Origin: an uncultured bacterium
GTDB lineage: Bacteria > Bacillota > Clostridia > Oscillospirales > Oscillospiraceae
NCBI GenBank assembly: GCA_947383145.1
Contig: CANDCH010000004.1
Span: 1-64,000 of the forward strand
Direction of reading: 5' to 3'
DNA: 64,000 bases
This document shows positions 1 through 64,000 of this stretch, one piece after another. The number at the start of each line of letters is the position of its first letter. Positions within the stretch are counted from its first letter, which is position 1. A program made the position numbers and the translations under genes. The notes under the pieces were generated by a model, which saw only the letters and a program-made list of their open reading frames with translations, was not told the DNA's origin and made no database searches.

Positions 1-583
1 CCAAGGCGATGGAGCGCTTCACGGTATCCAGGTCGCCGCCCAGACGGCGGTACCATTCTGGGGTGAAGCCTTTGAGGTTGATGTTGGCCGCATCAATCAG
101 TGGGAGAAGCGCCCGCCAGGGCTGTTCGTTCATCGTTCCGTTGGTGACCAGAACATTGACCATACCCCGGTCATGGACGAGGGCGGCGCAGTCCCGGACG
201 TACTCATATCCCACCAGCGGCTCGTTGTAGGTGTAGGCCACGCCGATGTTTCCCCTGGGAATCAGCTCCACCGCCTTGTTCGCCAGCTGTTCCGGGGATA
301 TGTCCACCGTCTGAATTTTGCCGTCTCCGGCCATAGATATCTCGTGATTTTGGCAGAAGGGACAGCGGAGGTTGCAGCCGAAGCTGCCCACAGATAAGAT
401 CAAGCTCCTGGGCCGGAAACGGCGCAGGGGCTTTTTTTCGATGGGGTCCAGGGCCAGGCTGGTGAGTTTTCCGTAATTCAGCGGCACAACGGCCCCATCC
501 CGGCAGACCCTGGCCCGGCAGAAGCCGGTCTGGCCCTCCGCCAATTGGCAGCGGTGGAAGCACAATTCACACTTAGCGCTCAT
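1..583 (-). CDS. amrS: AmmeMemoRadiSam system radical SAM enzyme (3' part beyond window)
   Basis: The reading frame opens at the ATG at 583 and runs off the left edge without a stop, so 194 residues are visible. The radical SAM cluster-binding motif is CNLRCPFC (Cys70, Cys74, Cys77). It is preceded by a Cys-rich N-terminus (CELCFHRC) and a KKPLRRF segment typical of the PflA-like AmrS branch, and followed by the TYNEP and NINLKGF segments of the barrel. The start overlaps the stop of the upstream Memo-AMMECR1 gene as ATGA, indicating translational coupling. The family is a cytoplasmic SAM-dependent radical enzyme whose substrate is, as far as I know, not established. Family assignment is firm; function is open. 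Confidence 0.9.
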   Translation of the reverse strand, partial: MSAKCELCFHRCQLAEGQTGFCRARVCRDGAVVPLNYGKLTSLALDPIEKKPLRRFRPRSLILSVGSFGCNLRCPFCQNHEISMAGDGKIQTVDISPEQLANKAVELIPRGNIGVAYTYNEPLVGYEYVRDCAALVHDRGMVNVLVTNGTMNEQPWRALLPLIDAANINLKGFTPEWYRRLGGDLDTVKRSIAL

Positions 584-1968
584 GTGTGCCGCACCACCTC
601 AAATCGCTCCAGGACGTACTTCTCCCGGGCGCTGATGCCGCCCTTTTGACGGGCGATGTCAATTTGCTGTTCCACCGTGTCCACGCTGTCCAGGTCGGGG
701 AGGAGCAATCCCCGGCGGTTTCCGCAGGACACAATAACGCCATATTTTTTCACGTCCAGCTGGGCGGGGGAGGAGATAGGCTCCGGCTCTCCCAGCACAT
801 CCACGCTGTATTCCAGCTGATTCAATTCAAGTTTAGTGACAGGTGGAAAACGGGGGTCCCGCGCCCCGGCGGATACGGCATTCTGTACGATCTCCCAGGC
901 CACGCTGGCGGTGGTGGGGCCGGTGGTGCCGATGCAGCCCCGGAGCTGTCCGTGGGCGTGAAGGGAGACGAAAGCCCCGGCGGTTCTGCTGGTCAGTTCG
1001 GAGGGCAGACCGTCCGGCAGATGATCCAGCCGCTTGCCTGTCCGCACAAACGTCTCCAGCGACAGCCGGACCAGCCGCACCCAGGGGTCCTCGGCGGCTC
1101 TGCGCTCCGCCAGACGGGTTCGCTCTAACTCCTCACACTGGGCTGCAAACCGGCGGCTTTCGTCTGGGCCGGTTACGGCGAAGGTGGCTACGCCATACCC
1201 CACGCCGGTGACGTCCTCGTAGCTGAGCAGTTCCGGCTTCACACCCAGGCCGTCCAGCGCCCCGGCCATCATCTGAAAAGAGCGCAGGCCGCACTCCGCC
1301 GCCCGGTCGCACAGGGCCGGGTCCATGGTGAGGAGTTGCAGGAAGTCCCCGGACTCCATGGCGGCGGTGACCCGGCGGTCAAACACCGGGCCCTCCGGGG
1401 CGTAGCCGTAGGGGCCATCATCTCTCAATTTATGGGATAGGTCGCCGCTGGCAACAAACACAGCCCTACAGCCCAGCTTGTCTACTGCTTTTGCAGCGCA
1501 TTGACCCAGTTGATAATGCTGTAAAGGAGAAAAACCTGACAGCCCAACACGCAGAATGGGACAGGTTATCCCTGCTTCTTGGAGGAACCAGAGGGGCAGG
1601 AAGGTGCCGTGATCCAGGGATGGGTCCCGCTCTCCCAGCGTTCCGGCCCGGAGACCAGCCGCCTCTGCCCGCCGGATCAACTCCTGGCGTAGCTCGGCGT
1701 CGTACCGCACCTCAAGACGGGTCTGGGGGGCGCCGAAGGAGGCCATGCTCCCGGACGCGCCCGCGCCGGGGGAGATGTGGAAGTAGTCAGCGTACATGAC
1801 AGTGTGAGGGGATGAGACGATCAAAACCTCTGGCTTCCATTCCGCCACTTGCTGCGCGGCGGCGCGGTAGGCGTCGATGGTTGACTGGACCTGTTGCTCT
1901 TGTCCCCGGCCCACAGTGGGGATGATGAGGGGTGGGTGGGGGAGGATGACAGCTCCGATTATTGGCAT
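580..1968 (-). CDS. AmmeMemoRadiSam fusion: Memo-like domain plus AMMECR1 domain
   Basis: A 462-residue cytoplasmic protein. Residues 1-265 or so are Memo-like (class III extradiol dioxygenase fold; ILPHPPLI, SSPHTVMY and ASGDLSHK segments carry the conserved histidines). Residues from about 290 to the end are AMMECR1-like, with the diagnostic LRGCIGT motif. The two domains are separate genes in many genomes and are fused here. A frame extension upstream to 2043 is possible, but I chose the ATG at 1968 because an AGAGGAG ribosome site sits 8 bases before it and Memo proteins begin MxxxGAxxLPHPP. Coupled by ATGA to the radical SAM gene downstream. Biochemical role of the trio is unknown. Confidence 0.9.
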   Translation of the reverse strand: MPIIGAVILPHPPLIIPTVGRGQEQQVQSTIDAYRAAAQQVAEWKPEVLIVSSPHTVMYADYFHISPGAGASGSMASFGAPQTRLEVRYDAELRQELIRRAEAAGLRAGTLGERDPSLDHGTFLPLWFLQEAGITCPILRVGLSGFSPLQHYQLGQCAAKAVDKLGCRAVFVASGDLSHKLRDDGPYGYAPEGPVFDRRVTAAMESGDFLQLLTMDPALCDRAAECGLRSFQMMAGALDGLGVKPELLSYEDVTGVGYGVATFAVTGPDESRRFAAQCEELERTRLAERRAAEDPWVRLVRLSLETFVRTGKRLDHLPDGLPSELTSRTAGAFVSLHAHGQLRGCIGTTGPTTASVAWEIVQNAVSAGARDPRFPPVTKLELNQLEYSVDVLGEPEPISSPAQLDVKKYGVIVSCGNRRGLLLPDLDSVDTVEQQIDIARQKGGISAREKYVLERFEVVRHT

Positions 1969-2011
1969 AAGAATCGCTCCTCTGTAAAAAATTCTGACAA
2001 GCGAAATTACT

Positions 2012-2425
2012 TCACAGAACCATGACCAGAGTGCCCACACCAATCAGGACGCACCCGATCACCGACTTTGGCGTGAATTTTTCGTGGAGAAACACCGCCG
2101 CTAGCACCAGGGTGATGACCACGCTGAGTTTGTCGATGGGAACCACTTTGGATACCTCGCCGATCTGGATGGCGCGGTAGTAGCACAGCCAAGACGCGCC
2201 AGTGGCCAGCCCGGACAGGATGAGGAACAGCCAGCTTTTACGGCTGATCTCCGGGATGCCGCCCTGGGTGTTGGTGAGGAACACCATGCCCCAGGCCATG
2301 GCTACCACCACCATGGTGCGGATGGCGGTGGCCAGGTTGGAGTTGACGCCGTCGATGCCCACTTTGGCGAGGATGGAGGTGAGGGCGGCGAATACGGCGG
2401 AGAGAAGGGCAAAGATGAACCACAT
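2012..2425 (-). CDS. Half-size EamA/DMT-family transporter
   Basis: A 137-residue very hydrophobic protein with about four to five predicted membrane helices, the size of the single-EamA-domain members of the drug/metabolite transporter superfamily that work as dimers. The last helix carries the usual LHEKFTPKSVIGxxLIxxG signature. The ATG at 2425 is preceded by AGGAGTGG; a longer frame back to 2479 lacks a ribosome site. It lies 43 bases upstream of the Memo-AMMECR1 gene on the same strand, so the three genes may share one message. Substrate cannot be told from sequence. Confidence 0.85.
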   Translation of the reverse strand: MWFIFALLSAVFAALTSILAKVGIDGVNSNLATAIRTMVVVAMAWGMVFLTNTQGGIPEISRKSWLFLILSGLATGASWLCYYRAIQIGEVSKVVPIDKLSVVITLVLAAVFLHEKFTPKSVIGCVLIGVGTLVMVL

Positions 2426-2455
2426 AACGACCACTCCTATGAAGTTTCTGTCCAT

Positions 2456-2484
2456 AGTGTAGCACGCTGGAGGCTGCATGACAA
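2456..2484 (-). promoter_or_regulatory. Candidate sigma-A promoter for the EamA gene
   Basis: On the minus strand TTGTCA (2484-2479) and TACACT (2461-2456) are 17 bases apart, about 30 bases before the chosen ATG. Confidence 0.5.
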
Positions 2485-2506
2485 TCCCAGAATGTCCAAC
2501 AAGGTA

Positions 2507-2535
2507 TTTTCAAGTGGAACTTTTTGTGATAAAAT
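2507..2535 (+). promoter_or_regulatory. Candidate promoter for the hsd operon
   Basis: TTTTCA (2507-2512) and TAAAAT (2530-2535) are separated by 17 bases and end 38 bases before the hsdM ATG, in a locally AT-rich patch. The promoter is back to back with that of the EamA gene. Confidence 0.5.
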
Positions 2536-2573
2536 ATGAATGGAATTTTACCGCCGAAAGGACGCGCAGCAAT

Positions 2574-4070
2574 ATGATTACAGGCGAACTGAAAAACAAA
2601 ATCAACGCCCTATGGGAAATTTTCTGGACCGGCGGTATTACCAACCCGCTGGACGTGGTGGAGCAGATGACCTACCTCATGTTCATCCACGATTTGGACG
2701 AAACGGACAACCTCCGCGCCAGGGAAAGCGCCATGCTTGGGCTGGACCACCAGAGCATTTTTGCGGAGAAAGTGCGAATCGGGGAGCGTACCGTCTCTGG
2801 AAACCAACTCAAATGGTCCGTGTTCCATGACTTTCCCGCCGAAAAGATGTACGCTGTCATGCAGGAGCAGGTGTTCCCCTTCATCAAGAGCCTTCACGGT
2901 GACAAGGCCAGCGCCTACGCCAAATACATGGACGACGCCATTTTCAAAATTCCCACGCCGCTGATGTTGGACAAGGTGGTCACGGCGCTGGACGGCATCT
3001 ATGAGCAGATGGCCCAGGCACGGGAGGGCGATGTCCGGGGTGATGTGTATGAATTCCTGCTGTCCAAGATCGCCACCGCCGGGGTGAACGGCCAGTTCCG
3101 TACCCCGCGGCACATTATTAAAATGATGGTGGAGCTCATGGCCCCCGGCCCGGAGGAAGTGATCTGCGACCCGGCCTGCGGCACGTCGGGTTTCCTGGTG
3201 GCGGCGGGGGAGTACCTCAAGGAGCACCATAAACAGGAGGTCTTTTTTGACCGGCAGAAGAAAGACCACTACATGAACCATATGTTCCACGGCTTCGACA
3301 TGGACCGCACCATGCTGCGCATCGGGGCCATGAACATGATGACCCATGGGGTGGCGAATCCCTTCATCGAGTACCGGGACAGCCTGTCCGACCAGAACCC
3401 GGACCGGGAAAAGTATACCCTGATCCTGGCAAATCCGCCCTTCAAAGGCAGCTTGGACGCGGACATCGTGTCCGCCGACCTGCTGAAGCTGTGCAAGACG
3501 AAGAAGACGGAGCTGCTGTTTCTGGCCCTGTTCCTGCGGATGCTCAAGGTGGGCGGGCGCGGGGCGGTCATCGTGCCGGACGGGGTGCTGTTCGGTTCGT
3601 CCAAGGCCCACAGGGACATGCGCCGGGAGCTGGTGGACCACAACCGGCTGGAGGCGGTGATCTCCATGCCCTCCGGGGTGTTCAAGCCCTACGCCGGGGT
3701 GTCCACCGGGGTGCTGGTGTTCACCAAAACCGGCCACGGCGGTACGGACAAGGTGTGGTTTTATGATATGCGCGCCGACGGGTTCAGCCTGGACGACAAG
3801 CGCGCCCCCGTGGCGGACAGCGACATTCCCGACATTGTGGCCCGGTTCCACCACCGGGCGGCGGAGGAGGGGCGGGCCCGCACAGAGCGGTCTTTCCTGG
3901 TGCCCCGGGAGGAGATCGTGGAAAACGGGTACAACCTGTCCATCAACAAGTATAAGAAGACGGAGTACGTGCCGGTGGAGTACCCGCCCACCAGCGAAAT
4001 CTTTGCGGAATTGAGGCAGCTGGAGGCAGAGATTCAGAAGGGGCTGGAGGAATTGGAGGGGATGGTGTGA
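2574..4070 (+). CDS. hsdM: Type I restriction-modification DNA methyltransferase subunit
   Basis: A 498-residue adenine-N6 methyltransferase. It has the HsdM N-terminal helical domain, the SAM-binding motif DPACGTSGFL near residue 198 and the catalytic NPPF motif near residue 286. It forms the M2S complex with HsdS and, with HsdR, the restriction complex. Start chosen at ATG 2574 (AAAGGAC ahead, MITGELKNK is a normal HsdM N-terminus) rather than the frame extension to 2478. The stop shares one base with the hsdS start (TGATG). Codon use is GC-rich like the flanks, in contrast to hsdS. Confidence 0.95.
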   Translation: MITGELKNKINALWEIFWTGGITNPLDVVEQMTYLMFIHDLDETDNLRARESAMLGLDHQSIFAEKVRIGERTVSGNQLKWSVFHDFPAEKMYAVMQEQVFPFIKSLHGDKASAYAKYMDDAIFKIPTPLMLDKVVTALDGIYEQMAQAREGDVRGDVYEFLLSKIATAGVNGQFRTPRHIIKMMVELMAPGPEEVICDPACGTSGFLVAAGEYLKEHHKQEVFFDRQKKDHYMNHMFHGFDMDRTMLRIGAMNMMTHGVANPFIEYRDSLSDQNPDREKYTLILANPPFKGSLDADIVSADLLKLCKTKKTELLFLALFLRMLKVGGRGAVIVPDGVLFGSSKAHRDMRRELVDHNRLEAVISMPSGVFKPYAGVSTGVLVFTKTGHGGTDKVWFYDMRADGFSLDDKRAPVADSDIPDIVARFHHRAAEEGRARTERSFLVPREEIVENGYNLSINKYKKTEYVPVEYPPTSEIFAELRQLEAEIQKGLEELEGMV

Positions 4071-5206
4071 TGGCGAGATTGGGGGATATTGCTACGTATA
4101 TCAATGGATATGCGTTTAAGCCATCGGACTGGTCTGATACCGGGCTTCCGATTATCAGGATTCAAGATTTGACTGGAAATTCATATCAGGCAAACCGATA
4201 CAATGGCGAGTATGACAAACGATATGAAGTTAATGACGGTGATATTTTGATATCGTGGTCTGCCAGCCTTGGTATATATATTTGGGGAGGCGAAAAAGCC
4301 GTTCTGAATCAGCATATTTTTAAAGTTGTTTTTGATAAAACAGAAATCAACAAAAGTTTTTTTGTCTATCAAGTTCAAAATATATTGGAAAATGCGGCTT
4401 CACAAGCGCATGGCGCAACAATGAAGCATCTCACAAAGCCCATATTTGATTCGCTGCCGTTTCATATGCCGACTTTAAAGGAGCAACAATATGTTGCCGC
4501 AGTACTGGACAAAATTAGTAACTTGATTTCTCTACGCAAACAACAGCTTGCCAAACTGGACGAGTTGGTCAAAGCGCGGTTTGTGGAGATGTTTGGAGAT
4601 ATGTTGTTGAATCCCCACTTATGGCCCGAAACCGCCTTAGATGCTGTGGCTGATATTGTATCTGGAATTACGAAAGGTCGAAAGACACAGAGTAGCGAAT
4701 TGTTTGAAGTGCCGTATATGGCCGTTTCTAATGTCAAAGAGGGTTACATTGATTGGACAACTGTTAAAACAATTATGGCTACCAAGTCAGAGATTGACCA
4801 ATACCGCTTAATGCCTGATGATGTGCTTATGACAGAGGGTGGTGATCCTGACAAGCTAGGGCGTGGTGCTATCATTCGGGAACCACTTGAGAATTGTATC
4901 CACCAGAATCACATTTTCCGAGTGCGGCTTGATAGAAATACAATTTTACCTGAATTTTTTGCCGAATACTTACAACACCAGAAAGCGAAGAGGTACTTTT
5001 TGAGGTGTGCTAAACAGACAACGGGAATTGCTAGCATTAATATGAAACAGCTCCGGGCATTGCCTGTCTTGGTTCCAGCTATTGAAGCTCAGAAAATATT
5101 TGCAGATTTTGTTACGGAAGTAGGCCGACAAAAGTTGACAATCCAACAAGGTTTGGATAAACTGGAAGTGCTGAAAAAATCGCTGATGCAGAAATATTTT
5201 GGGTAG
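4070..5206 (+). CDS. hsdS: Type I restriction-modification specificity subunit
   Basis: A 378-residue DNA-recognition subunit. It has two target-recognition domains (about 1-150 and 190-330), each followed by a conserved helical spacer: LKEQQYVAAVLDKISNLI with QLAKLDELVKARFVEMFGD in the middle, and LEVLKKSLMQKYFG at the end. GGAGGG lies 9 bases before ATG 4070; a GTG one codon earlier is possible. The gene is visibly AT-rich compared with hsdM and hsdR, as expected where specificity genes are exchanged by recombination. The recognition sequence cannot be predicted. No second or inverted hsdS copy lies in the window. Confidence 0.93.
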   Translation: MARLGDIATYINGYAFKPSDWSDTGLPIIRIQDLTGNSYQANRYNGEYDKRYEVNDGDILISWSASLGIYIWGGEKAVLNQHIFKVVFDKTEINKSFFVYQVQNILENAASQAHGATMKHLTKPIFDSLPFHMPTLKEQQYVAAVLDKISNLISLRKQQLAKLDELVKARFVEMFGDMLLNPHLWPETALDAVADIVSGITKGRKTQSSELFEVPYMAVSNVKEGYIDWTTVKTIMATKSEIDQYRLMPDDVLMTEGGDPDKLGRGAIIREPLENCIHQNHIFRVRLDRNTILPEFFAEYLQHQKAKRYFLRCAKQTTGIASINMKQLRALPVLVPAIEAQKIFADFVTEVGRQKLTIQQGLDKLEVLKKSLMQKYFG

Positions 5207-5216
5207 GGTGGTACGA

Positions 5217-5810
5217 ATGACATCATTTAAAATAACGATTGAAGGGAAATATGGAGTCAAGACTTATCAAGAAACAAAGAATACATACGATTGGATAATC
5301 CGTTCTTTACGTAAAGCGGGCCTGGACTGCACCAAACTGGAAATCAAATTCCTGTTTGATCTAGGGGCTATATCATGTTCATGCAACTCAATAGAAGAAT
5401 TTGTTTCAAATGCTTATGGCGCATCTGAATACTCTTTAACCGATATGAGCATTTGTGTGGTGGGAAATACAACTGGAGTTGTTTTTGTGTCTGTTAACCA
5501 TAAGAATCAACTTTATATCAGCGTAGATAATAAGAATAGCTTAGAGCACATAGTAGATTTACTAAATAAAACAACGCTGAGCGAAAGCGAAATTAATGAA
5601 GCAGTTTCTGTTACATTTATCGGATCACAGTACAATAATGCCCCAGCAATCAGCGGAAATAATAACACAGTGAATATCACGTCCCACAATGAAGAACCAA
5701 AAATTAAGCAGTGGATAAAGGCGGTTGCGCAAAATATTCTTGCCAATTGGATTTGGTACTTATTAACTATTGCGGCTACTGCTGCTATAACTTACTTTGC
5801 CACTAGATGA
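5217..5810 (+). CDS. Unknown AT-rich membrane-anchored protein within the hsd operon
   Basis: A 197-residue protein that I do not recognise. The first 140 or so residues look soluble and mixed alpha/beta, followed by a short SGNNNTVNIT segment (about 145-154) and a basic stretch. A single C-terminal hydrophobic helix (about 172-193, WIWYLLTIAATAAITYFA) suggests a tail-anchored inner-membrane protein facing the cytoplasm. It sits 10 bases after hsdS and its 3' end abuts hsdR, so it is co-transcribed. Its AT-richness matches hsdS, not hsdM or hsdR. The context suggests a defence accessory or toxin-like effector; that is inference only. Confidence 0.75.
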   Translation: MTSFKITIEGKYGVKTYQETKNTYDWIIRSLRKAGLDCTKLEIKFLFDLGAISCSCNSIEEFVSNAYGASEYSLTDMSICVVGNTTGVVFVSVNHKNQLYISVDNKNSLEHIVDLLNKTTLSESEINEAVSVTFIGSQYNNAPAISGNNNTVNITSHNEEPKIKQWIKAVAQNILANWIWYLLTIAATAAITYFATR

Positions 5811-5829
5811 CCAAGTAGAAGGTGCAATT

Positions 5830-8800
5830 ATGACCAACTTCGACTTCCTCCTCTCCGACCCCCAATTTGCCCCCTTCGCTCAGGCTGCCGTGGCCGCGGA
5901 GCAGATCTACCAGATCGACCCCGCCGCCTGCATCCTGTCCTGCCGCCGGGCCATGGAATCCGCCGTCAAATGGATGTACTCCGTGGACGGCAGCCTCACC
6001 CTGACCTTCGACACCCGGCTGGCGGCGCTCATGGACAGCGGCAACTTCCGGGACATCGTGGGGGAGGATGTGTGGAAGCGGATGAAGCTGGTCCGGGTGC
6101 TGGGCAACCAGGCCGCCCACGGCGGGAAAAAGCTCACCCGGGAGCAGGCGGCGGTGTGCCTGGAAAACCTCTACATATTCCTGGATCAGGCGGCCTATTT
6201 CTACGCCAAGGATTATACCGAGGGAAAGTTTGATCCGGCCCTGCTGGACGCCAAGCCCGAGCCCGCCCCGGCCCCCGTGCCGGAGGTGGAGCTGGAGCGG
6301 CTGATGGAGGAGAACCGCGCCCTGCGCGCCCAGCTCACCGCCCGCCGGGAGGAGCAGCAGACCACCTATGTGCCCAAGCCGCTGGAGCTCACCGAGTACC
6401 AGACCCGAAAAATCTACATCGACGCCATGCTGGCTGACGCGGGCTGGACCGAGGGCAAGGATTGGCTGGGCGAGGTGGAGCTGTTCGGTATGCCCAACAA
6501 GTCCGGGGTGGGCTATGCGGATTATGTGCTTTACGGTGACGATGGCCGTCCCCTGGCGGTGGTGGAGGCAAAACGGGCCTGTGTGGATGTGGTCCAGGGC
6601 CGCCAGCAGGCCAAGCTGTACGCCGACCTTTTGGAACGGAAGCATGGCCGCCGCCCGGTGGTGTTCCTCACCAACGGCTTCGACACCCGCATCGACGACG
6701 GGCGCTACCCGGAGCGGAAGGTGGCGGCGGTCTACTCCAAGCGGGACCTGGAAAAGTGGTTCAATTTGCAAACTATGCGCCTCAGTTTAAAAAATATAGT
6801 GGTACGCAAGGACATCGCCGGGCGGTACTACCAGGAGGGGGCGGTCAAGGCGGTGTGCGATGACTTTGACCGCAAAAACCGCCGGAAGGCCCTGCTGGTC
6901 ATGGCCACCGGCTCGGGTAAGACTCGCACCGTAATCGCCTTGTGCGACGTGCTGCTCCGCCACGGCTGGGTGAAGAACATCCTGTTTCTGGCTGACCGAA
7001 ACTCGCTGGTTACCCAGGCCAAGCGCAGCTTTGCCGCCCTGTTGCCCGACCTGTCTGTGACCAATTTGTGCGAGGAAAAGGACAATTACACCGCCCACTG
7101 CGTGTTTTCCACCTACCAGACCATGATGAACTGCATTGATGGGGTACGGGACGGGGAAGGGAAGCTGTTCACCTGTGGTCATTTCGACCTGGTGATCTGC
7201 GACGAGGCCCATCGCTCCATCTATAACAAGTTCCGGGATATTTTCACCTATTTTGACGCGCCGCTGGTGGGCCTCACCGCCACGCCCAAGGACGAAATCG
7301 ACAAGAACACCTACGAGGTGTTCGAGCTGGAGAGCGGCGCGCCCACCTATGGCTATGAGCTGGCCCAGGCGGTAACGGACGGCTTTCTGGTAGACTTTCT
7401 TTCAGTGGAGACAAAGCTCAAGTTTTTGGAGCAGGGCATCGTTTACGACGAGCTGTCCGAGGAGGACAAGGCGGCCTATGAGGACACCTTTGGGCGGGAC
7501 GGGGAGGCCCCGGACAGCATTTCTTCCTCTGCGCTGAACGAGTGGGTGTTCAATGAGGACACCATTCGGGAGGTGCTCCATGTCCTTATGACCAACGGGC
7601 TGAAAATTGACTATGGCACCAGGCTGGGCAAGACGATCATCTTTGCCAAGAACCACCTCCACGCGGAGAAGATCATGGAGGTGTTTGGCAAATGCTATCC
7701 CGAGTTTCCCGGCTTTGCCAAGGTCATCGACAACTATACAAACTACGCCCAGAGCACCATCGACGAGTTCTCCGAGGGGAAAAAGCTGCCCCAGATTGCC
7801 ATCTCCGTGGATATGCTGGACACCGGCATCGATGTGCCGGAGGTGCTGAACCTGGTCTTTTTCAAAAAGGTGATGAGTAAGGCGAAGTTCTGGCAGATGA
7901 TTGGCCGTGGGACCCGCCTGTGTCCCGGGCTGTTGGATGGCGAGGACAAAAAGAAATTCTATATCTTCGACTTCTGCGGTAATTTTGAGTTTTTCCGCAT
8001 GAATAAGGGCAGATCCGCCGCCAGACAGACAACCCTCCAGGGGGCGTTGTTCAAGCTGAAAGCCCAGATGGCCTTCAAGCTCCAGGACTTGGCCTATCAG
8101 ACAAAAGAGCTGATTGAATTCCGGCGGGAACTGGTGTCTGACATGATGTGTAAGGTGCAAGAGCTTAACAGAGATAATTTTGCCGTGCGTCAGCATTTGA
8201 AGTATGTGGAACGGTTTTCAGCCCCGGAAAGCTACGCCGCTCTCAGCTATGAGGACACGTTAAACATGGAGGAGGAGCTGGCGCCGCTGATCCTCCCGGA
8301 TGCGGATGACCCCAAAGCCCTGCGGTTCGACGCGCTGCTGTACGGCATAGAGTTAGCTGTTCTGGCGGGCACGCCCTATTCCCGCGCCAGGAAGGATTTA
8401 ATTCAAAAAGTACGGGGGATCGCAGGGGTTGCCAACATCCCGGAAATCCAGGCGCAGTCTGAATTGATTGAGAAGATACTCCACACAGATTACCTGGAAA
8501 CTGCCGGAGTCCACGAATTTGAGCATATCCGGGCGTGCCTGCGGGATTTGATGAAGTATATCCCCAGAGAGAGGGACCGCTACGACACCAATTTCGATGA
8601 TGAGATTTTGTCCATGGATTGGAAGGAAGCGGAGCTGGAAAATGACGATCTGCAAAACTACAAGGCCAAGGCGGAATTATATGTGCGTCAGCATCAAGAC
8701 GAGGCGGTCATTGCCAAGCTGCGGGGAAATGTCCCGCTGACAGCCGGGGATGTGGAGGCTTTGGAGCGCATTCTTTGGAGTGAGGTGGGTAACCGTCAGG

Positions 8801-9123
8801 AATATGAGGAGGAATGCGGCCAGAAGCCGCTGGGAGAATTTGTGCGGGAGATCGTTGGCCTGGATATGAACGCCGCGAAAACAGCCTTTTCCGACTACCT
8901 CACCGATGCGAATTTGGACAGTCGGCAGATCTATTTTGTGAATCAAATTATAGAGTATATTGTCCGAAACGGCATGTTGACGGATCTGTCTGTCCTCCAG
9001 GAGGCACCCTTTACCGACCAGGGCAGCGTGGTGGAAGTGTTTACCGACCTTTCTGTCTGGATGGGTATCCGAGCTGTGATCGACAGGATCAACTCAAATG
9101 CGTTGGGAACAAAAAATGTGTAG
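5830..9123 (+). CDS. hsdR: Type I restriction endonuclease/translocase subunit
   Basis: A 1097-residue motor and nuclease subunit. Residues about 1-110 form a DUF4145-like N-terminal domain. A nuclease core of the D-ExK type follows (YADYVLYG and VVEAKRA near residue 244). The superfamily 2 helicase has Walker A MATGSGKTR near 357, DEAHRS near 457 and motif VI QMIGRGTRLCPG near 690. The C-terminal region resembles the EcoEI R C-terminal domain. The ATG at 5830 has AAGGTG ahead and overlaps nothing; an upstream in-frame start at 5797 lies inside the preceding gene. With hsdM and hsdS this is a complete, apparently functional type I system. Confidence 0.95.
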   Translation: MTNFDFLLSDPQFAPFAQAAVAAEQIYQIDPAACILSCRRAMESAVKWMYSVDGSLTLTFDTRLAALMDSGNFRDIVGEDVWKRMKLVRVLGNQAAHGGKKLTREQAAVCLENLYIFLDQAAYFYAKDYTEGKFDPALLDAKPEPAPAPVPEVELERLMEENRALRAQLTARREEQQTTYVPKPLELTEYQTRKIYIDAMLADAGWTEGKDWLGEVELFGMPNKSGVGYADYVLYGDDGRPLAVVEAKRACVDVVQGRQQAKLYADLLERKHGRRPVVFLTNGFDTRIDDGRYPERKVAAVYSKRDLEKWFNLQTMRLSLKNIVVRKDIAGRYYQEGAVKAVCDDFDRKNRRKALLVMATGSGKTRTVIALCDVLLRHGWVKNILFLADRNSLVTQAKRSFAALLPDLSVTNLCEEKDNYTAHCVFSTYQTMMNCIDGVRDGEGKLFTCGHFDLVICDEAHRSIYNKFRDIFTYFDAPLVGLTATPKDEIDKNTYEVFELESGAPTYGYELAQAVTDGFLVDFLSVETKLKFLEQGIVYDELSEEDKAAYEDTFGRDGEAPDSISSSALNEWVFNEDTIREVLHVLMTNGLKIDYGTRLGKTIIFAKNHLHAEKIMEVFGKCYPEFPGFAKVIDNYTNYAQSTIDEFSEGKKLPQIAISVDMLDTGIDVPEVLNLVFFKKVMSKAKFWQMIGRGTRLCPGLLDGEDKKKFYIFDFCGNFEFFRMNKGRSAARQTTLQGALFKLKAQMAFKLQDLAYQTKELIEFRRELVSDMMCKVQELNRDNFAVRQHLKYVERFSAPESYAALSYEDTLNMEEELAPLILPDADDPKALRFDALLYGIELAVLAGTPYSRARKDLIQKVRGIAGVANIPEIQAQSELIEKILHTDYLETAGVHEFEHIRACLRDLMKYIPRERDRYDTNFDDEILSMDWKEAELENDDLQNYKAKAELYVRQHQDEAVIAKLRGNVPLTAGDVEALERILWSEVGNRQEYEEECGQKPLGEFVREIVGLDMNAAKTAFSDYLTDANLDSRQIYFVNQIIEYIVRNGMLTDLSVLQEAPFTDQGSVVEVFTDLSVWMGIRAVIDRINSNALGTKNV

Positions 9124-9174
9124 CTATTTTCTTCTGAGTGTGCTATTGTGTTTTGCTGACAGGAGGCAGAACAC

Positions 9175-9456
9175 ATGAAAGCGATTCTGAAAAAACTCTA
9201 CGATAGTTTTTATATCCCTTTGCCCCTCGCTGATGCGCAGCAAGAAGCTGAGGATGCACACCGTCAACTCATTCAACGGCTGAGCAAACCAGAACGGAAG
9301 CTGGTGCTGCATATTATTGACGCAAAAGACCACATCACGGAGGAGCGTTCTATTGACAGCTTCATCTGCGGCTTTGAGTTGGCATGGAAGTTGTCCACAG
9401 AATTAAACGCATATGACAGAAGCCGTCCAGCCGATGAGACCGGACGGCTTCTTTGA
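9175..9456 (+). CDS. DUF6809-like small protein
   Basis: A 93-residue protein beginning MKAILKKLYDSFYIP, with a charged helical middle and a C-terminal FICGFELAWKLSTEL segment. This layout matches the small DUF6809-type proteins carried by many clostridial mobile elements (recognised from memory, not searched). AGGAGG lies 6 bases before the ATG. It probably marks the left part of the integrated element. Function unknown. Confidence 0.65.
   Translation: MKAILKKLYDSFYIPLPLADAQQEAEDAHRQLIQRLSKPERKLVLHIIDAKDHITEERSIDSFICGFELAWKLSTELNAYDRSRPADETGRLL
9420..9453 (+). terminator. Possible terminator overlapping the DUF6809 gene end
   Basis: A 9-bp perfect stem (AAGCCGTCC at 9420-9428 with GGACGGCTT at 9442-9450) followed by a short T-rich stretch. 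It overlaps the last codons of the gene. The weak T tract makes termination uncertain. Confidence 0.45.
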
Positions 9457-9844
9457 CAGCAGAGCCTATTTGTTCTGATTCGCAGCGGATTTACGCTGTT
9501 TCCGGCGAACCAGCGGAACACCCAGCACCTCCACCGCAAACGCAGCGTAATCCTACAACAGAAAATATGATTGGCCAATTTTGGAGCAACTGCGTCATGT
9601 CAAACCATGTCGAACGATTTTTCGTGACAAATTCTGTCGGAAGGAGTGTAATATCAATAAGCGAAAGCGAATCTCCGCAGCTTTCCGGTGAGGTTCACAC
9701 CGATGTGTGACCTCTGACATTCATGGGCCGCACAGGGCATTTGAACCCCACTGTACGATGAAATATCCATGAGTGTTCCACAGTATTTGGCGCTGTGCCG
9801 GCAGCGCGGGTGTGCGCCTTTTCGTGTAAGCGGAAAGGACGTCT
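9457..9844. other. 388-bp non-coding stretch with gene remnant and inverted repeat
   Basis: No intact gene. On the minus strand 9552-9466 encodes 28 residues (DYAAFAVEVLGVPLV then RRKQRKSAANQNK, stop) with normal codon use but no start, probably the tail of a decayed gene. An imperfect inverted repeat (GAGGTTCACAC 9690-9700 with GTGTGACCTC 9705-9714, loop CGAT) lies upstream of the sigma-like gene and could be a regulatory site. The rest shows nothing I can name. Confidence 0.5.
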
Positions 9845-10231
9845 ATGAACGACACGGTCGTTACGTATCAAGGCCAGCAAGTATCAGTGTCAAAGGAGGC
9901 CGCAGACTTTTTAGAGCGGGACCGCCGCCATATGCGGGCGCAGTACAAGCGGGATCAGAGGCACCTGAGTAGAAGGGATTTTGAAACGGTGCTGTCCAGC
10001 TATGGGGACGTTGAGCGTGTGACGGAGGATACCGCGCTGAAGAACCTCCAGCTTGAAACACTGCGGGAAATGGTGGACGGACTGGGTGAGCGAGATCGCA
10101 GGTTGATTTCCCTCCGATACGACGAGGAATTGTCTATGGAGGCAATCGGCAGGCAGCTGGGCGTATCCAGAATGGCCATCTTAAAGCGGCTGAGAACGCT
10201 GAACCGAAAATTGAACCGCGCTGTCACCTGA
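9845..10231 (+). CDS. Sigma-70 region-4-like regulator of the mobile element
   Basis: A 128-residue protein. The N-terminal half is charged (FLERDRRHMRAQYKRDQRH). The C-terminal half (about 70-125) is a sigma-70 region 4 type helix-turn-helix with LGERDRRLISLRYDEEL and SMEAIGRQLGVSRMAILKRL. It lacks region 2, so it is either a partial sigma factor or a DNA-binding regulator. AAAGGA precedes the ATG. Similar short proteins are common at the head of clostridial integrative elements. A strong terminator follows immediately. Confidence 0.75.
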   Translation: MNDTVVTYQGQQVSVSKEAADFLERDRRHMRAQYKRDQRHLSRRDFETVLSSYGDVERVTEDTALKNLQLETLREMVDGLGERDRRLISLRYDEELSMEAIGRQLGVSRMAILKRLRTLNRKLNRAVT

Positions 10232-10250
10232 CAGCGCGGTTCAATTTTTT
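10211..10250 (+). terminator. Strong intrinsic terminator after the sigma-like gene
   Basis: Perfect 16-bp stem (TTGAACCGCGCTGTCA 10211-10226, TGACAGCGCGGTTCAA 10229-10244) followed by six T. The left arm overlaps the last codons of the gene. Confidence 0.9.
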
Positions 10251-10451
10251 ATTTTGCCATGGTTTACAAAACCGTTCCGAGTGTCCTAAGTCAACGAGGG
10301 GTGTGTAAATTCCGAAATATATTTTTTAAATAGGAACGGCCCGTTCAGGTTTAGCTGTTACAATCCAACCGCAGGCAGCATCGCGTTCCTGGCTGGCCGT
10401 CCAGTCGGACGCAATATGCCCCTCAATACACAGGAACGGAGGATACAATTT

Positions 10452-11432
10452 ATGAAACAACAACTCAAGTTGCTCACCATGAGCGACATCCACGCCGAGC
10501 AGATGCGCTGGCTGTGGGAGCCGTATCTGCCCAGGGGGAAGATCACCATTATCCAGGGTGACCCCGGCGATGGCAAGACCACCTTCGTGCTGGCACTGGC
10601 AGCACTGCTGACCCAGGGGCTTCCCATGCCGGGCGGCAGTGCGGCGGCACCACCCATGAACGTGATTTATCAGACGGCGGAGGACGGTCTGGCGGACACG
10701 ATCCGTCCCCGGCTGGACGCGCTGGGCGCGGACTGCTCCCGGGTGCTGGTCATCGATGAAAGCGAACGGGAGCTGACATTGGATGACCAGCGGCTGGCCC
10801 AGGCCATCCGGCAGACGGGCGCGGGGCTGGCCGTGCTGGACCCCATCCAGGCGTACCTTGGCAACAACGTGGATATGCACCGGGCCAACGAAGTGCGTCC
10901 CATCTTCAAACGGCTGGGACAACTGGCGGAGCGGACCGGCTGCGCCATCGTGCTGGTGGGGCACATGAATAAGATGCAGGGCGCCAAGTCCGCGTACCGT
11001 GGTCTGGGCTCCATCGATTTCCGGGCGGCAGCCCGGAGTGTGCTGCTGGTAGGCCGCTCCAAAGATGACGATGACCTGCGCGTGGTGGTTCACGACAAGA
11101 GCAGTCTCGCGCCGGAGGGTCCGGCAATTTTGTTCTCTCTGGATTCAGACCTGGGTTTTCAGTGGAAGGGGTTCTGCGATGCCACCGCCAGCGAACTGCT
11201 CTCCAGCAGCGGCCCCAGCACGACCAAGACGGAACAGGCGGAGCAGCTTCTCCAAGATTTGCTGGTAGGAGGTGAGCTGGCATCAGATGAGTTGGTGCGC
11301 CGCGCTTCCACAATGGGAATCTCAGAACGGACGCTGAAAATCGCCAAGCAGAATCTGGGGGTGACCGCCGTCCGCCGTGGCGACCGCTGGTACTCATACC
11401 TGCCGCAAGAGGGTAAGGGGGTAAAGTGCTAA
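10452..11432 (+). CDS. RepA-like AAA ATPase (RecA fold)
   Basis: A 326-residue P-loop ATPase. Walker A is GDPGDGKTT near residue 36, Walker B-like AVLDPIQAYL near 130, then a VLVGHMNK segment and a serine-rich link to a C-terminal winged-helix-like domain (LASDELVRRASTMGISERTLKIAKQNLGV). This is the architecture of RepA-type replicative helicases and AAA_25 ATPases carried by plasmids and mobilizable elements, so replication of the excised circle is the likely role. GGAGG lies 8 bases before the ATG. A GAACGG-C-CCGTTC palindrome at 10334-10346, about 100 bases upstream, may be an operator. Confidence 0.85.
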   Translation: MKQQLKLLTMSDIHAEQMRWLWEPYLPRGKITIIQGDPGDGKTTFVLALAALLTQGLPMPGGSAAAPPMNVIYQTAEDGLADTIRPRLDALGADCSRVLVIDESERELTLDDQRLAQAIRQTGAGLAVLDPIQAYLGNNVDMHRANEVRPIFKRLGQLAERTGCAIVLVGHMNKMQGAKSAYRGLGSIDFRAAARSVLLVGRSKDDDDLRVVVHDKSSLAPEGPAILFSLDSDLGFQWKGFCDATASELLSSSGPSTTKTEQAEQLLQDLLVGGELASDELVRRASTMGISERTLKIAKQNLGVTAVRRGDRWYSYLPQEGKGVKC

Positions 11433-11638
11433 GGACATTGCCCGGTTGCCTTCTTGCCCGCCGTGCCCCTGTGTCGGCCTGTGTGCGGCCCCGTGTCCGC
11501 TTTTGCGGGGCGAGGCGGGGAATGACCCGCAAAACGGTTCGGGCACGGTGTGCGCCCTTTGTGGGCCGTTTGTGGGGAGCACCCAGTTTACGATATTCCA
11601 GAAGCGCCCCGTTGGGGCGGATGCCTACCTCGCCGGGG

Positions 11639-11744
11639 CCCCGCAAAGCCGACCTCTGGCTTTGTGGGGAGAGGAGGCGCAGCGGAGTGAGTGCGCCCTG
11701 CCGCTTGCGGCGGGGCGCGGGATGCGGAGCTTGTGCCGACGAGG
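11639..11744 (+). repeat. Hairpin plus 79-nt repeat, copy 1
   Basis: A 12-bp hairpin (CCCCGCAAAGCC 11639-11650 with GGCTTTGTGGGG 11658-11669, one G-T pair) runs into the 79-nt repeat 11666-11744. The repeat has an inner stem CTGCCG/CGGCGG and a closing pairing GGCGCA/TGTGCC. Aligned without gaps to copy 2 there are 67 matches in 79. Confidence 0.75.
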
Positions 11745-11770
11745 TGGGGCAAGCATCGCGTCCGGCTATA

Positions 11771-11801
11771 CGGCGCTGGCTGCCGGTGGCAGCCAGCGCC
11801 G
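11771..11801. repeat. 14-bp perfect inverted repeat, candidate oriT hairpin
   Basis: CGGCGCTGGCTGCC (11771-11784) and its exact reverse complement (11788-11801) are separated by GGT. It lies between the two 79-nt repeats and has no T tract, so it is not an ordinary terminator. Relaxase recognition hairpins have this form; the assignment is inference. Confidence 0.5.
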
Positions 11802-11870
11802 ACCGAGCCGAAGGCGAGAACGCCCGCACTCGCCGGGGCGCTGCCCCGGCCCCCCTGCCCCTAAAGGGGT

Positions 11871-11980
11871 CCCCATCGAAGCCCAGCGAAGCGGGTTCGA
11901 TGGGGAGAGGAGGCGCAGCGAAATGAGCGAGCCCTGCCGTTTGCGGCAGAGCGAGGGATATGCAGCTTGCGCCGACGAGG
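11871..11980 (+). repeat. Hairpin plus 79-nt repeat, copy 2
   Basis: A hairpin (CCCCATCGAA 11871-11880 with TTCGATGGGG 11896-11905, with further inner pairing) runs into the 79-nt repeat 11902-11980. The stem sequence differs completely from that of copy 1 although its place and closing GGGG are the same. The inner stem is CTGCCG/CGGCAG and the closing pairing GGCGCA/TGCGCC. It ends 14 bases before the mobC ATG. Confidence 0.75.
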
Positions 11981-11994
11981 GAGAGAGGAGTTTA

Positions 11995-12309
11995 ATGCAG
12001 AAAAAGAAAACCGAAATCATCACCGCCAGGATGACCCCGGCGGACAAAAAAGCCATCCGCCAGCGTGCCAAGGCCGCCGGCATGACCGTCACCGACTATC
12101 TCGCCACCTGCGCGCTGGGAAAGAAAATTGTCCGGGTGGAGGGGCTGGACGATCTCCTCTCCGAGCTGAAAGCCCAGGGCCGCAACCTCAACCAGCTCAC
12201 CACCCTGGCCAACATGGGGCGGATCACCGTCCTACGCGGGGATGACCTTGTGCAAGAGTACACCAGGCTGTGCGACGTAATGAGCGTGTTGGTTCGGGAG
12301 GTGCGCTGA
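11995..12309 (+). CDS. mobC: Mobilization protein MobC-like
   Basis: A 104-residue basic protein with a ribbon-helix-helix-like N-terminus (ARMTPADKKAIRQRAKAAGMTVTDYLATCAL) and a C-terminal RNLNQLTTLAN-type segment typical of MobC relaxosome accessory proteins. It would help the relaxase bind and open oriT. AGGAG lies just before ATG 11995. The frame stays open far upstream, but that part is the structured repeat region. It overlaps the relaxase by ATGA-type coupling (stop 12307-12309, start 12309). Confidence 0.88.
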   Translation: MQKKKTEIITARMTPADKKAIRQRAKAAGMTVTDYLATCALGKKIVRVEGLDDLLSELKAQGRNLNQLTTLANMGRITVLRGDDLVQEYTRLCDVMSVLVREVR

Positions 12310-13301
12310 TGGCAACCTTCACCGCAATCCAGTGCAAGAAGCAGTCCGCCAGTTCCATGTGCGGCGTGATCGACTACGTGGAACAGGAGAAGAAAACCCG
12401 CTGGGGCGATGCGTGGCTGGTCACCGGGAGCAACTGCGTCCCACAGTCCGCCTTCATCGAGATGCAGATGACCAAGGAGCGCTTCCGCAAAACAGGAGGG
12501 ACACAGTTCTACCACTTCGTCCAGTCCTTCTCCGCCGATGACAATGTCACGCCCCAGGAAGTCAACGCCATCGGTCTGGAATTTGCGCAGAAGCAGTTCC
12601 CGGACTTCGAGGTGGTGGTCGCCACCCACGTTGACACCAGCCATCTGCACAACCACATGGTGGTGAACAGCGTCAGCCACAAGGACGGTCACAAGCTCCA
12701 TCAGAGCTACAGCGACCTGCTGACGCACCGCAAAGTGAACGATGAGATCTGTCTTGTCCACGGCCTGCAAGTGCTGGACGAGTGTGATCCACAAAAGAAA
12801 AAGAGGCGCATGAAGCCCGGCGAGTACCAAGCCGGCCTGCGTGGTGACAGCTGGAAGCTGGATCTCATCCAAGCTATCAACGAGGCACTGGAATACGCCA
12901 CCAGCCGGGAGAGCTTCATCGAAAACATGGAGGTGGAAGGTTACGAGGTATCCTGGTCTGACACCCGGAAGCACGTCACCTTCACCTGTCCCAATGGGCG
13001 CAAGTGCCGGGACAGCAGCCTCCACGATGAAACCTTCCTCAAGGAAAATCTTGAGATGCTGTTCCTCTATCGCCAGACCACGGGCTTCCGTCCCACCACC
13101 CCGGAGCCGGACGAGGGTTGGATGGGTGAGCTGGCCGCTGGATGGTTCCAGGTGGCGGCTGACCTGGAGCGTGACGATGAGTGGCAGCTCCCCACTCCGC
13201 CAACTTGGACGGACAGCAAGCAGCTCCGCAGAGAGGCGCTGAAGAAAATGGCCATGGGTCAGAAATTTGGTGGTGACCAACACTGGGAACAGACCATGTA
13301 A
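12309..13301 (+). CDS. Relaxase/mobilization nuclease
   Basis: A 330-residue relaxase of the MobP/PF03432 type. The N-terminal TAIQCKKQSASS and DYVEQEKK region holds the presumed catalytic tyrosine. The metal-binding three-histidine motif is HVDTSHLHNH near residue 105. The protein nicks at oriT and leads the strand into a recipient, with the transfer machinery supplied by another element because no conjugation genes are present here. It is shorter than many relaxases (400-500 residues) and ends soon after the nuclease domain, so a C-terminal domain is absent or lost. Confidence 0.88.
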   Translation: MATFTAIQCKKQSASSMCGVIDYVEQEKKTRWGDAWLVTGSNCVPQSAFIEMQMTKERFRKTGGTQFYHFVQSFSADDNVTPQEVNAIGLEFAQKQFPDFEVVVATHVDTSHLHNHMVVNSVSHKDGHKLHQSYSDLLTHRKVNDEICLVHGLQVLDECDPQKKKRRMKPGEYQAGLRGDSWKLDLIQAINEALEYATSRESFIENMEVEGYEVSWSDTRKHVTFTCPNGRKCRDSSLHDETFLKENLEMLFLYRQTTGFRPTTPEPDEGWMGELAAGWFQVAADLERDDEWQLPTPPTWTDSKQLRREALKKMAMGQKFGGDQHWEQTM

Positions 13302-13322
13302 AAAATTGATAGACTTGTGGAA

Positions 13323-13355
13323 GCGGGTGCGGTATATTGCTGGTACCGCATCCGC
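13323..13355. repeat. Inverted repeat after the relaxase gene
   Basis: GCGGGTGCGGTA (13323-13334) and TACCGCATCCGC (13344-13355) pair with one mismatch that can form G-T. There is no T tract after it, so termination is doubtful. It lies in the 193-bp gap between the relaxase and the next gene. Confidence 0.4.
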
Positions 13356-13494
13356 CTCCCGGACAAGAGGATCAAAATGAATATTCGCAAATGTCGAACC
13401 GAAATACAGATGGACATCAGATAGGAAAGGGGTAAATCAAATATCAAAGTAGGCCTGTCCGATGCATACCCTTGGAACAAAGGGGGCACGCGGG

Positions 13495-13722
13495 ATGGAG
13501 GAACGGGCGCGTCTGGTCGGAATCGAGCACGACCACAGGATTACCAAAGAGACGGACAACCAGTTCCTGTTTGAGTACCAGAGAGCCATCCTGCTGTCGC
13601 TGAAGGACAGCGGTGCGCTGGATGAGGCGCAATACCGGTATGCAGAAGAAAAACTGAAGGCTCAGCTTCGAGCATACATCAGAAAACAAAACAGCGCGAA
13701 AAAAAAGGGAGAGAGGCCATGA
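13495..13722 (+). CDS. Small SHOCT-like protein coupled to the recombinase
   Basis: A 75-residue charged protein. FEYQRAILLSLKDSGALDE followed by AQYRYAEEKLKAQL resembles a SHOCT-type oligomerisation helix pair, and the C-terminus is very basic (RAYIRKQNSAKKKGERP). Start chosen at ATG 13495, with GGGGG 7 bases upstream; an in-frame ATG at 13462 has no good ribosome site. The stop overlaps the recombinase start as ATGA. Size, charge and coupling would suit a recombination directionality factor, but this is inference. Confidence 0.65.
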   Translation: MEERARLVGIEHDHRITKETDNQFLFEYQRAILLSLKDSGALDEAQYRYAEEKLKAQLRAYIRKQNSAKKKGERP

Positions 13723-15461
13723 TGAAGGTGGCGTCCTACTGCCGGGTGTCCACCGACCGGGACGACCAAGCCAATTCCTTCGAGAGCCAGAAGCGCTACT
13801 TCAAGGAGTACATCGACCGCCAGCCGGATTGGGAGCTGTACCAGGTCTACGCCGACGAGGGCATCACCGGCACCTCAACCAAAAAGCGGGCGGCGTTCAA
13901 CCGCATGATTGCCGACGCCCATATGGGGAAGTTCCAGCTCATCCTTACCAAAGAGGTGAGCCGGTTTTCCCGAAACATTTTGGACACCATTTCCTACACC
14001 CGGGAGCTGAAAGCGCTGGGTGTGGGGGTGGTGTTCATGAACGACGGCATCAACTCCCTGGAGCCGGACGCGGAACTGCGGCTGTCCATCATGGGCTCCA
14101 TGGCCCAGGAGGAGAGCCGCAAGACCTCCAGCCGGGTGAAATGGGGCCAGACCCGGCGGATGGAGCAGGGGGTGGTGTTCGGCAGGTCCCTGCTGGGTTA
14201 CGATGTGAAGGGCGGCAAGATGACCGTCAACCCGGAGGGCGCGGAGATCGTCCGGCAGATTTTCCACAAGTACGGCATAGAGAAAAAGGGCACCTCCGTC
14301 ATCGCCCGAGAGCTGCGGGAGGCAGGGTACAAGTCGCTGACCGGGAACACAAAATGGTCCAACACCTACATCATCAAGGTGCTGAAAAACGAAAAGTACG
14401 TGGGCGACCTGGTGCAGAAAAAGACCATCACCCCGGATTACCTGAGCCACGCGAAAAAGTACAACCATGGGGAGGAGGAACTGGTGGTCATCCGGGATCA
14501 CCACGAGCCCATCATCAGCCGGGAACTGTGGGATATTGTCCAGTCGGAACTAAAAAAGCGGAACCGAAAAGGGAACTATGGCGGCGGACACTCCAACCGT
14601 TATGTGTTCAGCGGCAAGATCAAGTGCGGCGAGTGCGGAGCCAGCTTCGTCTCCCGGAAGAAGGTGCGGAAGGACGGCACCAGCTACCGGCGCTGGGGCT
14701 GCTTCACCGCCACCACGGAGGGGAACCGCCGCGAGGACATCCAGGGAAATGAGGTGGGCTGCGACATCGGGAAGATGCTCCGGGATGAGTTGGCCATGGA
14801 TATTTTGAAGCAGTCCCTGGCCTCGCTGCAAATGGACGTGAACGGAATTATCCAAAGTGTCACCGATATTGCAATGGAGGCAATTCAAGCAGGGGAGGAG
14901 CAGGAGATCGACCGCCCGGAGGCATTGGAGTATCAAATCGAGCAGCTCACCAGGAAAAAGGCCGACGTGCTTGACGCCTTCTTCTCCCGTCAGATCACCA
15001 AGGATGAGATGAAATTGGTGAATGAGCGGTACGACAAAGAGTTGGATGAGCTGCAAAACAGGTTAGAGGCGGCACGCTCCAAGGCAGGAATCTCCTACCA
15101 GCCGGATACCCTGCGAAAAGACATCCAGAACAAAATAACCGTCCTCGTGGACGGCGAGACAGACAGTGAAATCTTCTATAAAAACCTGCTGGATCACATG
15201 GTGGTCTACAAGGACAGACGGGTAGAAGTCCACCTGAACCTTTTACCGCAGAAATGGACGTTTATTTTGGAAAATATGAGGGATTTGAACAGGAAACTGG
15301 AGGGAAAAGGGGCCGTGAATGATGAGGTGTGCAAAAATGACCCCGCAGTGCCCGCCGAACTCACCCCCGAAAAACCCAGTGATTGCAACGGTTTGAGGCC
15401 GGTGTGCAAAAACGAACCCTCTGTGCCGATGTCAGTGAGCAGCCCTTTCAGTTCAGGGTAG
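13719..15461 (+). CDS. Large serine recombinase (integrase) of the mobile element
   Basis: A 580-residue protein. The resolvase catalytic domain (about 1-150) has the active-site serine in YCRVSTDRDDQ near residue 10 and the conserved Arg-rich SRFSRN and AQEESRKTSSRVKWG. The recombinase domain follows (GYDVKGG to about 300), then a zinc ribbon (KCGECGASF), then a coiled coil (about 400-460). The last 40 residues contain two VCKN(D/E)P repeats. The final dozen or so codons and the stop (15459-15461) lie in chromosomal cotJC sequence. It should catalyse integration and excision of the element. Confidence 0.93.
   Translation: MMKVASYCRVSTDRDDQANSFESQKRYFKEYIDRQPDWELYQVYADEGITGTSTKKRAAFNRMIADAHMGKFQLILTKEVSRFSRNILDTISYTRELKALGVGVVFMNDGINSLEPDAELRLSIMGSMAQEESRKTSSRVKWGQTRRMEQGVVFGRSLLGYDVKGGKMTVNPEGAEIVRQIFHKYGIEKKGTSVIARELREAGYKSLTGNTKWSNTYIIKVLKNEKYVGDLVQKKTITPDYLSHAKKYNHGEEELVVIRDHHEPIISRELWDIVQSELKKRNRKGNYGGGHSNRYVFSGKIKCGECGASFVSRKKVRKDGTSYRRWGCFTATTEGNRREDIQGNEVGCDIGKMLRDELAMDILKQSLASLQMDVNGIIQSVTDIAMEAIQAGEEQEIDRPEALEYQIEQLTRKKADVLDAFFSRQITKDEMKLVNERYDKELDELQNRLEAARSKAGISYQPDTLRKDIQNKITVLVDGETDSEIFYKNLLDHMVVYKDRRVEVHLNLLPQKWTFILENMRDLNRKLEGKGAVNDEVCKNDPAVPAELTPEKPSDCNGLRPVCKNEPSVPMSVSSPFSSG
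15326..15352. repeat. 27-bp direct repeat at the element end, copy 1
   Basis: Begins GGTGTGCAAAAATGACCCC. It matches copy 2 (15401-15427) except at a few positions, 75 bases away, inside the recombinase 3' end. Possibly part of the attachment-site architecture. Confidence 0.55.
15401..15427. repeat. 27-bp direct repeat at the element/chromosome junction, copy 2
   Basis: Begins GGTGTGCAAAAACGAACCC and ends at the point where cotJC sequence starts. Confidence 0.55.
15410..15432. other. Attachment junction of the element in cotJC
   Basis: Read on the minus strand, cotJC is intact through codon 64 (GAG at 15421-15419, in ...LLTDIGTE). The next codons do not continue the CotJC family sequence, which has a second Glu and LGHLEM there, and instead belong to the recombinase 3' end. 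The exact crossover cannot be fixed without the left junction. Confidence 0.75.
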
Positions 15462-15610
15462 GGCATGGCATACCGCTGGGATAGGTATCGCAGAGACGCG
15501 CCCAGTTCGCCGTCCGGTCCGCCATACTGGGAAATGATTACCGCCGCCAGCTTGGGGTTTGTGTTTTTAATGCGGACCGGGTATTGCAGCTTTTTCTCAT
15601 AGACAAACAT
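15419..15610 (-). pseudogene. cotJC: cotJC 5' fragment, interrupted by the mobile element
   Basis: The first 64 codons of a manganese-catalase-family spore coat protein: MFVYEKKLQYPVRIKN, then YGGPDGELGASLRYLSQRY, then GLLTDIGTE. The normal protein is close to 190 residues, and the ferritin-like metal ligands beyond residue 64 are missing. GAGGGGG precedes the ATG. The gene follows the CotJA-CotJB fusion by 2 bases. The frame stays open into the element to about 15206, but those residues are antisense to the recombinase. The 3' part should lie at the element's left end, which is not in this window. Confidence 0.85.
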
Positions 15611-15612
15611 AG

Positions 15613-16074
15613 TCAATCCCCCTCGCCGTTCTTGAATTCCCAGGGCCATGGATCATCCAGCCAGCGGTAGGCTTGGTCCTGTCCGGCGCTGAGCTTGGTC
15701 AGAGGGCCGTGCATCTCCTCATAGCGCTTCTTGGCCTCTCTGGCCATCTCCGCGTACTGCCGGAACAGTTGAAATGCCTCCGCGTCGTCCTGGTGGGTGT
15801 CCAGATAGAGCCCCAGCTCGGTGACCACAAACAGCAGCGCCTGGAGCTGGGTGGAGTGGCTGTCCGGCAGGGCTGCGGCCTCCGTTTTCAGATGGAACGG
15901 AAGGTTCAGGCCGGGAAAGACCGTCCCGTTCGCCAAGGCGTCGGCTTGGTTGTACTTCCGGCTGCCCTGTTGCTGAAAGGGGACATATGGCACCGCCAGA
16001 GGCGCGCAGGCGGGCATGGTGCCGCAGGCGTCCGCGCACGGGCGGGTGTTGGTTCCTCCATTATCAGGATTCAA
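15613..16074 (-). CDS. cotJB: CotJA-CotJB fusion spore coat protein
   Basis: A 153-residue protein. Residues about 25-60 match CotJA (YVPFQ...ALANGTVFPGLNLPF). Residues about 75-150 match CotJB (LLFVVTELGLYLDTHQDD, HGPLT, WLDDPWPWEF). The two are separate genes in Bacillus subtilis and most clostridia. The start is TTG at 16074, supported by AAGGAGG 8 bases upstream; no ATG fits. It is followed by cotJC. In B. subtilis the cotJ operon is made in the mother cell under sigma-E. Here a CATAAGCT about 50 bases upstream with GGCACACC 14 bases before it is at best a weak sigma-E match. Confidence 0.85.
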   Translation of the reverse strand: MNPDNGGTNTRPCADACGTMPACAPLAVPYVPFQQQGSRKYNQADALANGTVFPGLNLPFHLKTEAAALPDSHSTQLQALLFVVTELGLYLDTHQDDAEAFQLFRQYAEMAREAKKRYEEMHGPLTKLSAGQDQAYRWLDDPWPWEFKNGEGD

Positions 16075-16175
16075 AGGGAATCCCTCCTTCGATCAAAGTT
16101 GACAGCTGAGCCGTCAATTCAGCTTATGCGCCCCCGTCCGCCGGTGTGCCGGGAAATGTCGAAAAAATATTGGTA

Positions 16176-16204
16176 TTGAATTTTTCCCTGCGGTGTGGTA
16201 TAAT
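16176..16204 (+). promoter_or_regulatory. Strong sigma-A promoter of scfA
   Basis: TTGAAT (16176-16181) and a perfect TATAAT (16199-16204) with 17-bp spacing, 32 bases before the scfA start. Confidence 0.85.
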
Positions 16205-16236
16205 AAGGCAACATTTAAAATTGGAGGGAGAAACCT

Positions 16237-16380
16237 ATGACTCATATCCAGACGCTCAACGGCGCTACCCTGAAGCAGAGCGCGGCCCGCGGCGGCTGCG
16301 GCGAGTGCCAGACCTCTTGCCAGTCCGCCTGCAAGACCTCCTGCACCGTGGCCAACCAGAAGTGCGAGAATAACAAATAA
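16237..16380 (+). CDS. scfA: SCIFF ribosomally made peptide precursor
   Basis: A 47-residue precursor. The leader begins MTHIQTLNGATLKQSAARGG. The core has six cysteines (Cys21, 24, 28, 32, 36 and 43), the six-Cys-in-forty-five pattern that names the family. The maturase encoded next makes thioether links from cysteines to Thr or other residues (ranthipeptide type). GGAGGG precedes the ATG. The gene is too short for many gene finders. SCIFF is nearly universal in Clostridia; proposed roles include signalling, but the function is unsettled. Confidence 0.95.
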   Translation: MTHIQTLNGATLKQSAARGGCGECQTSCQSACKTSCTVANQKCENNK

Positions 16381-16393
16381 TCAGAGACGCCGG

Positions 16394-16420
16394 AAAGGGT
16401 GGGCTTGTCCCACCCTTTTT
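16394..16420 (+). terminator. Attenuator-like terminator between scfA and scfB
   Basis: AAAGGGTGGG (16394-16403) and CCCACCCTTT (16409-16418), loop CTTGT, ending in five T (16416-16420). It would let the abundant peptide message outnumber that of the maturase. Confidence 0.8.
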
Positions 16421-16446
16421 CTGTGCGCGGAAGGAAGGATATTGGC

Positions 16447-17814
16447 ATGGTCCATACATTTATTTGCCTGGGGGTCCCCGTGGCGGTTGACGTGAACAGC
16501 GGCGCCGTCCACGTGCTGGACCGAACCGCCTATGATGTGCTGTCCCTGCTGGACGCCCCCATGGCGGACGCCTGCCCCCGCGAGGTCTATGAAAAGCTGC
16601 CCCAGTATGACGCCGGCCTGGTGGACGAGACCTGGTCGGAGCTTCTGAGCCTGCAAAAGGACGGCCTGCTGTTTACCAGCGACGGCTACATCGATCCCGC
16701 CGCGGCCACGCTGATGCAACAGGACGCCCCCGTCAAGGCGCTGTGCCTCCACGTGTCCCACGACTGCAACCTGCGCTGCCAGTACTGCTTCGCCTCCACC
16801 GGCGACTTCGGCACCGGCCGGCGCATGACCATGGACATAGAGACGGCAAAAAAAGCCATTGATTTTGTGATTGAGCGCTCTGGAAAGCGCCGGAACATCG
16901 AGGTGGACTTTTTCGGCGGCGAGCCGCTGATGGCCATGGACACAGTGAAGGCCACGGTGGAATATGCCCGATCCATCGAGCGGGAGAAGGGGAAAAATTT
17001 CCGATTCACCATCACTACCAACGGCGTGCTGCTGGACGACGAGAACATTGCGTACATCAACCGGGAGATGTCCAATGCGGTGCTGTCCCTGGACGGGCGG
17101 CCGGAGGTCAACGACCGAATGCGCAGGACGGTAAGCGGCAGGGGCAGCTACGATGTGATTCTGCCCAAATTTCAAAAGCTGGTGCGGGGCAGGGGAGAGA
17201 AGGACTACTATCTCCGGGGAACCTTCACCAGGCACAACCCGGACTTTGCCGCCGATGTGACGCACATTGCGGACCAGGGCTTCCGCCATGTATCGGTGGA
17301 GCCGGTGGTGGGCAGTCCGGACTGCGGCTACGCCTTCCGGGAGGAGGACCTGCCCGGCATCCTGGAGGAATATGAGCGGCTGGCGGCGGAACTGCTGAAG
17401 CGGGACGACGTGAATTTCTTCCACTTCAATGTGGACCTGTCCCAGGGGCCCTGCGTCATCAAGCGGATGCGGGGCTGCGGCGCCGGGTGCGAATATGTGG
17501 CCGTCACCCCGGACGGGGACATCTACCCCTGCCACCAGTTTGTGGGGAACGAGGCGTACAGGCTGGGCAGCGTATATGACGGCTCCTTTGACATGGAGCT
17601 GTCCCGGAAGTTTGCCGGACTGAACATCTATACCCGCCCCGACTGCAAGGACTGCTGGGCGCGCTTCTATTGCAGCGGGGGGTGCTCCGCCTCCAACCTG
17701 CTTGTCAACGGAGACATAAAAAAGCCAAACCGATTTGGGTGCGAGATGCAGCGCAAGCGCCTGGAGTGCGCCATCGCCATGAAGGCCATTCGGGCGGGCA
17801 TGGCAGGGGAGTGA
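16447..17814 (+). CDS. scfB: SCIFF radical SAM maturase
   Basis: A 455-residue SPASM-type radical SAM enzyme. The N-terminal RiPP recognition region is about residues 1-95. The radical SAM motif is CNLRCQYC near residue 108. The C-terminal auxiliary-cluster cysteines are CGAGCEY with PCHQFVGNEAYRLG, and CKDCWARFYCSGGC. It forms the thioether crosslinks in the ScfA peptide. Start at ATG 16447 with AAGGAAGGA ahead; an upstream frame start at 16399 lies in the terminator hairpin. Confidence 0.95.
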   Translation: MVHTFICLGVPVAVDVNSGAVHVLDRTAYDVLSLLDAPMADACPREVYEKLPQYDAGLVDETWSELLSLQKDGLLFTSDGYIDPAAATLMQQDAPVKALCLHVSHDCNLRCQYCFASTGDFGTGRRMTMDIETAKKAIDFVIERSGKRRNIEVDFFGGEPLMAMDTVKATVEYARSIEREKGKNFRFTITTNGVLLDDENIAYINREMSNAVLSLDGRPEVNDRMRRTVSGRGSYDVILPKFQKLVRGRGEKDYYLRGTFTRHNPDFAADVTHIADQGFRHVSVEPVVGSPDCGYAFREEDLPGILEEYERLAAELLKRDDVNFFHFNVDLSQGPCVIKRMRGCGAGCEYVAVTPDGDIYPCHQFVGNEAYRLGSVYDGSFDMELSRKFAGLNIYTRPDCKDCWARFYCSGGCSASNLLVNGDIKKPNRFGCEMQRKRLECAIAMKAIRAGMAGE

Positions 17815-17850
17815 GCTTTTTTCCGAAAAAACTTCAAAAAGCCGGCTTAC

Positions 17851-17890
17851 AGCCTGCGGTCTCAAGATTTTGAGGCCGCAGGCTGTTTTT
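17851..17890 (+). terminator. Terminator after scfB
   Basis: A 15-bp stem (17851-17865 with 17870-17884, one G-T pair), loop GATT, T tract 17886-17890. Confidence 0.9.
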
Positions 17891-18162
17891 ATACTATATC
17901 CTGTGCCTCATCCGTTTTTGTTCATATAGTTTACATAATAAAGTATACATAATACAGGAACATAATAAAAGTTTTCGAAAAAACTGGACGATTTCTCTTG
18001 CGTTTCCAGCAAAAGAGGTCTATAGTAGAGAAGCGCCCGGTGTTCGCCGAAAGAAATACCCGCCTCTGGGGCCGTCCCTCCTTTTTGGCGAATACGCTCT
18101 GTATACCGCTTTTTACAGCTTGACAAACTGTTGCTCCGACGGGCAGCCCCCCTCTTCACGTG

Positions 18163-18192
18163 GGCATATTCTCCTCCGGCTAGGCATAGAAT
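18163..18192 (+). promoter_or_regulatory. Candidate sigma-E promoter of the SpoIIM-like gene
   Basis: GGCATATT (18163-18170) and CATAGAAT (18185-18192) with 14-bp spacing, close to the mother-cell sigma-E consensus (-35 near GKCATATT, -10 near CATACAMT), about 32 bases before the start codon. Confidence 0.55.
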
Positions 18193-18223
18193 GGCTTAGA
18201 CTGCGCGATAAGGCTGGGTGGTG

Positions 18224-18844
18224 ATGAGGTTGACTGTCCGCAGAGTGGGTAAACGGCTCGGTCCGGCTCCGGCGTGGGATGGGCTGACGCAGCTGGCGGT
18301 TCTGGCCGTCTGCTTTGGCCTGGGTGCGTTGGGCGGTTTTCTATTCTCCGGCTGGAGCAAAGATTCCCTGGAGCTCTCGGACTACCTTCTTCGATATTTT
18401 GAAATGGCGGGCCAGGGGAGCGGGGTAGAACCTCCGCTTTGGTCCTCTGTGTGGGAGCTGGTCCGCTGGCCGCTGGCGGCGCTTCTGCTTGGCTCCACCG
18501 CCCTGGGCGCGGTGGGGATTCCCATGCTGATGGCCGCCCGGGGTTTCCTGTTGTCCTACGCGGCCGCTGTCTTTGGAAGGATGTTTGGCCTGCCCGGTGT
18601 GGCGGCGTCTCTGGCCGCGTTCGGCGTCTCCGCGTTTGTCGCGGTCCCGGTTCTGTTTGTGGCGGCGTCCGACGCGTTCCGGCAGTCTATCGGCCGCCTG
18701 TCCGGAGAGCGCCCCCCGGCCTGGGATCTGCGGGCGCAGGCGCTGGCGCCCTGCGCAGGCCTGCTGGCGCTGGCCGCGGCCCTGCAACAGACGGTGATGC
18801 CCGCGCTGCTCACCACCATATGCGCCCGCCTGTTCATTACCTGA
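18224..18844 (+). CDS. spoIIM: Stage II sporulation protein M-like membrane protein
   Basis: A 206-residue protein with about five membrane helices (near 25-45, 85-110, 115-135, 140-160 and 175-195), the size and layout of SpoIIM. SpoIIM is part of the septal peptidoglycan-degrading DMP complex that drives engulfment. The start could be GTG 18218, GTG 18221 or ATG 18224; AAGG at 18210-18213 fits either of the last two. The candidate sigma-E promoter fits the family's known regulation. The gene lies 16 bases before xerD, an arrangement also seen in other Firmicutes. Confidence 0.75.
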   Translation: MRLTVRRVGKRLGPAPAWDGLTQLAVLAVCFGLGALGGFLFSGWSKDSLELSDYLLRYFEMAGQGSGVEPPLWSSVWELVRWPLAALLLGSTALGAVGIPMLMAARGFLLSYAAAVFGRMFGLPGVAASLAAFGVSAFVAVPVLFVAASDAFRQSIGRLSGERPPAWDLRAQALAPCAGLLALAAALQQTVMPALLTTICARLFIT

Positions 18845-18860
18845 GAGAGGAGCTGAATCC

Positions 18861-19739
18861 ATGGACTATATTTCCGGCTACGAGGCGTGGCTGGCCCGGG
18901 AAAAACAGGCTGCCGCCAACACCCTCAGCTCTTATCTACGGGATGTGCGCCAATTTGACGGCTGGGCGGCGGCGGAGCGCCTGCCCCTCATCAAGGCGGC
19001 GCAGGAGGACGTGCGGCGGTATGCCCAGCACCTGGAAAAGCAGGGCAAATCCAACGCCACGGTGGTACGTTCCATCGCGGCGCTGAAGTCCTTTTATACC
19101 TATCTGGCGTCCATTCGGGCGGTGCAGGTCAACCCCGTCAAGGGATTCACCCCCAGCCGGGTGGAGCGCAAGCTGCCCGCTATCCTGTCCAATTATGAGG
19201 TGGACCTGTTTTTAGAGCAGCCGGACCCATCCGACGCCAAGGGCTGCCGGGATAAGGCCATGCTGGAACTTCTGTACGCCACTGGTATCCGCGTGTCTGA
19301 GCTCATCGCTCTAGATGTGCAGGATCTGAATCTGTCCGCCAGCTTCCTGCGCTGCCGGGGCAGGGGGAAGGACCGGGTCGTACCCTTGTACAAAGGGGCG
19401 GTGCGGGCCATGGCCGCCTACGTCGGCGAGGTGCGCTCCCAGCTGCTGGAGGACCCGGAAGAGACCGCCCTGTTCGTCAATATGCATGGAGAGCGGATGA
19501 GCCGCCAAGGCTTCTGGAAGATCGTGAAGCGCTATCAGGATAAGGCGGGTATCCGCAAGGATATCACGCCCCACACTCTGCGGCACTCCTTTGCCGCCCA
19601 TCTGCTGGAAAATGGAGCGGATTTGAAATCCATCCAGGAGATGCTGGGCCATGCGGATATCTCGGCCACACAGATTTATACCCAGGTGGTCAATCAACGG
19701 CTGCCGGACGTCTACTCCAAGGCCCATCCACGGGCATGA
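18861..19739 (+). CDS. xerD: Site-specific tyrosine recombinase XerD
   Basis: A 292-residue recombinase with an N-terminal SAM-like core-binding domain (1-100) and a catalytic domain. The Arg is in ATGIRVSELIAL near residue 143, HTLRHSFAAHLLENG near 237, LGHADISATQIYTQV with the tyrosine near 273. The length and short C-terminal tail (YSKAHPRA) fit XerD. It resolves chromosome dimers at dif with XerC. GAGAGGAG precedes the ATG. Confidence 0.9.
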   Translation: MDYISGYEAWLAREKQAAANTLSSYLRDVRQFDGWAAAERLPLIKAAQEDVRRYAQHLEKQGKSNATVVRSIAALKSFYTYLASIRAVQVNPVKGFTPSRVERKLPAILSNYEVDLFLEQPDPSDAKGCRDKAMLELLYATGIRVSELIALDVQDLNLSASFLRCRGRGKDRVVPLYKGAVRAMAAYVGEVRSQLLEDPEETALFVNMHGERMSRQGFWKIVKRYQDKAGIRKDITPHTLRHSFAAHLLENGADLKSIQEMLGHADISATQIYTQVVNQRLPDVYSKAHPRA

Positions 19740-19750
19740 CGCTGCGGCAG

Positions 19751-19779
19751 CGGCGGATGAGGATATCATCCGCCGTTTT
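19751..19779 (+). terminator. Terminator after xerD
   Basis: CGGCGGATGA (19751-19760) and TCATCCGCCG (19766-19775), loop GGATA, followed by TTTT. Confidence 0.75.
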
Positions 19780-19781
19780 GC

Positions 19782-19810
19782 TTGTTTTTAGCGGCGGAGT
19801 ATGGTATCAT
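19782..19810 (+). promoter_or_regulatory. Candidate promoter for the ruvC operon
   Basis: TTGTTT (19782-19787) and TATCAT (19805-19810), 17-bp spacing, 30 bases before the ruvC ATG. Confidence 0.6.
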
Positions 19811-19840
19811 GTTCTGAGATACGAGACGAGCTGGGAGGAT

Positions 19841-20338
19841 ATGCCATTGCTGATCCTTGGAATTGACCCGGGCTATGCCATCGTGGGCTTCGGCCTGGTG
19901 GAATCCGCCCGGGGAGCACACCGTCTGGCGGCCTGCGGCGCCATCAATACCCCGGCGGGGGGGCGGCTGCCCGCCCGGCTTTGGCGAATCGCCTCCGACC
20001 TGGAGGAGCTCATCGGGCAGTTCCACCCGGACGTGATGGCCATCGAAGAGCTGTTTTTTAATCACAACGTCACCACCGGCATCGGCGTGGCGCAAGCCCG
20101 CGGGGTCATCCTCATGACGGCGGAAAAAATGGGCCTGCCCATCTGCGAATACAACCCTTCCCAGGTGAAGCAGGCCGTGGTGGGCTACGGCAAGGCGGAA
20201 AAGCGGCAGGTGATGGACATGACCAAGCGTCTGCTGAACCTGAGCGCCGTTCCCAAGCCGGACGACGCCGCCGACGCGGTAGCCATCGCCTTGTGCCACG
20301 CCCGGTCGTCCACCTCGCTGCTGAAGCCCCTGCGCTAA
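19841..20338 (+). CDS. ruvC: Holliday junction endonuclease RuvC
   Basis: A 165-residue nuclease, the usual RuvC length. It begins LILGIDPGYAIVGFGLVE with the first catalytic Asp. The second acidic site is MAIEELFFNHN, the DNA-binding part GVAQARGVILMTAEKMG, and the last acidic pair DDAADAVAIALCH. It cuts Holliday junctions made by RuvAB branch migration. GGGAGGA is close to ATG 19841; a longer frame from 19736 runs through the xerD terminator. Confidence 0.95.
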   Translation: MPLLILGIDPGYAIVGFGLVESARGAHRLAACGAINTPAGGRLPARLWRIASDLEELIGQFHPDVMAIEELFFNHNVTTGIGVAQARGVILMTAEKMGLPICEYNPSQVKQAVVGYGKAEKRQVMDMTKRLLNLSAVPKPDDAADAVAIALCHARSSTSLLKPLR

Positions 20339-20363
20339 TTTTAAAAAATTTGGAGCGATCATC

Positions 20364-20969
20364 GTGTTTTACTATCTGAGCGGAACCGTGGCCCACCTGG
20401 AACCCTATCTGGCCGTCGTCGATTGTGGAGGCGTGGGCTACGCCTGCCGTACAACCGGCCACACCATCAGTAAACTCAGCATGGGGAAAGCGGCTAAGCT
20501 TTACACTCATCTTTATGTCCGGGAGGATATTTTCGAACTGTATGGCTTTGCCAGCGAGGGTGAGCTGGGCTGTTTTCGAATGCTCATCGGCGTGTCCGGG
20601 GTGGGGCCAAAGGCGGCGCTGGCCATTCTGTCCTCCAACAGTCCGGAGGGGCTGGCCATGGCCATAGTATCCGGCAACGAAAAGGCGCTGACCTCCGCTC
20701 CGGGCATCGGCAAAAAGATCGCCCAGCGGATCATCCTGGAATTGAAGGACAAGCTGGCCAAGGGCCAGCTGGCCACAACTGGGGGGGAGACATTTTCCGG
20801 GGCAATCACGATCATTCCGGAGAACAAGGCGAGCGAGGCGGCCGCCGCCCTGGCGGTGCTGGGCTACAGTCAGAGCGAGACCGCCGCAGCGCTGAAAGGG
20901 ATCGACCTGGACAGCCTGACGCTGGAGGAGATCGTTAAGCAGGCGCTGAAAAAGATGATAAAGGGATGA
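20364..20969 (+). CDS. ruvA: Holliday junction branch-migration subunit RuvA
   Basis: A 201-residue protein with a GTG start. The N-terminal OB fold is MFYYLSGTVAHLEPYLAVVDCGGVGY. Helix-hairpin-helix elements are LIGVSGVGPKAALAILS and SAPGIGKKIAQRIILELKDK. A flexible link leads to the C-terminal domain that touches RuvB (AAAALAVLGYSQSETAAAL). It lies 25 bases after ruvC. Confidence 0.95.
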   Translation: MFYYLSGTVAHLEPYLAVVDCGGVGYACRTTGHTISKLSMGKAAKLYTHLYVREDIFELYGFASEGELGCFRMLIGVSGVGPKAALAILSSNSPEGLAMAIVSGNEKALTSAPGIGKKIAQRIILELKDKLAKGQLATTGGETFSGAITIIPENKASEAAAALAVLGYSQSETAAALKGIDLDSLTLEEIVKQALKKMIKG

Positions 20970-21463
20970 AAACGCTTCTGTTTGTCAACGGCCCCATGGG
21001 CGTGGGAAAGACCGCCGTATGCAAGGCGCTGCTGGAACGGCTGACGCCGGGGGTATACCTGGACGGAGACTGGTGCTGGAACATGAATCCCTTCCATGTG
21101 ACCAAGGCCATGGCGCTGGACAATATCACCGCCATGCTTTCCCGGTATTTGGCCTGCCCGGAGCTGGATTACGTGATCTTCGGCTGAGTTATGCACCAGC
21201 CTGAAATCGCGGAAGGAATACTGAGCCAGCTCAATCTGCAAGATGTAAAGGTATTACGGTATACACTGATGTGTTCCGGGCAAACCCTTCGGGAGCGTAT
21301 CGGGGAAGATGTTCGGGCCGGCGTGCGCGGCGAGGGCGCGGTGGAGCGAAGCTTGAGCTATCTTCCCCTCTTTGACAGCCAGGACACGATAAAGGTTATG
21401 ACGGATGGGCTTTCCCCTCGGGAAATCGCGGAGCAGATTGTGGAGCATGGGCAGGATAACTGA
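20966..21463 (+). pseudogene. AAA kinase-like gene broken by an in-frame TGA
   Basis: The first part (20966-21187, start overlapping the ruvA stop as ATGA) has a P-loop FVNGPMGVGKTAVCKALL and YLDGDWCW, as in small AAA/Zeta-like ATPases. It ends at TGA 21185-21187 in DYVIFG*. The same frame continues VMHQPEIAEGILSQL to 21463 with a normal C-terminal region (DGLSPREIAEQIVEH). Relatives usually have a Trp just before VMHQ, so TGG to TGA is the simplest change. Without readthrough the product is a 73-residue stub. Confidence 0.8.
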
Positions 21464-21658
21464 ATTTTCCAGCCAATGGAGCGATTTTACATGAAACCTC
21501 CAAAAAATCATTTTTGGGGACGTATTATTATGGGCGCGGTCTCGAATTCAGCGGAAAACCACTGGCCTGGCGCGCCGAAAGGCGCCTGCGAACGGTTTCC
21601 GGCGTCTGACTTTCTTTACCGCCATCAATCCACTGAGGACTGACAAGGAGGCGCGATT

Positions 21659-22723
21659 TTGAGCATTGATTTTTCCGACAACGGCGGCTTTGAAACGGAA
21701 GCCCCCCTGGTCGCCACCTCGCTGACCCAAGCCGACGAAGGGGAAGGCTCTCTGCGCCCAAAAACTCTGGCCGAATACATCGGGCAGGAGAAGGCGAAGG
21801 GAAACCTGTCCATTTTCATCCAAGCCGCCAAAATGCGGGGCGAGCCTCTGGACCATGTACTGCTCCACGGCCCTCCGGGGCTGGGCAAAACAACCCTGTC
21901 CGGCATCATCGCCAACGAGATGGGGGTGAACGTCCGCATCACCTCCGGTCCGGCCATTGAGAAGCCAGGCGATCTGGCGGCTCTGCTCACCAATTTGCAG
22001 GAAAACGACATCCTGTTTGTGGACGAAATCCACCGGCTGAACCGCTCTGTGGAGGAGATCTTGTACCCCGCCATGGAGGACTACGCCATTGACATCATCA
22101 TCGGCAAGGGCCCTTCAGCCAACTCTATCCGGCTGGATCTGCCTAAATTCACCCTCATCGGGGCCACCACCCGGGCAGGGCAGCTGTCCGCGCCCCTGCG
22201 GGACCGTTTTGGCGTCACTCTGCGTCTGGAACTGTACACCCCGGAGGAACTGGCCCTCATTGTCACCCGTTCCGCCGGGATTCTGGACGTACCCATAGAA
22301 GGGGAGGGGGCGCTGGAAATCGCGCGGCGCAGCCGGGGCACTCCTCGCATTGCCAATCGGATGCTGCGCCGGGTCCGCGACTTTGCCCAGGTCACCGCGG
22401 GAGGGGTAATTACCCGCTCAGTGGCCGACCGGGCGTTGCAGGCGTTGGAAATTGACGAGCTGGGCCTGGACAATGTGGACCGAAGAATGATGTCCAGCAT
22501 CATTTCCAACTACGGAGGCGGGCCGGTGGGCTTGGACACGCTGGCCGCCACCATCAACGAGGAATCTGTGACGCTGGAGGATGTCTATGAACCATACCTC
22601 ATGCAGCTCGGTTTTCTTACCAGGACGCCGCGGGGACGCTGCGTCACGCCCAAGGCCTACCGTCATTTGGGCCTGAGCCTCCCTGATGAGAGTGGACTTT
22701 CCGAACAGTTATCCTTTTCGTAG
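21659..22723 (+). CDS. ruvB: Holliday junction branch-migration ATPase RuvB
   Basis: A 354-residue AAA+ motor. It has the [17 protein letters not shown]-terminus, Walker [11 protein letters not shown] near residue 71, Walker B DEIHRLNR near 122, the sensor GATTRAG, and a C-terminal winged helix ([10 protein letters not shown]). The start is TTG at 21659 with AAGGAGG 7 bases before. The 195-bp gap after the broken kinase gene holds no recognisable gene. Confidence 0.95.
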
Positions 22724-22816
22724 AGGCATCCCCTGGAAGCACCGCCCAATTTCTGTCAATTTTTATCAACTCAACGGGGAATTCAGAATATTTCCTAAAA
22801 GAATCGCTGAAAACAG

Positions 22817-22846
22817 TTGACAATTCGGCAGTTCTGTGATTAAATA
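22817..22846 (+). promoter_or_regulatory. Candidate promoter of sigH
   Basis: TTGACA (22817-22822) and TAAATA (22841-22846), 18-bp spacing, 14 bases before the start codon. Confidence 0.5.
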
Positions 22847-22860
22847 AACAAGGTCAAGCC

Positions 22861-23451
22861 ATGAGTGCTATCACTTCAGAAATAAGTGAATATAGTGATG
22901 AACTGCTCTGCGGATTGGTTGCTGAAGGCAGCCGTGACGCGGAAGAGGAACTGGTCAAGCGGTACTTCCGGCAGGTCCGCGTATGTGCGCGCCCCTATTT
23001 TTTGGCGGGAGGGGACAGCGAGGATCTGATTCAGGAGGCCATGTTTGGGTTGCTCAAAGCGATTCGGGAATTCGATCCTGCTCGTGACGCCAGGTTCAAG
23101 ACCTTTGCGGAGGTTTGCATCCGTAACCGCATTCGGTCCGCAGTTGTGAACGCCGCCCGCAGTAAGCATGCTCCGCTGAACGACAGCGTTCCGTTTGAAT
23201 CTCCCATGCTTGGGTCAGAAGCCAGCCCCGAAGAGCTTTATATCAGCAGGGAAGAGGAGTCAGAACGGCTGGCCCGTTTGGGACAGCAGTTGTCTCCGCT
23301 GGAGCGGAAGGTTTTGACGCTGTTTTTATTGGGCCTGTCTTATCAGGAGATCAGTGAGCAGGTGGGTCGGTCTGCGAAATCGGTGGACAATGCGGTCCAG
23401 CGAATCCGGCGGAAGGTAGCCGGTGATTTGGGCGTTTTCAGCGAAAGCTGA
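22861..23451 (+). CDS. sigH: RNA polymerase sigma-H-like factor
   Basis: A 196-residue sigma-70 factor without regions 1 and 3. Region 2 is GDSEDLIQEAMFGLLKAIREFDP with RFKTFAEVCIRNRI. Region 4 is LSPLERKVLTLFLLGLSYQEI with GRSAKSVDNAVQRIRRK. Length and region 2 sequence fit SigH, the early-sporulation and transition-state factor. AAGG precedes the ATG. Confidence 0.85.
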   Translation: MSAITSEISEYSDELLCGLVAEGSRDAEEELVKRYFRQVRVCARPYFLAGGDSEDLIQEAMFGLLKAIREFDPARDARFKTFAEVCIRNRIRSAVVNAARSKHAPLNDSVPFESPMLGSEASPEELYISREEESERLARLGQQLSPLERKVLTLFLLGLSYQEISEQVGRSAKSVDNAVQRIRRKVAGDLGVFSES

Positions 23452-23516
23452 CGCAAATATTATAGTCCCAGCAGGTTGTATTTCCGATTCTGGGCATCAA
23501 AAGAGAGGGTATTTCC

Positions 23517-23795
23517 ATGTACGAAGACAAGACCTTAGTTTGCAAAGAGTGCGGCCAGGAGTTTGTGTTTACCGCCGGTGAGCAGGAGTTCTATGCCGAG
23601 CGCGGCTTCCAGAACGAGCCCCAGCGCTGCAAGGCCTGCCGCGATGCCCGCAAGGCTGCCGCCCGTGGTCCCCGCGAGTACTTCACCGCTGTCTGCGCCG
23701 CTTGCGGCGGCGAGGCCAAGGTTCCTTTTGAGCCGAAGTCTGACCGCCCCGTATACTGCAGCGAGTGCTTCGCGAAGATGCGCGGCGAGGGCTGA
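23517..23795 (+). CDS. Zinc-ribbon domain protein
   Basis: A 92-residue protein with four CxxC pairs: CKECGQEFVFTAGEQEFY, CKACRDAR, CAACGGEAKVPFEP and YCSECF, hence two treble-clef or ribbon zinc sites. The first half matches the short probable-zinc-binding domain seen in many Firmicutes small proteins (CxxCGxxFxFTxGEQxFYxxxGF). Its role is unknown. It follows sigH by 65 bases and ends in a strong terminator. Confidence 0.85.
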   Translation: MYEDKTLVCKECGQEFVFTAGEQEFYAERGFQNEPQRCKACRDARKAAARGPREYFTAVCAACGGEAKVPFEPKSDRPVYCSECFAKMRGEG

Positions 23796-23811
23796 AAAAC
23801 TGAACCAACAC

Positions 23812-23843
23812 AAAGGGCTGTGCCAGCGGCACAGCCCTTTCTT
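23812..23843 (+). terminator. Terminator after the zinc-ribbon gene
   Basis: A 13-bp perfect stem AAAGGGCTGTGCC (23812-23824) and GGCACAGCCCTTT (23828-23840), loop AGC, T-rich tail. Confidence 0.9.
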
Positions 23844-23874
23844 TACGTATGTGCAAAGTTTTTCCGCTTACAAC

Positions 23875-23903
23875 TTGTCGGGAACTGCGGAATGTGATAT
23901 AAT
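23875..23903 (+). promoter_or_regulatory. Promoter of purB
   Basis: TTGTCG (23875-23880) and TATAAT (23898-23903), 17-bp spacing. The leader is about 120 bases and contains an ACAAATTAAATTTGT palindrome. I do not see a purine riboswitch in it. Confidence 0.65.
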
Positions 23904-24027
23904 ACTCCCGGCACAAAAATCAAAACAGAATTCACGGCAAGTTTCTCACTTTTTAAAAAATTTTGGTGCTTATTATCCTGTTTTCGATCCAACAAATTAA
24001 ATTTGTAGTATTAGGTGGTATGCCCCC

Positions 24028-25467
24028 ATGAGCAATCCTTCGATCTATGAAAGCCCCTTGTCCTCCCGATATGCCAGCGATCAAATGCAGTATATTTTTT
24101 CTCCGGACAAAAAGTTTTCCACATGGCGCAGACTCTGGACCGCCTTGGCCCGCGCCGAGATGGAGTTGGGCCTGCCGGTTACCCAGGAGCAGGTGGATGA
24201 ATTGGCCGCCCACCTCACCGACATTGACTATGCCTTGGCGGCTCAAAAGGAGCGGGAACTGCGGCACGACGTGATGGCCCACATCCACACCTACGGCGCG
24301 GTATGCCCCAAGGCTATGCCTATTATTCACCTGGGGGCCACCAGCTGTTATGTAGGCGATAATACCGATCTCATTGTCATGCGTGACGGCCTTTTCCTTG
24401 TCAGAGATAAACTGATCCGCGTACTTCACGCATTGGCCCAATTTGCTGACAAGTATAAATCCTTGCCCACCCTTGGTTTTACACACTTTCAGGCGGCCCA
24501 ACTGGTCACGGTGGGTAAGCGGGCCACCCTATGGATGAATGAGCTGCTTCAGGATTTGGCGGAGGTGGAATATCGGATTTCCACATTGCGCCTGCTGGGC
24601 TGCAAGGGTACCACCGGCACCCAGGCGTCTTTTCTGGAGCTGTTTGAGGGCGACCACGAAAAATGCAGGGAGCTGGATCTTCGGATTGCCCGGGAAATGG
24701 GCTTTGAGGGCACCGTTCCCGTGTCCGGCCAGACCTATTCCCGCAAAGTGGACGCCGCTGTGCTGGCCACCCTGTCCGGCATTGCCCAATCCGCCTGTAA
24801 ATTCGCCACAGACGTCCGGCTGCTCTGCCACCTGAAGGAGGTGGAGGAGCCCTTTGAGGCCAATCAGATCGGCTCGTCCGCCATGCCCTATAAGCGCAAT
24901 CCCATGCGGTGTGAGCGCATCTGCTCTCTGGCGCGGTATGTCATCGCGGATGCGGCCAACCCCGCCTATACCGCCGCTACACAGTGGTTCGAGCGCACGT
25001 TGGACGACTCCGCCAACAAGCGAATTTCGATCCCAGAGGCGTTTCTGGCGGTGGACGCAATCCTCAATATTTATGAGAATGTCGCCTTCGGGCTGGTGGT
25101 CCATGAGAAGGTTATTGAGAAGCACATCCTGGACGAGCTTCCCTTTATGGCCAGCGAAAATATTATGATGGACGCGGTGAAGCGGGGGGGAGACCGCCAG
25201 CAGCTCCACGAGCGCATTCGGGTTTATTCCCAGGAAGCCGGGCGGAATGTAAAGGACCTTGGCCTTACAAATAATCTCATTGATCTTTTGGCCTCCGACC
25301 CAATGTTCGGGCTGACCAGGGAGGAGTTGTCCGCCCATTTGGAGCCCTCCCGGTATATCGGACGCTGTCCGGAGCAGGTGAGTGACTTCCTAAACAGCTG
25401 TGTCTATCCTGTGATCGAGGCCCACAGATCCGCACTTTCGGACCAGGCTGTAGAACTGAAGGTTTGA
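24028..25467 (+). CDS. purB: Adenylosuccinate lyase
   Basis: A 479-residue fumarase-superfamily enzyme that cleaves SAICAR in purine synthesis and adenylosuccinate in AMP synthesis. Signature GSSAMPYKRNPMRCE near residue 287, with HLGATSCYVGDN and TLGFTHFQAAQ as the other conserved active-site segments. AGGTGG precedes the ATG. It is followed after 37 bases by pfkA with no terminator between. Confidence 0.95.
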   Translation: MSNPSIYESPLSSRYASDQMQYIFSPDKKFSTWRRLWTALARAEMELGLPVTQEQVDELAAHLTDIDYALAAQKERELRHDVMAHIHTYGAVCPKAMPIIHLGATSCYVGDNTDLIVMRDGLFLVRDKLIRVLHALAQFADKYKSLPTLGFTHFQAAQLVTVGKRATLWMNELLQDLAEVEYRISTLRLLGCKGTTGTQASFLELFEGDHEKCRELDLRIAREMGFEGTVPVSGQTYSRKVDAAVLATLSGIAQSACKFATDVRLLCHLKEVEEPFEANQIGSSAMPYKRNPMRCERICSLARYVIADAANPAYTAATQWFERTLDDSANKRISIPEAFLAVDAILNIYENVAFGLVVHEKVIEKHILDELPFMASENIMMDAVKRGGDRQQLHERIRVYSQEAGRNVKDLGLTNNLIDLLASDPMFGLTREELSAHLEPSRYIGRCPEQVSDFLNSCVYPVIEAHRSALSDQAVELKV

Positions 25468-25504
25468 CTCGGTGCAAAACAATTATGGAAAGGATATGAT
25501 TGTT

Positions 25505-26506
25505 ATGAAATCTGCTGTCCATCGCATCGGCGTATTTACCAGCGGCGGTGACGCGCCCGGTATGAACGCCGCGATCCGTGCCGTCGTCCGTGCATCCCTG
25601 TATTATGGCATCGACTGCATTGGCATTCGCCGGGGATATCACGGCCTGCTCAACGGCGACTTCACCAGGCTGAACTTTGAGAGCGTCAGCGATATCTCCC
25701 GCCGGGGCGGCACTATGCTCTACTCGGCCCGCAGTTTGGAATTTATTGAAGAGGCAGGCCGCAAAAAGGCCCTGGCTACCTGTAAACTGCTAGGCCTTGA
25801 CGCCCTGGTTGGCATCGGCGGCGACGGCACTTTTAAAGGGCTGCTCAGTCTGGCCAAGAGCGGAATCTCCGTCATCGGCATCCCGGGCACCATCGACAAT
25901 GACATTGCCTGTTCCACCTACACCATCGGGTACGATACTGCCTGCAATACCGCGCTGGAGAGCATTGACCGGCTCCGTGATACCATGAAGTCCCACGAGC
26001 GCTGCTCTGTGGTCGAGGTGATGGGCCACCGGGCCGGTCATCTGGCGGTTTCCGTAGCCATTGCCTGCGGGGCAACGGTTGTGCTGGTGCCGGAGAAGGA
26101 AGTGGATTTTGACAAGGATGTGATTGAGCCCATCCGTCAAGCCCGTCTGGGTGGACGCACCCATTTCATGGTCATCGTGGCCGAGGGAGTCCCCGGCGGC
26201 GCTTATCATGTGGCGGAGCAGATCAAAAACGCCACCGCCCTGGATACCCGCGTCACTGTGCTGGGCCATGTCCAGCGGGGCGGCTCTCCCAGCGCCCGAG
26301 ACCGTATGGTAGCCACCTATATGGGCCATGAAGCGGTGAAGCTGCTGGCGGAAGGAAAGACCTGCCGGGTGGTAGCCTTGCAGGGAGAGGACATTGTGGA
26401 CTATGATATTACCGAGGCGTTGTCCATGAGCAAGGGACTGGACGCCCGAGGCCAAGCTGTCACCAGGGCCATGACCGGCGTGGCGGGCGGCTGCAGCGAG
26501 GAATAG
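25505..26506 (+). CDS. pfkA: ATP-dependent 6-phosphofructokinase
   Basis: A 333-residue enzyme. It has FTSGGDAPGMNAAIR at the N-terminus, GIGGDGTFKG and IPGTIDNDI. The Gly after GGD and the Gly before TIDND mark the ATP-using type; PPi-using enzymes carry Asp and Lys there. The fructose-6-phosphate site is VEVMGHRAGHLA and the C-terminal signature LGHVQRGGSPSARDR. The start at 25505 gives the normal N-terminus; an in-frame ATG at 25496 is also possible. Confidence 0.93.
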   Translation: MKSAVHRIGVFTSGGDAPGMNAAIRAVVRASLYYGIDCIGIRRGYHGLLNGDFTRLNFESVSDISRRGGTMLYSARSLEFIEEAGRKKALATCKLLGLDALVGIGGDGTFKGLLSLAKSGISVIGIPGTIDNDIACSTYTIGYDTACNTALESIDRLRDTMKSHERCSVVEVMGHRAGHLAVSVAIACGATVVLVPEKEVDFDKDVIEPIRQARLGGRTHFMVIVAEGVPGGAYHVAEQIKNATALDTRVTVLGHVQRGGSPSARDRMVATYMGHEAVKLLAEGKTCRVVALQGEDIVDYDITEALSMSKGLDARGQAVTRAMTGVAGGCSEE

Positions 26507-26520
26507 AGGCATTTCGGCAT

Positions 26521-26556
26521 AAAAAACCCGAGCTCCCATGGAGCCCGGGTTTTTTC
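26521..26556. terminator. Bidirectional terminator between pfkA and the PPi-PFK gene
   Basis: A 16-bp stem with one mismatch (26521-26536 with 26541-26556) with six A on the left and six T on the right, so it can act on both converging messages. Confidence 0.9.
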
Positions 26557-26563
26557 ATACTCT

Positions 26564-27802
26564 TTATTTCGCCAATACCTTTTTCAGGCGGGCAAAGCGG
26601 GGAAGGCCGTTTTCGGTGGCCCGGTGGTTCTCCCCCTGGATCAGGGGCAGGGCATAGTCGATGAAGCCCTGGGTCACGCCGTTGTGCTCGGCGTTGATCC
26701 ACTCCAGCGGCACCTTTTTCTCAAAGTTGGCCACATCGGAGAGATTGAACAGCTTGGTCTTGCAGGTATACACGCCGCCCTCGCGGGTACACGCAAAGCC
26801 CACCATTTTGTCGGTCTCACCGGCCACAGCGGCCTCCACGGCGGTCTTGCCTGCCAGGAAAGACTCGTCGATATCGGTCTGAGAGGCCAGATGGGCGCCG
26901 CAGCGCTGGAGCAGCGACAGCTCAATGCCGCGGACCTTGGCGCCGGTCTTCTCCTTGACCACGTTGGCCAGCAGAGCGGCCAGACCGCCCAGCTGGGCGT
27001 GACCAAAGCCGTCGGTGGCGGAGGTCTTTGCCTCGGACACGAAGGAACCGTCGGCGTAATGAATGCCCTCGGACACGGCCACGATGCAGTTGCCATTCTT
27101 CTTATAGATGGACTCCACATCGGCCAGGAACTTGTCCATGTCAAAGTCCACCTCGGGGAGGTACACCAGGTCGGGAGCGCAGCCCACTACGCCGGCCAGG
27201 GCGGCGGCGCCGGCCAGCCAGCCGGCATGACGGCCCATGATCTCAATGACAGTGACCATGCCGGTGTCATACACGCGGCCGTCCTTGTACACCTCGGCGC
27301 AGGAGGTGGCGATATACTTGGCGGCGGAGGCGAAGCCGGGGCAGTGGTCGGTGCCAAACAGATCGTTGTCAATGGTCTTGGGAACGCCCATCACCCGGCA
27401 CTCGTAGCCGGACTTGGCCATGAAGCGGCTCACCTTGGCGCAGGTGTCCATGGAGTCGTTGCCGCCGTTGTAGAAGAAATAGCGGATGTTGTACTTCTGG
27501 AAGATCTCCAGGATGCGCTTGTAATCGGTGTCGTCCACGTCGGGGTCGGCGATTTTGTAGCGGCAGGAGCCCAGCTCGGAGGAGGGGGTGTTGAGCAGCA
27601 GCTCCAGCTCCTTGGCATCCTCCTGGCCCATGTCGTACAGCTGGTCGTTCAGCATCCCCTTGATGCCGTGCGCCATTCCGTAGACAGCGGTGATATCGGG
27701 ACAGTCCAGCGCGGTGCGGATGACGCCATACGCGCTGGCGTTGATGACGGAGGTGGGGCCGCCGGACTGGCCGATGACGCAAGCGCCCTTTAACTGTGCC
27801 AT
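26564..27802 (-). CDS. pfp: PPi-type phosphofructokinase
   Basis: A 412-residue phosphofructokinase. The substrate signatures are NGGNDSMDT and VPKTIDND: Asp in the GGDG position and Lys before TIDND are the residues that favour pyrophosphate over ATP. The F6P site is EIMGRHAGWLAG. It probably makes glycolysis at this step reversible and PPi-driven. It lies 27 bases after the aldolase gene on the same strand and converges on the ATP-type pfkA. Confidence 0.9.
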   Translation of the reverse strand: MAQLKGACVIGQSGGPTSVINASAYGVIRTALDCPDITAVYGMAHGIKGMLNDQLYDMGQEDAKELELLLNTPSSELGSCRYKIADPDVDDTDYKRILEIFQKYNIRYFFYNGGNDSMDTCAKVSRFMAKSGYECRVMGVPKTIDNDLFGTDHCPGFASAAKYIATSCAEVYKDGRVYDTGMVTVIEIMGRHAGWLAGAAALAGVVGCAPDLVYLPEVDFDMDKFLADVESIYKKNGNCIVAVSEGIHYADGSFVSEAKTSATDGFGHAQLGGLAALLANVVKEKTGAKVRGIELSLLQRCGAHLASQTDIDESFLAGKTAVEAAVAGETDKMVGFACTREGGVYTCKTKLFNLSDVANFEKKVPLEWINAEHNGVTQGFIDYALPLIQGENHRATENGLPRFARLKKVLAK

Positions 27803-27829
27803 GTCAAATTTCTCCTTTATCTGTGTTTC

Positions 27830-28798
27830 TTACGCCTTGCCGTTGCAGCCCAGCACGTCCACCAGCTTGTGGCGCACCAGTTCCTTAATGTTGGCGCGGG
27901 CGGGCTTCAGGTACTCCCGGGGATCGAACTTATCGGGGTGCTCGGCATAGAATTTGCGGATGGTGCCGGTCATGGCCAGACGGAGGTCGGAGTCGATGTT
28001 GATCTTGCACACGGCGCTCTCAGCCGCCTTGCGCAGCTGCTCCTCGGGAATGCCCACCGCGTCGGGCATCTTGCCGCCGTTGGCGTTGACCATCTTCACA
28101 TACTCCTGGGGCACGGAAGAGGAGCCGTGGAGCACAATGGGGAAGCCGGGCAGGCGCTTGACCACCTCGTCCAGAATGTCGAAGCGCAGGGGAGGGGGAA
28201 CCAGCTCGCCCTTCTCATTGCGGGTGCACTGGGCGGCGGTGAACTTGTACGCGCCGTGGCTGGTGCCGATGGCGATGGCCAGGGAGTCGCAGCCGGTCTT
28301 GGACACGAACTCCTCCACCTCCTCGGGGCGGGTGTAGTGGGACTCCTCGGCGGACACGCTGACCTCGTCCTCCACGCCGGCCAAAGCGCCCAGCTCGGCC
28401 TCCACCACCACGCCGTGGTCGTGGGCGTACTCCACCACCTTCTTGGTGATCTCAATGTTCTCCGCGAAGGGCTTGGAGGAGGCGTCGATCATGACGGAGG
28501 TGAAGCCGCCGTCGATGCAGCTCTTGCAGGTCTCAAAGCTGTCGCCGTGGTCCAGATGAAGCACGATGGGAATCTCGGGGCACTCGATCACGGCGGCCTC
28601 CACCAGCTTCACCAGATAGGTGTGGTTGGCGTAGGCGCGGGCGCCCTTGGACACCTGGAGGATGACGGGGGCCTTCTCCTCGCGGCAGGCCTCGGTGATA
28701 CCCTGAACGATCTCCATGTTGTTGACGTTGAAGGCGCCCACGGCGTAACCGCCGTTATAGGCCTTCTTGAACATTTCGGTCGAGGTAACCAGTGGCAT
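27830..28798 (-). CDS. fba: Class II fructose-bisphosphate aldolase
   Basis: A 322-residue zinc aldolase splitting fructose-1,6-bisphosphate. Conserved segments are GAFNVNNMEIVQG, the zinc site HLDHGDSFE near residue 83, a second zinc-site region in EAELGALAGVEDE, and the phosphate loop LHGSSSVP. The start at ATG 28798 has AAGGAG about 11 bases before. It is the first gene of a two-gene glycolytic operon with the PPi-dependent phosphofructokinase. Confidence 0.95.
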   Translation of the reverse strand: MPLVTSTEMFKKAYNGGYAVGAFNVNNMEIVQGITEACREEKAPVILQVSKGARAYANHTYLVKLVEAAVIECPEIPIVLHLDHGDSFETCKSCIDGGFTSVMIDASSKPFAENIEITKKVVEYAHDHGVVVEAELGALAGVEDEVSVSAEESHYTRPEEVEEFVSKTGCDSLAIAIGTSHGAYKFTAAQCTRNEKGELVPPPLRFDILDEVVKRLPGFPIVLHGSSSVPQEYVKMVNANGGKMPDAVGIPEEQLRKAAESAVCKINIDSDLRLAMTGTIRKFYAEHPDKFDPREYLKPARANIKELVRHKLVDVLGCNGKA

Positions 28799-28846
28799 AA
28801 TTGTCCAACTCCTTATCAAAATTAAATTTTGGTGGTTTCCGTTATG

Positions 28847-28875
28847 ATTTTAACATTTATCGCTGGAAATTGCAA
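28847..28875 (-). promoter_or_regulatory. Promoter of the fba-pfp operon
   Basis: On the minus strand TTGCAA (28875-28870) and TAAAAT (28852-28847), 17-bp spacing, about 50 bases before the ATG. Confidence 0.65.
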
Positions 28876-28987
28876 GTGGAAGCTCTCGTTTCCATGGGAC
28901 AAAACCCACAAAACAGGAGGAAAAATCCGAAGGTGGTATCAACAAATTGACGGCTGGCATACAATGGCGGGAAAGGGGGGAGGAGGC

Positions 28988-29548
28988 ATGATTCAACTGC
29001 TCCCATACAACCGGCGGGCGGCGGTGGCCTACGCCCACAAATGGGCCTATACCCGCAACCCTGCCTTCTATGATTTCAGCGAGATTGGCGGAGACTGCAC
29101 CAATTTCGCGTCCCAGTGCCTGTATGCCGGCACCGGCATTATGAATTTCACTCCAGAATTCGGCTGGTACTACATCGACGCCACCGACCGGGCTCCAGCC
29201 TGGACGGGGGTGCAGTTTTTCTGGGATTTCATGACCCGGCCCCAGCCCACCGACGGCCCGGTGGGCATCCAGGTGCACATGAATTTTCTCCGGCCCGGAG
29301 ACTTTGTCCAGCTCCGGTTTGAGAACAGCGGCGTAGTGTTCGCCCATACGCCGGTGATTGTGTCGGTGGGGCCCGTTCCCAGGCCGGACAATATCCTAAT
29401 TGCCGCCCACTCCAACGACGCCGACTACCGGCCGCTGGACAGCTATCAGAATGTGGTGGAGTGGCGGTTTCTCCACATTGTGGGGGCAATTAAGGTGACG
29501 GACGGCCCTGCGTCCGGCGCAAGACAAACGGACAGCGCGGAGGATTGA
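28988..29548 (+). CDS. Putative amidase-domain (Amidase_6) protein
   Basis: A 186-residue protein. It has the Amidase_6 layout: YNRRAAVAYAHKWAYTRNPAFYDFS, then GGDCTNFASQCLYAGTG with the presumed catalytic Cys, then FLRPGDFVQL and FAHTPVIVS with the His, and AAHSNDADYRPL. The family is thought to hydrolyse peptide or amide bonds in cell walls. No signal peptide is visible, so a cytoplasmic or forespore role is possible. GGAGG stands just before ATG 28988; the frame is open back to 28829, but that part overlaps the fba promoter. Confidence 0.8.
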   Translation: MIQLLPYNRRAAVAYAHKWAYTRNPAFYDFSEIGGDCTNFASQCLYAGTGIMNFTPEFGWYYIDATDRAPAWTGVQFFWDFMTRPQPTDGPVGIQVHMNFLRPGDFVQLRFENSGVVFAHTPVIVSVGPVPRPDNILIAAHSNDADYRPLDSYQNVVEWRFLHIVGAIKVTDGPASGARQTDSAED

Positions 29549-29567
29549 GCTCCTCCGCGCCCTTTTT
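29535..29567 (+). terminator. Terminator at the amidase gene end
   Basis: GCGCGGAGGA (29535-29544) and TCCTCCGCGC (29551-29560) followed by CCTTTTT. The stop codon lies in the loop. Confidence 0.85.
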
Positions 29568-29573
29568 ATTGCC

Positions 29574-29957
29574 TTATCGGCTCTTTTTAATTATATAGGA
29601 TTGCAAACCTTTCTGACATCCGTTCTTTTCATAAAACGCCTCAACTCCCGGCTGTGCGCCGAAATACAGAGTAGTCGGCGTGTTTCCCATGGCAAGCTGA
29701 AGCAGCTCGCTGCCGATTCCCCGCTTTTGATATTCCGGCAAGACCAACAGTTCCGTAATCGTACCAAAATAGCAGCCATCCGAGAGAATTCGCAGGCAGC
29801 CCACAAGCAGTTCGCCGTCATAAGCGGTTATATTCAATGTTTTTGACAGGGCCGCCTGTGTTTTATCAACATCGTAATTTCCAGGCCAAACTTTTGCGGC
29901 AAACGCAGTAAACGCAACGGCACTCAACTCCTGGTCATTTACTTGATATGAAATCAT
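29574..29957 (-). CDS. GNAT-family acetyltransferase
   Basis: A 127-residue GNAT with the acetyl-CoA site ITELLVLPEYQKRGIGSELLQLA and the final strand FYEKNGCQKG. The second of two ATGs (29957) is chosen because GGAGGA lies 8 bases upstream of it but only 1 base before the first (29963). Its start overlaps no gene but is adjacent to the stop of the XerC-like gene at 29960. Substrate unknown. Confidence 0.85.
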   Translation of the reverse strand: MISYQVNDQELSAVAFTAFAAKVWPGNYDVDKTQAALSKTLNITAYDGELLVGCLRILSDGCYFGTITELLVLPEYQKRGIGSELLQLAMGNTPTTLYFGAQPGVEAFYEKNGCQKGLQSYIIKKSR

Positions 29958-29959
29958 GC

Positions 29960-30997
29960 TCATTCCTCCGGTGTCTGTTTTTTGGGACGTCCCCGGCGGG
30001 GCTTGGCCTTGATCTGCCCCAGCGGGTTGGACTGGGCCGCGTTTTGCAGGGCCTCGCTGTCCACGTGTGTGTAAATCTGCGTGGTGTTCAAGTGCTCGTG
30101 CCCCAGCACCTCCTGGAGGGTGCGCACATCCACGCCGTTTTGCAGCATCAGGGTGGCGGCGGTGTGGCGCAGCTTGTGGGCAGAGTATTTGCTGCTGTCC
30201 AGCCCTGCGGCGGCAAACCGCTGCTTGAGCATATAGTGCACCCCGGCCTTGGTGATGCGGGTGTGCTTGCGGGTGATGAACAGCGCGTAAGGGTCTGCCG
30301 CACCGGACCTGGCGCGCACCTCCAGCCAGTCGTCGATGGCGCTCTGGCAGGCGGCATTCAGATAGATCATGCGTTCCTTATTGCCCTTGCCCAGCACCCG
30401 CATACGGTCGCCCCGGATATCGGTGAGGTTAAGGCCCACCAGCTCGGAAATACGCACGCCGCAGTTCAAAAACAGGGCGATGATGCAAAAATCCCGCTCC
30501 GCATTGTCGCCGTCGATGGATTCCAGAAGCTGGATGCTCTCGTCCAGGGTCAGGTATCGCGGAAGGGACTGGCGCATGCGGGGCGAATCCAGCTCCTGAA
30601 TGGGGCTCTCGTCTAAAACCTTTGCCTTTGTCACCAGATATTTGTAGAAAGAGCGTATTGTCGCAACTTTTCGCGCCCGTGAAGAAGCGGCCAGACCGAC
30701 GCCCAAGCTGGGATTTTTGGCGCTTTTCTCGCGGTCACGGCTGAGAAAACTGAGATAGGCGTAAATATCCGCCAGCGTGACCGACTTAACCAGAGCCAGA
30801 TCCACATCGCTGACAGCAATTTCATCCAGGGGCGTTGTACGCGGCACGCGGCCTTTTTCTATTTTAATGTAACGGAGAAACGTACGCAGGTCAAGAAAAT
30901 ATTCGTCCACAGTTTTCCGGGAATGGCCCTGAATGGTCTCATGATAGGTCAGAAAATCCCGCACAACCGGCGGAGCTTCCGTTCGGTAATCTGTCAT
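29960..30997 (-). CDS. XerC-like tyrosine recombinase
   Basis: A 345-residue tyrosine recombinase. The SAM-like domain (1-120) is followed by a catalytic domain with NCGVRISELVGLNL, KYSAHKLRHTAATLML, and LGHEHLNTTQIYTHV with the tyrosine. A basic tail of about 30 residues (KAKPRRGRPKKQ, AT-hook-like) is absent from typical XerC. It may be the XerC partner of the XerD at 18.9 kb, or a stand-alone integrase; no element is evident around it. Confidence 0.85.
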   Translation of the reverse strand: MTDYRTEAPPVVRDFLTYHETIQGHSRKTVDEYFLDLRTFLRYIKIEKGRVPRTTPLDEIAVSDVDLALVKSVTLADIYAYLSFLSRDREKSAKNPSLGVGLAASSRARKVATIRSFYKYLVTKAKVLDESPIQELDSPRMRQSLPRYLTLDESIQLLESIDGDNAERDFCIIALFLNCGVRISELVGLNLTDIRGDRMRVLGKGNKERMIYLNAACQSAIDDWLEVRARSGAADPYALFITRKHTRITKAGVHYMLKQRFAAAGLDSSKYSAHKLRHTAATLMLQNGVDVRTLQEVLGHEHLNTTQIYTHVDSEALQNAAQSNPLGQIKAKPRRGRPKKQTPEE

Positions 30998-31098
30998 TTT
31001 AAAAGGCTGGCCGGACCCGTATCATAACATGCGAACGGTTGGGCAGAATAAAGCAAGCGGCAAACGCCGCAGGGCTGGTTATCCTGTCTTGCCCTCCC

Positions 31099-31134
31099 CT
31101 CAACTCAACAAAATCTTTATTTTGTTGAGTTGAG
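31099..31134. repeat. 16-bp perfect inverted repeat upstream of the XerC-like gene
   Basis: CTCAACTCAACAAAAT (31099-31114) and its exact complement (31119-31134), loop CTTT. No T tract on either side. It lies in the 220-bp gap between the XerC-like gene and the small Cys protein. Possible operator or recombination site. Confidence 0.6.
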
Positions 31135-31217
31135 TATGCGCCAGCCCACACCTCCTCTCTCTAGATCGTTTCGATACACGAACTCCACTTGAAATTCAAA
31201 CAATGCAGGTGAATTTT

Positions 31218-31397
31218 ATGAGCTTTATCCCATGCACACAAAACTGCAAATATCAAAGCGAGGGCCTGTGCACCATGGCCCAGGCCCAAGCTGTGGGACA
31301 GGCTGTCCCCAATGACGCCTGCCTGAATTTCACGCCCCGGGCGTCAGACCAGCACAGCGATGGCCTCACGGATGTTGCCCACCGGGATCAGATCTAA
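31218..31397 (+). CDS. Small cysteine-rich protein overlapping radA
   Basis: A 59-residue protein beginning MSFIPCTQNCKYQSEGLCTM, with a further Cys in NDACLNF. This CxxxC...C...C layout resembles small clostridial Cys proteins of unknown function that may bind a metal. AGGTG lies 7 bases before the ATG. The last 54 bases overlap the 3' end of radA on the opposite strand, so the C-terminal residues (SDQHSDGLTDVAHRDQI) are antisense to RadA. Confidence 0.6.
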   Translation: MSFIPCTQNCKYQSEGLCTMAQAQAVGQAVPNDACLNFTPRASDQHSDGLTDVAHRDQI

Positions 31398-32708
31398 CCC
31401 GGCGGGAGCGATCAGCTTTCCGCTGTTCCTGGCTGGAACCAGGCACTTGGTGAAGCCAAGCCGCCGTACCTCGCTGAGCCGCTGATTGATTGTGTTCACC
31501 GAGCGCAGCTCGCCGGTAAGCCCCACCTCGCCGATGGCCGCCAGGTCAAACGGCACAGGCTTGTCCCGGAAGCTGGACGCCAGCGCCACAATCAGAGCCA
31601 GGTCGGCAGCGGGCTCGTCCAGCGTCAGGCCGCCGATCACATTGACATAAAAATCACAATTTGACAGCACCAGCCCGCCTCGCTTTTCCAGCACCGCCAG
31701 CATCATCAGGGCCCGGTTGTAGTCAAATCCATTGCTGGACCGCCGTGCGTTTCCGTAGGCTGAGGGCGACAGCAGGGCCTGAACCTCCGCCAGCACCGGC
31801 CGCACCCCCTCCATCACGCAGGTGACGCAGGAGCCGGGCATATTTTCCGGCCTGCCGGACAACATGGCCTCCGATGGATTTGGAACCTCTACCAGGCCCC
31901 GGTCCCCCATCTCAAACACGCCGATCTCATTGGTGGCGCCAAACCGGTTTTTTGCCGCTCGGAGAATGCGGTAGGAATTATGCTCCTCCCCCTCAAAGTG
32001 AAGCACACAGTCCACCATGTGCTCCAATACCTTAGGTCCGGCCAGGGAGCCTTCCTTGTTGATATGGCCCACCACAAACACCGTGACCCCAAGGCCCTTG
32101 GCCAAGTGCATCAGCGCCATGGTGCACTCCTTCACTTGGGCCACGCTCCCCGGCGAGGAGGAGGATTCTCCGTTGTAAATGGTCTGGATGGAGTCAACAA
32201 TGAGAATATCCGGCCGTTTCTCTTGGACAGCGGCCACAATATCGTCCAGGTTAGTCTCGGAATACAGGAAAAGTCCATCCTCCCGTATGCCCAGCCGCTG
32301 TGCGCGAAGCTTGATCTGCCGCTCCGATTCCTCGCCAGATACATATAAAACCTGGGAAAACCGGCACAAATTATCACAGATTTGCAGCATCAGCGTGGAC
32401 TTTCCGATTCCTGGCGCGCCGCCCACCAGCACCAGCGAGCCCTTCACCGCGCCGCCACCCAGCACCCGGTCCAGCTCATTCATGCCGGTATTGAAGCGCA
32501 GTTCGTCCACAGCTTCCACCTCGGCCATTGGCCTGGGCCGGCGCAATCCAGTACCGGCGGAGGCAGACGCCGCCGCCTTTTTTTTCACATCCGCCGCAGG
32601 CTGCTCCGCAATGGTGTTCCACGCCCCGCAGGCCGGACATCTCCCCTGCCATTTCAGCGTCTCATTTCCGCACTCCGTACAGTAAAACCCTGCTCTCGCT
32701 TTTGCCAT
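31344..32708 (-). CDS. radA: DNA repair protein RadA
   Basis: A 454-residue recombination ATPase. Zinc finger CTECGNETLKWQGRCPACG at residues 10-28; Walker A GGAPGIGKST near 100; KNRFG motif near 256; a C-terminal Lon-like domain. RadA helps branch migration in recombinational repair. It is a conserved, full-length gene. Its 3' end overlaps a small gene on the plus strand. Confidence 0.95.
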   Translation of the reverse strand: MAKARAGFYCTECGNETLKWQGRCPACGAWNTIAEQPAADVKKKAAASASAGTGLRRPRPMAEVEAVDELRFNTGMNELDRVLGGGAVKGSLVLVGGAPGIGKSTLMLQICDNLCRFSQVLYVSGEESERQIKLRAQRLGIREDGLFLYSETNLDDIVAAVQEKRPDILIVDSIQTIYNGESSSSPGSVAQVKECTMALMHLAKGLGVTVFVVGHINKEGSLAGPKVLEHMVDCVLHFEGEEHNSYRILRAAKNRFGATNEIGVFEMGDRGLVEVPNPSEAMLSGRPENMPGSCVTCVMEGVRPVLAEVQALLSPSAYGNARRSSNGFDYNRALMMLAVLEKRGGLVLSNCDFYVNVIGGLTLDEPAADLALIVALASSFRDKPVPFDLAAIGEVGLTGELRSVNTINQRLSEVRRLGFTKCLVPARNSGKLIAPAGLDLIPVGNIREAIAVLV

Positions 32709-32735
32709 GTCGGCCTCCTTCCCAATAGCTGAGCG

Positions 32736-33428
32736 TCAGTTAAATTGCGCAAAATATGCCCCCGTCAGCGCCAAAGCCACCTTCCTCTGATAAGTATCCG
32801 TGCACAGCAGGGCGGCCTCCTCCCCGTTGCTGAGAAACCCGCACTCCACCAAGAGGGCCGGACAAGTGACGTGATCAAACAAATAGATACCGCTGGGAAT
32901 TGGCTTGGCCTTTCTGTCGTTATCCGGCGCCAGCATGCGGCGAAAAATTTCCTGGGTCCGCTCTCCCCACTGACGTCCAGAATCACCGCCGCTGAAAAAC
33001 ACCTGAGAACCGCTGTAACGAGGATCTGTAAAGTAATTCTGATGTACGCTGATCAATACCGCGTTGGGAACGCCTTCCACCATGGCAACCCGGTTTTTCA
33101 AGTCGGAAACCTTTTTCTGCCGGATGGTCTCCGCCCCGCCGCTGTGCAGCGAGACATCCTCCTGTCTGGTCAGCTGAGGCTCCACGCCCAAGAACACCAT
33201 CAGAATCTGAGTCTTGCGCACGATGGCCAGATTGATGCCGCTCTCCGTCTCCCCTGCCGCCGTACTGGCCCCGCCGTCCTCGCCGCCATGTCCGGCGTCC
33301 AGGATCAGCGTCTGATTTCCAGCCAACGCTGCGCCGGCGAACGCGGGCTCCGCCTGCCGTCCTCCCAGCCAGTTCACGCCTGCCAGTATACACAGGCATA
33401 GCGAAAGCAACAAAATATCCCGTTTCAT
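32736..33428 (-). CDS. cwlD: CwlD-like N-acetylmuramoyl-L-alanine amidase
   Basis: A 230-residue Amidase_3 enzyme. Signal anchor ILLLSLCLCILAGVNWLG at about 4-22; zinc site DAGHGGEDGGAS; HQNYF; catalytic VECGFLSN near the end. Its size and N-terminal anchor fit CwlD, which begins muramic-delta-lactam formation in the spore cortex. The ATG at 33428 has AAGGGGG ahead; the frame extends further upstream without a ribosome site. It lies 27 bases before radA. Confidence 0.85.
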   Translation of the reverse strand: MKRDILLLSLCLCILAGVNWLGGRQAEPAFAGAALAGNQTLILDAGHGGEDGGASTAAGETESGINLAIVRKTQILMVFLGVEPQLTRQEDVSLHSGGAETIRQKKVSDLKNRVAMVEGVPNAVLISVHQNYFTDPRYSGSQVFFSGGDSGRQWGERTQEIFRRMLAPDNDRKAKPIPSGIYLFDHVTCPALLVECGFLSNGEEAALLCTDTYQRKVALALTGAYFAQFN

Positions 33429-33483
33429 AAGCCGGCCCCCTTCTTCTCTACCATATGAGAGAGCGAACCGCTTCATACCAGCG

Positions 33484-34953
33484 TCACAGGTAGGAAAACA
33501 CCTCCGCGTGCCGCTGGGAAATGGCTACGGATACCTGGGAGAACCGTTTGGCCAGCCAGTCTTGCAAAACGGGGCAAACCACGTCTTCTGTCGGGAAATG
33601 GCCCGCGTCCACCAGGTTGAGGCCCATCGCCCGCGCCTCCAGAAACTGGTGGTACTTGACATCGGAGGTGACAAAGGTATCACAGCCCTGGGCCAGCGCA
33701 TCGGCCATAAACTCGGCACAGGCTCCGCCTCCTACGGCGACCATGCGGACGGGCTTTCCCCCGTCCACCAACCGAATGCCGTTTGCGCCCAGCAGCCGTT
33801 TGACCGCCATGGCAAAGTCATACAGGGGCTGCTCAGACACCAGACCCACCCGGCCGATACCATAGGGTCTCCCCTGTCCGTCCACCCCGGTTTGACGCAG
33901 CTGACCGATGTCGGTAAGCCCAAGGCGCAGGGCCAGCGCGTCGTTGACGCCCCCCTCCACCGCATCCAGGTTGGTATGGGCGCAGATGGCGGCAATTCCG
34001 TTTTCCGCCAATGACAAAAGAATTTTCCCAACGGAGGTCTGGTCGGTCATCGCTTTCACACCGCTGAAAATCACCGGGTGATGGGCTACGATAAGCTGTG
34101 CCCCCTGTCCAGCGGCCTCCTGGACAACCTCTTCGGTGATATCCAGCGATACCAGGATTTTGCTGACGTGGGACGCCTCACGGCCCACCAGAAAACCAGC
34201 GTTGTCAAAGTTCTCCTGCAGCTCAAAGGGAGCCTTTTCCTGTAAAAACGAGAGCACCTCGCCTACCGTCGTCATTTCCGTCAACTCCTCTCTCATGCTC
34301 CGAAGACCGTCAGCCGCCAGCCTCAACTGGCCGATGGCCTCCTGGTCAGGCATACGGGCGGCCCGATGCCCGCACAGCGCCTTCTCCACCTTTTTCTCCA
34401 TATGAGACAAGTATGAAAGCCGCAGCGGCCCCGGCCTGTTTACCCCGGCCCAGAGCTCTGCCGGAGTCAGCGGGGACATCATTCCGCCTTTGACAGTCCA
34501 ATTGGTATAAAGCTTTTTCCCTTCACAGGAAATATCCTCACTGAGAATGGCGTAGCCGTGGCCTTGCAGCCATTGGCGCAGTTGAGGAGCGCCGGTCATG
34601 GGCTGTAACAAAAGCAGCTTTTCCTCACGGGTCCATGGCGCGGCCTCCAGGATGGCGGCAATGGTCTCTCCGCCCATTCCGGCAATCACAACTGTGTCAA
34701 CCTCCTCCGGCCCAACCTGTGCCAGCCCGTTGCACAGCCGGAAGGAAATGCGCTCAGTCTGCCCGTACTGGCGGGCGGTATCCCTTGCCCGGTCCAGCGG
34801 CCCTTCCCGCAGATCTGCCGCGATGGCGCAATTGATCCGTTCGTGAAGCAGGAGCCACACCGGCAGGCGCCCATGGTCGGTTCCCACGTCCGCCAGCCTG
34901 GCGCCCTCCGGCACCTTACGGGCAATTGACATAAGCCTTGGCGATAGTTCCAC
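33484..34953 (-). CDS. TrmK-Nif3 fusion: tRNA m1A22 methyltransferase plus Nif3-like domain
   Basis: A 489-residue fusion. Residues 1-225 are TrmK: RLADVGTDHGRLPVWLL (SAM site), VIAGMGGETI, and LQPMTGAPQLRQWL. Residues from about 228 are a dinuclear-metal Nif3/YqfO protein: TTVGEVLSFLQEKAPFE, NAGFLVG, LIVAHHPVIF, CAHTNLDAV and DAGHFPTED with the metal ligands. In B. subtilis these are neighbouring genes (yqfN and yqfO). The internal Met just before TTVGEVL could be the old Nif3 start. The start is GTG 34953 after GGGAGGG. Confidence 0.9.
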   Translation of the reverse strand: MELSPRLMSIARKVPEGARLADVGTDHGRLPVWLLLHERINCAIAADLREGPLDRARDTARQYGQTERISFRLCNGLAQVGPEEVDTVVIAGMGGETIAAILEAAPWTREEKLLLLQPMTGAPQLRQWLQGHGYAILSEDISCEGKKLYTNWTVKGGMMSPLTPAELWAGVNRPGPLRLSYLSHMEKKVEKALCGHRAARMPDQEAIGQLRLAADGLRSMREELTEMTTVGEVLSFLQEKAPFELQENFDNAGFLVGREASHVSKILVSLDITEEVVQEAAGQGAQLIVAHHPVIFSGVKAMTDQTSVGKILLSLAENGIAAICAHTNLDAVEGGVNDALALRLGLTDIGQLRQTGVDGQGRPYGIGRVGLVSEQPLYDFAMAVKRLLGANGIRLVDGGKPVRMVAVGGGACAEFMADALAQGCDTFVTSDVKYHQFLEARAMGLNLVDAGHFPTEDVVCPVLQDWLAKRFSQVSVAISQRHAEVFSYL

Positions 34954-34983
34954 AGCCCTCCCCTCCCCTTCTCAGGATAAGCG

Positions 34984-35008
34984 AAAAGAGCGGAAGCTCC
35001 GCTCTTTT
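34984..35008. terminator. Terminator between the DUF1858 gene and the TrmK-Nif3 gene
   Basis: AAAAGAGCGGA (34984-34994) and TCCGCTCTTTT (34998-35008), loop AGC. The A/T ends allow function in both directions. Confidence 0.8.
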
Positions 35009-35020
35009 CTGTGCATTGTC

Positions 35021-35218
35021 TCAGGCCATGGAGGCGTTCAGCCGCTCCAGCAGGGCGTCCACATCCACGCCGTGGACCATGCAGGCCTGCTCGACAGTTT
35101 CCCCGCGAGAGGACGGGCAGCCCAGGCAGTGCATACCGATGGACAGGAAAATAGGAGCGGTATCGGGCGCGATATCTAAAATATCGCCGATGATCGTATC
35201 CTTTGTGATTTGAGCCAT
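35021..35218 (-). CDS. DUF1858-domain protein
   Basis: A 65-residue protein with the DUF1858 pattern: TIGDILDIAPDTAPIFLSIGMHCLGCPSS, then ETVEQACMVHGVD. The CxxC in the middle resembles hybrid-cluster-associated and ScdA-N-like domains and may bind iron-sulfur or nitric oxide, which is inference. It is free-standing, with a terminator after it. Confidence 0.88.
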   Translation of the reverse strand: MAQITKDTIIGDILDIAPDTAPIFLSIGMHCLGCPSSRGETVEQACMVHGVDVDALLERLNASMA

Positions 35219-35310
35219 GTCGGGATAACCTCCTTGCAGTTTTTGTCGAACCTGCTATAGTATACCCAAATCCACGGCGGTTTGCAAGTGTTTCCCGAAA
35301 AAAACAGCGC

Positions 35311-35345
35311 AAAAAAGATCACCGCAACGCCTGCGGTGATCTTTT
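35311..35345 (-). terminator. Terminator of tRNA-Gln
   Basis: On the minus strand AAAAGATCACCGC and GCGGTGATCTTTTTT form a stem (35345-35333 with 35325-35311) with a T6 end directly after the CCA. Confidence 0.85.
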
Positions 35346-35418
35346 GGCAGCGGATGAAGGATTCGAACCCTCACAAACAGAGTCAGAGTCTGGTGTGCTA
35401 CCATTACACTAATCCGCT
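35345..35418 (-). tRNA. tRNA-Gln (anticodon CTG), CCA encoded
   Basis: Acceptor stem AGCGGAT/ATCCGCT, discriminator G and encoded CCA. The anticodon loop CTCTGAC inside CAGA/TCTG gives CTG, which reads CAG. T arm GAGGG-TTCGAAT-CCTTC. All four arms form. Confidence 0.95.
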
Positions 35419-35449
35419 TCATTATCTGCTCTCTCAACGACCGAATGCT

Positions 35450-35477
35450 ATTATACCAGAACCCCGTCATTTGTCAA
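35450..35477 (-). promoter_or_regulatory. Promoter of tRNA-Gln
   Basis: Minus strand TTGACA (35477-35472) and TATAAT (35455-35450), 16-bp spacing. Both boxes are perfect. Confidence 0.85.
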
Positions 35478-35498
35478 CCCTTTTGTATAAAATTTTCT

Positions 35499-35532
35499 AA
35501 AAAAATCCCGGCGGTACTTTTTCCGCCGGGAT
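35499..35532 (-). terminator. Terminator of the fumarylacetoacetase-like gene
   Basis: ATCCCGGCGG and CCGCCGGGAT (35532-35523 with 35514-35505) followed on the minus strand by T7. It ends the proteostasis operon. Confidence 0.9.
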
Positions 35533-35536
35533 GTGC

Positions 35537-36289
35537 TCATATCACCTGATTTTTCAGGATTCCAATTCCTTCGATCTCGACTTCCACCACATCGCCGGGA
35601 ATCATGGGACCCACGCCCGCCGGGGTGCCGGTGGCGATCACATCCCCAGGCTCCAGCGTCATGGAGGCGGAGATGAATTCCAGAAGCTGCGGAACCGCAG
35701 TGATAAAATCAGCGGTGTCCCCCTGCTGAACAATTTTTCCGTTGAGCCGCGTGACCAGCTTCAGCGCATCAGACTCCACCTCGTCCGTCGCCCACGGCCC
35801 GATGGGACAGAACCCGTCCATGGACTTTCCCCTGGTCCACTGGCCGTCATGGCGCTGAACATCCCGGGCGGTCACATCGTTCAGGCAGGTATAGCCCAAC
35901 ACATAATCTGAAAAGTCTTTTACCTTTACACATTTTGCGCGACGGCGGATCACAATGCCCAGTTCCCCCTCATAATCCAACTGCTCCACAAAATCCGGCG
36001 CGTGTATCGCGCCTTCCGGCCGGTTAAGCGTATTGACGCCCTTGAGAAACAGCACCGGGAATCCGGGAGGCTCCGCTCCCATTTCCTTGGCATGTTCAGC
36101 ATAATTCTTTCCAACGCAGACAATTTTGCTGGGTTCGCAGGGCGCCAACAGCCTGCACTGGCAGAGGGGCAGCCTGCCCCCGTCATAATCCAAAGCTTCG
36201 TAGGGCGGGCGGGACAGGGTGAGCACATCCTCCCCCTTGACTACGCCCCAGCATGGAACTCCGTTCCGCTCAAATCGGACATATTTCAT
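35537..36289 (-). CDS. Fumarylacetoacetate hydrolase family protein
   Basis: A 250-residue FAH-fold enzyme. Metal site VGKNYAEHAKEMG, then DYEGELGIVI, TCLNDVTARDVQ and the C-terminal TGTPAGVGPM. Relatives include acylpyruvases and oxaloacetate tautomerases/decarboxylases, so the substrate is unclear. ATG 36289 has GGAGGG ahead; it starts 1 base after the engB stop and is the last gene of the tig-lon operon. Confidence 0.9.
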   Translation of the reverse strand: MKYVRFERNGVPCWGVVKGEDVLTLSRPPYEALDYDGGRLPLCQCRLLAPCEPSKIVCVGKNYAEHAKEMGAEPPGFPVLFLKGVNTLNRPEGAIHAPDFVEQLDYEGELGIVIRRRAKCVKVKDFSDYVLGYTCLNDVTARDVQRHDGQWTRGKSMDGFCPIGPWATDEVESDALKLVTRLNGKIVQQGDTADFITAVPQLLEFISASMTLEPGDVIATGTPAGVGPMIPGDVVEVEIEGIGILKNQVI

Positions 36290-36290
36290 G

Positions 36291-36884
36291 TCAGCCCTCC
36301 AAATGATCCAGAATCTGCCTAAGGAGCTCTTCCTTTCCGTCCCCCTTCTCCGCGGAGAACAGGATGAGCGGCACGGAATCAGGAAGAGACAGCGTGTCAC
36401 AAATCAACTGTAAATTTCCTTCAACTTCGCTTCTTTTCAGCTTATCCAGCTTGTTCGCCGCCACAAGGAAGGGCTTGCCCGAGCTCAGAAAAACCTGAGC
36501 CATAGTGCAGTCATCTGCCGTAGGCTTATGCCGCGCGTCTACGATTAGTATTCCCAAGGCCATCCGGCCGGTGTCGGCAAACCACGATTCTATCAGGCGG
36601 CCCCAGCGGTCTCGCTCCTGTTTGGATACTTTTGCGTAGCCATACCCGGGTAAATCCACCAGATAGAGCTTTTTGTCAATGCAAAAGTAATTGATATGGG
36701 TGGTTTTTCCCGGCGCGGAGCCCACCCGGGCAAAGTTTTTACGGTTGAGTAGCCGGTTAATCACCGAGGACTTACCCACGTTGGAACGTCCCGCAAATAC
36801 CACCTGAGGCAGGCCGTCCCGTGGAAAATCCGCCGGCTTTGCCGCTGAGCGGATGAATTCCGCCATATTCCAGTTTACTGTCAT
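36291..36884 (-). CDS. engB: Ribosome biogenesis GTPase EngB (YsxC)
   Basis: A 197-residue TrmE-Era-like GTPase. G1 GRSNVGKSS near residue 32; G2/G3 GKTTHINYF and DLPGYGYAK; G4 NKLDKLK; G5 near LILFSAEKGDG. It acts in late 50S subunit assembly. It follows lon by 9 bases, the usual neighbourhood in Firmicutes. Confidence 0.95.
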   Translation of the reverse strand: MTVNWNMAEFIRSAAKPADFPRDGLPQVVFAGRSNVGKSSVINRLLNRKNFARVGSAPGKTTHINYFCIDKKLYLVDLPGYGYAKVSKQERDRWGRLIESWFADTGRMALGILIVDARHKPTADDCTMAQVFLSSGKPFLVAANKLDKLKRSEVEGNLQLICDTLSLPDSVPLILFSAEKGDGKEELLRQILDHLEG

Positions 36885-36893
36885 GACCGCCCC

Positions 36894-39317
36894 TCACTGA
36901 CGCAGATTTACTGTGTGTCCGACGGTTCTAGGCGCCTCCGGGAGCTGACGCGAAGCATGGCCCGCCTGCGCGGGCAGCGCTCCGGCGATGGCCTGCGACA
37001 GCACCTCGTCCACCTGCTTCACCGGCACGAAGGTGAGGGCGTTCCGAACCGTTTGGTCAATCTCCTCCAGGTCTTTCACATTGTCCGCCGGAATAATCAC
37101 GGTGGTCATGCCGCTGCGCAGAGCGCCCATGGTTTTTTCCCTCAGGCCGCCGATGGCCAGCACCCGTCCGCGAAGGGTGATCTCCCCCGTCATGGCCAAA
37201 TCCCGCCGCACAGGCGCGCCGGTGAGGGCGGACACCATGGCGGTGGCGATTGCGATTCCGGCAGAGGGACCGTCCTTGGGCACTGCTCCCTCCGGGAAAT
37301 GGACATGCACATCCTTTGTACTGTAAAAATCCGGGTCAACGCCCAGCTGAACCGCCCGGCTGCGGATATAGGACAGCGCGGCCTTGGCGGACTCTTTCAT
37401 CACGTCGCCCAGGTTTCCGGTGAGGGCCACCTTACCCGTCCCAGGCACCACATTGACCTCCACCTCCAACAGCTCGCCGCCCACGGACGTCCAGGCCAGA
37501 CCGTTGACGACGCCAATCAGAGGCTCCCGGCCGGAGTCCTCCTTTTGATAGCGGCGCGGCCCGAGAAAGTCTTTTAAATTCTCATCTGTAATGTTTATTT
37601 GCTTTACAGATTTTGACACGATTTGAGCCGCGGCCTTCCGGCAAAGAGCCGCAAGCTTCCGTTCCAAAAGGCGGACGCCGGACTCCTTTGTATAGCCTGC
37701 GATGAGCTCCTCCAGCCCGCGGTCGCTGATTTTCAGCTTTGCTCTGCTCAAGCCGTGGCGCTTCAGCTCTCTGGGCAGCAGGTGGCGCTTGGCAATTTGC
37801 AGCTTCTCCTTGTCGGTATAGCTGGGCAGCTCAATGACCTCCATTCGGTCCAGCAGGGGCCTTGGAATGGTATCGGTTGCATTGGCTGTGGTAATAAACA
37901 TCACCTCGGACAGGTCGAAGGGCAGCTCCAAATAGTGGTCGCGGAAGGTACTGTTCTGCTCTGCGTCCAGCACCTCCAGCAGGGCGGCCGCCGGGTCTCC
38001 CCGGTGGTCGCTGCCCACCTTGTCGATCTCATCCAGAAGCAGCACCGGGTTGGCGCTTCCCGCCTGCCTGATCCCGGCGATAATACGGCCCGGCATTGCC
38101 CCCACATAGGTTTTGCGGTGGCCCCGGATATCCGCCTCATCCCGGATGCCCCCCAGAGAAATGCGGGCCAGCTTCCGGTTCATTGCCTTTGCCACGCTCA
38201 TGGCGATGGATGTCTTGCCCACGCCGGGCGGTCCCACAAGGCAGATAATCTGTCCTTTCAGGTCAGGGGCCAGCTGCTTCACCGCCACAAATTCCAAAAT
38301 ACGCTCCTTCACCTTTTCCAGGCCGAAATGGTCCGCGTCCAGCGCCTTGGATACCGCCGCCACGTTGACCCGTTCCCGGGTTCTCGCCTGCCAAGGCAGC
38401 TCCAGGCAGGTGTCCAGATAAGTGCGGATGACCGCCGCCTCCGAGGAACCATAGGGCTGCTTTTCCAGGTGCTTTACCTCCTTGAGCAGCTTTTCCCGCA
38501 CCTCGTCCGGCAGCTTCGCATGGGCGATCTGACGGCGGTAGCCGGCGGTTTCATCGTCCTCCTCCTCGCCCTCCCCCAGTTCCCGCTGGATCACCCGCAG
38601 CTGCTCCCGCAAAAAGTAGCTGCGCTGGCTCACGGCAATCTGCTCGTGTATTTGAGCGGCCAGTTCGCTCTCAACCTCCAGAATTTCCACCTCACGGCCC
38701 AGAATGCGGCACAGCCGGTCCAACCGGCGGGCGGGACGGAGCTCCTCCAGCACAGACTGCTTATCCTCCACACGCAAGGGGAGGTTTTGGGCGGCGTAGT
38801 CCGCAATATAGCCCGGGTCGTCGCTGGCCAGCAACCTCAGATAAATCTCCGGAGGCACCCGGTCCGACAACTCTGTGTACCGCTCCATCTGGTTGTAAAC
38901 CTGCCGGATTGCCGCCTCCGTCCGGGGAGAATTCCCCTTGGAGGGGGCGGGCTCCGCCAAATACTCCACCTCGGCGGTAATATACGGCTCGGAGGACGCC
39001 AAGCGAACCAGCCGGCCGCGGCGGCGTCCCTCCACCATCACCCGGACGCCGCTCTCCGGCAGACGGAGAATCTGCTTCACATCCGCCACAGTCCCGATGG
39101 CGTACAAGTCGCTTTGGGCCGGATTTTCCACTGTCAAATCCCGCTGGGTTACCAGAAAGATCTCCCGGTTTTCCTCCATCGCCTCCTCCAAGGCCTGAAT
39201 TGACGCAGCGCGGCCCACGTCAAAATGAAGGGTCAGCTGAGGAAATACGGTCAGGCCCCGCAGGGCCAGAACAGGAATCATAACAGTCTCCGATGCTGCC
39301 GTCTGCATATCCGTCAT
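36894..39317 (-). CDS. lon: ATP-dependent protease Lon
   Basis: A 807-residue LonA protease. N-terminal substrate domain (1-210, LALRGLTVFPQLTLHFDVGR), coiled coil, AAA+ module with Walker A GPPGVGKTS near 362 and Walker B LLLDEIDK, and protease domain with catalytic Ser in KDGPSAGIAIATA near 683 and the Lys about 40 residues on. It degrades misfolded and regulatory proteins in the cytoplasm. No membrane anchor, so not LonB. Confidence 0.95.
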   Translation of the reverse strand: MTDMQTAASETVMIPVLALRGLTVFPQLTLHFDVGRAASIQALEEAMEENREIFLVTQRDLTVENPAQSDLYAIGTVADVKQILRLPESGVRVMVEGRRRGRLVRLASSEPYITAEVEYLAEPAPSKGNSPRTEAAIRQVYNQMERYTELSDRVPPEIYLRLLASDDPGYIADYAAQNLPLRVEDKQSVLEELRPARRLDRLCRILGREVEILEVESELAAQIHEQIAVSQRSYFLREQLRVIQRELGEGEEEDDETAGYRRQIAHAKLPDEVREKLLKEVKHLEKQPYGSSEAAVIRTYLDTCLELPWQARTRERVNVAAVSKALDADHFGLEKVKERILEFVAVKQLAPDLKGQIICLVGPPGVGKTSIAMSVAKAMNRKLARISLGGIRDEADIRGHRKTYVGAMPGRIIAGIRQAGSANPVLLLDEIDKVGSDHRGDPAAALLEVLDAEQNSTFRDHYLELPFDLSEVMFITTANATDTIPRPLLDRMEVIELPSYTDKEKLQIAKRHLLPRELKRHGLSRAKLKISDRGLEELIAGYTKESGVRLLERKLAALCRKAAAQIVSKSVKQINITDENLKDFLGPRRYQKEDSGREPLIGVVNGLAWTSVGGELLEVEVNVVPGTGKVALTGNLGDVMKESAKAALSYIRSRAVQLGVDPDFYSTKDVHVHFPEGAVPKDGPSAGIAIATAMVSALTGAPVRRDLAMTGEITLRGRVLAIGGLREKTMGALRSGMTTVIIPADNVKDLEEIDQTVRNALTFVPVKQVDEVLSQAIAGALPAQAGHASRQLPEAPRTVGHTVNLRQ

Positions 39318-39387
39318 TGAGGGTCACTCCTTTCCGTGCTCAAAAGAGGGGCAGGCCGCCGCCCACCCCTCCAAAATGATATTCCTG

Positions 39388-40701
39388 TCAGGAAACATTT
39401 CCTCTGGGAGGAGCCTGTCCTCCCTTTTCGGCACGAAGCGCCGCCGCGCCCAGCCGGGGCCGCGCGGGGCGGCCCTCCTGACGGTGGATTTCCGCGCCGT
39501 CCTCTCCCCGGATGGCCTCGGCCGTAACGGTCACCTTGGCGATGCTGGGGTCGGAGGGGGCGTCGTACATCACCGGGGTCATGACTTCCTCCAGCACCGC
39601 CCGCAGCCCCCGGGCGCCGATTTTGCGCTCCAGCGCCTTATCGGCGGCGGCGTCCAGCGCCTCGGGAGTGAACTCCAGATCCACGTTGTCATAGTCCATC
39701 AGGCATTTATACTGCTTCACCAGAGCGTTTTTCGGCTCGGTAAGGATGCGGACCAACTGCCCACGGTCCAGCGCCTTTAACGTGGTGATAATAGGCAGAC
39801 GGCCCACCAGCTCGGGGATGATGCCGAACTTCAGCAGGTCGTGGGGCTGGACATCCTTCAGCGCGTCCTCCCGCTCCCGCTCCGCCGCCGTTTTGACATC
39901 GGAGCCAAAGCCGATGGTCTTTTGGTCCAGCCGGCGCTCAATGATCTTGTCCAGGCCGTCAAAGGCGCCGCCGCAGATAAACAGGATATTCTTGGTGTCG
40001 ATCTGTAAAAACTCCTGATGGGGGTGTTTGCGCCCGCCCTGAGGAGGCACATTGGCCACAGTGCCCTCCAGGATTTTCAACAGCGCCTGCTGCACGCCTT
40101 CGCCGGACACGTCCCGGGTGATGGAGGTGTTCTCGCTCTTGCGCGCGATTTTGTCAATCTCATCCACATAGATGATGCCCCGCTGGGCCAGCTCGATGTC
40201 GTAATCGGCGGCCTGGACCAGGCGCAGCAAAATGTTTTCCACATCGTCGCCCACATAGCCCGCCTCGGTGAGGGTGGTGGCGTCGGCAATGGCAAATGGC
40301 ACCTTCAAAATGCGGGCCAAGGTCTGGGCAAACAGGGTCTTGCCGCAGCCGGTGGGGCCAATCATGAGGATATTGCTCTTTTGCAGCTCCACATTGTCCC
40401 CGCCGCCGAAATAGATACGCTTATAGTGGTTGTACACAGCCACAGACAGCGCCTTTTTCGCGTTGTCCTGGCCGATGATATACTCGTCCAGCACCGCCAC
40501 CATCTCTTTGGGGGTTGGGATCACGTCTGGGATATCGGGCGCGACAGGGTCCTCATCCGGCTCATCCCCCAGGATGTTCACACACAGCCGGACGCACTCG
40601 TTGCAGATATAAGCGCCCGGACCGGCGATGATACGCTCCACCTGCTCCTGATGCTTGCCGCAGAAGGAGCAGCGGACCGATTTGTAGTCGTCTCTTGCCA
40701 T
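39388..40701 (-). CDS. clpX: ClpXP unfoldase ClpX
   Basis: A 437-residue AAA+ unfoldase. C4 zinc domain [19 protein letters not shown] with YICNEC; Walker [10 protein letters not shown] near 118; Walker B VDEIDKIA; pore loop GYVGDDVE; the IGF loop for ClpP docking in KTIGFGSDV. The C-terminal 25 residues ([19 protein letters not shown]) are a Gly/Ala/Arg-rich tail longer than usual. ATG 40701 has AAAGGAA ahead. Confidence 0.95.
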
Positions 40702-40727
40702 ATTCTGGTCTTCCTTTCGGGAAAGCA

Positions 40728-40761
40728 CCAAAGAGCGGAGACGCATTCCCCCGCTCTTTGG
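40728..40761 (-). terminator. Hairpin between clpP and clpX
   Basis: An 11-bp perfect inverted repeat (40728-40738 with 40751-40761) with a 12-base loop. The T tract is poor, so partial termination or an RNA-processing site is more likely than full termination. Confidence 0.5.
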
Positions 40762-40766
40762 CTTAC

Positions 40767-41348
40767 TCAGCGATTGGTGATGATCTTATCAATGAGGCCG
40801 TACTCCAGGGCCTCCTCGGCGGTCATGAAGTTGTCCCGCTCACAGTCTGCGGTGACTTGTTCCACATTTCTGCCGCAGTTGTCGGCCAGAATGACATTCA
40901 TCCGCTTCTTGATGATCTCCAGCCGCTTCAGATGGATGGCCATGTCAGTGATCTGGCCCTGGGTCCCGGCGGAGGGCTGGTGGATCATGATCTCAGCGTT
41001 GGGCAGGGCCAGCCGCTTGCCTTTGGTCCCGGAAGACAACAGGAATGCGGCCATACTGGCCCCCATCCCGATGCAGATGGTGGACACATCGCATTTGATG
41101 TACTGCATGGTGTCGTAGATGGCCATGCCGTCGGTGATGGAGCCGCCGGGGCTGTTGATATAGAACTGGATGTCCTTGTCCGGGTCCTGGGCCTCCAGGT
41201 AGAGCAGCTGGGCCACCACCAGGGACGCGGTGGTGGCGTTGACCTCCTCGCCCAGGAACACAATGCGGTCGTTGAGCAGCCTGGAAAAAATGTCATAGGA
41301 CCGCTCGCCGCGGCTCGTCTGTTCGACTACATAAGGAACTAAACTCAT
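40767..41348 (-). CDS. clpP: ClpP protease subunit
   Basis: A 193-residue serine protease. Catalytic Ser in [11 protein letters not shown] near 98 and His in MIHQPSAG near 122; the Asp is in the C-terminal third. N-terminus [30 protein letters not shown] lies 8 bases before ATG 41348. It forms the tetradecameric chamber that works with ClpX. Confidence 0.96.
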
Positions 41349-41462
41349 GGTGCTTCTCCTTTCAGATGGGGGAATATACGTCATGGCTTCCGGCGCTGGC
41401 TATTATGCCCAGGTCCCGGCGGCGCTTATTCCCTTCCGCTCTCAAAAAGGCGCGGACTCTGC

Positions 41463-42791
41463 TTATTCCTCGGTTTTCTCCGCCTCGTCGGCCTTGTCGT
41501 CGCCCTTTTTCACAGCCTTCTTGGGCTTCTTGGCCGAACTCTTCACCAGCTCCAGCGCCTTGCGCACCGACAGGTCATGGCGCAAGTCCTGCTCCCGGAT
41601 GACGGCGCGAACCTTGTCCGCCTCCATGCTGTACTGCTCGGCCAGCTTGCCGATCTCCTCTTCCACCTCGGCGTCGGAAACCTCAATGCCCTCGGCGGCG
41701 GCCACGGCCTCCAGCGCCAGATCGCTGCGCACGGCCCGGTCAGCGGCGGTCTTGGACTGGGCCCGCATATCCTCCACGGTCATGCCCATCATCCGCAGGT
41801 AGTCCTCAAACTTGATGCCCTGGCTCTGAATGCGGTTGGCGTAGTCGTCCAGCATCTTGTCGGCCCGGTAGTCCACCATGGCTTGGGGAACCTCGCACTC
41901 CAGCTTTTCCATGAGGGCGGTGATAACGGCCTCCTCGAACTCCCGGTCGGCCTGCTCCTGACGGCGGGCCTTCAGCTTCTCGCCCAGGTCCTTTTTGAAC
42001 TCCTCCAAAGTCTCGAACTCGGACACATCCTTGGCGAACTCATCGTCCACCTCGGGCTCCTGCTTCTCCTTCACCTCGTGGACCTTGACCTTGAACACCA
42101 CCTGGGCGCCGGCCAGCTCGGGGGTATAATCCTCGGGGAAGGTGATGTCCAGATCCTTCTCGTCGCCGGCCTTCATACCGACGACCTGATCCTCAAAGCC
42201 GGGGACAAAGGAGCCGGAGCCCAGCTCCAGGCTGTAATTCTCCCCCTTGCCGCCCTGGAAGGGCACGCCGTCCCGGAAGCCCTCAAAGTCGATGACGGCG
42301 GTATCCCCCTTCTTGGCTTTGCGCTCCACGCTCACCAGGCGGGAGGCCCGGTCGATATAGGGCTTCAGCTCCCCCTTGATGTCGGCGGCGGACACCTTCA
42401 CGTCCGCCTTGGCCACCGGCAGGCCCTTGTAGTCCTTGATTGAGGCCTCAGGCTTGACGGTGACGGTGGCTTTGAAGGTAAAGCCGCCGGCGCCGGCGTC
42501 CAGCACCTCCAGCTGGGGATAGGCCACGGGGTCGATGCCGGCCTCCTTCAGCGCGGCCTCGTAGGCGTCGGGATAGGCCAGGGAGATGGCGTCCTCATAA
42601 AAAATCTCCGCGCCGTACATCTTCTCCACCATCTTCCGCGGGGCCTTGCCCTTGCGGAAGCCGGGGACGTTGATGCGGTTCTTCTGGCGGCTGTACACCT
42701 TGTCGATGGCGGACTGGAACTCGGCGGCTCCGACCTCGATCACCAGCTCATAGGTGCTGTTTTCTTTTTTCTCATTGCTCTTGATGTTCAT
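41463..42791 (-). CDS. tig: Trigger factor
   Basis: A 442-residue ribosome-bound chaperone and prolyl isomerase. Ribosome-binding signature GFRKGKAPRKMVEKMYG; FKBP-type domain around KGDTAVIDFEGFRDGVPFQG; C-terminal helical chaperone arms and a Lys/Glu-rich end. It is the first gene of the tig-clpP-clpX-lon-engB operon. A weak promoter (TAGAAT at 42863-42858, poor -35) stands about 65 bases upstream. Confidence 0.95.
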   Translation of the reverse strand: MNIKSNEKKENSTYELVIEVGAAEFQSAIDKVYSRQKNRINVPGFRKGKAPRKMVEKMYGAEIFYEDAISLAYPDAYEAALKEAGIDPVAYPQLEVLDAGAGGFTFKATVTVKPEASIKDYKGLPVAKADVKVSAADIKGELKPYIDRASRLVSVERKAKKGDTAVIDFEGFRDGVPFQGGKGENYSLELGSGSFVPGFEDQVVGMKAGDEKDLDITFPEDYTPELAGAQVVFKVKVHEVKEKQEPEVDDEFAKDVSEFETLEEFKKDLGEKLKARRQEQADREFEEAVITALMEKLECEVPQAMVDYRADKMLDDYANRIQSQGIKFEDYLRMMGMTVEDMRAQSKTAADRAVRSDLALEAVAAAEGIEVSDAEVEEEIGKLAEQYSMEADKVRAVIREQDLRHDLSVRKALELVKSSAKKPKKAVKKGDDKADEAEKTEE

Positions 42792-42898
42792 GGTGTGTTC
42801 CTCCAAGCTCGGCCCGCCAAACACGGCGCAGGGCCTTCTTTCTAAGTAATCCAACCTATTCTACCAGATAGGCGCGGAGATTTCCACTGTTTTTTTGT

Positions 42899-43588
42899 TC
42901 AATCCAAAATTTTTTTTGGACGGAATCCGACATAGTCCGCGGACACCAGCCGGTAATCCACCAGACCCTGGACTCCCTCCACCGCCAGGCGGTGGCTGGG
43001 GCCGTGGAGATGTCCGTAGCAGCAGGTCCTCACCCCGTACTGTTCCAGCAGGCCGATGATCTCTTGACAGCGGTAGCCCCGGTACAGGGGCGGGTAATGG
43101 AGAAAGCACAGCTTTTCCCGCTCCCCCGCCGCCTTCAGGGACGCCTCCAGGCGGATCAGCTCCCGTTTGAATACCTTCTCCCAATGGGGCGCGCCGTTCT
43201 CCTCAAAAAACCAGCCCCGGGTGCCGCACAGGGCGGTCTCCCCGTAGAAGGCGCAGTTGTTGTGGAGGATGTGGAGCCGCCCAAAGCCGTTGGCCTGGAA
43301 AAAGGCGTTCATTTTGGAGGCGGTGTTCCACCAGTAATCGTGGTTGCCCTTGAGCAGCCACTTCTCCCCCGGCAGGCCATCGTTCAAAAAGGCGAAGTCC
43401 TCCCGCGCCTCCTCCAGGCTCATCCCCCAGGACAGGTCGCCGCACAGCACCACCGTGTCGGCGTCGTCCACAGGGGAAAAGCCCTCCCGGAGCTTTTCCA
43501 CATAGCCCTCCCAGCCGCCGCCGAACACGTCCATGGGCTTGTTGGAACCCAGGGAGAGATGGGTATCGCCGATGGCATAGAGAGCCAT
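42899..43588 (-). CDS. Calcineurin-like metallophosphoesterase
   Basis: A 229-residue phosphoesterase with the full metal motif set: DTHLSLG near residue 8, GDLSWGM near 50, GNHDYWW near 78, LHYPP, and GHLHGPSH. It belongs to the UCP033094-like family of Firmicutes phosphoesterases; substrate unknown. AGAGGTGA precedes ATG 43588; the open frame further upstream is a shadow of thrC. It lies 11 bases after thrC. Confidence 0.88.
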   Translation of the reverse strand: MALYAIGDTHLSLGSNKPMDVFGGGWEGYVEKLREGFSPVDDADTVVLCGDLSWGMSLEEAREDFAFLNDGLPGEKWLLKGNHDYWWNTASKMNAFFQANGFGRLHILHNNCAFYGETALCGTRGWFFEENGAPHWEKVFKRELIRLEASLKAAGEREKLCFLHYPPLYRGYRCQEIIGLLEQYGVRTCCYGHLHGPSHRLAVEGVQGLVDYRLVSADYVGFRPKKILD

Positions 43589-43599
43589 GTCGTCACCTC

Positions 43600-45093
43600 T
43601 TACTTCAGGAAATCCAGCACACAGCCCTTCATGGCGGACTTTTCCGCCACCTGGTCGAAGCGGCGGCGGCGCTTTTTCAAGCGGGCCAGGGGCGCGGGCG
43701 TGGGAACCCCCGTCGCCTCGGTGAGCTGGTCCAGGATATCCAGGCCCGGCTTCTGCGCCTTGACCCCCAGAGCGTCCAGCACGCTGGAACAGAACTTGAA
43801 GGGGCTGGCGGTGGACACTACGATGGTGGGCGCGGCGTCCCCGGACTCCTCCCGGTATTCGTCCAGCACATGGAAGGCCACAGCAGTGTGGGGGTCGATG
43901 AGGTAGTTCCGTTCGTTCCACATCCGGGCGATCATGGCCTTGGTCTGCTCATCGTCGCAGTACCCGGCGCTGAACTCCCGTTTCAGCTTGGTCCGAATGG
44001 AGCTGTCCACCCGGTAGCTGCCGTACTCCGCCAGCTGGGACATATATTCCCGCACCAGCTTGTCGTCCCGGCCGGACAGCTCAAACAGCATCCGCTCCAG
44101 ATTGCTGGAGATCAGGATGTCCATAGAGGGGGACAGGGTGTTGTAGAAGGTGCGGTTGCGGTCATAGGTGCCGGTGTTGATGAAATCGGTGAGCACATTG
44201 TTCTGGTTGGAGGCGCAGATCATCCGGCCGATGGGGATGCCCATGGCCTTGGCGTAGTAGGCGGCCAGAATGTTGCCGAAATTTCCGGTGGGCACGCACA
44301 CGTTGACGGACTGTCCCTTGGCAATGGCCCCGGCCTTCAGCAGGTCGCAGTAGGCGGAGGCGTAGTACACGATCTGAGGCAGCACCCGGCCCCAGTTGAT
44401 GGAGTTGGCGGAGGATAGGAAGTAGCCCCGCTCCGCCAGCTCCGCGGCCAGCGCCTCGTCGGAAAACAGCGTCTTGACCCCGGCCTGGGCGTCGTCGAAG
44501 TTGCCCACCACCGAGCACACCCCCACGTTGCCCCCCTCCTGGGTGACCATTTGAAGCTCCTGAATCTCAGACACCCCGTCCTTGGGATAAAAGACCAAAA
44601 TTCTGGTCTTGTCCACATTTCGGAAGCCCTCCAGCGCCGCCTTGCCCGTATCGCCGGAGGTGGCCACCAGAATGCACACCGTCTTTTTCTCATCGTTTTT
44701 TTCCAGCGAAGCGGTGAGCAGATGGGGCAGCATTTGGAGCGCCATGTCCTTAAACGCGCAGGTTGGCCCGTGCCACAGCTCCAGGCAGTAGGTGCTGTCG
44801 TCCAGCTTGACCACTGGGGCGATATCCTCGCTGGAGAACTTTCCCCCGCCGTAGGCCTCGGCGGCATAGGCGGTGAGCTCAGAGGCGGCGAAGCCCTCCA
44901 GAAAGCCGTTCATGATGTACACCATCCGCTGCTGGTAGGACATCTCCTTCATGGTCTCCACGGCGGAGGCGGGCAGCCGGGGCAGCACCGCAGGGGTAAG
45001 CAGCCCGCCGTCGGGGGCCAGCCCCTTGGCGATGGCCTGAGAGGCGCTCATGCGCAAATCTTTATTTCTCGTGCTCAGATAATTCATGGTCAT
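43600..45093 (-). CDS. thrC: Threonine synthase
   Basis: A 497-residue PLP enzyme making threonine from O-phosphohomoserine. PLP lysine in CAFKDMALQMLP near 113; phosphate-binding VATSGDTGKAAL; long thrC form beginning MNYLSTRNKDLRMSASQAIA. The start at ATG 45093 overlaps the dipeptidase stop as ATGA; ATG 45087 is also in frame. Confidence 0.95.
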   Translation of the reverse strand: MTMNYLSTRNKDLRMSASQAIAKGLAPDGGLLTPAVLPRLPASAVETMKEMSYQQRMVYIMNGFLEGFAASELTAYAAEAYGGGKFSSEDIAPVVKLDDSTYCLELWHGPTCAFKDMALQMLPHLLTASLEKNDEKKTVCILVATSGDTGKAALEGFRNVDKTRILVFYPKDGVSEIQELQMVTQEGGNVGVCSVVGNFDDAQAGVKTLFSDEALAAELAERGYFLSSANSINWGRVLPQIVYYASAYCDLLKAGAIAKGQSVNVCVPTGNFGNILAAYYAKAMGIPIGRMICASNQNNVLTDFINTGTYDRNRTFYNTLSPSMDILISSNLERMLFELSGRDDKLVREYMSQLAEYGSYRVDSSIRTKLKREFSAGYCDDEQTKAMIARMWNERNYLIDPHTAVAFHVLDEYREESGDAAPTIVVSTASPFKFCSSVLDALGVKAQKPGLDILDQLTEATGVPTPAPLARLKKRRRRFDQVAEKSAMKGCVLDFLK

Positions 45094-46028
45094 CTCACTA
45101 CTCTCATTAAATTATTGTAAAACAGGTCTTGGACGACCGTTTCGCCGTATCCATGGCGGAGCAGGTACTCATAAAGCCGGGGCAGGCTGTCAACGGCGGG
45201 CAGGTCTGAAATGGTATCGCAGCCGTCCCAATCGCCGCCGAGCGCGGCGGTTTTCTCCCCGCCCAATCCCAAAATATGGTCCAAATGGCGCCGGACCATA
45301 TCCAGGTCCCGGCTCCCTCCCACAAAGCCCTCATAGAAGTTGAGACCGATCACGCCTTGATTCTCTATTATCGCAGTTATTTGCTCATCCGTCAAGTTCC
45401 TTGTGTGATTCCACACAGATTTTGTGTTGGAATGGCTGGCGATAAAAGGCCTGCGCGCCAATTCCGCCACGTCCCAGAACCCGGCCTCAGACAGATGGGA
45501 TACGTCCACCAGGATGCGAAGCTCCTCCATATTGCGCACAAAATCGCGGCCCACCGCAGACAGCCCTCGTTCCGTCTCATCACAGTGGGAGCCCGACAAG
45601 GCGTTGGCGCAATTCCACGTAAGGTTGATTGCCTTTACACCATTTTCCGCCGCGCCGGCCAGCCGGCCTGGATCACAGCCCAGCAGCTCTCCCCCTTCCA
45701 CAGTGAGAAACGCGGCCGCTCTCCCCTGCCGGTTGGCCTGTTCCGCCTCGTCCGCAGTGCGGCACTGAACGATTTTATCTGAATTGCGGGCCATCTGTTC
45801 CTTGAAGCAGCGCAGAAGGGCATAATATGCCCGTTCCACTCCGTCCTTGCCCTTCGGATAGCCGGTATAGCCATCCGAGGTCCACAGGGCAAAGAATTGA
45901 CAGTAGCGCCTGAATCCCGCCGTTTTTTCCAGGGAAATCATCCCTGAATTCCGGTCCAGCCCCTCGTACTCCCTCCAGCAGCGGGAAATCGTGTCACAGT
46001 GGGCGTCAAATACGGAAATCCGCTCCAT
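45090..46028 (-). CDS. Membrane-dipeptidase-family peptidase
   Basis: A 312-residue renal-dipeptidase-fold (M19) zinc enzyme. DAHCDTI with the first metal His-Asp, EGGELL, NLTWNCAN, LVDVSHLSEAGF, ASHSN and LGGDWDG are the conserved segments. No signal peptide, so cytoplasmic. The family hydrolyses dipeptides, including D-containing ones. AGGGGG precedes ATG 46028; the stop is coupled to thrC. Confidence 0.9.
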   Translation of the reverse strand: MERISVFDAHCDTISRCWREYEGLDRNSGMISLEKTAGFRRYCQFFALWTSDGYTGYPKGKDGVERAYYALLRCFKEQMARNSDKIVQCRTADEAEQANRQGRAAAFLTVEGGELLGCDPGRLAGAAENGVKAINLTWNCANALSGSHCDETERGLSAVGRDFVRNMEELRILVDVSHLSEAGFWDVAELARRPFIASHSNTKSVWNHTRNLTDEQITAIIENQGVIGLNFYEGFVGGSRDLDMVRRHLDHILGLGGEKTAALGGDWDGCDTISDLPAVDSLPRLYEYLLRHGYGETVVQDLFYNNLMRVVR

Positions 46029-46038
46029 AAGCTTCCCC

Positions 46039-46413
46039 CTAAAACGCGTTTTCAATGTAATATATGTCCGGCTCCCGCGTCCGGACCCCCTGGGGGGCGT
46101 ATACCTCCGCCACATCAAACCGGGGTTGAAGAGCGGTGGGATGGCCCAGCAGATAAAACTGAGCCGTGAGCCGGAGCTTGCGCTGTTTGGAAAGGGTAAC
46201 AGCTTCACAGGCCGCGCCGTACCGGCCGTCCTTACGCAGCTTGACCTCCACAAAGGCCAGGTACGCGCCGTTTTCCGCCACAATGTCAATCTCGCCCAGG
46301 CGGCAGCGGAAATTACGTTCCACAATGCGCCAGCCCTGCCCAAGGAGCAGGCCCGCCACCTGCTCCTCCCCCCACTGGCCCAGCCGCCGGGCCTGCGCTC
46401 CTCCGCCGCTCAC
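46039..46413 (-). CDS. yraN: YraN/UPF0102 nuclease-like protein
   Basis: A 124-residue protein of the restriction-endonuclease-like fold. Signature GEEQVAGLLLGQGWRIVERN, then GEIDIVAENGAYLAFVEVKLR, which carries the D-ExK active-site residues. Exact role unsettled. The start overlaps the rnhB stop as ATGA, a common pairing. Confidence 0.92.
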   Translation of the reverse strand: MSGGGAQARRLGQWGEEQVAGLLLGQGWRIVERNFRCRLGEIDIVAENGAYLAFVEVKLRKDGRYGAACEAVTLSKQRKLRLTAQFYLLGHPTALQPRFDVAEVYAPQGVRTREPDIYYIENAF

Positions 46414-47015
46414 AGCTTTTTTAAAAAGGTGCGGCGGTGGATGGGACAGGGACCGTACTGCCTCAGCAGCTCATAGTGGCGTTTGGTGGGATAGCCCTTG
46501 TGCCGCTCAAACTCATACCGGGGATAGAGCGCCGCCATCTCCCGCATATAACGGTCCCGGCTGACCTTAGCTAAGATGGACGCCGCCGCAATCGACACTG
46601 ACAAGCTATCTCCCTTTACAACAGTTTTATGAGGGGTTACAATTGCATACCGGCTCCCATGGTCCCGGTTTCCATCAACGAGGGCGAAATCAGCGCCGGA
46701 TTTCAGCCCGTCGATGGCCAGCTGCATAGCCTTGATACGGCTGTTCAGAATGTTGATCTCATCAATCTCCCCTGGCTCCACCCAGGCCACCGACCAAGCC
46801 ATGGCTTGAGCGGTGACCTGGCCGTACAACACCTCTCTCCGCCTCTCCGCCACCTGCTTGGAGTCGTTGAGCCGGGGCAGCTCCAGCCCAACCGGCAAAA
46901 TGACCGCCGCCGCATATACCCGTCCTGCCAGCGGTCCGGCCCCCGCTTCGTCACAGCCGCAAACAGCGTGAAAGCCCCGAGCCCGCACTTCCCGTTCCAG
47001 CTCCCAGCTGGGCAT
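46410..47015 (-). CDS. rnhB: Ribonuclease HII
   Basis: A 201-residue RNase HII removing RNA from RNA-DNA hybrids. CGCDEAGAGPLAG near residue 20 has the Asp-Glu pair; LVDGNRD and AAASILAKVSRDRYM complete the active site. The usual motif is DEAGRGPLAG; here Arg is replaced by Ala (GAGPL), in the GRG motif that contacts the ribonucleotide, which is unusual. ATG 47015 follows AGAGGAGAGAGG. Confidence 0.92.
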   Translation of the reverse strand: MPSWELEREVRARGFHAVCGCDEAGAGPLAGRVYAAAVILPVGLELPRLNDSKQVAERRREVLYGQVTAQAMAWSVAWVEPGEIDEINILNSRIKAMQLAIDGLKSGADFALVDGNRDHGSRYAIVTPHKTVVKGDSLSVSIAAASILAKVSRDRYMREMAALYPRYEFERHKGYPTKRHYELLRQYGPCPIHRRTFLKKL

Positions 47016-47038
47016 GGTTCCTCTCTCCTCTCGCAGCC

Positions 47039-47884
47039 CTATGGATTTTCTAGTGTAAAGCGTCCAAGCTTGCCGCCTCGGAACTCGTCCAGCAGCACCT
47101 TGGCCATTCGTGAGCTGTCTGCCTCGCCGCCGGACACCAGCATGCCGCGCTTGCGGGCAGCCTGTTCCAGCAGCTCCCACCCCGGAAGCTCCCGAGTTTG
47201 GACCAGCTTGTACCGTTCCTCCAGCGCCTGCGGATAACGGTCCCGGAGCAGCTCCAGCAAGGCGCAGGCCAGCCCCTCCACATCGGTGACCTCATCCCTC
47301 ACCGCGCCTGTAAACGCCAGATGAAGCCCAGTGGTCTCGTCTTCGAATTTGGGCCAGAGGATGCCGGGAGTATCCAGCAGCTCCAGGCTGGCGTCCACGC
47401 TCACCCATTGCTTTCCCCGGGTGACGCCGGGCCGGTCGCCGGCCTTGGCGGACTTACGTCCGGCCGCCTTGTTGATAAAGGTGGACTTGCCCACGTTGGG
47501 CACCCCCACCACCATGGCCCGGATAGGGCGTCCCACCTGGCCTTTTGCCTTCCATGCCGCCAGCTTCTCCTTGAGCACGCTTTTAGCGGCGGCGGAAAAC
47601 TGGCTCACTCCCCTGCCCGATTTGGCGTCTGTCTCCAGCACTCCATAGCCCTGTTCCTTGAACCACGCCGTCCAGCGGGCAGTCATGGATGGATCTGCCT
47701 GATCTGTCCGGTTAAAAATAATCAGCCGGGGCCGGCCGCCCACCATAGCGTCAATATCCGGGTTGCGGCTGGAGATGGGAATGCGGGCATCCACCACTTC
47801 GGCCACCAGATCCACCAGCTTTATGTCATTTTCCATCTGACGCCGGGTTTTGGTCATATGCCCAGGATACCATTGAATATTCAT
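47039..47884 (-). CDS. rbgA: Ribosome biogenesis GTPase YlqF (RbgA)
   Basis: A 281-residue circularly permuted GTPase for 50S assembly. N-terminus IQWYPGHMTKTRRQM; G4 IFNRTDQAD (NRTD in place of NKxD) precedes G1 GVPNVGKSTFIN and G3 LLDTPGILWP, the permuted order. The C-terminal RNA-binding part includes KRGMLVSGGEAD. Start ATG 47884, with AGGAG about 10 bases before, is preferred to GTG 47893. Confidence 0.94.
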   Translation of the reverse strand: MNIQWYPGHMTKTRRQMENDIKLVDLVAEVVDARIPISSRNPDIDAMVGGRPRLIIFNRTDQADPSMTARWTAWFKEQGYGVLETDAKSGRGVSQFSAAAKSVLKEKLAAWKAKGQVGRPIRAMVVGVPNVGKSTFINKAAGRKSAKAGDRPGVTRGKQWVSVDASLELLDTPGILWPKFEDETTGLHLAFTGAVRDEVTDVEGLACALLELLRDRYPQALEERYKLVQTRELPGWELLEQAARKRGMLVSGGEADSSRMAKVLLDEFRGGKLGRFTLENP

Positions 47885-47921
47885 TTCGGCCACACTCCTA
47901 TCCTATATCTCGCCCTTTTAA

Positions 47922-47953
47922 TAAAAGAGGAGCGGTCACCCGCTCCTCTTTTA
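47922..47953 (-). terminator. Terminator of rplS
   Basis: A 14-bp perfect stem (47922-47935 with 47940-47953), loop of four, A/T ends. It directly follows the rplS stop on the minus strand. Confidence 0.88.
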
Positions 47954-47962
47954 CTGCGCAGC

Positions 47963-48304
47963 TTACAGGTCCTCTTTGACCTTCGCGGCCTTGCCTACGC
48001 GGTCGCGCAGGTAGTACAGCTTGGCCCGGCGGACCTTGCCCTTGCGGACGGTCTCGACCTTTTCAATGGTAGGGGCATGCAGGGGGAACACCTTCTCCAC
48101 GCCGACGCCGTAGGAAATGCGGCGAACGGTGAAGCTCTCCTCAATGCCGCCGTGCTTCTTGGCGATGACGGTGCCTTCGAACACCTGGATACGCTCGCGG
48201 CTGCCCTCCTTGACCCGGATGTGCACCCGGACGGTGTCGCCCACGCGGACGGAAGGAGCTTCGTCCTTCATGTACTTGCTGCTGAATTGTTGAAGCAGAT
48301 CCAT
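47963..48304 (-). CDS. rplS: Ribosomal protein L19
   Basis: A 113-residue 50S protein. Conserved [32 protein letters not shown] and [13 protein letters not shown] segments, then the basic [14 protein letters not shown] end. AGGAGG precedes the ATG. It has its own promoter and terminator. Confidence 0.97.
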
Positions 48305-48386
48305 TTGTATTTTCCTCCTAATTTCAGGCGTTCGTGCGTCCTGACCTTGTGGCCGCGCAGAGGACCGCCCTTTTTCAGACCTTGGA

Positions 48387-48415
48387 AGTATATCACAACG
48401 CCGCCGGTTTTGCAA
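48387..48415 (-). promoter_or_regulatory. Promoter of rplS with an about 80-nt leader
   Basis: Minus strand TTGCAA (48415-48410) and TATACT (48392-48387), 17-bp spacing. The leader of about 80 nt between it and the ATG is GC-rich and could hold an L19-type autoregulatory leader; I could not verify a match. Confidence 0.7.
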
Positions 48416-48443
48416 TAGTTTTTTCCATGTTCAAGACAAATAT

Positions 48444-49028
48444 TTATCGCCAGCTCCGGCGCAGCACTCCCGCCAGCAGCCACAGCGCGGTGAGGAGCAG
48501 GGTCACATTGGCATACCAGACGGCGGCCACCAGCCCCGCCCCCACCAGCGCCCCCACCAGGCATCCGGCCATGGCCGTGGTCAGGCGGTCCGCCCAATCC
48601 GGGTCGAGGCGGTTGGACAGCAGACCGTAAATCACCTGTCCGCCATCCAGGGGAGGAATGGGAAGCAGATTGAAAGCTCCCACAGCCAAAGTGAGCGCCG
48701 CCGCCACCGCCCATCCGGCCGCAGAGAACAGCGCGCCGGCCAGCAGGTTTGCCGCCGGTCCCGCCAGGGCCACCAAACTGTCCTGAAGATAGCCCTGCGG
48801 CGCGGCGTAGCCAAAGCGCAGCTCCGCCCCCACCGCTGTCAAGGACAGGCGCTCCACCCGCCCCCCCAGCGCAGCGGCCATGGCTATATGGCCCAGCTCG
48901 TGGAGCAGGCAGGCTAGCAGGCCCCACGGCAGCAGGTTCACTCCCTCGTCCAGCCAGAACAGCGCTCCAAGCAGCAGCAGGAAACCGGGGCTCACCTCCA
49001 CCTCCGGCCGCTCACGGGAGGTCAACAT
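48444..49028 (-). CDS. M50 site-2 metalloprotease, SpoIVFB-like
   Basis: A 194-residue membrane protease with about five or six helices. HELGH zinc motif near residue 43 and the second motif NLLPIPPLDGGQ near 120. The short form without PDZ or CBS domain resembles SpoIVFB, which cleaves pro-sigma-K. It overlaps the upstream M23 gene by 17 bases, the spoIVFA-spoIVFB arrangement. Confidence 0.8.
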   Translation of the reverse strand: MLTSRERPEVEVSPGFLLLLGALFWLDEGVNLLPWGLLACLLHELGHIAMAAALGGRVERLSLTAVGAELRFGYAAPQGYLQDSLVALAGPAANLLAGALFSAAGWAVAAALTLAVGAFNLLPIPPLDGGQVIYGLLSNRLDPDWADRLTTAMAGCLVGALVGAGLVAAVWYANVTLLLTALWLLAGVLRRSWR

Positions 49029-49995
49029 AGTAAGCCGGGTCCAGGCGGATGTTGTCTTTTTCGATGGTCAGATGGAGGTGGGAGCCCACCGCGTTGCCCG
49101 TATGGCCCACCAGCGCCACCGTCTGGCCGCAGGCCACCTGATCCCCTTTGTGGACCAGAAGCTTGCTGCAATGGGCGTAAAAGCTGCTCACGTTATTTTC
49201 GTGGCGGATTTTCAGGTAATTGCCGAACTCGTCGCTCTGGCCGATATACTCCACCGTTCCGGCGGCAAAGGCCCCAATCTCCGCGCCCTCGGCAGCTCCG
49301 ATATCCAGCGCAAGATGAAACTCATTTTTGCCGTTGATGGGGCTGTCCCGGTAGCCAAAGCCGGAGGTTACCGCGCCGTCCACCGGCACGGCAGTCTCGC
49401 TCAGCCCCAGCTCGTAAAAGTCCAGGCTCACGTTTCTGGGCAGCTTGACCCCGTCGGACGTGTACGCCTGTGCCACCGCCGTCGCCACCTCCGGCTGAGC
49501 GGGCTCCGAATCAGGCGGGGATGGATCATTCTTCAGATCGCCCGTTGGAAAGCCTGTCCGGGCCAAAATGCCGTGACTGCCCAAATAGCTCAGCCCGCCG
49601 CCCGCCGTCTGGCTCAGCAGCGCCATAGGACGGGGCGGCTCCTCCGGCGCCGCGGAGGGCGGAGCGGGTTCCATCTCTGCCTCGCCGCCCATCAGGGTCA
49701 CACACAGCGCCTCCAAAGCGCTGCGGACCGGCACCCCCTGGGACATGGATGCTCCAAACTGCTGAAAGGCGGCGCGAAAGTCTACGTTGGCCGCCGCCGC
49801 CTCCTGCCACGCCGCCAGATGGGCTGGAAACACTCCGCGTCCAATGTACACCAACAGGAACAGCGCCAGACTGACGCCCAGCTGGAGGAGCCTGCGCTGG
49901 TCCGCGTCGTCTCCCCCGCGGCTGTCGGTCCGTCTTGTCCTTTGGGGCGGCCTGCGCCTCCTGTCCGCCGTTCCACGTCTGGATGCCCCGTCCAA
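49012..49995 (-). CDS. M23 peptidase-domain membrane protein, SpoIVFA-like
   Basis: A 327-residue protein. Basic cytoplasmic N-terminus (1-35), one membrane helix LLQLGVSLALFLLVYIG (about 36-53), a linker, and a C-terminal LytM/M23 domain (about 210-325: VTSGFGYRDSP, FHLALDIGA, GSHLHLTIE). SpoIVFA has the same plan. Unlike a degenerate SpoIVFA, the zinc residues HxxxD and HxH are all present, so it may be an active endopeptidase. TTG start 49995 follows AAGGAGG by 7 bases. Confidence 0.75.
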   Translation of the reverse strand: MDGASRRGTADRRRRPPQRTRRTDSRGGDDADQRRLLQLGVSLALFLLVYIGRGVFPAHLAAWQEAAAANVDFRAAFQQFGASMSQGVPVRSALEALCVTLMGGEAEMEPAPPSAAPEEPPRPMALLSQTAGGGLSYLGSHGILARTGFPTGDLKNDPSPPDSEPAQPEVATAVAQAYTSDGVKLPRNVSLDFYELGLSETAVPVDGAVTSGFGYRDSPINGKNEFHLALDIGAAEGAEIGAFAAGTVEYIGQSDEFGNYLKIRHENNVSSFYAHCSKLLVHKGDQVACGQTVALVGHTGNAVGSHLHLTIEKDNIRLDPAYYVDLP

Positions 49996-50027
49996 TTTGA
50001 CCCCTCCTTGTCCACACAGTCTGCACT

Positions 50028-50057
50028 ACTGTATGTACCAAGTCCGGGTTTTATGCA
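50028..50057 (-). promoter_or_regulatory. Candidate sigma-E promoter of the M23-M50 pair
   Basis: Minus strand TGCATAAA (50057-50050) and CATACAGT (50035-50028), 14-bp spacing. The -10 matches the sigma-E consensus at all but one position. It is 33 bases before the start codon. Confidence 0.5.
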
Positions 50058-50113
50058 AACCTGGCGGCGGCTTCTGATTCAGAAGGAAACAAGGAAGCGC
50101 GGCGGGCACAATA

Positions 50114-50148
50114 TAAAAAACGCCGGAGCAAGCTTCATTCGCTTGCTC
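50114..50148 (-). terminator. Terminator of tRNA-Gly
   Basis: GGAGCAAGC and GCTTGCTCC (50148-50140 with 50132-50124), then GGCG and T6 on the minus strand. Confidence 0.85.
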
Positions 50149-50153
50149 CGACG

Positions 50154-50227
50154 TGGAGCGGGTGAGGGGAATCGAACCCCCGTGTTCAGCTTGGGAAGCT
50201 GACATTCTACCATTGAACTACACCCGC
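50154..50227 (-). tRNA. tRNA-Gly (anticodon CCC), CCA encoded
   Basis: Acceptor GCGGGTG/CACCCGC, discriminator T and encoded CCA. The anticodon loop TTCCCAA inside CAGC/GCTG gives CCC. T arm GGGGG-TTCGATT-CCCCT. Confidence 0.95.
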
Positions 50228-50239
50228 AAGTTCTTTTGC

Positions 50240-50268
50240 ATTATAACAGAACCAAACGGAAAATGCAA
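50240..50268 (-). promoter_or_regulatory. Promoter of tRNA-Gly
   Basis: Minus strand TTGCAT (50268-50263) and TATAAT (50245-50240), 17-bp spacing. Confidence 0.85.
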
Positions 50269-50326
50269 GCATTTTTTGCGGACTCTTTTCCCAATAATTG
50301 GTTTTCAAATTTTTAACAAAAACCCC

Positions 50327-50355
50327 TTTACAAATCAAATTATTATTGCTATAAT
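50327..50355 (+). promoter_or_regulatory. Strong promoter of the 27-residue peptide gene
   Basis: TTTACA (50327-50332) and TATAAT (50350-50355), exactly 17 bases apart, 31 bases before the start codon. Confidence 0.85.
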
Positions 50356-50386
50356 ACACAATAAGAAAACAATGGAGGTGATGATA

Positions 50387-50470
50387 ATGAAGGTCCTCTT
50401 CCAGAACGCGCCCGTTGATATTGACGAGTTGATCTTCGCCGGAGAGACTGCCGTTCCCAGCGACCGCTGA
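50387..50470 (+). CDS. Unrecognised 27-residue peptide in its own transcription unit
   Basis: ATG 50387 with GGAGG 8 bases upstream (ATG 50381 in the same frame would add MI). The peptide starts MKVLFQNAPVDIDELIFAG and ends ETAVPSDR; it is acidic, has no Cys and one short hydrophobic patch. A near-consensus promoter stands 31 bases before it and a terminator 35 bases after, giving a message of about 165 nt with no other gene, so it is not an obvious leader peptide. I do not recognise a family. It could be a small regulatory protein, a signal or RiPP precursor, or an sRNA with a coding part. Confidence 0.65.
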   Translation: MKVLFQNAPVDIDELIFAGETAVPSDR

Positions 50471-50504
50471 GCACGACGTCCTTTCAATGGTATGAGATTT
50501 AACT

Positions 50505-50527
50505 CGTCCCTGTTAAGGGACGTTTTT
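50505..50527 (+). terminator. Terminator of the peptide gene
   Basis: CGTCCC (50505-50510) and GGGACG (50517-50522), loop TGTTAA, then TTTTT and more T. Confidence 0.8.
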
Positions 50528-50539
50528 ATTTTACCTGTA

Positions 50540-50583
50540 AACTGCGGGCGCCGCCTTGAATTGGGCGGCGTCCGCAGTTTTTT
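50540..50583. terminator. Second terminator, facing the his operon end
   Basis: A 16-bp stem with one G-T (50540-50555 with 50564-50579) and a T6 on the plus strand. It separates the peptide gene from the converging Bax-inhibitor gene. Confidence 0.8.
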
Positions 50584-50597
50584 CTGCAAGCAGCCTG

Positions 50598-51317
50598 TTA
50601 ATTCCGGCTGTTCTTACCCAGGAAGCGCAGCAGATAGAGGAACAGATTAATGAAATCCAGATACAGCTGGAGGGCGGAAAAGACGGACGCCTTTTGCAGC
50701 AGTTCCCCGTCGCCGCAGAAATACTCATAATTCGCTTTGATCTTCTGCACATCGTAGGCGGTAAAGCACAGAAACACCACAATGCCTACCATACATATGA
50801 TCTGTTCCAGAGCCGAAAGGTCAATGAACATGGTCGCCAGTCCGGCCAGCACCAGGAAAATCAGGCCGCCGATCAGCAGGGGACGCAGTCTGGACAGGTC
50901 GGTTTTTGCAAACCGGCCGTAAAGCGCAAACCCGCCGAAGAACAGCGCAGTCAGGCCAAAGATAAAGATCAGGTTGACGACTTCGAAAGCCACAAAATAC
51001 ACAGAGAATACCACGCCGTTGAGGACGGAGTAGACGGCAAACAGCGTCCGGGTGGCGCCCACCGACCGCTCCAGAATGCCCGCGGACATGACCAGAACCA
51101 CCACCAGCTCCGCGATCAGGAGGATGGGCATGATATACGGGATGGAAAACATATAGTACACCCCGCCGGTGAGAGCCAGGGCCGCCGCCAGTAAGAAGGT
51201 GATCGTCAGCCCCACAAACATCCATCCGAAGGTCTGGACCATATACTGGTTCAGGGTCAGCGTACCGCGGGCGTACTCGCTGTCAAAATCGTAACGGTTG
51301 AAATCTCGTTCTTCCAT
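50598..51317 (-). CDS. Bax inhibitor-1/YccA family membrane protein
   Basis: A 239-residue protein with seven predicted membrane helices and a BI-1 C-terminal region (CFTAYDVQKIK, ALQLYLDFINLFLYLLRFLG). Family members are ion-leak or protease-modulating membrane proteins (YccA restrains FtsH in E. coli). It starts 2 bases after hisE and so is the last gene of the his operon message. A link to histidine is not expected. Confidence 0.92.
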   Translation of the reverse strand: MEERDFNRYDFDSEYARGTLTLNQYMVQTFGWMFVGLTITFLLAAALALTGGVYYMFSIPYIMPILLIAELVVVLVMSAGILERSVGATRTLFAVYSVLNGVVFSVYFVAFEVVNLIFIFGLTALFFGGFALYGRFAKTDLSRLRPLLIGGLIFLVLAGLATMFIDLSALEQIICMVGIVVFLCFTAYDVQKIKANYEYFCGDGELLQKASVFSALQLYLDFINLFLYLLRFLGKNSRN

Positions 51318-51319
51318 GG

Positions 51320-51646
51320 TCAGCTCTCCTTATCCACTTGTTTCATCTGCTTCAGGTTTCCAATTTTTTGGGCGCGGCGTTCCAATTCAGCCAGCACATC
51401 TCTCAATGGAATACCTTTTTCCGCCATCATCACCATCAAATGGTAGATCAGGTCGGAAATCTCTCCCACCGTATCGCCGGGAACATCGTCTTTCGCGGCA
51501 ATAATCGTCTCGGCGCACTCCTCCCCCACCTTTTTCAGAATTTTGTCCAGTCCCTTGTCAAACAGGTAACAGGTATAGGACCCCTCCTGCGGGTGGGTTT
51601 TGCGGTCCAAAACCACCTGATACAGCGTTTCCAGCGTGTTGTCCAT
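51320..51646 (-). CDS. hisE: Phosphoribosyl-ATP diphosphatase
   Basis: A 108-residue MazG-like enzyme, second step of histidine synthesis. Conserved SYTCYLFDKGLDKILKKVGE and AAKDD with EISDLIYHLMVMM. It is separate from hisI here. Confidence 0.95.
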   Translation of the reverse strand: MDNTLETLYQVVLDRKTHPQEGSYTCYLFDKGLDKILKKVGEECAETIIAAKDDVPGDTVGEISDLIYHLMVMMAEKGIPLRDVLAELERRAQKIGNLKQMKQVDKES

Positions 51647-51675
51647 TGTATTCTCCTCCGGCAGATGTAGTACTA

Positions 51676-51996
51676 TTATAACTCAATCTGATTAAAAAAG
51701 CAACTGTGAGCTCCTGTGTGGCAGACAGGACCGTCGGGCGCACAGACATAGAGCAGTGTGTCGGCGTCACAGTCGGCAAACATCTCCCTCACATGGAGAA
51801 AATTCCCGCTGGTCTCCCCCTTATTCCAGAGCTTTTGACGGCTCCGGCTCCAAAACCATACGGTTTTTGTCCTCAATGTGAGCTCCACCGCCTCTCGGTT
51901 GGTGTAGCCCAGCATGAGCACCTCCCGGCTTCCCTCCTCCTGCACGATCACGGGAATCAGATCGGATTTTTGAAACAATAAATTTAAATCGAACAT
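51676..51996 (-). CDS. hisI: Phosphoribosyl-AMP cyclohydrolase
   Basis: A 106-residue enzyme, third step of the pathway. LMLGYTNREAVELTL, WFWSRSRQKLWNKGETSGN, DCDADTLL and HTGAHSCF carry the zinc and magnesium ligands. ATG 51996 follows AGGAGGAG. Confidence 0.95.
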   Translation of the reverse strand: MFDLNLLFQKSDLIPVIVQEEGSREVLMLGYTNREAVELTLRTKTVWFWSRSRQKLWNKGETSGNFLHVREMFADCDADTLLYVCAPDGPVCHTGAHSCFFNQIEL

Positions 51997-52087
51997 ACGC
52001 AGCTCCTCCTTAAAGGGCATCTCCCTGTCTCCGCGCCCCAGGGTTTTACCGGGCCCTCCAGATTGCCGAGCAAGCGTCCGGCGCGGC

Positions 52088-52846
52088 TCATTGCCGCACA
52101 GGAATCTTCCTCTCCCGCAGAAACGCCTTCACCTGGGGCACAGTCAACTCACCGAAATGAAAAAGGGACGCCGCCAGCGCCGCGTCGCAGCCGGTCTCCT
52201 GAAACACCTGGGCAAAATGTTCCAGACTGCCGCAGCCGCCGGAGGCAATGACCGGAATGGAAACGGCCTGGGTCACAGCCTTTGTCATCTCAGTATCAAA
52301 GCCCGCTTTGGTGCCGTCCGCGTCCATGGAGGTGAGCAGAATCTCCCCCGCTCCCAAGGCCTGACCACGCTTCGCCCATTCCACCGCGTCCAGCCCGGTG
52401 GGGGCGCGGCCTCCGGCCACCACCACCTCGTACCAGCCCTCCGGGCGGCGCCGGGCATCAATGGCGAGCACCACACACTGAGAGCCAAACCGCTGTGCAG
52501 CACGGGCAATCAAGGATTCATCCTTTACAGCTGCGGAGTTCACAGATATCTTGTCCGCCCCCGCCCGAAGCAGCCTCTGAAAATCCTCCAGCGTGCGGAT
52601 TCCTCCCCCCACGGTCAACGGCACAAATACCTGTGCGGCGGTGCGCTCCACCACATCGGCCACAGTCTCCCGAGCGTCGCTGGTGGCGGTGATATCCAGA
52701 AAAACAATCTCGTCCGCGCCTTGATCTGAGTAAAACCTGGCCAGCGCCACCGGATCGCCCGCGTCCCGGATGTTCACAAAATTGACCCCTTTGACCACGC
52801 GGCCGTCCCGTACGTCCAGGCAGGGGATGATGCGCTTGGCTAACAT
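52088..52846 (-). CDS. hisF: Imidazole glycerol phosphate synthase cyclase subunit
   Basis: A 252-residue TIM barrel: [48 protein letters not shown] and ASGGCGS. With HisH it makes IGP and AICAR. The start overlaps the upstream kinase-like gene by 7 bases. Confidence 0.96.
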
Positions 52847-53349
52847 GGCAGCTCCTCCAAATAGCGGTCGATTGCTTTCTGGCTCTTCAAAACAGTCACT
52901 TTATCCATATAATCCCCCAGACCCGCCGCGAGCCACTTTTTCTTTTGCGCCCTGCGGCCTTTCCACAGAAGCCATTGCATAAATTCCAAATCCATCTTTT
53001 CCGGACAGCCCTCGCCCATATCCATCCTAGTCCGTCCGCGGTTCTGAATATAGCGTCTCCATGCCCGGAAAAAACAGGCGCAGCATGGCAGATTCAAAAA
53101 AATAATCTCGTCCGCTTCCGCCATCCGGCGGCCATACTCAAAATTCGTATAATTTCCGTCGATCACCCAATCCGTCTGCTCCATAAACTCGTGAACCAGC
53201 CTGTGAGCCTCCGCCCGGTCCCGCTCCCGCCAGCCGGGAGCCCAGTGCACCCGGTCAAAGTGGAGCACAGGAATGCCGTACCGCTCCCCCAGCGCCCGTG
53301 CCAGGGTGGATTTTCCAGCCCCGCTGTAGCCGATTACCGCGATCCTCAT
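52840..53349 (-). CDS. FlaR-like/adenylate-kinase-type P-loop protein inside the his operon
   Basis: A 169-residue P-loop kinase of the topology-modulation (FlaR) type. Walker [10 protein letters not shown] near 7; [40 protein letters not shown]. Substrate unknown. Coupled at both ends (ATGA with hisA, 7-base overlap with hisF), so it is a stable part of the his operon although no kinase step is needed in the pathway. Confidence 0.85.
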
Positions 53350-54068
53350 TGCTGGGGCCCCGCTTCCCGAACGGCCTCCGCCAGATCCAGCGTCCCCGCG
53401 TAATATGCCTTGCCAATGATGGCGCCGTAAAGCCCCATATCCCGGAGCCGCTTCACGTCATCCAACGCCGCCACCCCGCCGGAGGCCACAATGTCACAGC
53501 GCACAGCCTTCTGCAAGACCGCCAGAAAACTGAAATTAGGCCCCGACAACATCCCGTCAGTGGCAATGTCTGTAAAGATAATCGTCTTTACACCTTTTTC
53601 CTCCATGCTTTTGGCGAATTCCAGGCCGCTGAGACCGGAGTCCTCCTCCCAGCCCGCTGTGCGGACCAAACCGTTCAAGCAGTCGATGCCCACCGCCACC
53701 CGATCGCCATACCGCGCCAAGGCATATTCTAAAATCTGCGGATGCTTGACGGCGGCGGAGCCGATCACCAGCCGGGACACCCCCGCCCCGGCCACCGCGT
53801 CCACATCCTCCCTGCTCTTGATTCCGCCGCCCAGCTCCACCTTCAGGCCCGATTGGAGCACGACCTCCTCAATGTAGGTAAAATTAGTGCGAACACCGCT
53901 TCTTGCGCCGTCCAGGTCAACCATATGGACCCATTTTGCTCCGGCGGCCGCAAAATCCCCCGCCGTCTTCACCGCGCTGTCCGCCACCTGACTCACGGTG
54001 GAGAATTCTCCCCTTTGCAGGCGGACGCACCGCCCGTCCTTCATGTCAATGGCCGGCAATAAAATCAT
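53346..54068 (-). CDS. hisA: ProFAR isomerase
   Basis: A 240-residue TIM barrel: LPAIDMKDGRCVRL with the first catalytic Asp, HMVDLDGA, ELGGGIKS, TDIATDGM with the second, and ASGGVAAL. ATGA coupling with hisH and with the next gene. Confidence 0.96.
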   Translation of the reverse strand: MILLPAIDMKDGRCVRLQRGEFSTVSQVADSAVKTAGDFAAAGAKWVHMVDLDGARSGVRTNFTYIEEVVLQSGLKVELGGGIKSREDVDAVAGAGVSRLVIGSAAVKHPQILEYALARYGDRVAVGIDCLNGLVRTAGWEEDSGLSGLEFAKSMEEKGVKTIIFTDIATDGMLSGPNFSFLAVLQKAVRCDIVASGGVAALDDVKRLRDMGLYGAIIGKAYYAGTLDLAEAVREAGPQQ

Positions 54069-54673
54069 CGCTTCAAATCTCCAAAATTCTTTAAAATTTG
54101 CAGTCCCGCCTCGCCGCTCTTCTCCGGGTGGAACTGGCAGCCATATACCCCGTTGCGGGAAACTGCGGCCACCACAGAGGAACCATACCGGGTGCGGGCG
54201 ATCACATCCTCCTCCCGCGCGGCATAGCCGCAGAAGGAGTGAACAAAATACACATAGGTTCCATCGTCCAGCCCCCGGAAGAGCGGGGAGCCGTTCTGAA
54301 ACTCCAAGCTGTTCCAGCCGATATGGGGCAGCTTGAATTCCGTCCGAATAAGCTTTACGGAGCCGCTGACAAGCCCAATTCCTTTACATATTCTCCCCTC
54401 TTCTCCCTGATCGAACAGCAGTTGCATTCCCAAACAAATACCCAAAATTGGCTTTTTGCCCACCTGAGACAGCAGGGCGCTTTCCAACCCGCTCTCCCGC
54501 AGCTTATCCGCCGCGTCCGGGAACGCTCCCACTCCAGGGAGAATTACGGCGTCCGCGCGCTCCAATTCCTCCGCAGCGCCGGTGACCAGGGTCTTCTGGC
54601 CGATGTACGACATGGCGTTAGCTACACTTTTTAAGTTGCCTACGCCATAGTCCACGATGGCGGTGTAACCCAT
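54065..54673 (-). CDS. hisH: Imidazole glycerol phosphate synthase glutamine amidotransferase subunit
   Basis: A 202-residue class I amidotransferase. Catalytic Cys in GICLGMQLLF near 80 and His-Glu in GCQFHPEKSGE near 184. Start ATG 54673 overlaps the hisB stop by one base (TGATG); a GTG one codon earlier is possible. Confidence 0.95.
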   Translation of the reverse strand: MGYTAIVDYGVGNLKSVANAMSYIGQKTLVTGAAEELERADAVILPGVGAFPDAADKLRESGLESALLSQVGKKPILGICLGMQLLFDQGEEGRICKGIGLVSGSVKLIRTEFKLPHIGWNSLEFQNGSPLFRGLDDGTYVYFVHSFCGYAAREEDVIARTRYGSSVVAAVSRNGVYGCQFHPEKSGEAGLQILKNFGDLKR

Positions 54674-55248
54674 CACAGCGCCCCCTTAGTGGAAACCACA
54701 CCGTCCCCAACCACCTGTACGGCCATCTTCAGCGCCAGGCCCAACGACTTGAAAAGGGCCTCAGTGATGTGGTGGGCGTTCTCTCCATATTCACATTTTT
54801 GGTGTAAAGTAATTCCACTGTTCACCGAAAGCGCCCGCGCAAACTCCATAGTCAGGCAGGCGTCATAGCTGCCGATCATTGGTTGAGGCATGGGCGCGTC
54901 AAACACCAAACAGGGGCGGTTGGAGATATCCAACACCGTGCGGCACAGAGCCTCGTCCATGGGGACAACGGCGAAACCATAGCGCCGGATGCCCTTTTTA
55001 TCCCCCAGCGCTTCCCGGAGCGCCTGCCCCAGCACAATGCCCACGTCCTCCACCGTATGATGGCCGTCCACGTGGAGATCCCCCAGAGCGGACAGCTCCA
55101 GTCCAAATCCCGCATAAAAGGCCAGAGCGGTGAGCATATGGTCAAAAAAACCGATCCCGGTGGAAACGCTCACCTCTCCCCCGTCCAGGCAGAGGGTGAG
55201 CGTGATGTCCGTCTCTTTGGTGGTGCGCTGAATGGATGCCTGCCGCAT
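54673..55248 (-). CDS. hisB: Imidazoleglycerol-phosphate dehydratase
   Basis: A 191-residue enzyme. TGIGFFDHMLTALAFYAG, DLHVDGHHTVEDVGI and CEYGENAHHITEALFKSLG hold the metal-binding histidines. Monofunctional, without the phosphatase domain. ATG 55248 follows AAGGGGG. The 245-bp gap up to hisD holds a GC-rich hairpin (55333-55357) but no gene. Confidence 0.95.
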   Translation of the reverse strand: MRQASIQRTTKETDITLTLCLDGGEVSVSTGIGFFDHMLTALAFYAGFGLELSALGDLHVDGHHTVEDVGIVLGQALREALGDKKGIRRYGFAVVPMDEALCRTVLDISNRPCLVFDAPMPQPMIGSYDACLTMEFARALSVNSGITLHQKCEYGENAHHITEALFKSLGLALKMAVQVVGDGVVSTKGAL

Positions 55249-55493
55249 AGTTGTTATCCCCCTTATTCCCCCAGAAGAGCGATTTTTTGCGCGTTTTATT
55301 CACTCTGCTTCTTGTTCAAACAATTTCTCCCTGCCCCTCCGCCTGGGAGGCGGGGGCAAAAAATCGAACGGTCTCAGAGAGCGGCCCCGTTTTCATTGCC
55401 AGCCCCGCCCCCAGTGAGCGCTCCCTTCAGAAGGGCACGCCGTGCTGCCGCAAAACGCCGGCCAGCGTCCCAGCCTAAGCCGGGCTTTTTGTG

Positions 55494-56768
55494 TCACTCA
55501 AACCGCACCTGGATGGAGTTGGCGTGGGCGGTGAGCTTCTCAGCCTCAGCCAGGGTCATAATTTTCCGAGAAAGCGGCTCCAGCGCGCCCCGGTCAAATT
55601 CCAACACACTCATGGTCTTCAAAAAGCTGTCCACGCTCAGCGGCGAGAAAAACCGCGCCGTGCCGCTGGTGGGCAGCACATGATCCGGCCCCGCCAGATA
55701 GTCCCCCAAGGGCTCCGGCGTATACGCCCCCAAAAACACCGCCCCCGCGTTTTTTACGGCGGGCAGCAGCTCTCTGGGCGCTTTCGTGACAATTTCCAGG
55801 TGCTCCGGGGCGATCTCATTGGCTATCTCCACGCATTCCGTCAGATTCCGGCATACAATGGCGCAGCCAAAATCCCGCAGGGACGCCTCCATAATCTCGG
55901 AACGGCTGAGATAGCCAGTCTGCCGCGCAATCTCGCGGTCCACCGCCTGGGCCAATGCCTCAGAATCCGTGAGCAGCACGGCGGAAGCCAGCCTGTCATG
56001 CTCCGCCTGACTCAGCAGGTCGGCGGCGATGTACTTCGGGCTGGCGGTTTCGTCGGCGACGACCAATACCTCAGACGGTCCGGCCACCATGTCGATGTCC
56101 AGTTGGCCGTAAGCCATCCGCTTTGCCGCGGCCACATAGGCGTTCCCCGGTCCCACCAGCTTATCCACCTTGGGGATGAATCCCGCCCCATAGGTGAGCG
56201 CCGCCACCGCTTGGGCGCCGCCCACGGCAATGACCCGGTCCACACCCGCAATCTTTGCCGCCGCCAGCACCCCGTCGCTGAGGTTTTCCGTGGGCGGCGT
56301 CACCATAACGATCTCCTCCACCCCGGCCACCTTGGCGGGAACGGCGTTCATCAGTACAGAACTGGGATAGGCGGCGGTTCCGCCGGGGACATAGACGCCC
56401 ACCCGGCTCAGCCCCCGGACAACGCGCCCCACCCTTCCCCCGTCGGGAGAGAGCCACTCCATAGACTTACTCAAAAGCCTTTCGTTGTAATCACGAATGT
56501 TTCGGGCGGCGTGCTCCAGCGCGGCGATGAGTTCCGCCGGACAGGCGGCATACGCCTGGTCCAGCCTCTCCCTTGACAGCTCATAGGGCGCTTTACAATC
56601 AAACTGCCGGGAGTACCGCTCCACCGCCGGGAGCCCCTCCGTCCGCACAGCTTCCATAACGGCCTGTACGGCCTGCTCAATGCCGGCGTTTTTCTCCGCG
56701 GCCCTGGCCCTCATGGCGTCCAGCTGGCGGCGTTCGGCGGAGCCGTCCGCCTTGATCATGGCAATCAT
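55494..56768 (-). CDS. hisD: Histidinol dehydrogenase
   Basis: A 424-residue zinc enzyme, last two steps of the pathway. VGVYVPGGTAAYPSSVLM, VGPGNAYVAAAKR, MVAGPSEVLVVAD, SQAEHDRLASAVL and GPDHVLPTSGTAR are the family signatures. Coupled to hisG by ATGA. Confidence 0.96.
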   Translation of the reverse strand: MIAMIKADGSAERRQLDAMRARAAEKNAGIEQAVQAVMEAVRTEGLPAVERYSRQFDCKAPYELSRERLDQAYAACPAELIAALEHAARNIRDYNERLLSKSMEWLSPDGGRVGRVVRGLSRVGVYVPGGTAAYPSSVLMNAVPAKVAGVEEIVMVTPPTENLSDGVLAAAKIAGVDRVIAVGGAQAVAALTYGAGFIPKVDKLVGPGNAYVAAAKRMAYGQLDIDMVAGPSEVLVVADETASPKYIAADLLSQAEHDRLASAVLLTDSEALAQAVDREIARQTGYLSRSEIMEASLRDFGCAIVCRNLTECVEIANEIAPEHLEIVTKAPRELLPAVKNAGAVFLGAYTPEPLGDYLAGPDHVLPTSGTARFFSPLSVDSFLKTMSVLEFDRGALEPLSRKIMTLAEAEKLTAHANSIQVRFE

Positions 56769-57406
56769 GCCTCTCCCCCCAGTTCCCGCTCCACGCGGGA
56801 CAAAAAGTCGGTGATCTTATTTTTGTACAGCTTCATGGACGCGGTGTTCACAATGAGCCGCGCCGACACCTGGGCCACATCCTCAATGGGCTCCAGCCCG
56901 TTTTCCTTCAAGGTGGCCCCCGTCTCCACAATGTCCACGATTCCGTCTGCCAGGTCCAGAATGGGGGCCAGCTCTACGCTGCCCTCAATTTTGATGATGT
57001 CCACATCCATTCCCTTGCGCGCAAAAAAAGCGCGGGTGACATTGGGGTATTTGGACGCCACCCGGCGGGTTTTGTAGGTGCCGTAAAAGTCGAAGCCCTT
57101 TTTCACCGCCAGGGCAAACCGGCACCGGCCGAAGCCCAGGTCCAGCACCTCGTAAAAGGCCCCGCCCCTCTCCAAAATGGTGTCCTTGCCCACCACGCCC
57201 AGGTCGCACACGCCGTGCTCCACATAGGTGACGACATCGGGAGCTTTGGCCAGCACCGCGTCCAGAGGATAGTTGGGCAGGGTGTGAATAAGCCGCCGCC
57301 CGGGATTGCGCACCGGAGAGCAGTCCAGCCCCATGGCCTCAAACAGCTCCACCGATTTATCCTGCAAGCGCCCCTTGGTCAGGGCAATCCGCAGCCGTTC
57401 ACTCAT
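56765..57406 (-). CDS. hisG: ATP phosphoribosyltransferase, short form
   Basis: A 213-residue catalytic subunit, first step of histidine synthesis. LRIALTKGRLQDKSVELF, VEHGVCDLGVVGKD and the PRPP loop DGIVDIVETGATLKENGL. It lacks the regulatory C-terminal domain and needs HisZ. Start at ATG 57406 is preferred (ATGA with hisZ, GAGGTGG 8 bases ahead) over GTG 57418. Confidence 0.95.
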   Translation of the reverse strand: MSERLRIALTKGRLQDKSVELFEAMGLDCSPVRNPGRRLIHTLPNYPLDAVLAKAPDVVTYVEHGVCDLGVVGKDTILERGGAFYEVLDLGFGRCRFALAVKKGFDFYGTYKTRRVASKYPNVTRAFFARKGMDVDIIKIEGSVELAPILDLADGIVDIVETGATLKENGLEPIEDVAQVSARLIVNTASMKLYKNKITDFLSRVERELGGEA

Positions 57407-58569
57407 ACCGTCAGCCACCTCTCTCCCGCGCTGTCCAGTAGCAGCACGCGGACCGCCCCCCTCTCCCGCGCTAAATTCATGGTGCTGTCCAGAGTGCGGC
57501 AGGGGGACAGCTCACAGCTTCCGGCGGGGCGGCTGTCCACCACAGCCAGCGCCTGGGCCAGCAGTCCGGGGCCGTAGTGGATGACCGTCTCCAGCCTGGG
57601 CGTCTCCACAGTGAGGCAGGCCCCAACTGCGTCCACGTCCACCGCGAAGCCGGTGGCCTCCGCTCTGCGGCCAAACTGCTCCATCAGCCCGTCATACCGT
57701 CCTCCGGACAGCACGGGCGCGCCCGCGCCCTCGGCGTAGCCCCGGAACACCAGACCTGTATAGTAATCCAGCTGATGGACCAGCCCCAGGTCAAAGCGGA
57801 CGCACGCCCCGTATCCGGCGGCGGACAGTTCGCCGTACAGCCGCCGCAGGCGGCCCAGGCTCTCGCAGGGTCCCGCCAGCGTCTCCGCCTCGTCCAGCAC
57901 CTCCACCCCTCCGAACAGGTAGGGCAGCCGGCGCAGGGCGGCGCAGGCGTCCTCCCCCCGGTAGGACTCCAGCAGGTCGTTGAGCAGGGCAAAGTTTTTG
58001 CCTTCAATGGCGGAGCGCAGCCGCTCCAGCTCCTCCGGCCCCATCTTCATACGCCCCGCCAGCGTCCGGTAAAATCCAGCGTGGCCCAGCTCGATGTGGA
58101 ACTGCTTCAGGCCGCAGCACCGCAGGGCGTCCACCGCCATGGCCACCATCTCCAGGTCGGCCTTGTCCCCTACCGCGCCGATCATCTCCACGCCGCACTG
58201 GGCGATCTCGCGGCTGCCGCCCACATGGGCCAGCCGGTCGCGGAACACGGTCTGGTCATAGTACAGCCGCTGGGGCAGGGCCAGATTTTTCAGTTTGGTG
58301 GCCGCCACCCGGGCGATGGGGGCGGTGCAGTCGGGACGCATGACCATGATTTTTCCAGAGCGGTCGACGATCTTCAGCATAGACTCCTGGGGAATGGGGT
58401 TGCCGGACTGAATAAACAGGTCGTAAAACTCCACCTCAGGGGTAATGACCTCGGCATAGCCCCGACGGCGGAACAGCTCCACCAGGGCGGACTGCACCTG
58501 ACGGCGCTCCAGGCACTCGGAAAACAGCCGGTCCCGAGTGCCCTCGGGGGTGTTGATATGGATGTCCAT
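57403..58569 (-). CDS. hisZ: ATP phosphoribosyltransferase regulatory subunit
   Basis: A 388-residue HisRS-like protein without tRNA-binding domain. INTPEGTRDRLFSE, MLKIVDRSGKIMVMRPDCTAPIAR-type motif 2 region and GGRYDGLMEQFGRRAEATGFAVDVD. It forms the hetero-octamer with short HisG and binds histidine for feedback. It is the first gene of the his operon. Confidence 0.94.
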   Translation of the reverse strand: MDIHINTPEGTRDRLFSECLERRQVQSALVELFRRRGYAEVITPEVEFYDLFIQSGNPIPQESMLKIVDRSGKIMVMRPDCTAPIARVAATKLKNLALPQRLYYDQTVFRDRLAHVGGSREIAQCGVEMIGAVGDKADLEMVAMAVDALRCCGLKQFHIELGHAGFYRTLAGRMKMGPEELERLRSAIEGKNFALLNDLLESYRGEDACAALRRLPYLFGGVEVLDEAETLAGPCESLGRLRRLYGELSAAGYGACVRFDLGLVHQLDYYTGLVFRGYAEGAGAPVLSGGRYDGLMEQFGRRAEATGFAVDVDAVGACLTVETPRLETVIHYGPGLLAQALAVVDSRPAGSCELSPCRTLDSTMNLARERGAVRVLLLDSAGERWLTV

Positions 58570-58608
58570 GGGATTGCCTCCAAATTCTTTAGCTCGCTAA
58601 TGTGATGA

Positions 58609-58637
58609 ATCATACCACATCCACGCCGTCCTGTCAA
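58609..58637 (-). promoter_or_regulatory. Promoter of the his operon
   Basis: Minus strand TTGACA (58637-58632) and TATGAT (58614-58609), 17-bp spacing. The leader to hisZ is only about 35 nt, too short for a T-box or attenuator. Confidence 0.85.
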
Positions 58638-58649
58638 CCCTGAAAGGCC

Positions 58650-59168
58650 TCAATTTTCCGGGCGCAAAACGTTGACAATCAGCTCCACATCCCCCAGCCG
58701 CTCCGCGCCCCAGTAACGGAACCCAAGCTTTCTTTGCAATTCACGGGAGGCAGCGTTGAACAAAGGATATTCGCAGTCCAGGAAATCCACTGTCCCATCC
58801 CGAAATAAATTCTCGATCAGGGCGCCCAACGCCTCCGCCATCAGGCCCTTTCGCCGTTCCGGCGCGGCCATGGCGAAGGAGAGGGAAGCGCCCCGCTTTC
58901 CCCGGAACGACGGCTCGCCCGCCAGCCCCTCATAGGGCGGGTGAACACAGATATGGCCGACGGCTTTCCCGCTTTCCTTACGGACCACCGCCAGAAATTC
59001 CACATTGTCCATCAGCCATTGGAAGGTTTCCATAGCGGATTCCCGGTCCTCCACCCCGTTCAGGCCCAGCATCCGCTGAAGCTCCCCGTCCATGATGTAC
59101 CCGAAATAGTCCTCAAAATCGGCGGGCGTGTGCGGCCTTAAAACCAACCGCTTTGTCTCGAGATACAC
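58650..59168 (-). CDS. RimJ/RimL-type GNAT acetyltransferase
   Basis: A 172-residue GNAT. ETKRLVLRPHTPADFEDYF at the N-terminus, acetyl-CoA loop ERRKGLMAEALGALI, and NAASRELQRKLGFRYWG. GTG start 59168 after GGGGGAG; it starts 3 bases after the transglutaminase gene stop, so the two may be co-transcribed. Substrate unknown. Confidence 0.88.
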   Translation of the reverse strand: MYLETKRLVLRPHTPADFEDYFGYIMDGELQRMLGLNGVEDRESAMETFQWLMDNVEFLAVVRKESGKAVGHICVHPPYEGLAGEPSFRGKRGASLSFAMAAPERRKGLMAEALGALIENLFRDGTVDFLDCEYPLFNAASRELQRKLGFRYWGAERLGDVELIVNVLRPEN

Positions 59169-59171
59169 ACT

Positions 59172-61610
59172 TCACTCCCCCTTGGGCGTGGTGTGGGAGA
59201 AGTAGGTCCAGTCGGAATAGTAATCCTTCCCGTCCACCGACTTCATGGCACGGACGCCGTAATAATAGGTTTTGCCGGACGTGAGCGATTTATAACCGTC
59301 CTCCAAATCCTCCACCGTGCCGCCAACCTTGATCTCCTTGTGGCTGGCGTCCTTGAACAGGGCGGTTTCATACTGGTCCGCGCCGTCCACCGGGTCCCAG
59401 GAGAAGCGGGTCCTGGTGGGGTCATCCTTGATGATTTTGATGTTTTTGGGCGCTTCCAGCGTGACGCCGGGGGTGGGCTCGGCCTCCTCCTCGGGCGTTT
59501 TGTGGGAGAAATAGCTCCAGTCGGAATAGTAGTCCTTGCCATCCACGGTTTTCATCGCCCGGACGCCGTAATAGTAGGTCTTGCCGGGCGTGAGCGATTT
59601 ATAACCGTCCTCCAAATCCTCCACCGTGCCGCCAACCTTGATCTCCTTGTGGCTGGCGTCCTTGAACAGGGCGGTTTCATACTGGTCCGCGCCGTCCACC
59701 GGGTCCCAGGAGAAGCGGGTCCTGGTGGGGTCATCCTTGATGATTTTGATGTTTTTGGGCGCTTCCAGCGTGACGCCGGGGGTGGGCTTGGGCGTAGGCG
59801 TGGGCTTGGGAGTGGGGCTGGGCGTGGGCTGGGCGGACTCCTTGGGCGTGGTGTGGGAGAAATAGGTCCAGTCGGAGTAGTAATCCTCGCCGTCCACGGT
59901 TTTTACTGACCGCACGCCGTAATAATAGGTCTTGCCGGAAGTCATCGTCTTATAGCCCATGGAGGCCTGCGTCCGAAAGCTGCTCAGCCAGGTCTCCGTA
60001 TACTCGGCGTCCTTGAACAAGATCACCTGGTACTGGTCCGCATCGTCCACCGGGTTCCAGGAGAAGTGGGTGGAGTCCGGCTCGTCCTTGGTGATTTTGA
60101 TGTTTTTGGGCGCGGCCACCGTGATCTTGGGGGCAGGCGTGGGGGTGGGCTGGGCCGCCTCCGCCTTGGTGCCGAGGACCAGGAACTCCGACCAATCGGA
60201 CACGCGCTCGCCGTCCTCCGCCCGCACCCGCACCGCCAGGGAGGAGTGGGAGCCGTAGGTGACGTTGACGCCGGTATCCTCAAAGGACTTGCTGAGCTGT
60301 AAGGTCTCCTTGTCGCCGGAGTACAGCTCCACCGTGTACTGGGCGGCCCCGTCTACGGGGTCCCACTCCACGGGGATGGACTTGCCGTCGTCCTCGCCGT
60401 CGGCTCGGAGGTTCTGAGGGACGCCCAGCTGCTCCCCGCCGCCGGAGCCGTTCAGGTCGTACTCGGTGGGGATGTAATCCTTCTGGGACAGGCTGGGGGC
60501 CCAGTCTGCCAGTTCCGCGCCGAAGGTGTGCTGGGCGCTCTCGTTGTCCCGGGCCTTGGCGGTGATCTCGCCCACGTTGAAATAGGTGCGCTTGGGGGAG
60601 TCGTTGTCCTGGCTGTTTTCATTCCACAGCACGTCCACCACGTAGTAATTGCCGTCGTCAAACTTGACCACGTTCCAGGCGTGGATGTCGTTGAGGGCCA
60701 CCATGGCGTCGATGCCCACGGCGTTCATCATGGCGCAGAAGGTCTCGGAGTAGCCGGCGCAGACCGTCCGCTCCAGCAGAACCGCGGAGTACATGGACTG
60801 GTAGAAGGGCTCGTCCTCATCGTACTCCAGCTTGCGGCACAGCAGGTCGTTGGCGGCCAGCTCTTTCTGCCAGCTGGTGACCTCGTCGTCGCTGATGGAC
60901 TCAATCCAGCCGTCCAGCTTGTCAAACAGCTCGTTGGTGGTTTTGGTCCGGGTCTCGCCGTCGGCGAACTTCTCGTACATCATGGGGAACATGGACGTGC
61001 CGGAGGTGGCCGCCCCATTGCGCAGGAAGTAGTACTGGGGGTTATTGAACTTGAACCAGTAGAACAGGTCCTGAGCCTGGTCCCTGCTCAGGTTCAGGTC
61101 GCCGTAGGAGACCGCGTTTCCGTAGTAGAAATACTTGCCGGCGTCTCCGCCCCGGTAGCCGTTCACACCTGTCTCCAGATATGTCCGGCAGCAGGCGTCG
61201 TAGCGGTCGTACAAGGTCCTTTCGGCGGCGGTCATGCCCTCGGTGGCAATGCTGCTGGAGTATCGGCCCCAATTCCGCTGGTCCACCTCGCCGCCCATGG
61301 GGTTGCGCTCATAGGCTTCCCAGAGCTCGTCGGCGCCGAGGGCGATCCGCTCGGCCTCCTCGCCCGAGATCTCCTGGAATTCCATACGCATGGCGCCCGC
61401 CGACAGGGTGGCCGCCGAGATCAGGGCCCGGGCGTCCTCAACGGATATGTAGCCCGCGGGCACGTAACCCTCCGGCACATAACCCTCGGGCGGGTTGTTC
61501 TTACCGGAGAACATCCCCGCCAGCATCGTGGTCACGACGCTGGCCAGGACGGCCACCGCGGCAATCAGCGCAATGAGACCTTTTTTGTCTGGCTTTTTCT
61601 GTGGTTCCAA
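59172..61610 (-). CDS. Transglutaminase-like protein with fibronectin type III repeats
   Basis: A 812-residue envelope protein. Signal anchor GLIALIAAVAVLASVVTTML (12-31), a helical region, then a transglutaminase-like domain with Cys in TVCAGYSETFCAMM near 285, His in NDIHAWNVVKFDDG near 312 and Asp in YYVVDVLWNE. Four fibronectin-type domains follow, separated by Pro/Thr linkers (TPSPTPKPTPTPKPTPG). The last two are almost identical, encoded by a 309-bp tandem repeat. TTG start 61610 with AAGGAG ahead. Likely a surface peptidase or crosslinker. Confidence 0.85.
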   Translation of the reverse strand: MEPQKKPDKKGLIALIAAVAVLASVVTTMLAGMFSGKNNPPEGYVPEGYVPAGYISVEDARALISAATLSAGAMRMEFQEISGEEAERIALGADELWEAYERNPMGGEVDQRNWGRYSSSIATEGMTAAERTLYDRYDACCRTYLETGVNGYRGGDAGKYFYYGNAVSYGDLNLSRDQAQDLFYWFKFNNPQYYFLRNGAATSGTSMFPMMYEKFADGETRTKTTNELFDKLDGWIESISDDEVTSWQKELAANDLLCRKLEYDEDEPFYQSMYSAVLLERTVCAGYSETFCAMMNAVGIDAMVALNDIHAWNVVKFDDGNYYVVDVLWNENSQDNDSPKRTYFNVGEITAKARDNESAQHTFGAELADWAPSLSQKDYIPTEYDLNGSGGGEQLGVPQNLRADGEDDGKSIPVEWDPVDGAAQYTVELYSGDKETLQLSKSFEDTGVNVTYGSHSSLAVRVRAEDGERVSDWSEFLVLGTKAEAAQPTPTPAPKITVAAPKNIKITKDEPDSTHFSWNPVDDADQYQVILFKDAEYTETWLSSFRTQASMGYKTMTSGKTYYYGVRSVKTVDGEDYYSDWTYFSHTTPKESAQPTPSPTPKPTPTPKPTPGVTLEAPKNIKIIKDDPTRTRFSWDPVDGADQYETALFKDASHKEIKVGGTVEDLEDGYKSLTPGKTYYYGVRAMKTVDGKDYYSDWSYFSHKTPEEEAEPTPGVTLEAPKNIKIIKDDPTRTRFSWDPVDGADQYETALFKDASHKEIKVGGTVEDLEDGYKSLTSGKTYYYGVRAMKSVDGKDYYSDWTYFSHTTPKGE
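59281..59479 (-). repeat. 309-bp tandem unit, copy A (199 bp apparently identical)
   Basis: It matches 59590-59788 base for base as far as I can read, at an offset of 309 bp (103 codons). It encodes the last fibronectin-type domain. Confidence 0.9.
59590..59788 (-). repeat. 309-bp tandem unit, copy B
   Basis: Partner of 59281-59479. It encodes the third fibronectin-type domain; the linkers flanking the two copies differ in length. Confidence 0.9.
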
Positions 61611-61732
61611 AATTCTCTCTCCTTTTCTCTTCTTCTCTGCGCTCCGTCCGTTCCGCCGCGCGTCCCTGCTCTCCGCTCCGCCGGCGGGCTTCGGAGCGCG
61701 GTGGAATTAACATCATACCATTATCCCGAAAC

Positions 61733-64000
61733 TCAGTCAAGCGCCTCCACGCGGGGGCGGCGCAGCGCCTCATCCAGCACCTGATACAGCTTATCCACCT
61801 CCACAGGCTTGGACAGATGCCCGTTCATGCCGCAGGCCACGGACTTTTTCAGGTCGTCGTCAAAGGCGTTTGCCGACATGGCGATGATGGGCAGGGTCCG
61901 GCAGTCCTCCCGCTCCATGGCCCGGATGGTCCGGGTGGCCTCCAGGCCGTCCATCACCGGCATCATAATATCCATCAGCACCACGTCATAGGTTCCGGGC
62001 GGCGTGGTGCGGATGCGCTCCACCGCCTGCGCGCCGTCATAGACGCAGTCCACCTCAAAGCCCCGCTCCTCCAGAAGGCACTGGGCGATCTCGGCATTCA
62101 GCTCGTTGTCCTCCACCACCAGAATCCGGCGGCCGTCAAAGGAGAGCTCCTCCCGCGTGTCCCGGCTCTCCACCGGGCTGCCCAGGGCCAGCGGAATGGC
62201 AAAGCTGAAGGTGCTGCCCTCGCCCAGGGCGCTGTCCAGGCGGATATTGCTCCCCATCATCTGCACCAGGCGGCTGCTGATGGACAGCCCCAGCCCGGTG
62301 CCCTGCTGCTTGGACGGGCTGGCCCCCGCCTGCTCAAAGGCGCGGAACACCCGCTCCTGTTCCTCCTTCGCGATGCCCACGCCGGTGTCGGCGACGGCGA
62401 AGTAGACCTGCGCCTCCTCCTCCACAGACTCCAGCTCCCGCACGGTAAGCACAATCCGCCCCTCTGCGGGGGTGAACTTCACGGCGTTGCCAAGCAGGTT
62501 GATCAGCACCTGACTGATCCGCATCCGATCGGCAAAAAACCATCTGTGGGTCAGGACAGTATCCCGCACAAGCCTGATCCCTTTGGCGGAAACCTGCGGC
62601 ATAACCAGCTCCTGAATGGTGTCCAGCATCTCGTTCATGTCAAAGTCCAGAGGCTCCAGCTTCATCTTCCCGCTCTCAATTTTGGACATATCCAAAATGT
62701 CGTTGATGAGGCCAAGCAGGTAGCCGGAGGAGGACTGGATCTTTTGCAGGCAGTCCATCACCCGCTCCTGACTCTGGTCCTTTTGAAGCGCGATGGCCGT
62801 CATGCCGATGATCCCGTTCATGGGCGTGCGGATTTCATGACTCATCCGGGAAAGGAACTCGGATTTTGCGCGGCTGGCAATGTCGTGCTGCTGCTGGTTC
62901 AGCTGGCTTTGGATCACCCGGCCCAGCTCCGCCAGATCCTGATAGGCCTCCGAACCGTCCATAACGGAAGCCGGCACATCCAAAATGCACAGGTTTCCAA
63001 TGTAGCTCCCGCCGTCGTACATGGGCAGAACCACGCCCCGCCGCTCCCGTTCCACGCACAAAAACCGCTGAAACACCCCCCGGCGGCTGTCCTCTTCAGA
63101 GAAATACCGAACCTCTTTCCCGTCCAGCCAGGTGAAAAACGCCCGTTTCTCCTCCTCCGTGTACTTGGTCACGCTCTGGGCGGCGCAGGTCCCATCCCGG
63201 CGCCACTGGCAGCTGAGATAATTGGAATTGAAATCCGGACGAAGCAGTGACACCTGCACGCCCCCCGCGCGGTAAAACCGCCCGATTTTACGGATCATCA
63301 GCGCCATCTGGGCGGGGAAGTCGGCCCCCTTGCCAAACAGGTTCAGGGCCACCGACACCAGGCTCACCTCGTCGCCATAGCCCAGACTGTTGGTCTCGTG
63401 GGCCTGGAGCGGGGGCAGCGGAGCGCGGCGCTCCGGGGGGAGCGCTCCAAACAGAAGATACTGCCTCCCCGCGCCCGGGCGCACCAGCCCCCGGGCCAGC
63501 TTGGCCATGCGGATGGACCGCTCCGTATCCTGCCCCTTCCCCGCCCCGGCCAGCCCAGCCCGCACGCGGACGGAAAAGGTCTCCTCCTGAAAACACGCGG
63601 CGGCCGCCTCCAGCAGTTCCCGGATAAACCGCTCCGCCCGCGCCTCGGTCATGCCCTCCAGCCAGAGCACAAACTCGTCCCGGTTCAGGCGCAGCGCCAC
63701 GGTGCGGCAGCCCTCCGCCTCCTCCAGCGCCTGACAGCGCTCCCGGACCAGCCCGCCCAGCTCCTCCAGAATCATGTCGCCAAATACGATGCCGTTCTTC
63801 TCGTTGATCTGGCTCAGCCGGTCCAGATACAAATCGGCCGCCACGCCCTCCGGCCGCTCCCTCCGGCAGGCGGACAATTCCTCCAGTCCGGCGCTGTAGA
63901 CATACAGGCCGGTGACGCCGTCCACCCTGTTTTTCCGAAGCTGTTCCGCCTCCCGCTCCTTCTGCTCCTGGATGCTGCGGATGCTGCCCACCAGCCGCCA
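61733..64000 (-). CDS. Hybrid histidine kinase/response regulator with degenerate GGDEF-like domain (5' part beyond window)
   Basis: At least 755 residues; the frame is open to the right edge, where WRLVGSIRSIQEQK looks like the end of a PAS domain. In order: GGDEF-fold domain with RLNRDEFVLWLEG in place of GGDEF, hence probably inactive; a GAF-like region; HisKA with phospho-acceptor His in SRMSHEIRTPMNGIIG; HATPase with NLLGNAVKFTP, DTGVGI and GTGLGLSIS; receiver domain with ILVVEDNELNAEIA and VVLMDIMMPVMDG. No output DNA-binding domain. Stimulus unknown. Confidence 0.9.
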   Translation of the reverse strand, partial: WRLVGSIRSIQEQKEREAEQLRKNRVDGVTGLYVYSAGLEELSACRRERPEGVAADLYLDRLSQINEKNGIVFGDMILEELGGLVRERCQALEEAEGCRTVALRLNRDEFVLWLEGMTEARAERFIRELLEAAAACFQEETFSVRVRAGLAGAGKGQDTERSIRMAKLARGLVRPGAGRQYLLFGALPPERRAPLPPLQAHETNSLGYGDEVSLVSVALNLFGKGADFPAQMALMIRKIGRFYRAGGVQVSLLRPDFNSNYLSCQWRRDGTCAAQSVTKYTEEEKRAFFTWLDGKEVRYFSEEDSRRGVFQRFLCVERERRGVVLPMYDGGSYIGNLCILDVPASVMDGSEAYQDLAELGRVIQSQLNQQQHDIASRAKSEFLSRMSHEIRTPMNGIIGMTAIALQKDQSQERVMDCLQKIQSSSGYLLGLINDILDMSKIESGKMKLEPLDFDMNEMLDTIQELVMPQVSAKGIRLVRDTVLTHRWFFADRMRISQVLINLLGNAVKFTPAEGRIVLTVRELESVEEEAQVYFAVADTGVGIAKEEQERVFRAFEQAGASPSKQQGTGLGLSISSRLVQMMGSNIRLDSALGEGSTFSFAIPLALGSPVESRDTREELSFDGRRILVVEDNELNAEIAQCLLEERGFEVDCVYDGAQAVERIRTTPPGTYDVVLMDIMMPVMDGLEATRTIRAMEREDCRTLPIIAMSANAFDDDLKKSVACGMNGHLSKPVEVDKLYQVLDEALRRPRVEALD

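Follow-up and report, generated by a model that had tools for sequence, protein, structure and literature searches.

The cotJC locus and element 1

The window, meaning the whole 64,000-base stretch analysed here, is C4:1-64000 of the source genome (G000), an assembly of 2.48 Mb in 58 contigs that is 85% complete. A minus-strand frame starting at 15610 encodes positions 1-65 of the Mn_catalase/CotJC family (domain scan E 7.1e-19), beyond which the homology is lost. A profile search of the source genome with this family gave exactly three matches, each partial (Table 1), and the three pieces of the gene are all in frame, with codons 1-61 in the window, 62-135 on contig C52 and 136-198 on contig C31. 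The same search of the 85% complete assembly gave no second, intact cotJC; spoIVA is present. The cotJC gene of this bacterium is cut in three by two mobile elements.

Contig C4 ends at the left edge of the window, where C52 abuts it. C52 finishes with 55 bases identical to those with which the window begins, and the radical-SAM-like frame runs unbroken over the join. From this exact overlap, element 1 can be assembled as a 17.7 kb mobilizable-type element with a terminal large serine recombinase (LSR), consisting of 17,674 bases (C52 901-3147 plus window 1-15427). At both of its ends the core reads GG on the strand of cotJC and belongs to the DIGTEEL Gly codon; joining the two flanks across the core gives TDIGTEELGHLEM, which is wild-type and in frame.

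The original prediction, made from the window alone, was that an element lies inside cotJC, and this is borne out, as the cotJC match ends at the recombinase-bearing junction and the rest of the gene lies beyond the element. The switch of frame noted there after 64 codons is real, although its position has to be moved, the likely exchange point being Gly codon 62 of DIGTEEL. The recombinase stop (15459-15461) does fall in cotJC DNA, as had been proposed, because the shared GG/CC core is at 15426-15427. The insert also passes the left edge, where C52 holds codons 62-135, but the single 3' half that was envisaged does not exist, since codons 136-198 are on C31. The 3' part looked for to the left of the window is therefore found, on C52 and C31, and neither of the two findings named as contrary to the prediction (no 3' half in the genome, or a second intact cotJC) was encountered in the 85% complete assembly. 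The accompanying suggestion, a skin-like restoration of cotJC, gains indirect support from purifying selection on the pieces in species with a common element, the developmental timing being presumed. The double cut of the gene here and its repeated use as a target at four sites go beyond that first reading.

Table 1. Features of the split cotJC locus and of element 1 (window coordinates unless a contig or locus is named).
Feature	Location	Strand	Family, match or remark
Window portion of element 1	1..15427	.	
Radical-SAM-like ORF, extends into C52	1..583	-	frame continuous over join
AMMECR1 plus LigB-fold protein	580..2043	-	domain scan
EamA transporter	2012..2479	-	domain scan
Type I methylase HsdM	2478..4070	+	PF02384, PF12161
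Type I specificity subunit	4067..5206	+	PF01420
Type I restriction subunit R-like	5797..9123	+	PF04851, PF08463, PF04313
DUF6809 protein	9175..9456	+	domain scan
Sigma-70 region 4-like regulator	9845..10231	+	PF04545
AAA ATPase	10416..11432	+	PF13481 1e-33
NikA-like mobilization protein domain ORF	11446..12309	+	PF21983 1.2e-22
MobA/VirD2-type relaxase	12270..13301	+	PF03432 1.9e-37
86-aa ORF overlapping LSR1 start	13462..13722	+	0 Pfam families
LSR1, large serine recombinase, 580 aa	13719..15461	+	PF00239, PF07508, PF13408
Bases concerned in LSR1 tail change	15404-15461; L004 901-1087		
Element 1/cotJC junction, site B	15404..15450	.	core CC (GG on cotJC strand) 15426-15427
Partner junction, element 1	C52 (L004) 899-900		core CC
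cotJC 5' match	15419-15610	-	model positions 1-65, E 1.7e-18
cotJC 5' piece	15426..15610	-	codons 1-62, to shared GG core in Gly codon of DIGTEEL
cotJC middle match	C52:676-903		model positions 62-150
cotJC 3' match	C31:1449-1610		model positions 147-199
Fused CotJA-CotJB frame, upstream of cotJC	15613..16074	-	PF11007, PF12652

LSR1 has Resolvase, Recombinase and zinc-ribbon domains in the domain scan, and its final codons are read in cotJC DNA. In the integrated state about 11 codons come from there, and the circle would give a longer and different tail and a total of 631 aa; excision would thus rewrite the C-terminus of the recombinase. The 86-aa ORF has tblastn matches in 41 loci, the window included and some of them duplicate fetches, mostly directly upstream of an LSR and several kb away in a few loci, and it is a candidate LSR partner or directionality factor. 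The remaining cargo includes ABC-class ATPase genes in addition to the genes in Table 1. The protein encoded at 580..2043 is presumably of the AmmeMemoRadiSam type, and the adjacent radical-SAM-like ORF, whose C-terminal 99 aa on C52 have no Pfam match, is one that we take to be AmrS. A relaxase, a NikA-like protein and an LSR are present in element 1, and its own transfer machinery is absent among the ORFs scanned, which (short ORFs being partly covered) contain no phage or conjugation-machinery domain. This gene content would best suit an integrative element of mobilizable type.

On the other side of the junction, CotJA and CotJB form one fused frame, and a comparable single frame occurs in L006. 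Farther on (16237-17814) are a small Cys-rich peptide and then a radical SAM/SPASM protein, a pair that we assume to resemble the SCIFF system.

Element 2 at site C

The second element sits at another site of cotJC, site C, and carries a recombinase (LSR2) that is distantly related to LSR1. It spans from C52, where its response-regulator end lies, to C31, where its LSR2 end lies, with the middle unassembled; the element is incomplete here, since the sequences at its contig ends retrieved the known contigs C52 and C31 and no others. Joining its flanks gives EDMAAEQKARLTYDN, again wild-type. The sequence shared at site C is GC..CAGA; GGCGAT was considered as the core and rejected, the sequence actually shared being GC..CAGA.

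Recurrence at four sites

The Mn-catalase/CotJC family model has matches in 237 of 300 genomes of an Oscillospiraceae family sample. Eighty genomes with no full-length match and a best E weaker than about 1e-46, picked by eye, were searched again (G056, E 2e-4, is not among them), and in at least 57 of the 80 both sides of site A, B or C are seen among the matches listed. Breaks at B number 30, at A 20 and at C 11, with three genomes broken at A and B and one at A and C; these counts are taken from the HMM end coordinates of 150 matches listed out of a longer set. The 23 genomes without both sides of a site are uncounted, and the site C break of G111 falls outside the limits used. With the source genome (B and C) included, at least 58 of the 237 family-matching genomes have a split cotJC. 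Six genomes of the same genus are listed with a match, of which G000, G066, G145 and G202 are split and G247 and G285 have a full-length gene. Pieces on the same contig are about 3 to 43 kb apart; elsewhere they are on separate contigs.

The site B motif is DIGTEELGHLEM and the site C motif EDxAAEQKAR, and site D follows HFQRFGE. Site D was spotted by divergent tails, and the missing tail was found past an LSR-bearing element in G053 and G072; for the other D-type breaks, no tail was found within the fetched DNA. Each of the four sites lies within about seven codons of one of the motifs that we take, from Mn-catalases, to hold the Mn ligands.

The recurrence is also seen from the side of the recombinase. 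Relatives of LSR1 were fetched from public species genomes, regardless of cotJC, as 57 loci with 6 kb flanks, and 54 of the 57 have cotJC pieces in the flanks, with a piece that begins or stops at site B or close to it, although some alignments spill over slightly in a few cases. Two of the other three loci (L132 and L156) stop at a contig end, and the third, L151, is a true exception since it has 6 kb on both sides and no cotJC piece. The loci come from Oscillospiraceae, Lachnospiraceae, Butyricicoccus, Agathobaculum and Anaerocolumna, among others. In viral contigs, a cotJC piece is present in the fetched DNA of 3/3 LSR1 relatives and 6/11 LSR2 relatives. The fetched DNA of IMG/VR contigs L184, L185 and L186 holds the middle piece alone (codons about 63-136), so that sites B and C both seem to be occupied there.

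Some loci have features of their own. In L159 (Lachnospiraceae, 2928-7769), the element inside cotJC contains a further cotJC that is intact, shares 75% identity with the joined outer gene and is preceded by a frame that by eye is CotJB-like; this inner gene may be a replacement copy within the interrupting element. The smallest site B elements (L066, L067 and L068, all of one genus and about 3 kb) consist of little more than an LSR and one gene, presumably akin to that for pyrimidine-nucleoside phosphorylase. In G143 (C1 71980-129852), cotJC is in pieces at sites A and C and the last of them is reversed, which suggests an inversion between elements.

YabG (PF05582) gave no match in 120 family genomes, and SpoIVA was therefore used as the control for splitting. 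SpoIVA has matches in 100 of these 120 genomes with no element-type split, its partial cases being a frameshift-like overlap (G046) and contig ends (G023, G037, G103), with an element in none. In the same 120 genomes, cotJC is split with both sides seen in 22, plus G000.

Recombinases of the elements

An LSR frame is present in the fetched DNA of 31/31 split-cotJC genomes whose elements were fetched whole or at both ends. It is mostly at the junction, which it abuts in element 1, and is 2-4 kb away in G066, G155 and G039 and likewise in loci L075, L098 and L100. A tree of 44 LSRs has one clade per site: A with 5 rows (100/99), B with 22 (100/99), C with 8 (100/100) and D with 7 (100/100). The LSRs of G032 and G150 are site B users from a separate lineage. 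The tree carries long-branch warnings and several of its rows are partial proteins, so the site clades are used here and the deeper joins are not. The clades by site and the separate G032/G150 lineage indicate that several LSR lineages came to use one gene.

Selection on the split gene

Forty joined genes (39 distinct loci, G181 being the same as L134) were used for dN/dS, and all are free of stops as far as site D (L148 as far as site C). Ten match rows had been reported with an internal stop; in all ten genomes, three of which (G007, G091, G200) belong to the joined set and seven of which were checked separately, the stop lies outside the cotJC coding part. Seven close same-site pairs from five groups, three of them supplied by L131, L133 and L134, have dS of 0.28-0.81 and omega of 0.005-0.098 over 175 codons. 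For intact genes, 19 of 30 fetched full-length matches could be compared, the other 11 not fitting the motif by which frames were cut; two pairs have omega of 0.028 and 0.039, and the remaining pairs with dS below 1.2 have 0.10-0.21. Pairs split at one site but not closely related have omega of 0.086-0.19 at dS below 1.2 (G039-G214, 0.19), and such distant pairs tell nothing of selection after insertion.

Descent of a shared element is claimed for three pairs (G053-G198, G166-G260 and G089-G214) and not for L131-L133, L152-L154 or G066-G145. The joined genes of the three pairs have dS of 0.48-0.81 and omega of 0.005-0.020, and each piece is constrained separately (Fisher p 2e-06 to 1e-34). Synonymous/nonsynonymous differences are 18.0/1.0 in the 5' piece and 26.0/0.0 in the 3' piece of G053-G198, 14.5/1.5 and 41.0/4.0 in G166-G260, and 54.0/4.0 and 8.0/0.0 in G089-G214. 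LSR dS is 0.90 against 0.70 for the frame upstream of cotJC (the cotJAB position) in G053-G198 and 0.73 against 0.59 in G166-G260, and the elements of G089-G214 are collinear with gene dS of 0.28-0.73, somewhat under the 0.81 of cotJC. The LSRs of the three pairs are themselves constrained (omega 0.087, 0.177 and 0.126), although that of G260 has a broken C-terminal frame. One would expect a gene that stays interrupted to lose constraint, if only in its 3' piece; the most straightforward interpretation is that the cell makes the joined protein. In L131-L133 the constraint on the 3' piece is weaker than in other pairs (omega 0.14, p 1e-3). The element genes of G080-G290 have diverged less than cotJC itself, a sign of recent transfer. 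In L106, the closest relative of element 1, the LSR and the 86-aa ORF are matched, and the 6 kb flank has no match to the MobA, NikA, AAA ATPase, HsdR or HsdS of element 1.

Proposed mechanism and alternatives

Directly seen are the insertions, the in-frame pieces with matching cores, the LSR genes that the elements carry, breaks recurring at four sites, and purifying selection on the two pieces in pairs with a common element. We think it probable, if well short of assured, that cotJC is a docking gene which is rejoined in frame by LSR-mediated excision in the sporulating mother cell. One LSR would insert a mobilizable-type element at a 2-base core within the conserved Mn-ligand motif DIGTEELGHLEM at site B, and another LSR would bring a second element into the EDxAAEQKAR motif of site C. 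When the cell sporulates, each recombinase would remove its own element precisely in the mother cell, probably with the help of a directionality factor, the rejoined cotJC would give a catalase-type coat protein, and the germ line within the spore would retain the elements. It is from the comparison of sequences that we infer that excision happens, that it is precise in the cell and linked to the mother cell, and which protein serves as directionality factor. In the three pairs that share an element, the purifying selection seen on each piece favours precise excision that would restore cotJC, as with skin, SPbeta and gin. A search of viral_contigs with the attP pattern expected of the excised circle of element 1 gave no match.

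It is also conceivable that cotJC is an ordinary insertion hotspot, the conserved DNA of a dispensable gene, and that the gene is inactivated with its frames intact because the insertions are recent. Conserved motifs are usual targets of integrases, and the elements of G080-G290 are clearly young. Moreover, the accessible text of PMC12122855 describes B. subtilis cotJC mutants as having no apparent defect, and excision may therefore not be needed. We nevertheless regard a hotspot as unlikely, as both pieces are constrained in the three element-sharing pairs, the 40 joined genes are stop-free and the ten reported stops lie outside the coding part. Excision, if real, could instead be stochastic or go with transfer and not with sporulation, and a subpopulation of cells whose cotJC is restored would suffice for selection. 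Mobilization genes are present on element 1, and yin of C. botulinum is described, in the part of PMC10747680 available, as excised in a fraction of the population at all time points. A scan for mother-cell promoters upstream of 65 LSRs recognised sigE-like sequences in 0/65 and sigK-like sequences in 1/65 (shuffled means 0.1 and 0.5), and the same scan missed its positive control, the region upstream of cotJA (0/21), so that it weighs neither for nor against a sporulation promoter. However, selection would then have to work through a minority of cells, and several elements of 3-6 kb have, as judged by eye, no mobilization gene, which makes this alternative quite improbable in our judgement.

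There is very little likelihood that the pieces act as separate polypeptides and that the gene functions without excision. An in-frame start codon does lie inside the element for some 3' pieces (G098, G260), but the breaks are at four different metal-ligand motifs of a single domain and the 3' pieces are as short as about 60 codons at site C and about 23 at site D. That the split genes are assembly chimeras has next to no probability and is already contradicted by single-contig and complete-chromosome records. The G000 assembly is indeed fragmented, and some of the 57 genomes have the two sides on different contigs, yet the same layout is found within single contigs, among them the one-contig genome G098 and the complete chromosomes of loci L152 and L154, and SpoIVA has no comparable splits.

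Developmental excision of the elements remains the preferred reading. A broader form of it, on which we are evenly divided, is that at least four LSR lineages converged on four metal-ligand motifs and that the elements, up to two per gene, would behave as DNA-level introns removed only in the mother cell. If this is true, islands can reside in the germ line without burdening the spore, because they are removed only in a mother cell that is doomed. One gene is split, at fixed sites and sometimes twice, in about a quarter of the sampled family-matching species, and the cargo of the elements includes restriction systems. Were excision part of development, spore formation across much of a large bacterial family would routinely involve rearranging DNA, and the persistence of islands in conserved genes would be explained. 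Isolates with split cotJC loci exist, among them Anaerocolumna sedimenticola CBA3638 (L154), Anaerocolumna sp. MB42-C2 (L152) and Agathobaculum massiliense (L148), and direct testing is therefore possible.

Comparison with known systems

Like skin, SPbeta, vfbin, gin and yin, element 1 lies within a sporulation gene, carries its own site-specific recombinase and has a core whose joining restores the frame. In the sources as available, the interrupted sporulation genes known so far are scattered cases: sigK, spsM, spoVFB, gerE and yabG. The skin element of sigK in B. subtilis and C. difficile is, in the accessible part of PMC5025042, likewise an LSR element splitting a sporulation gene whose joining restores the frame; its target is a regulator, whereas here the target is a coat Mn-catalase gene with several sites, two elements per gene and excision that is presumed. 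SPbeta likewise splits a spore-envelope gene, spsM, and is excised in sporulation (PMC4191935, as far as its available text goes), but it is an active phage, while element 1 encodes a relaxase and a restriction system and its scanned ORFs contain no phage domain. Element 1 also resembles gin in gerE, which the available text of PMC5595907 gives as a non-phage element with restriction-modification genes, a serine recombinase and a short core (9 bp); three recombinases use one site there, in contrast to four sites and four LSR clades in cotJC. As described in the accessible part of PMC10747680, yin splits another clostridial sporulation gene, yabG, with a recombinase-bearing element, and is reported as unique to one strain, whereas the splitting of cotJC recurs across a family. 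The phi027 prophage of C. difficile also adjoins a CotJC-family gene, but the available portions of PMC11222575 and PMC12122855 place that gene beside the prophage or downstream of attR and describe no interruption or restoration. In the open-access literature (titles and beginnings of abstracts, subscription papers and preprints lying outside this set), no element inside cotJC is described. Gene interruption of the skin type is already known; as far as these searches show, its scale here, the four sites in one gene, the double insertions and the site-specific LSR clades are new.
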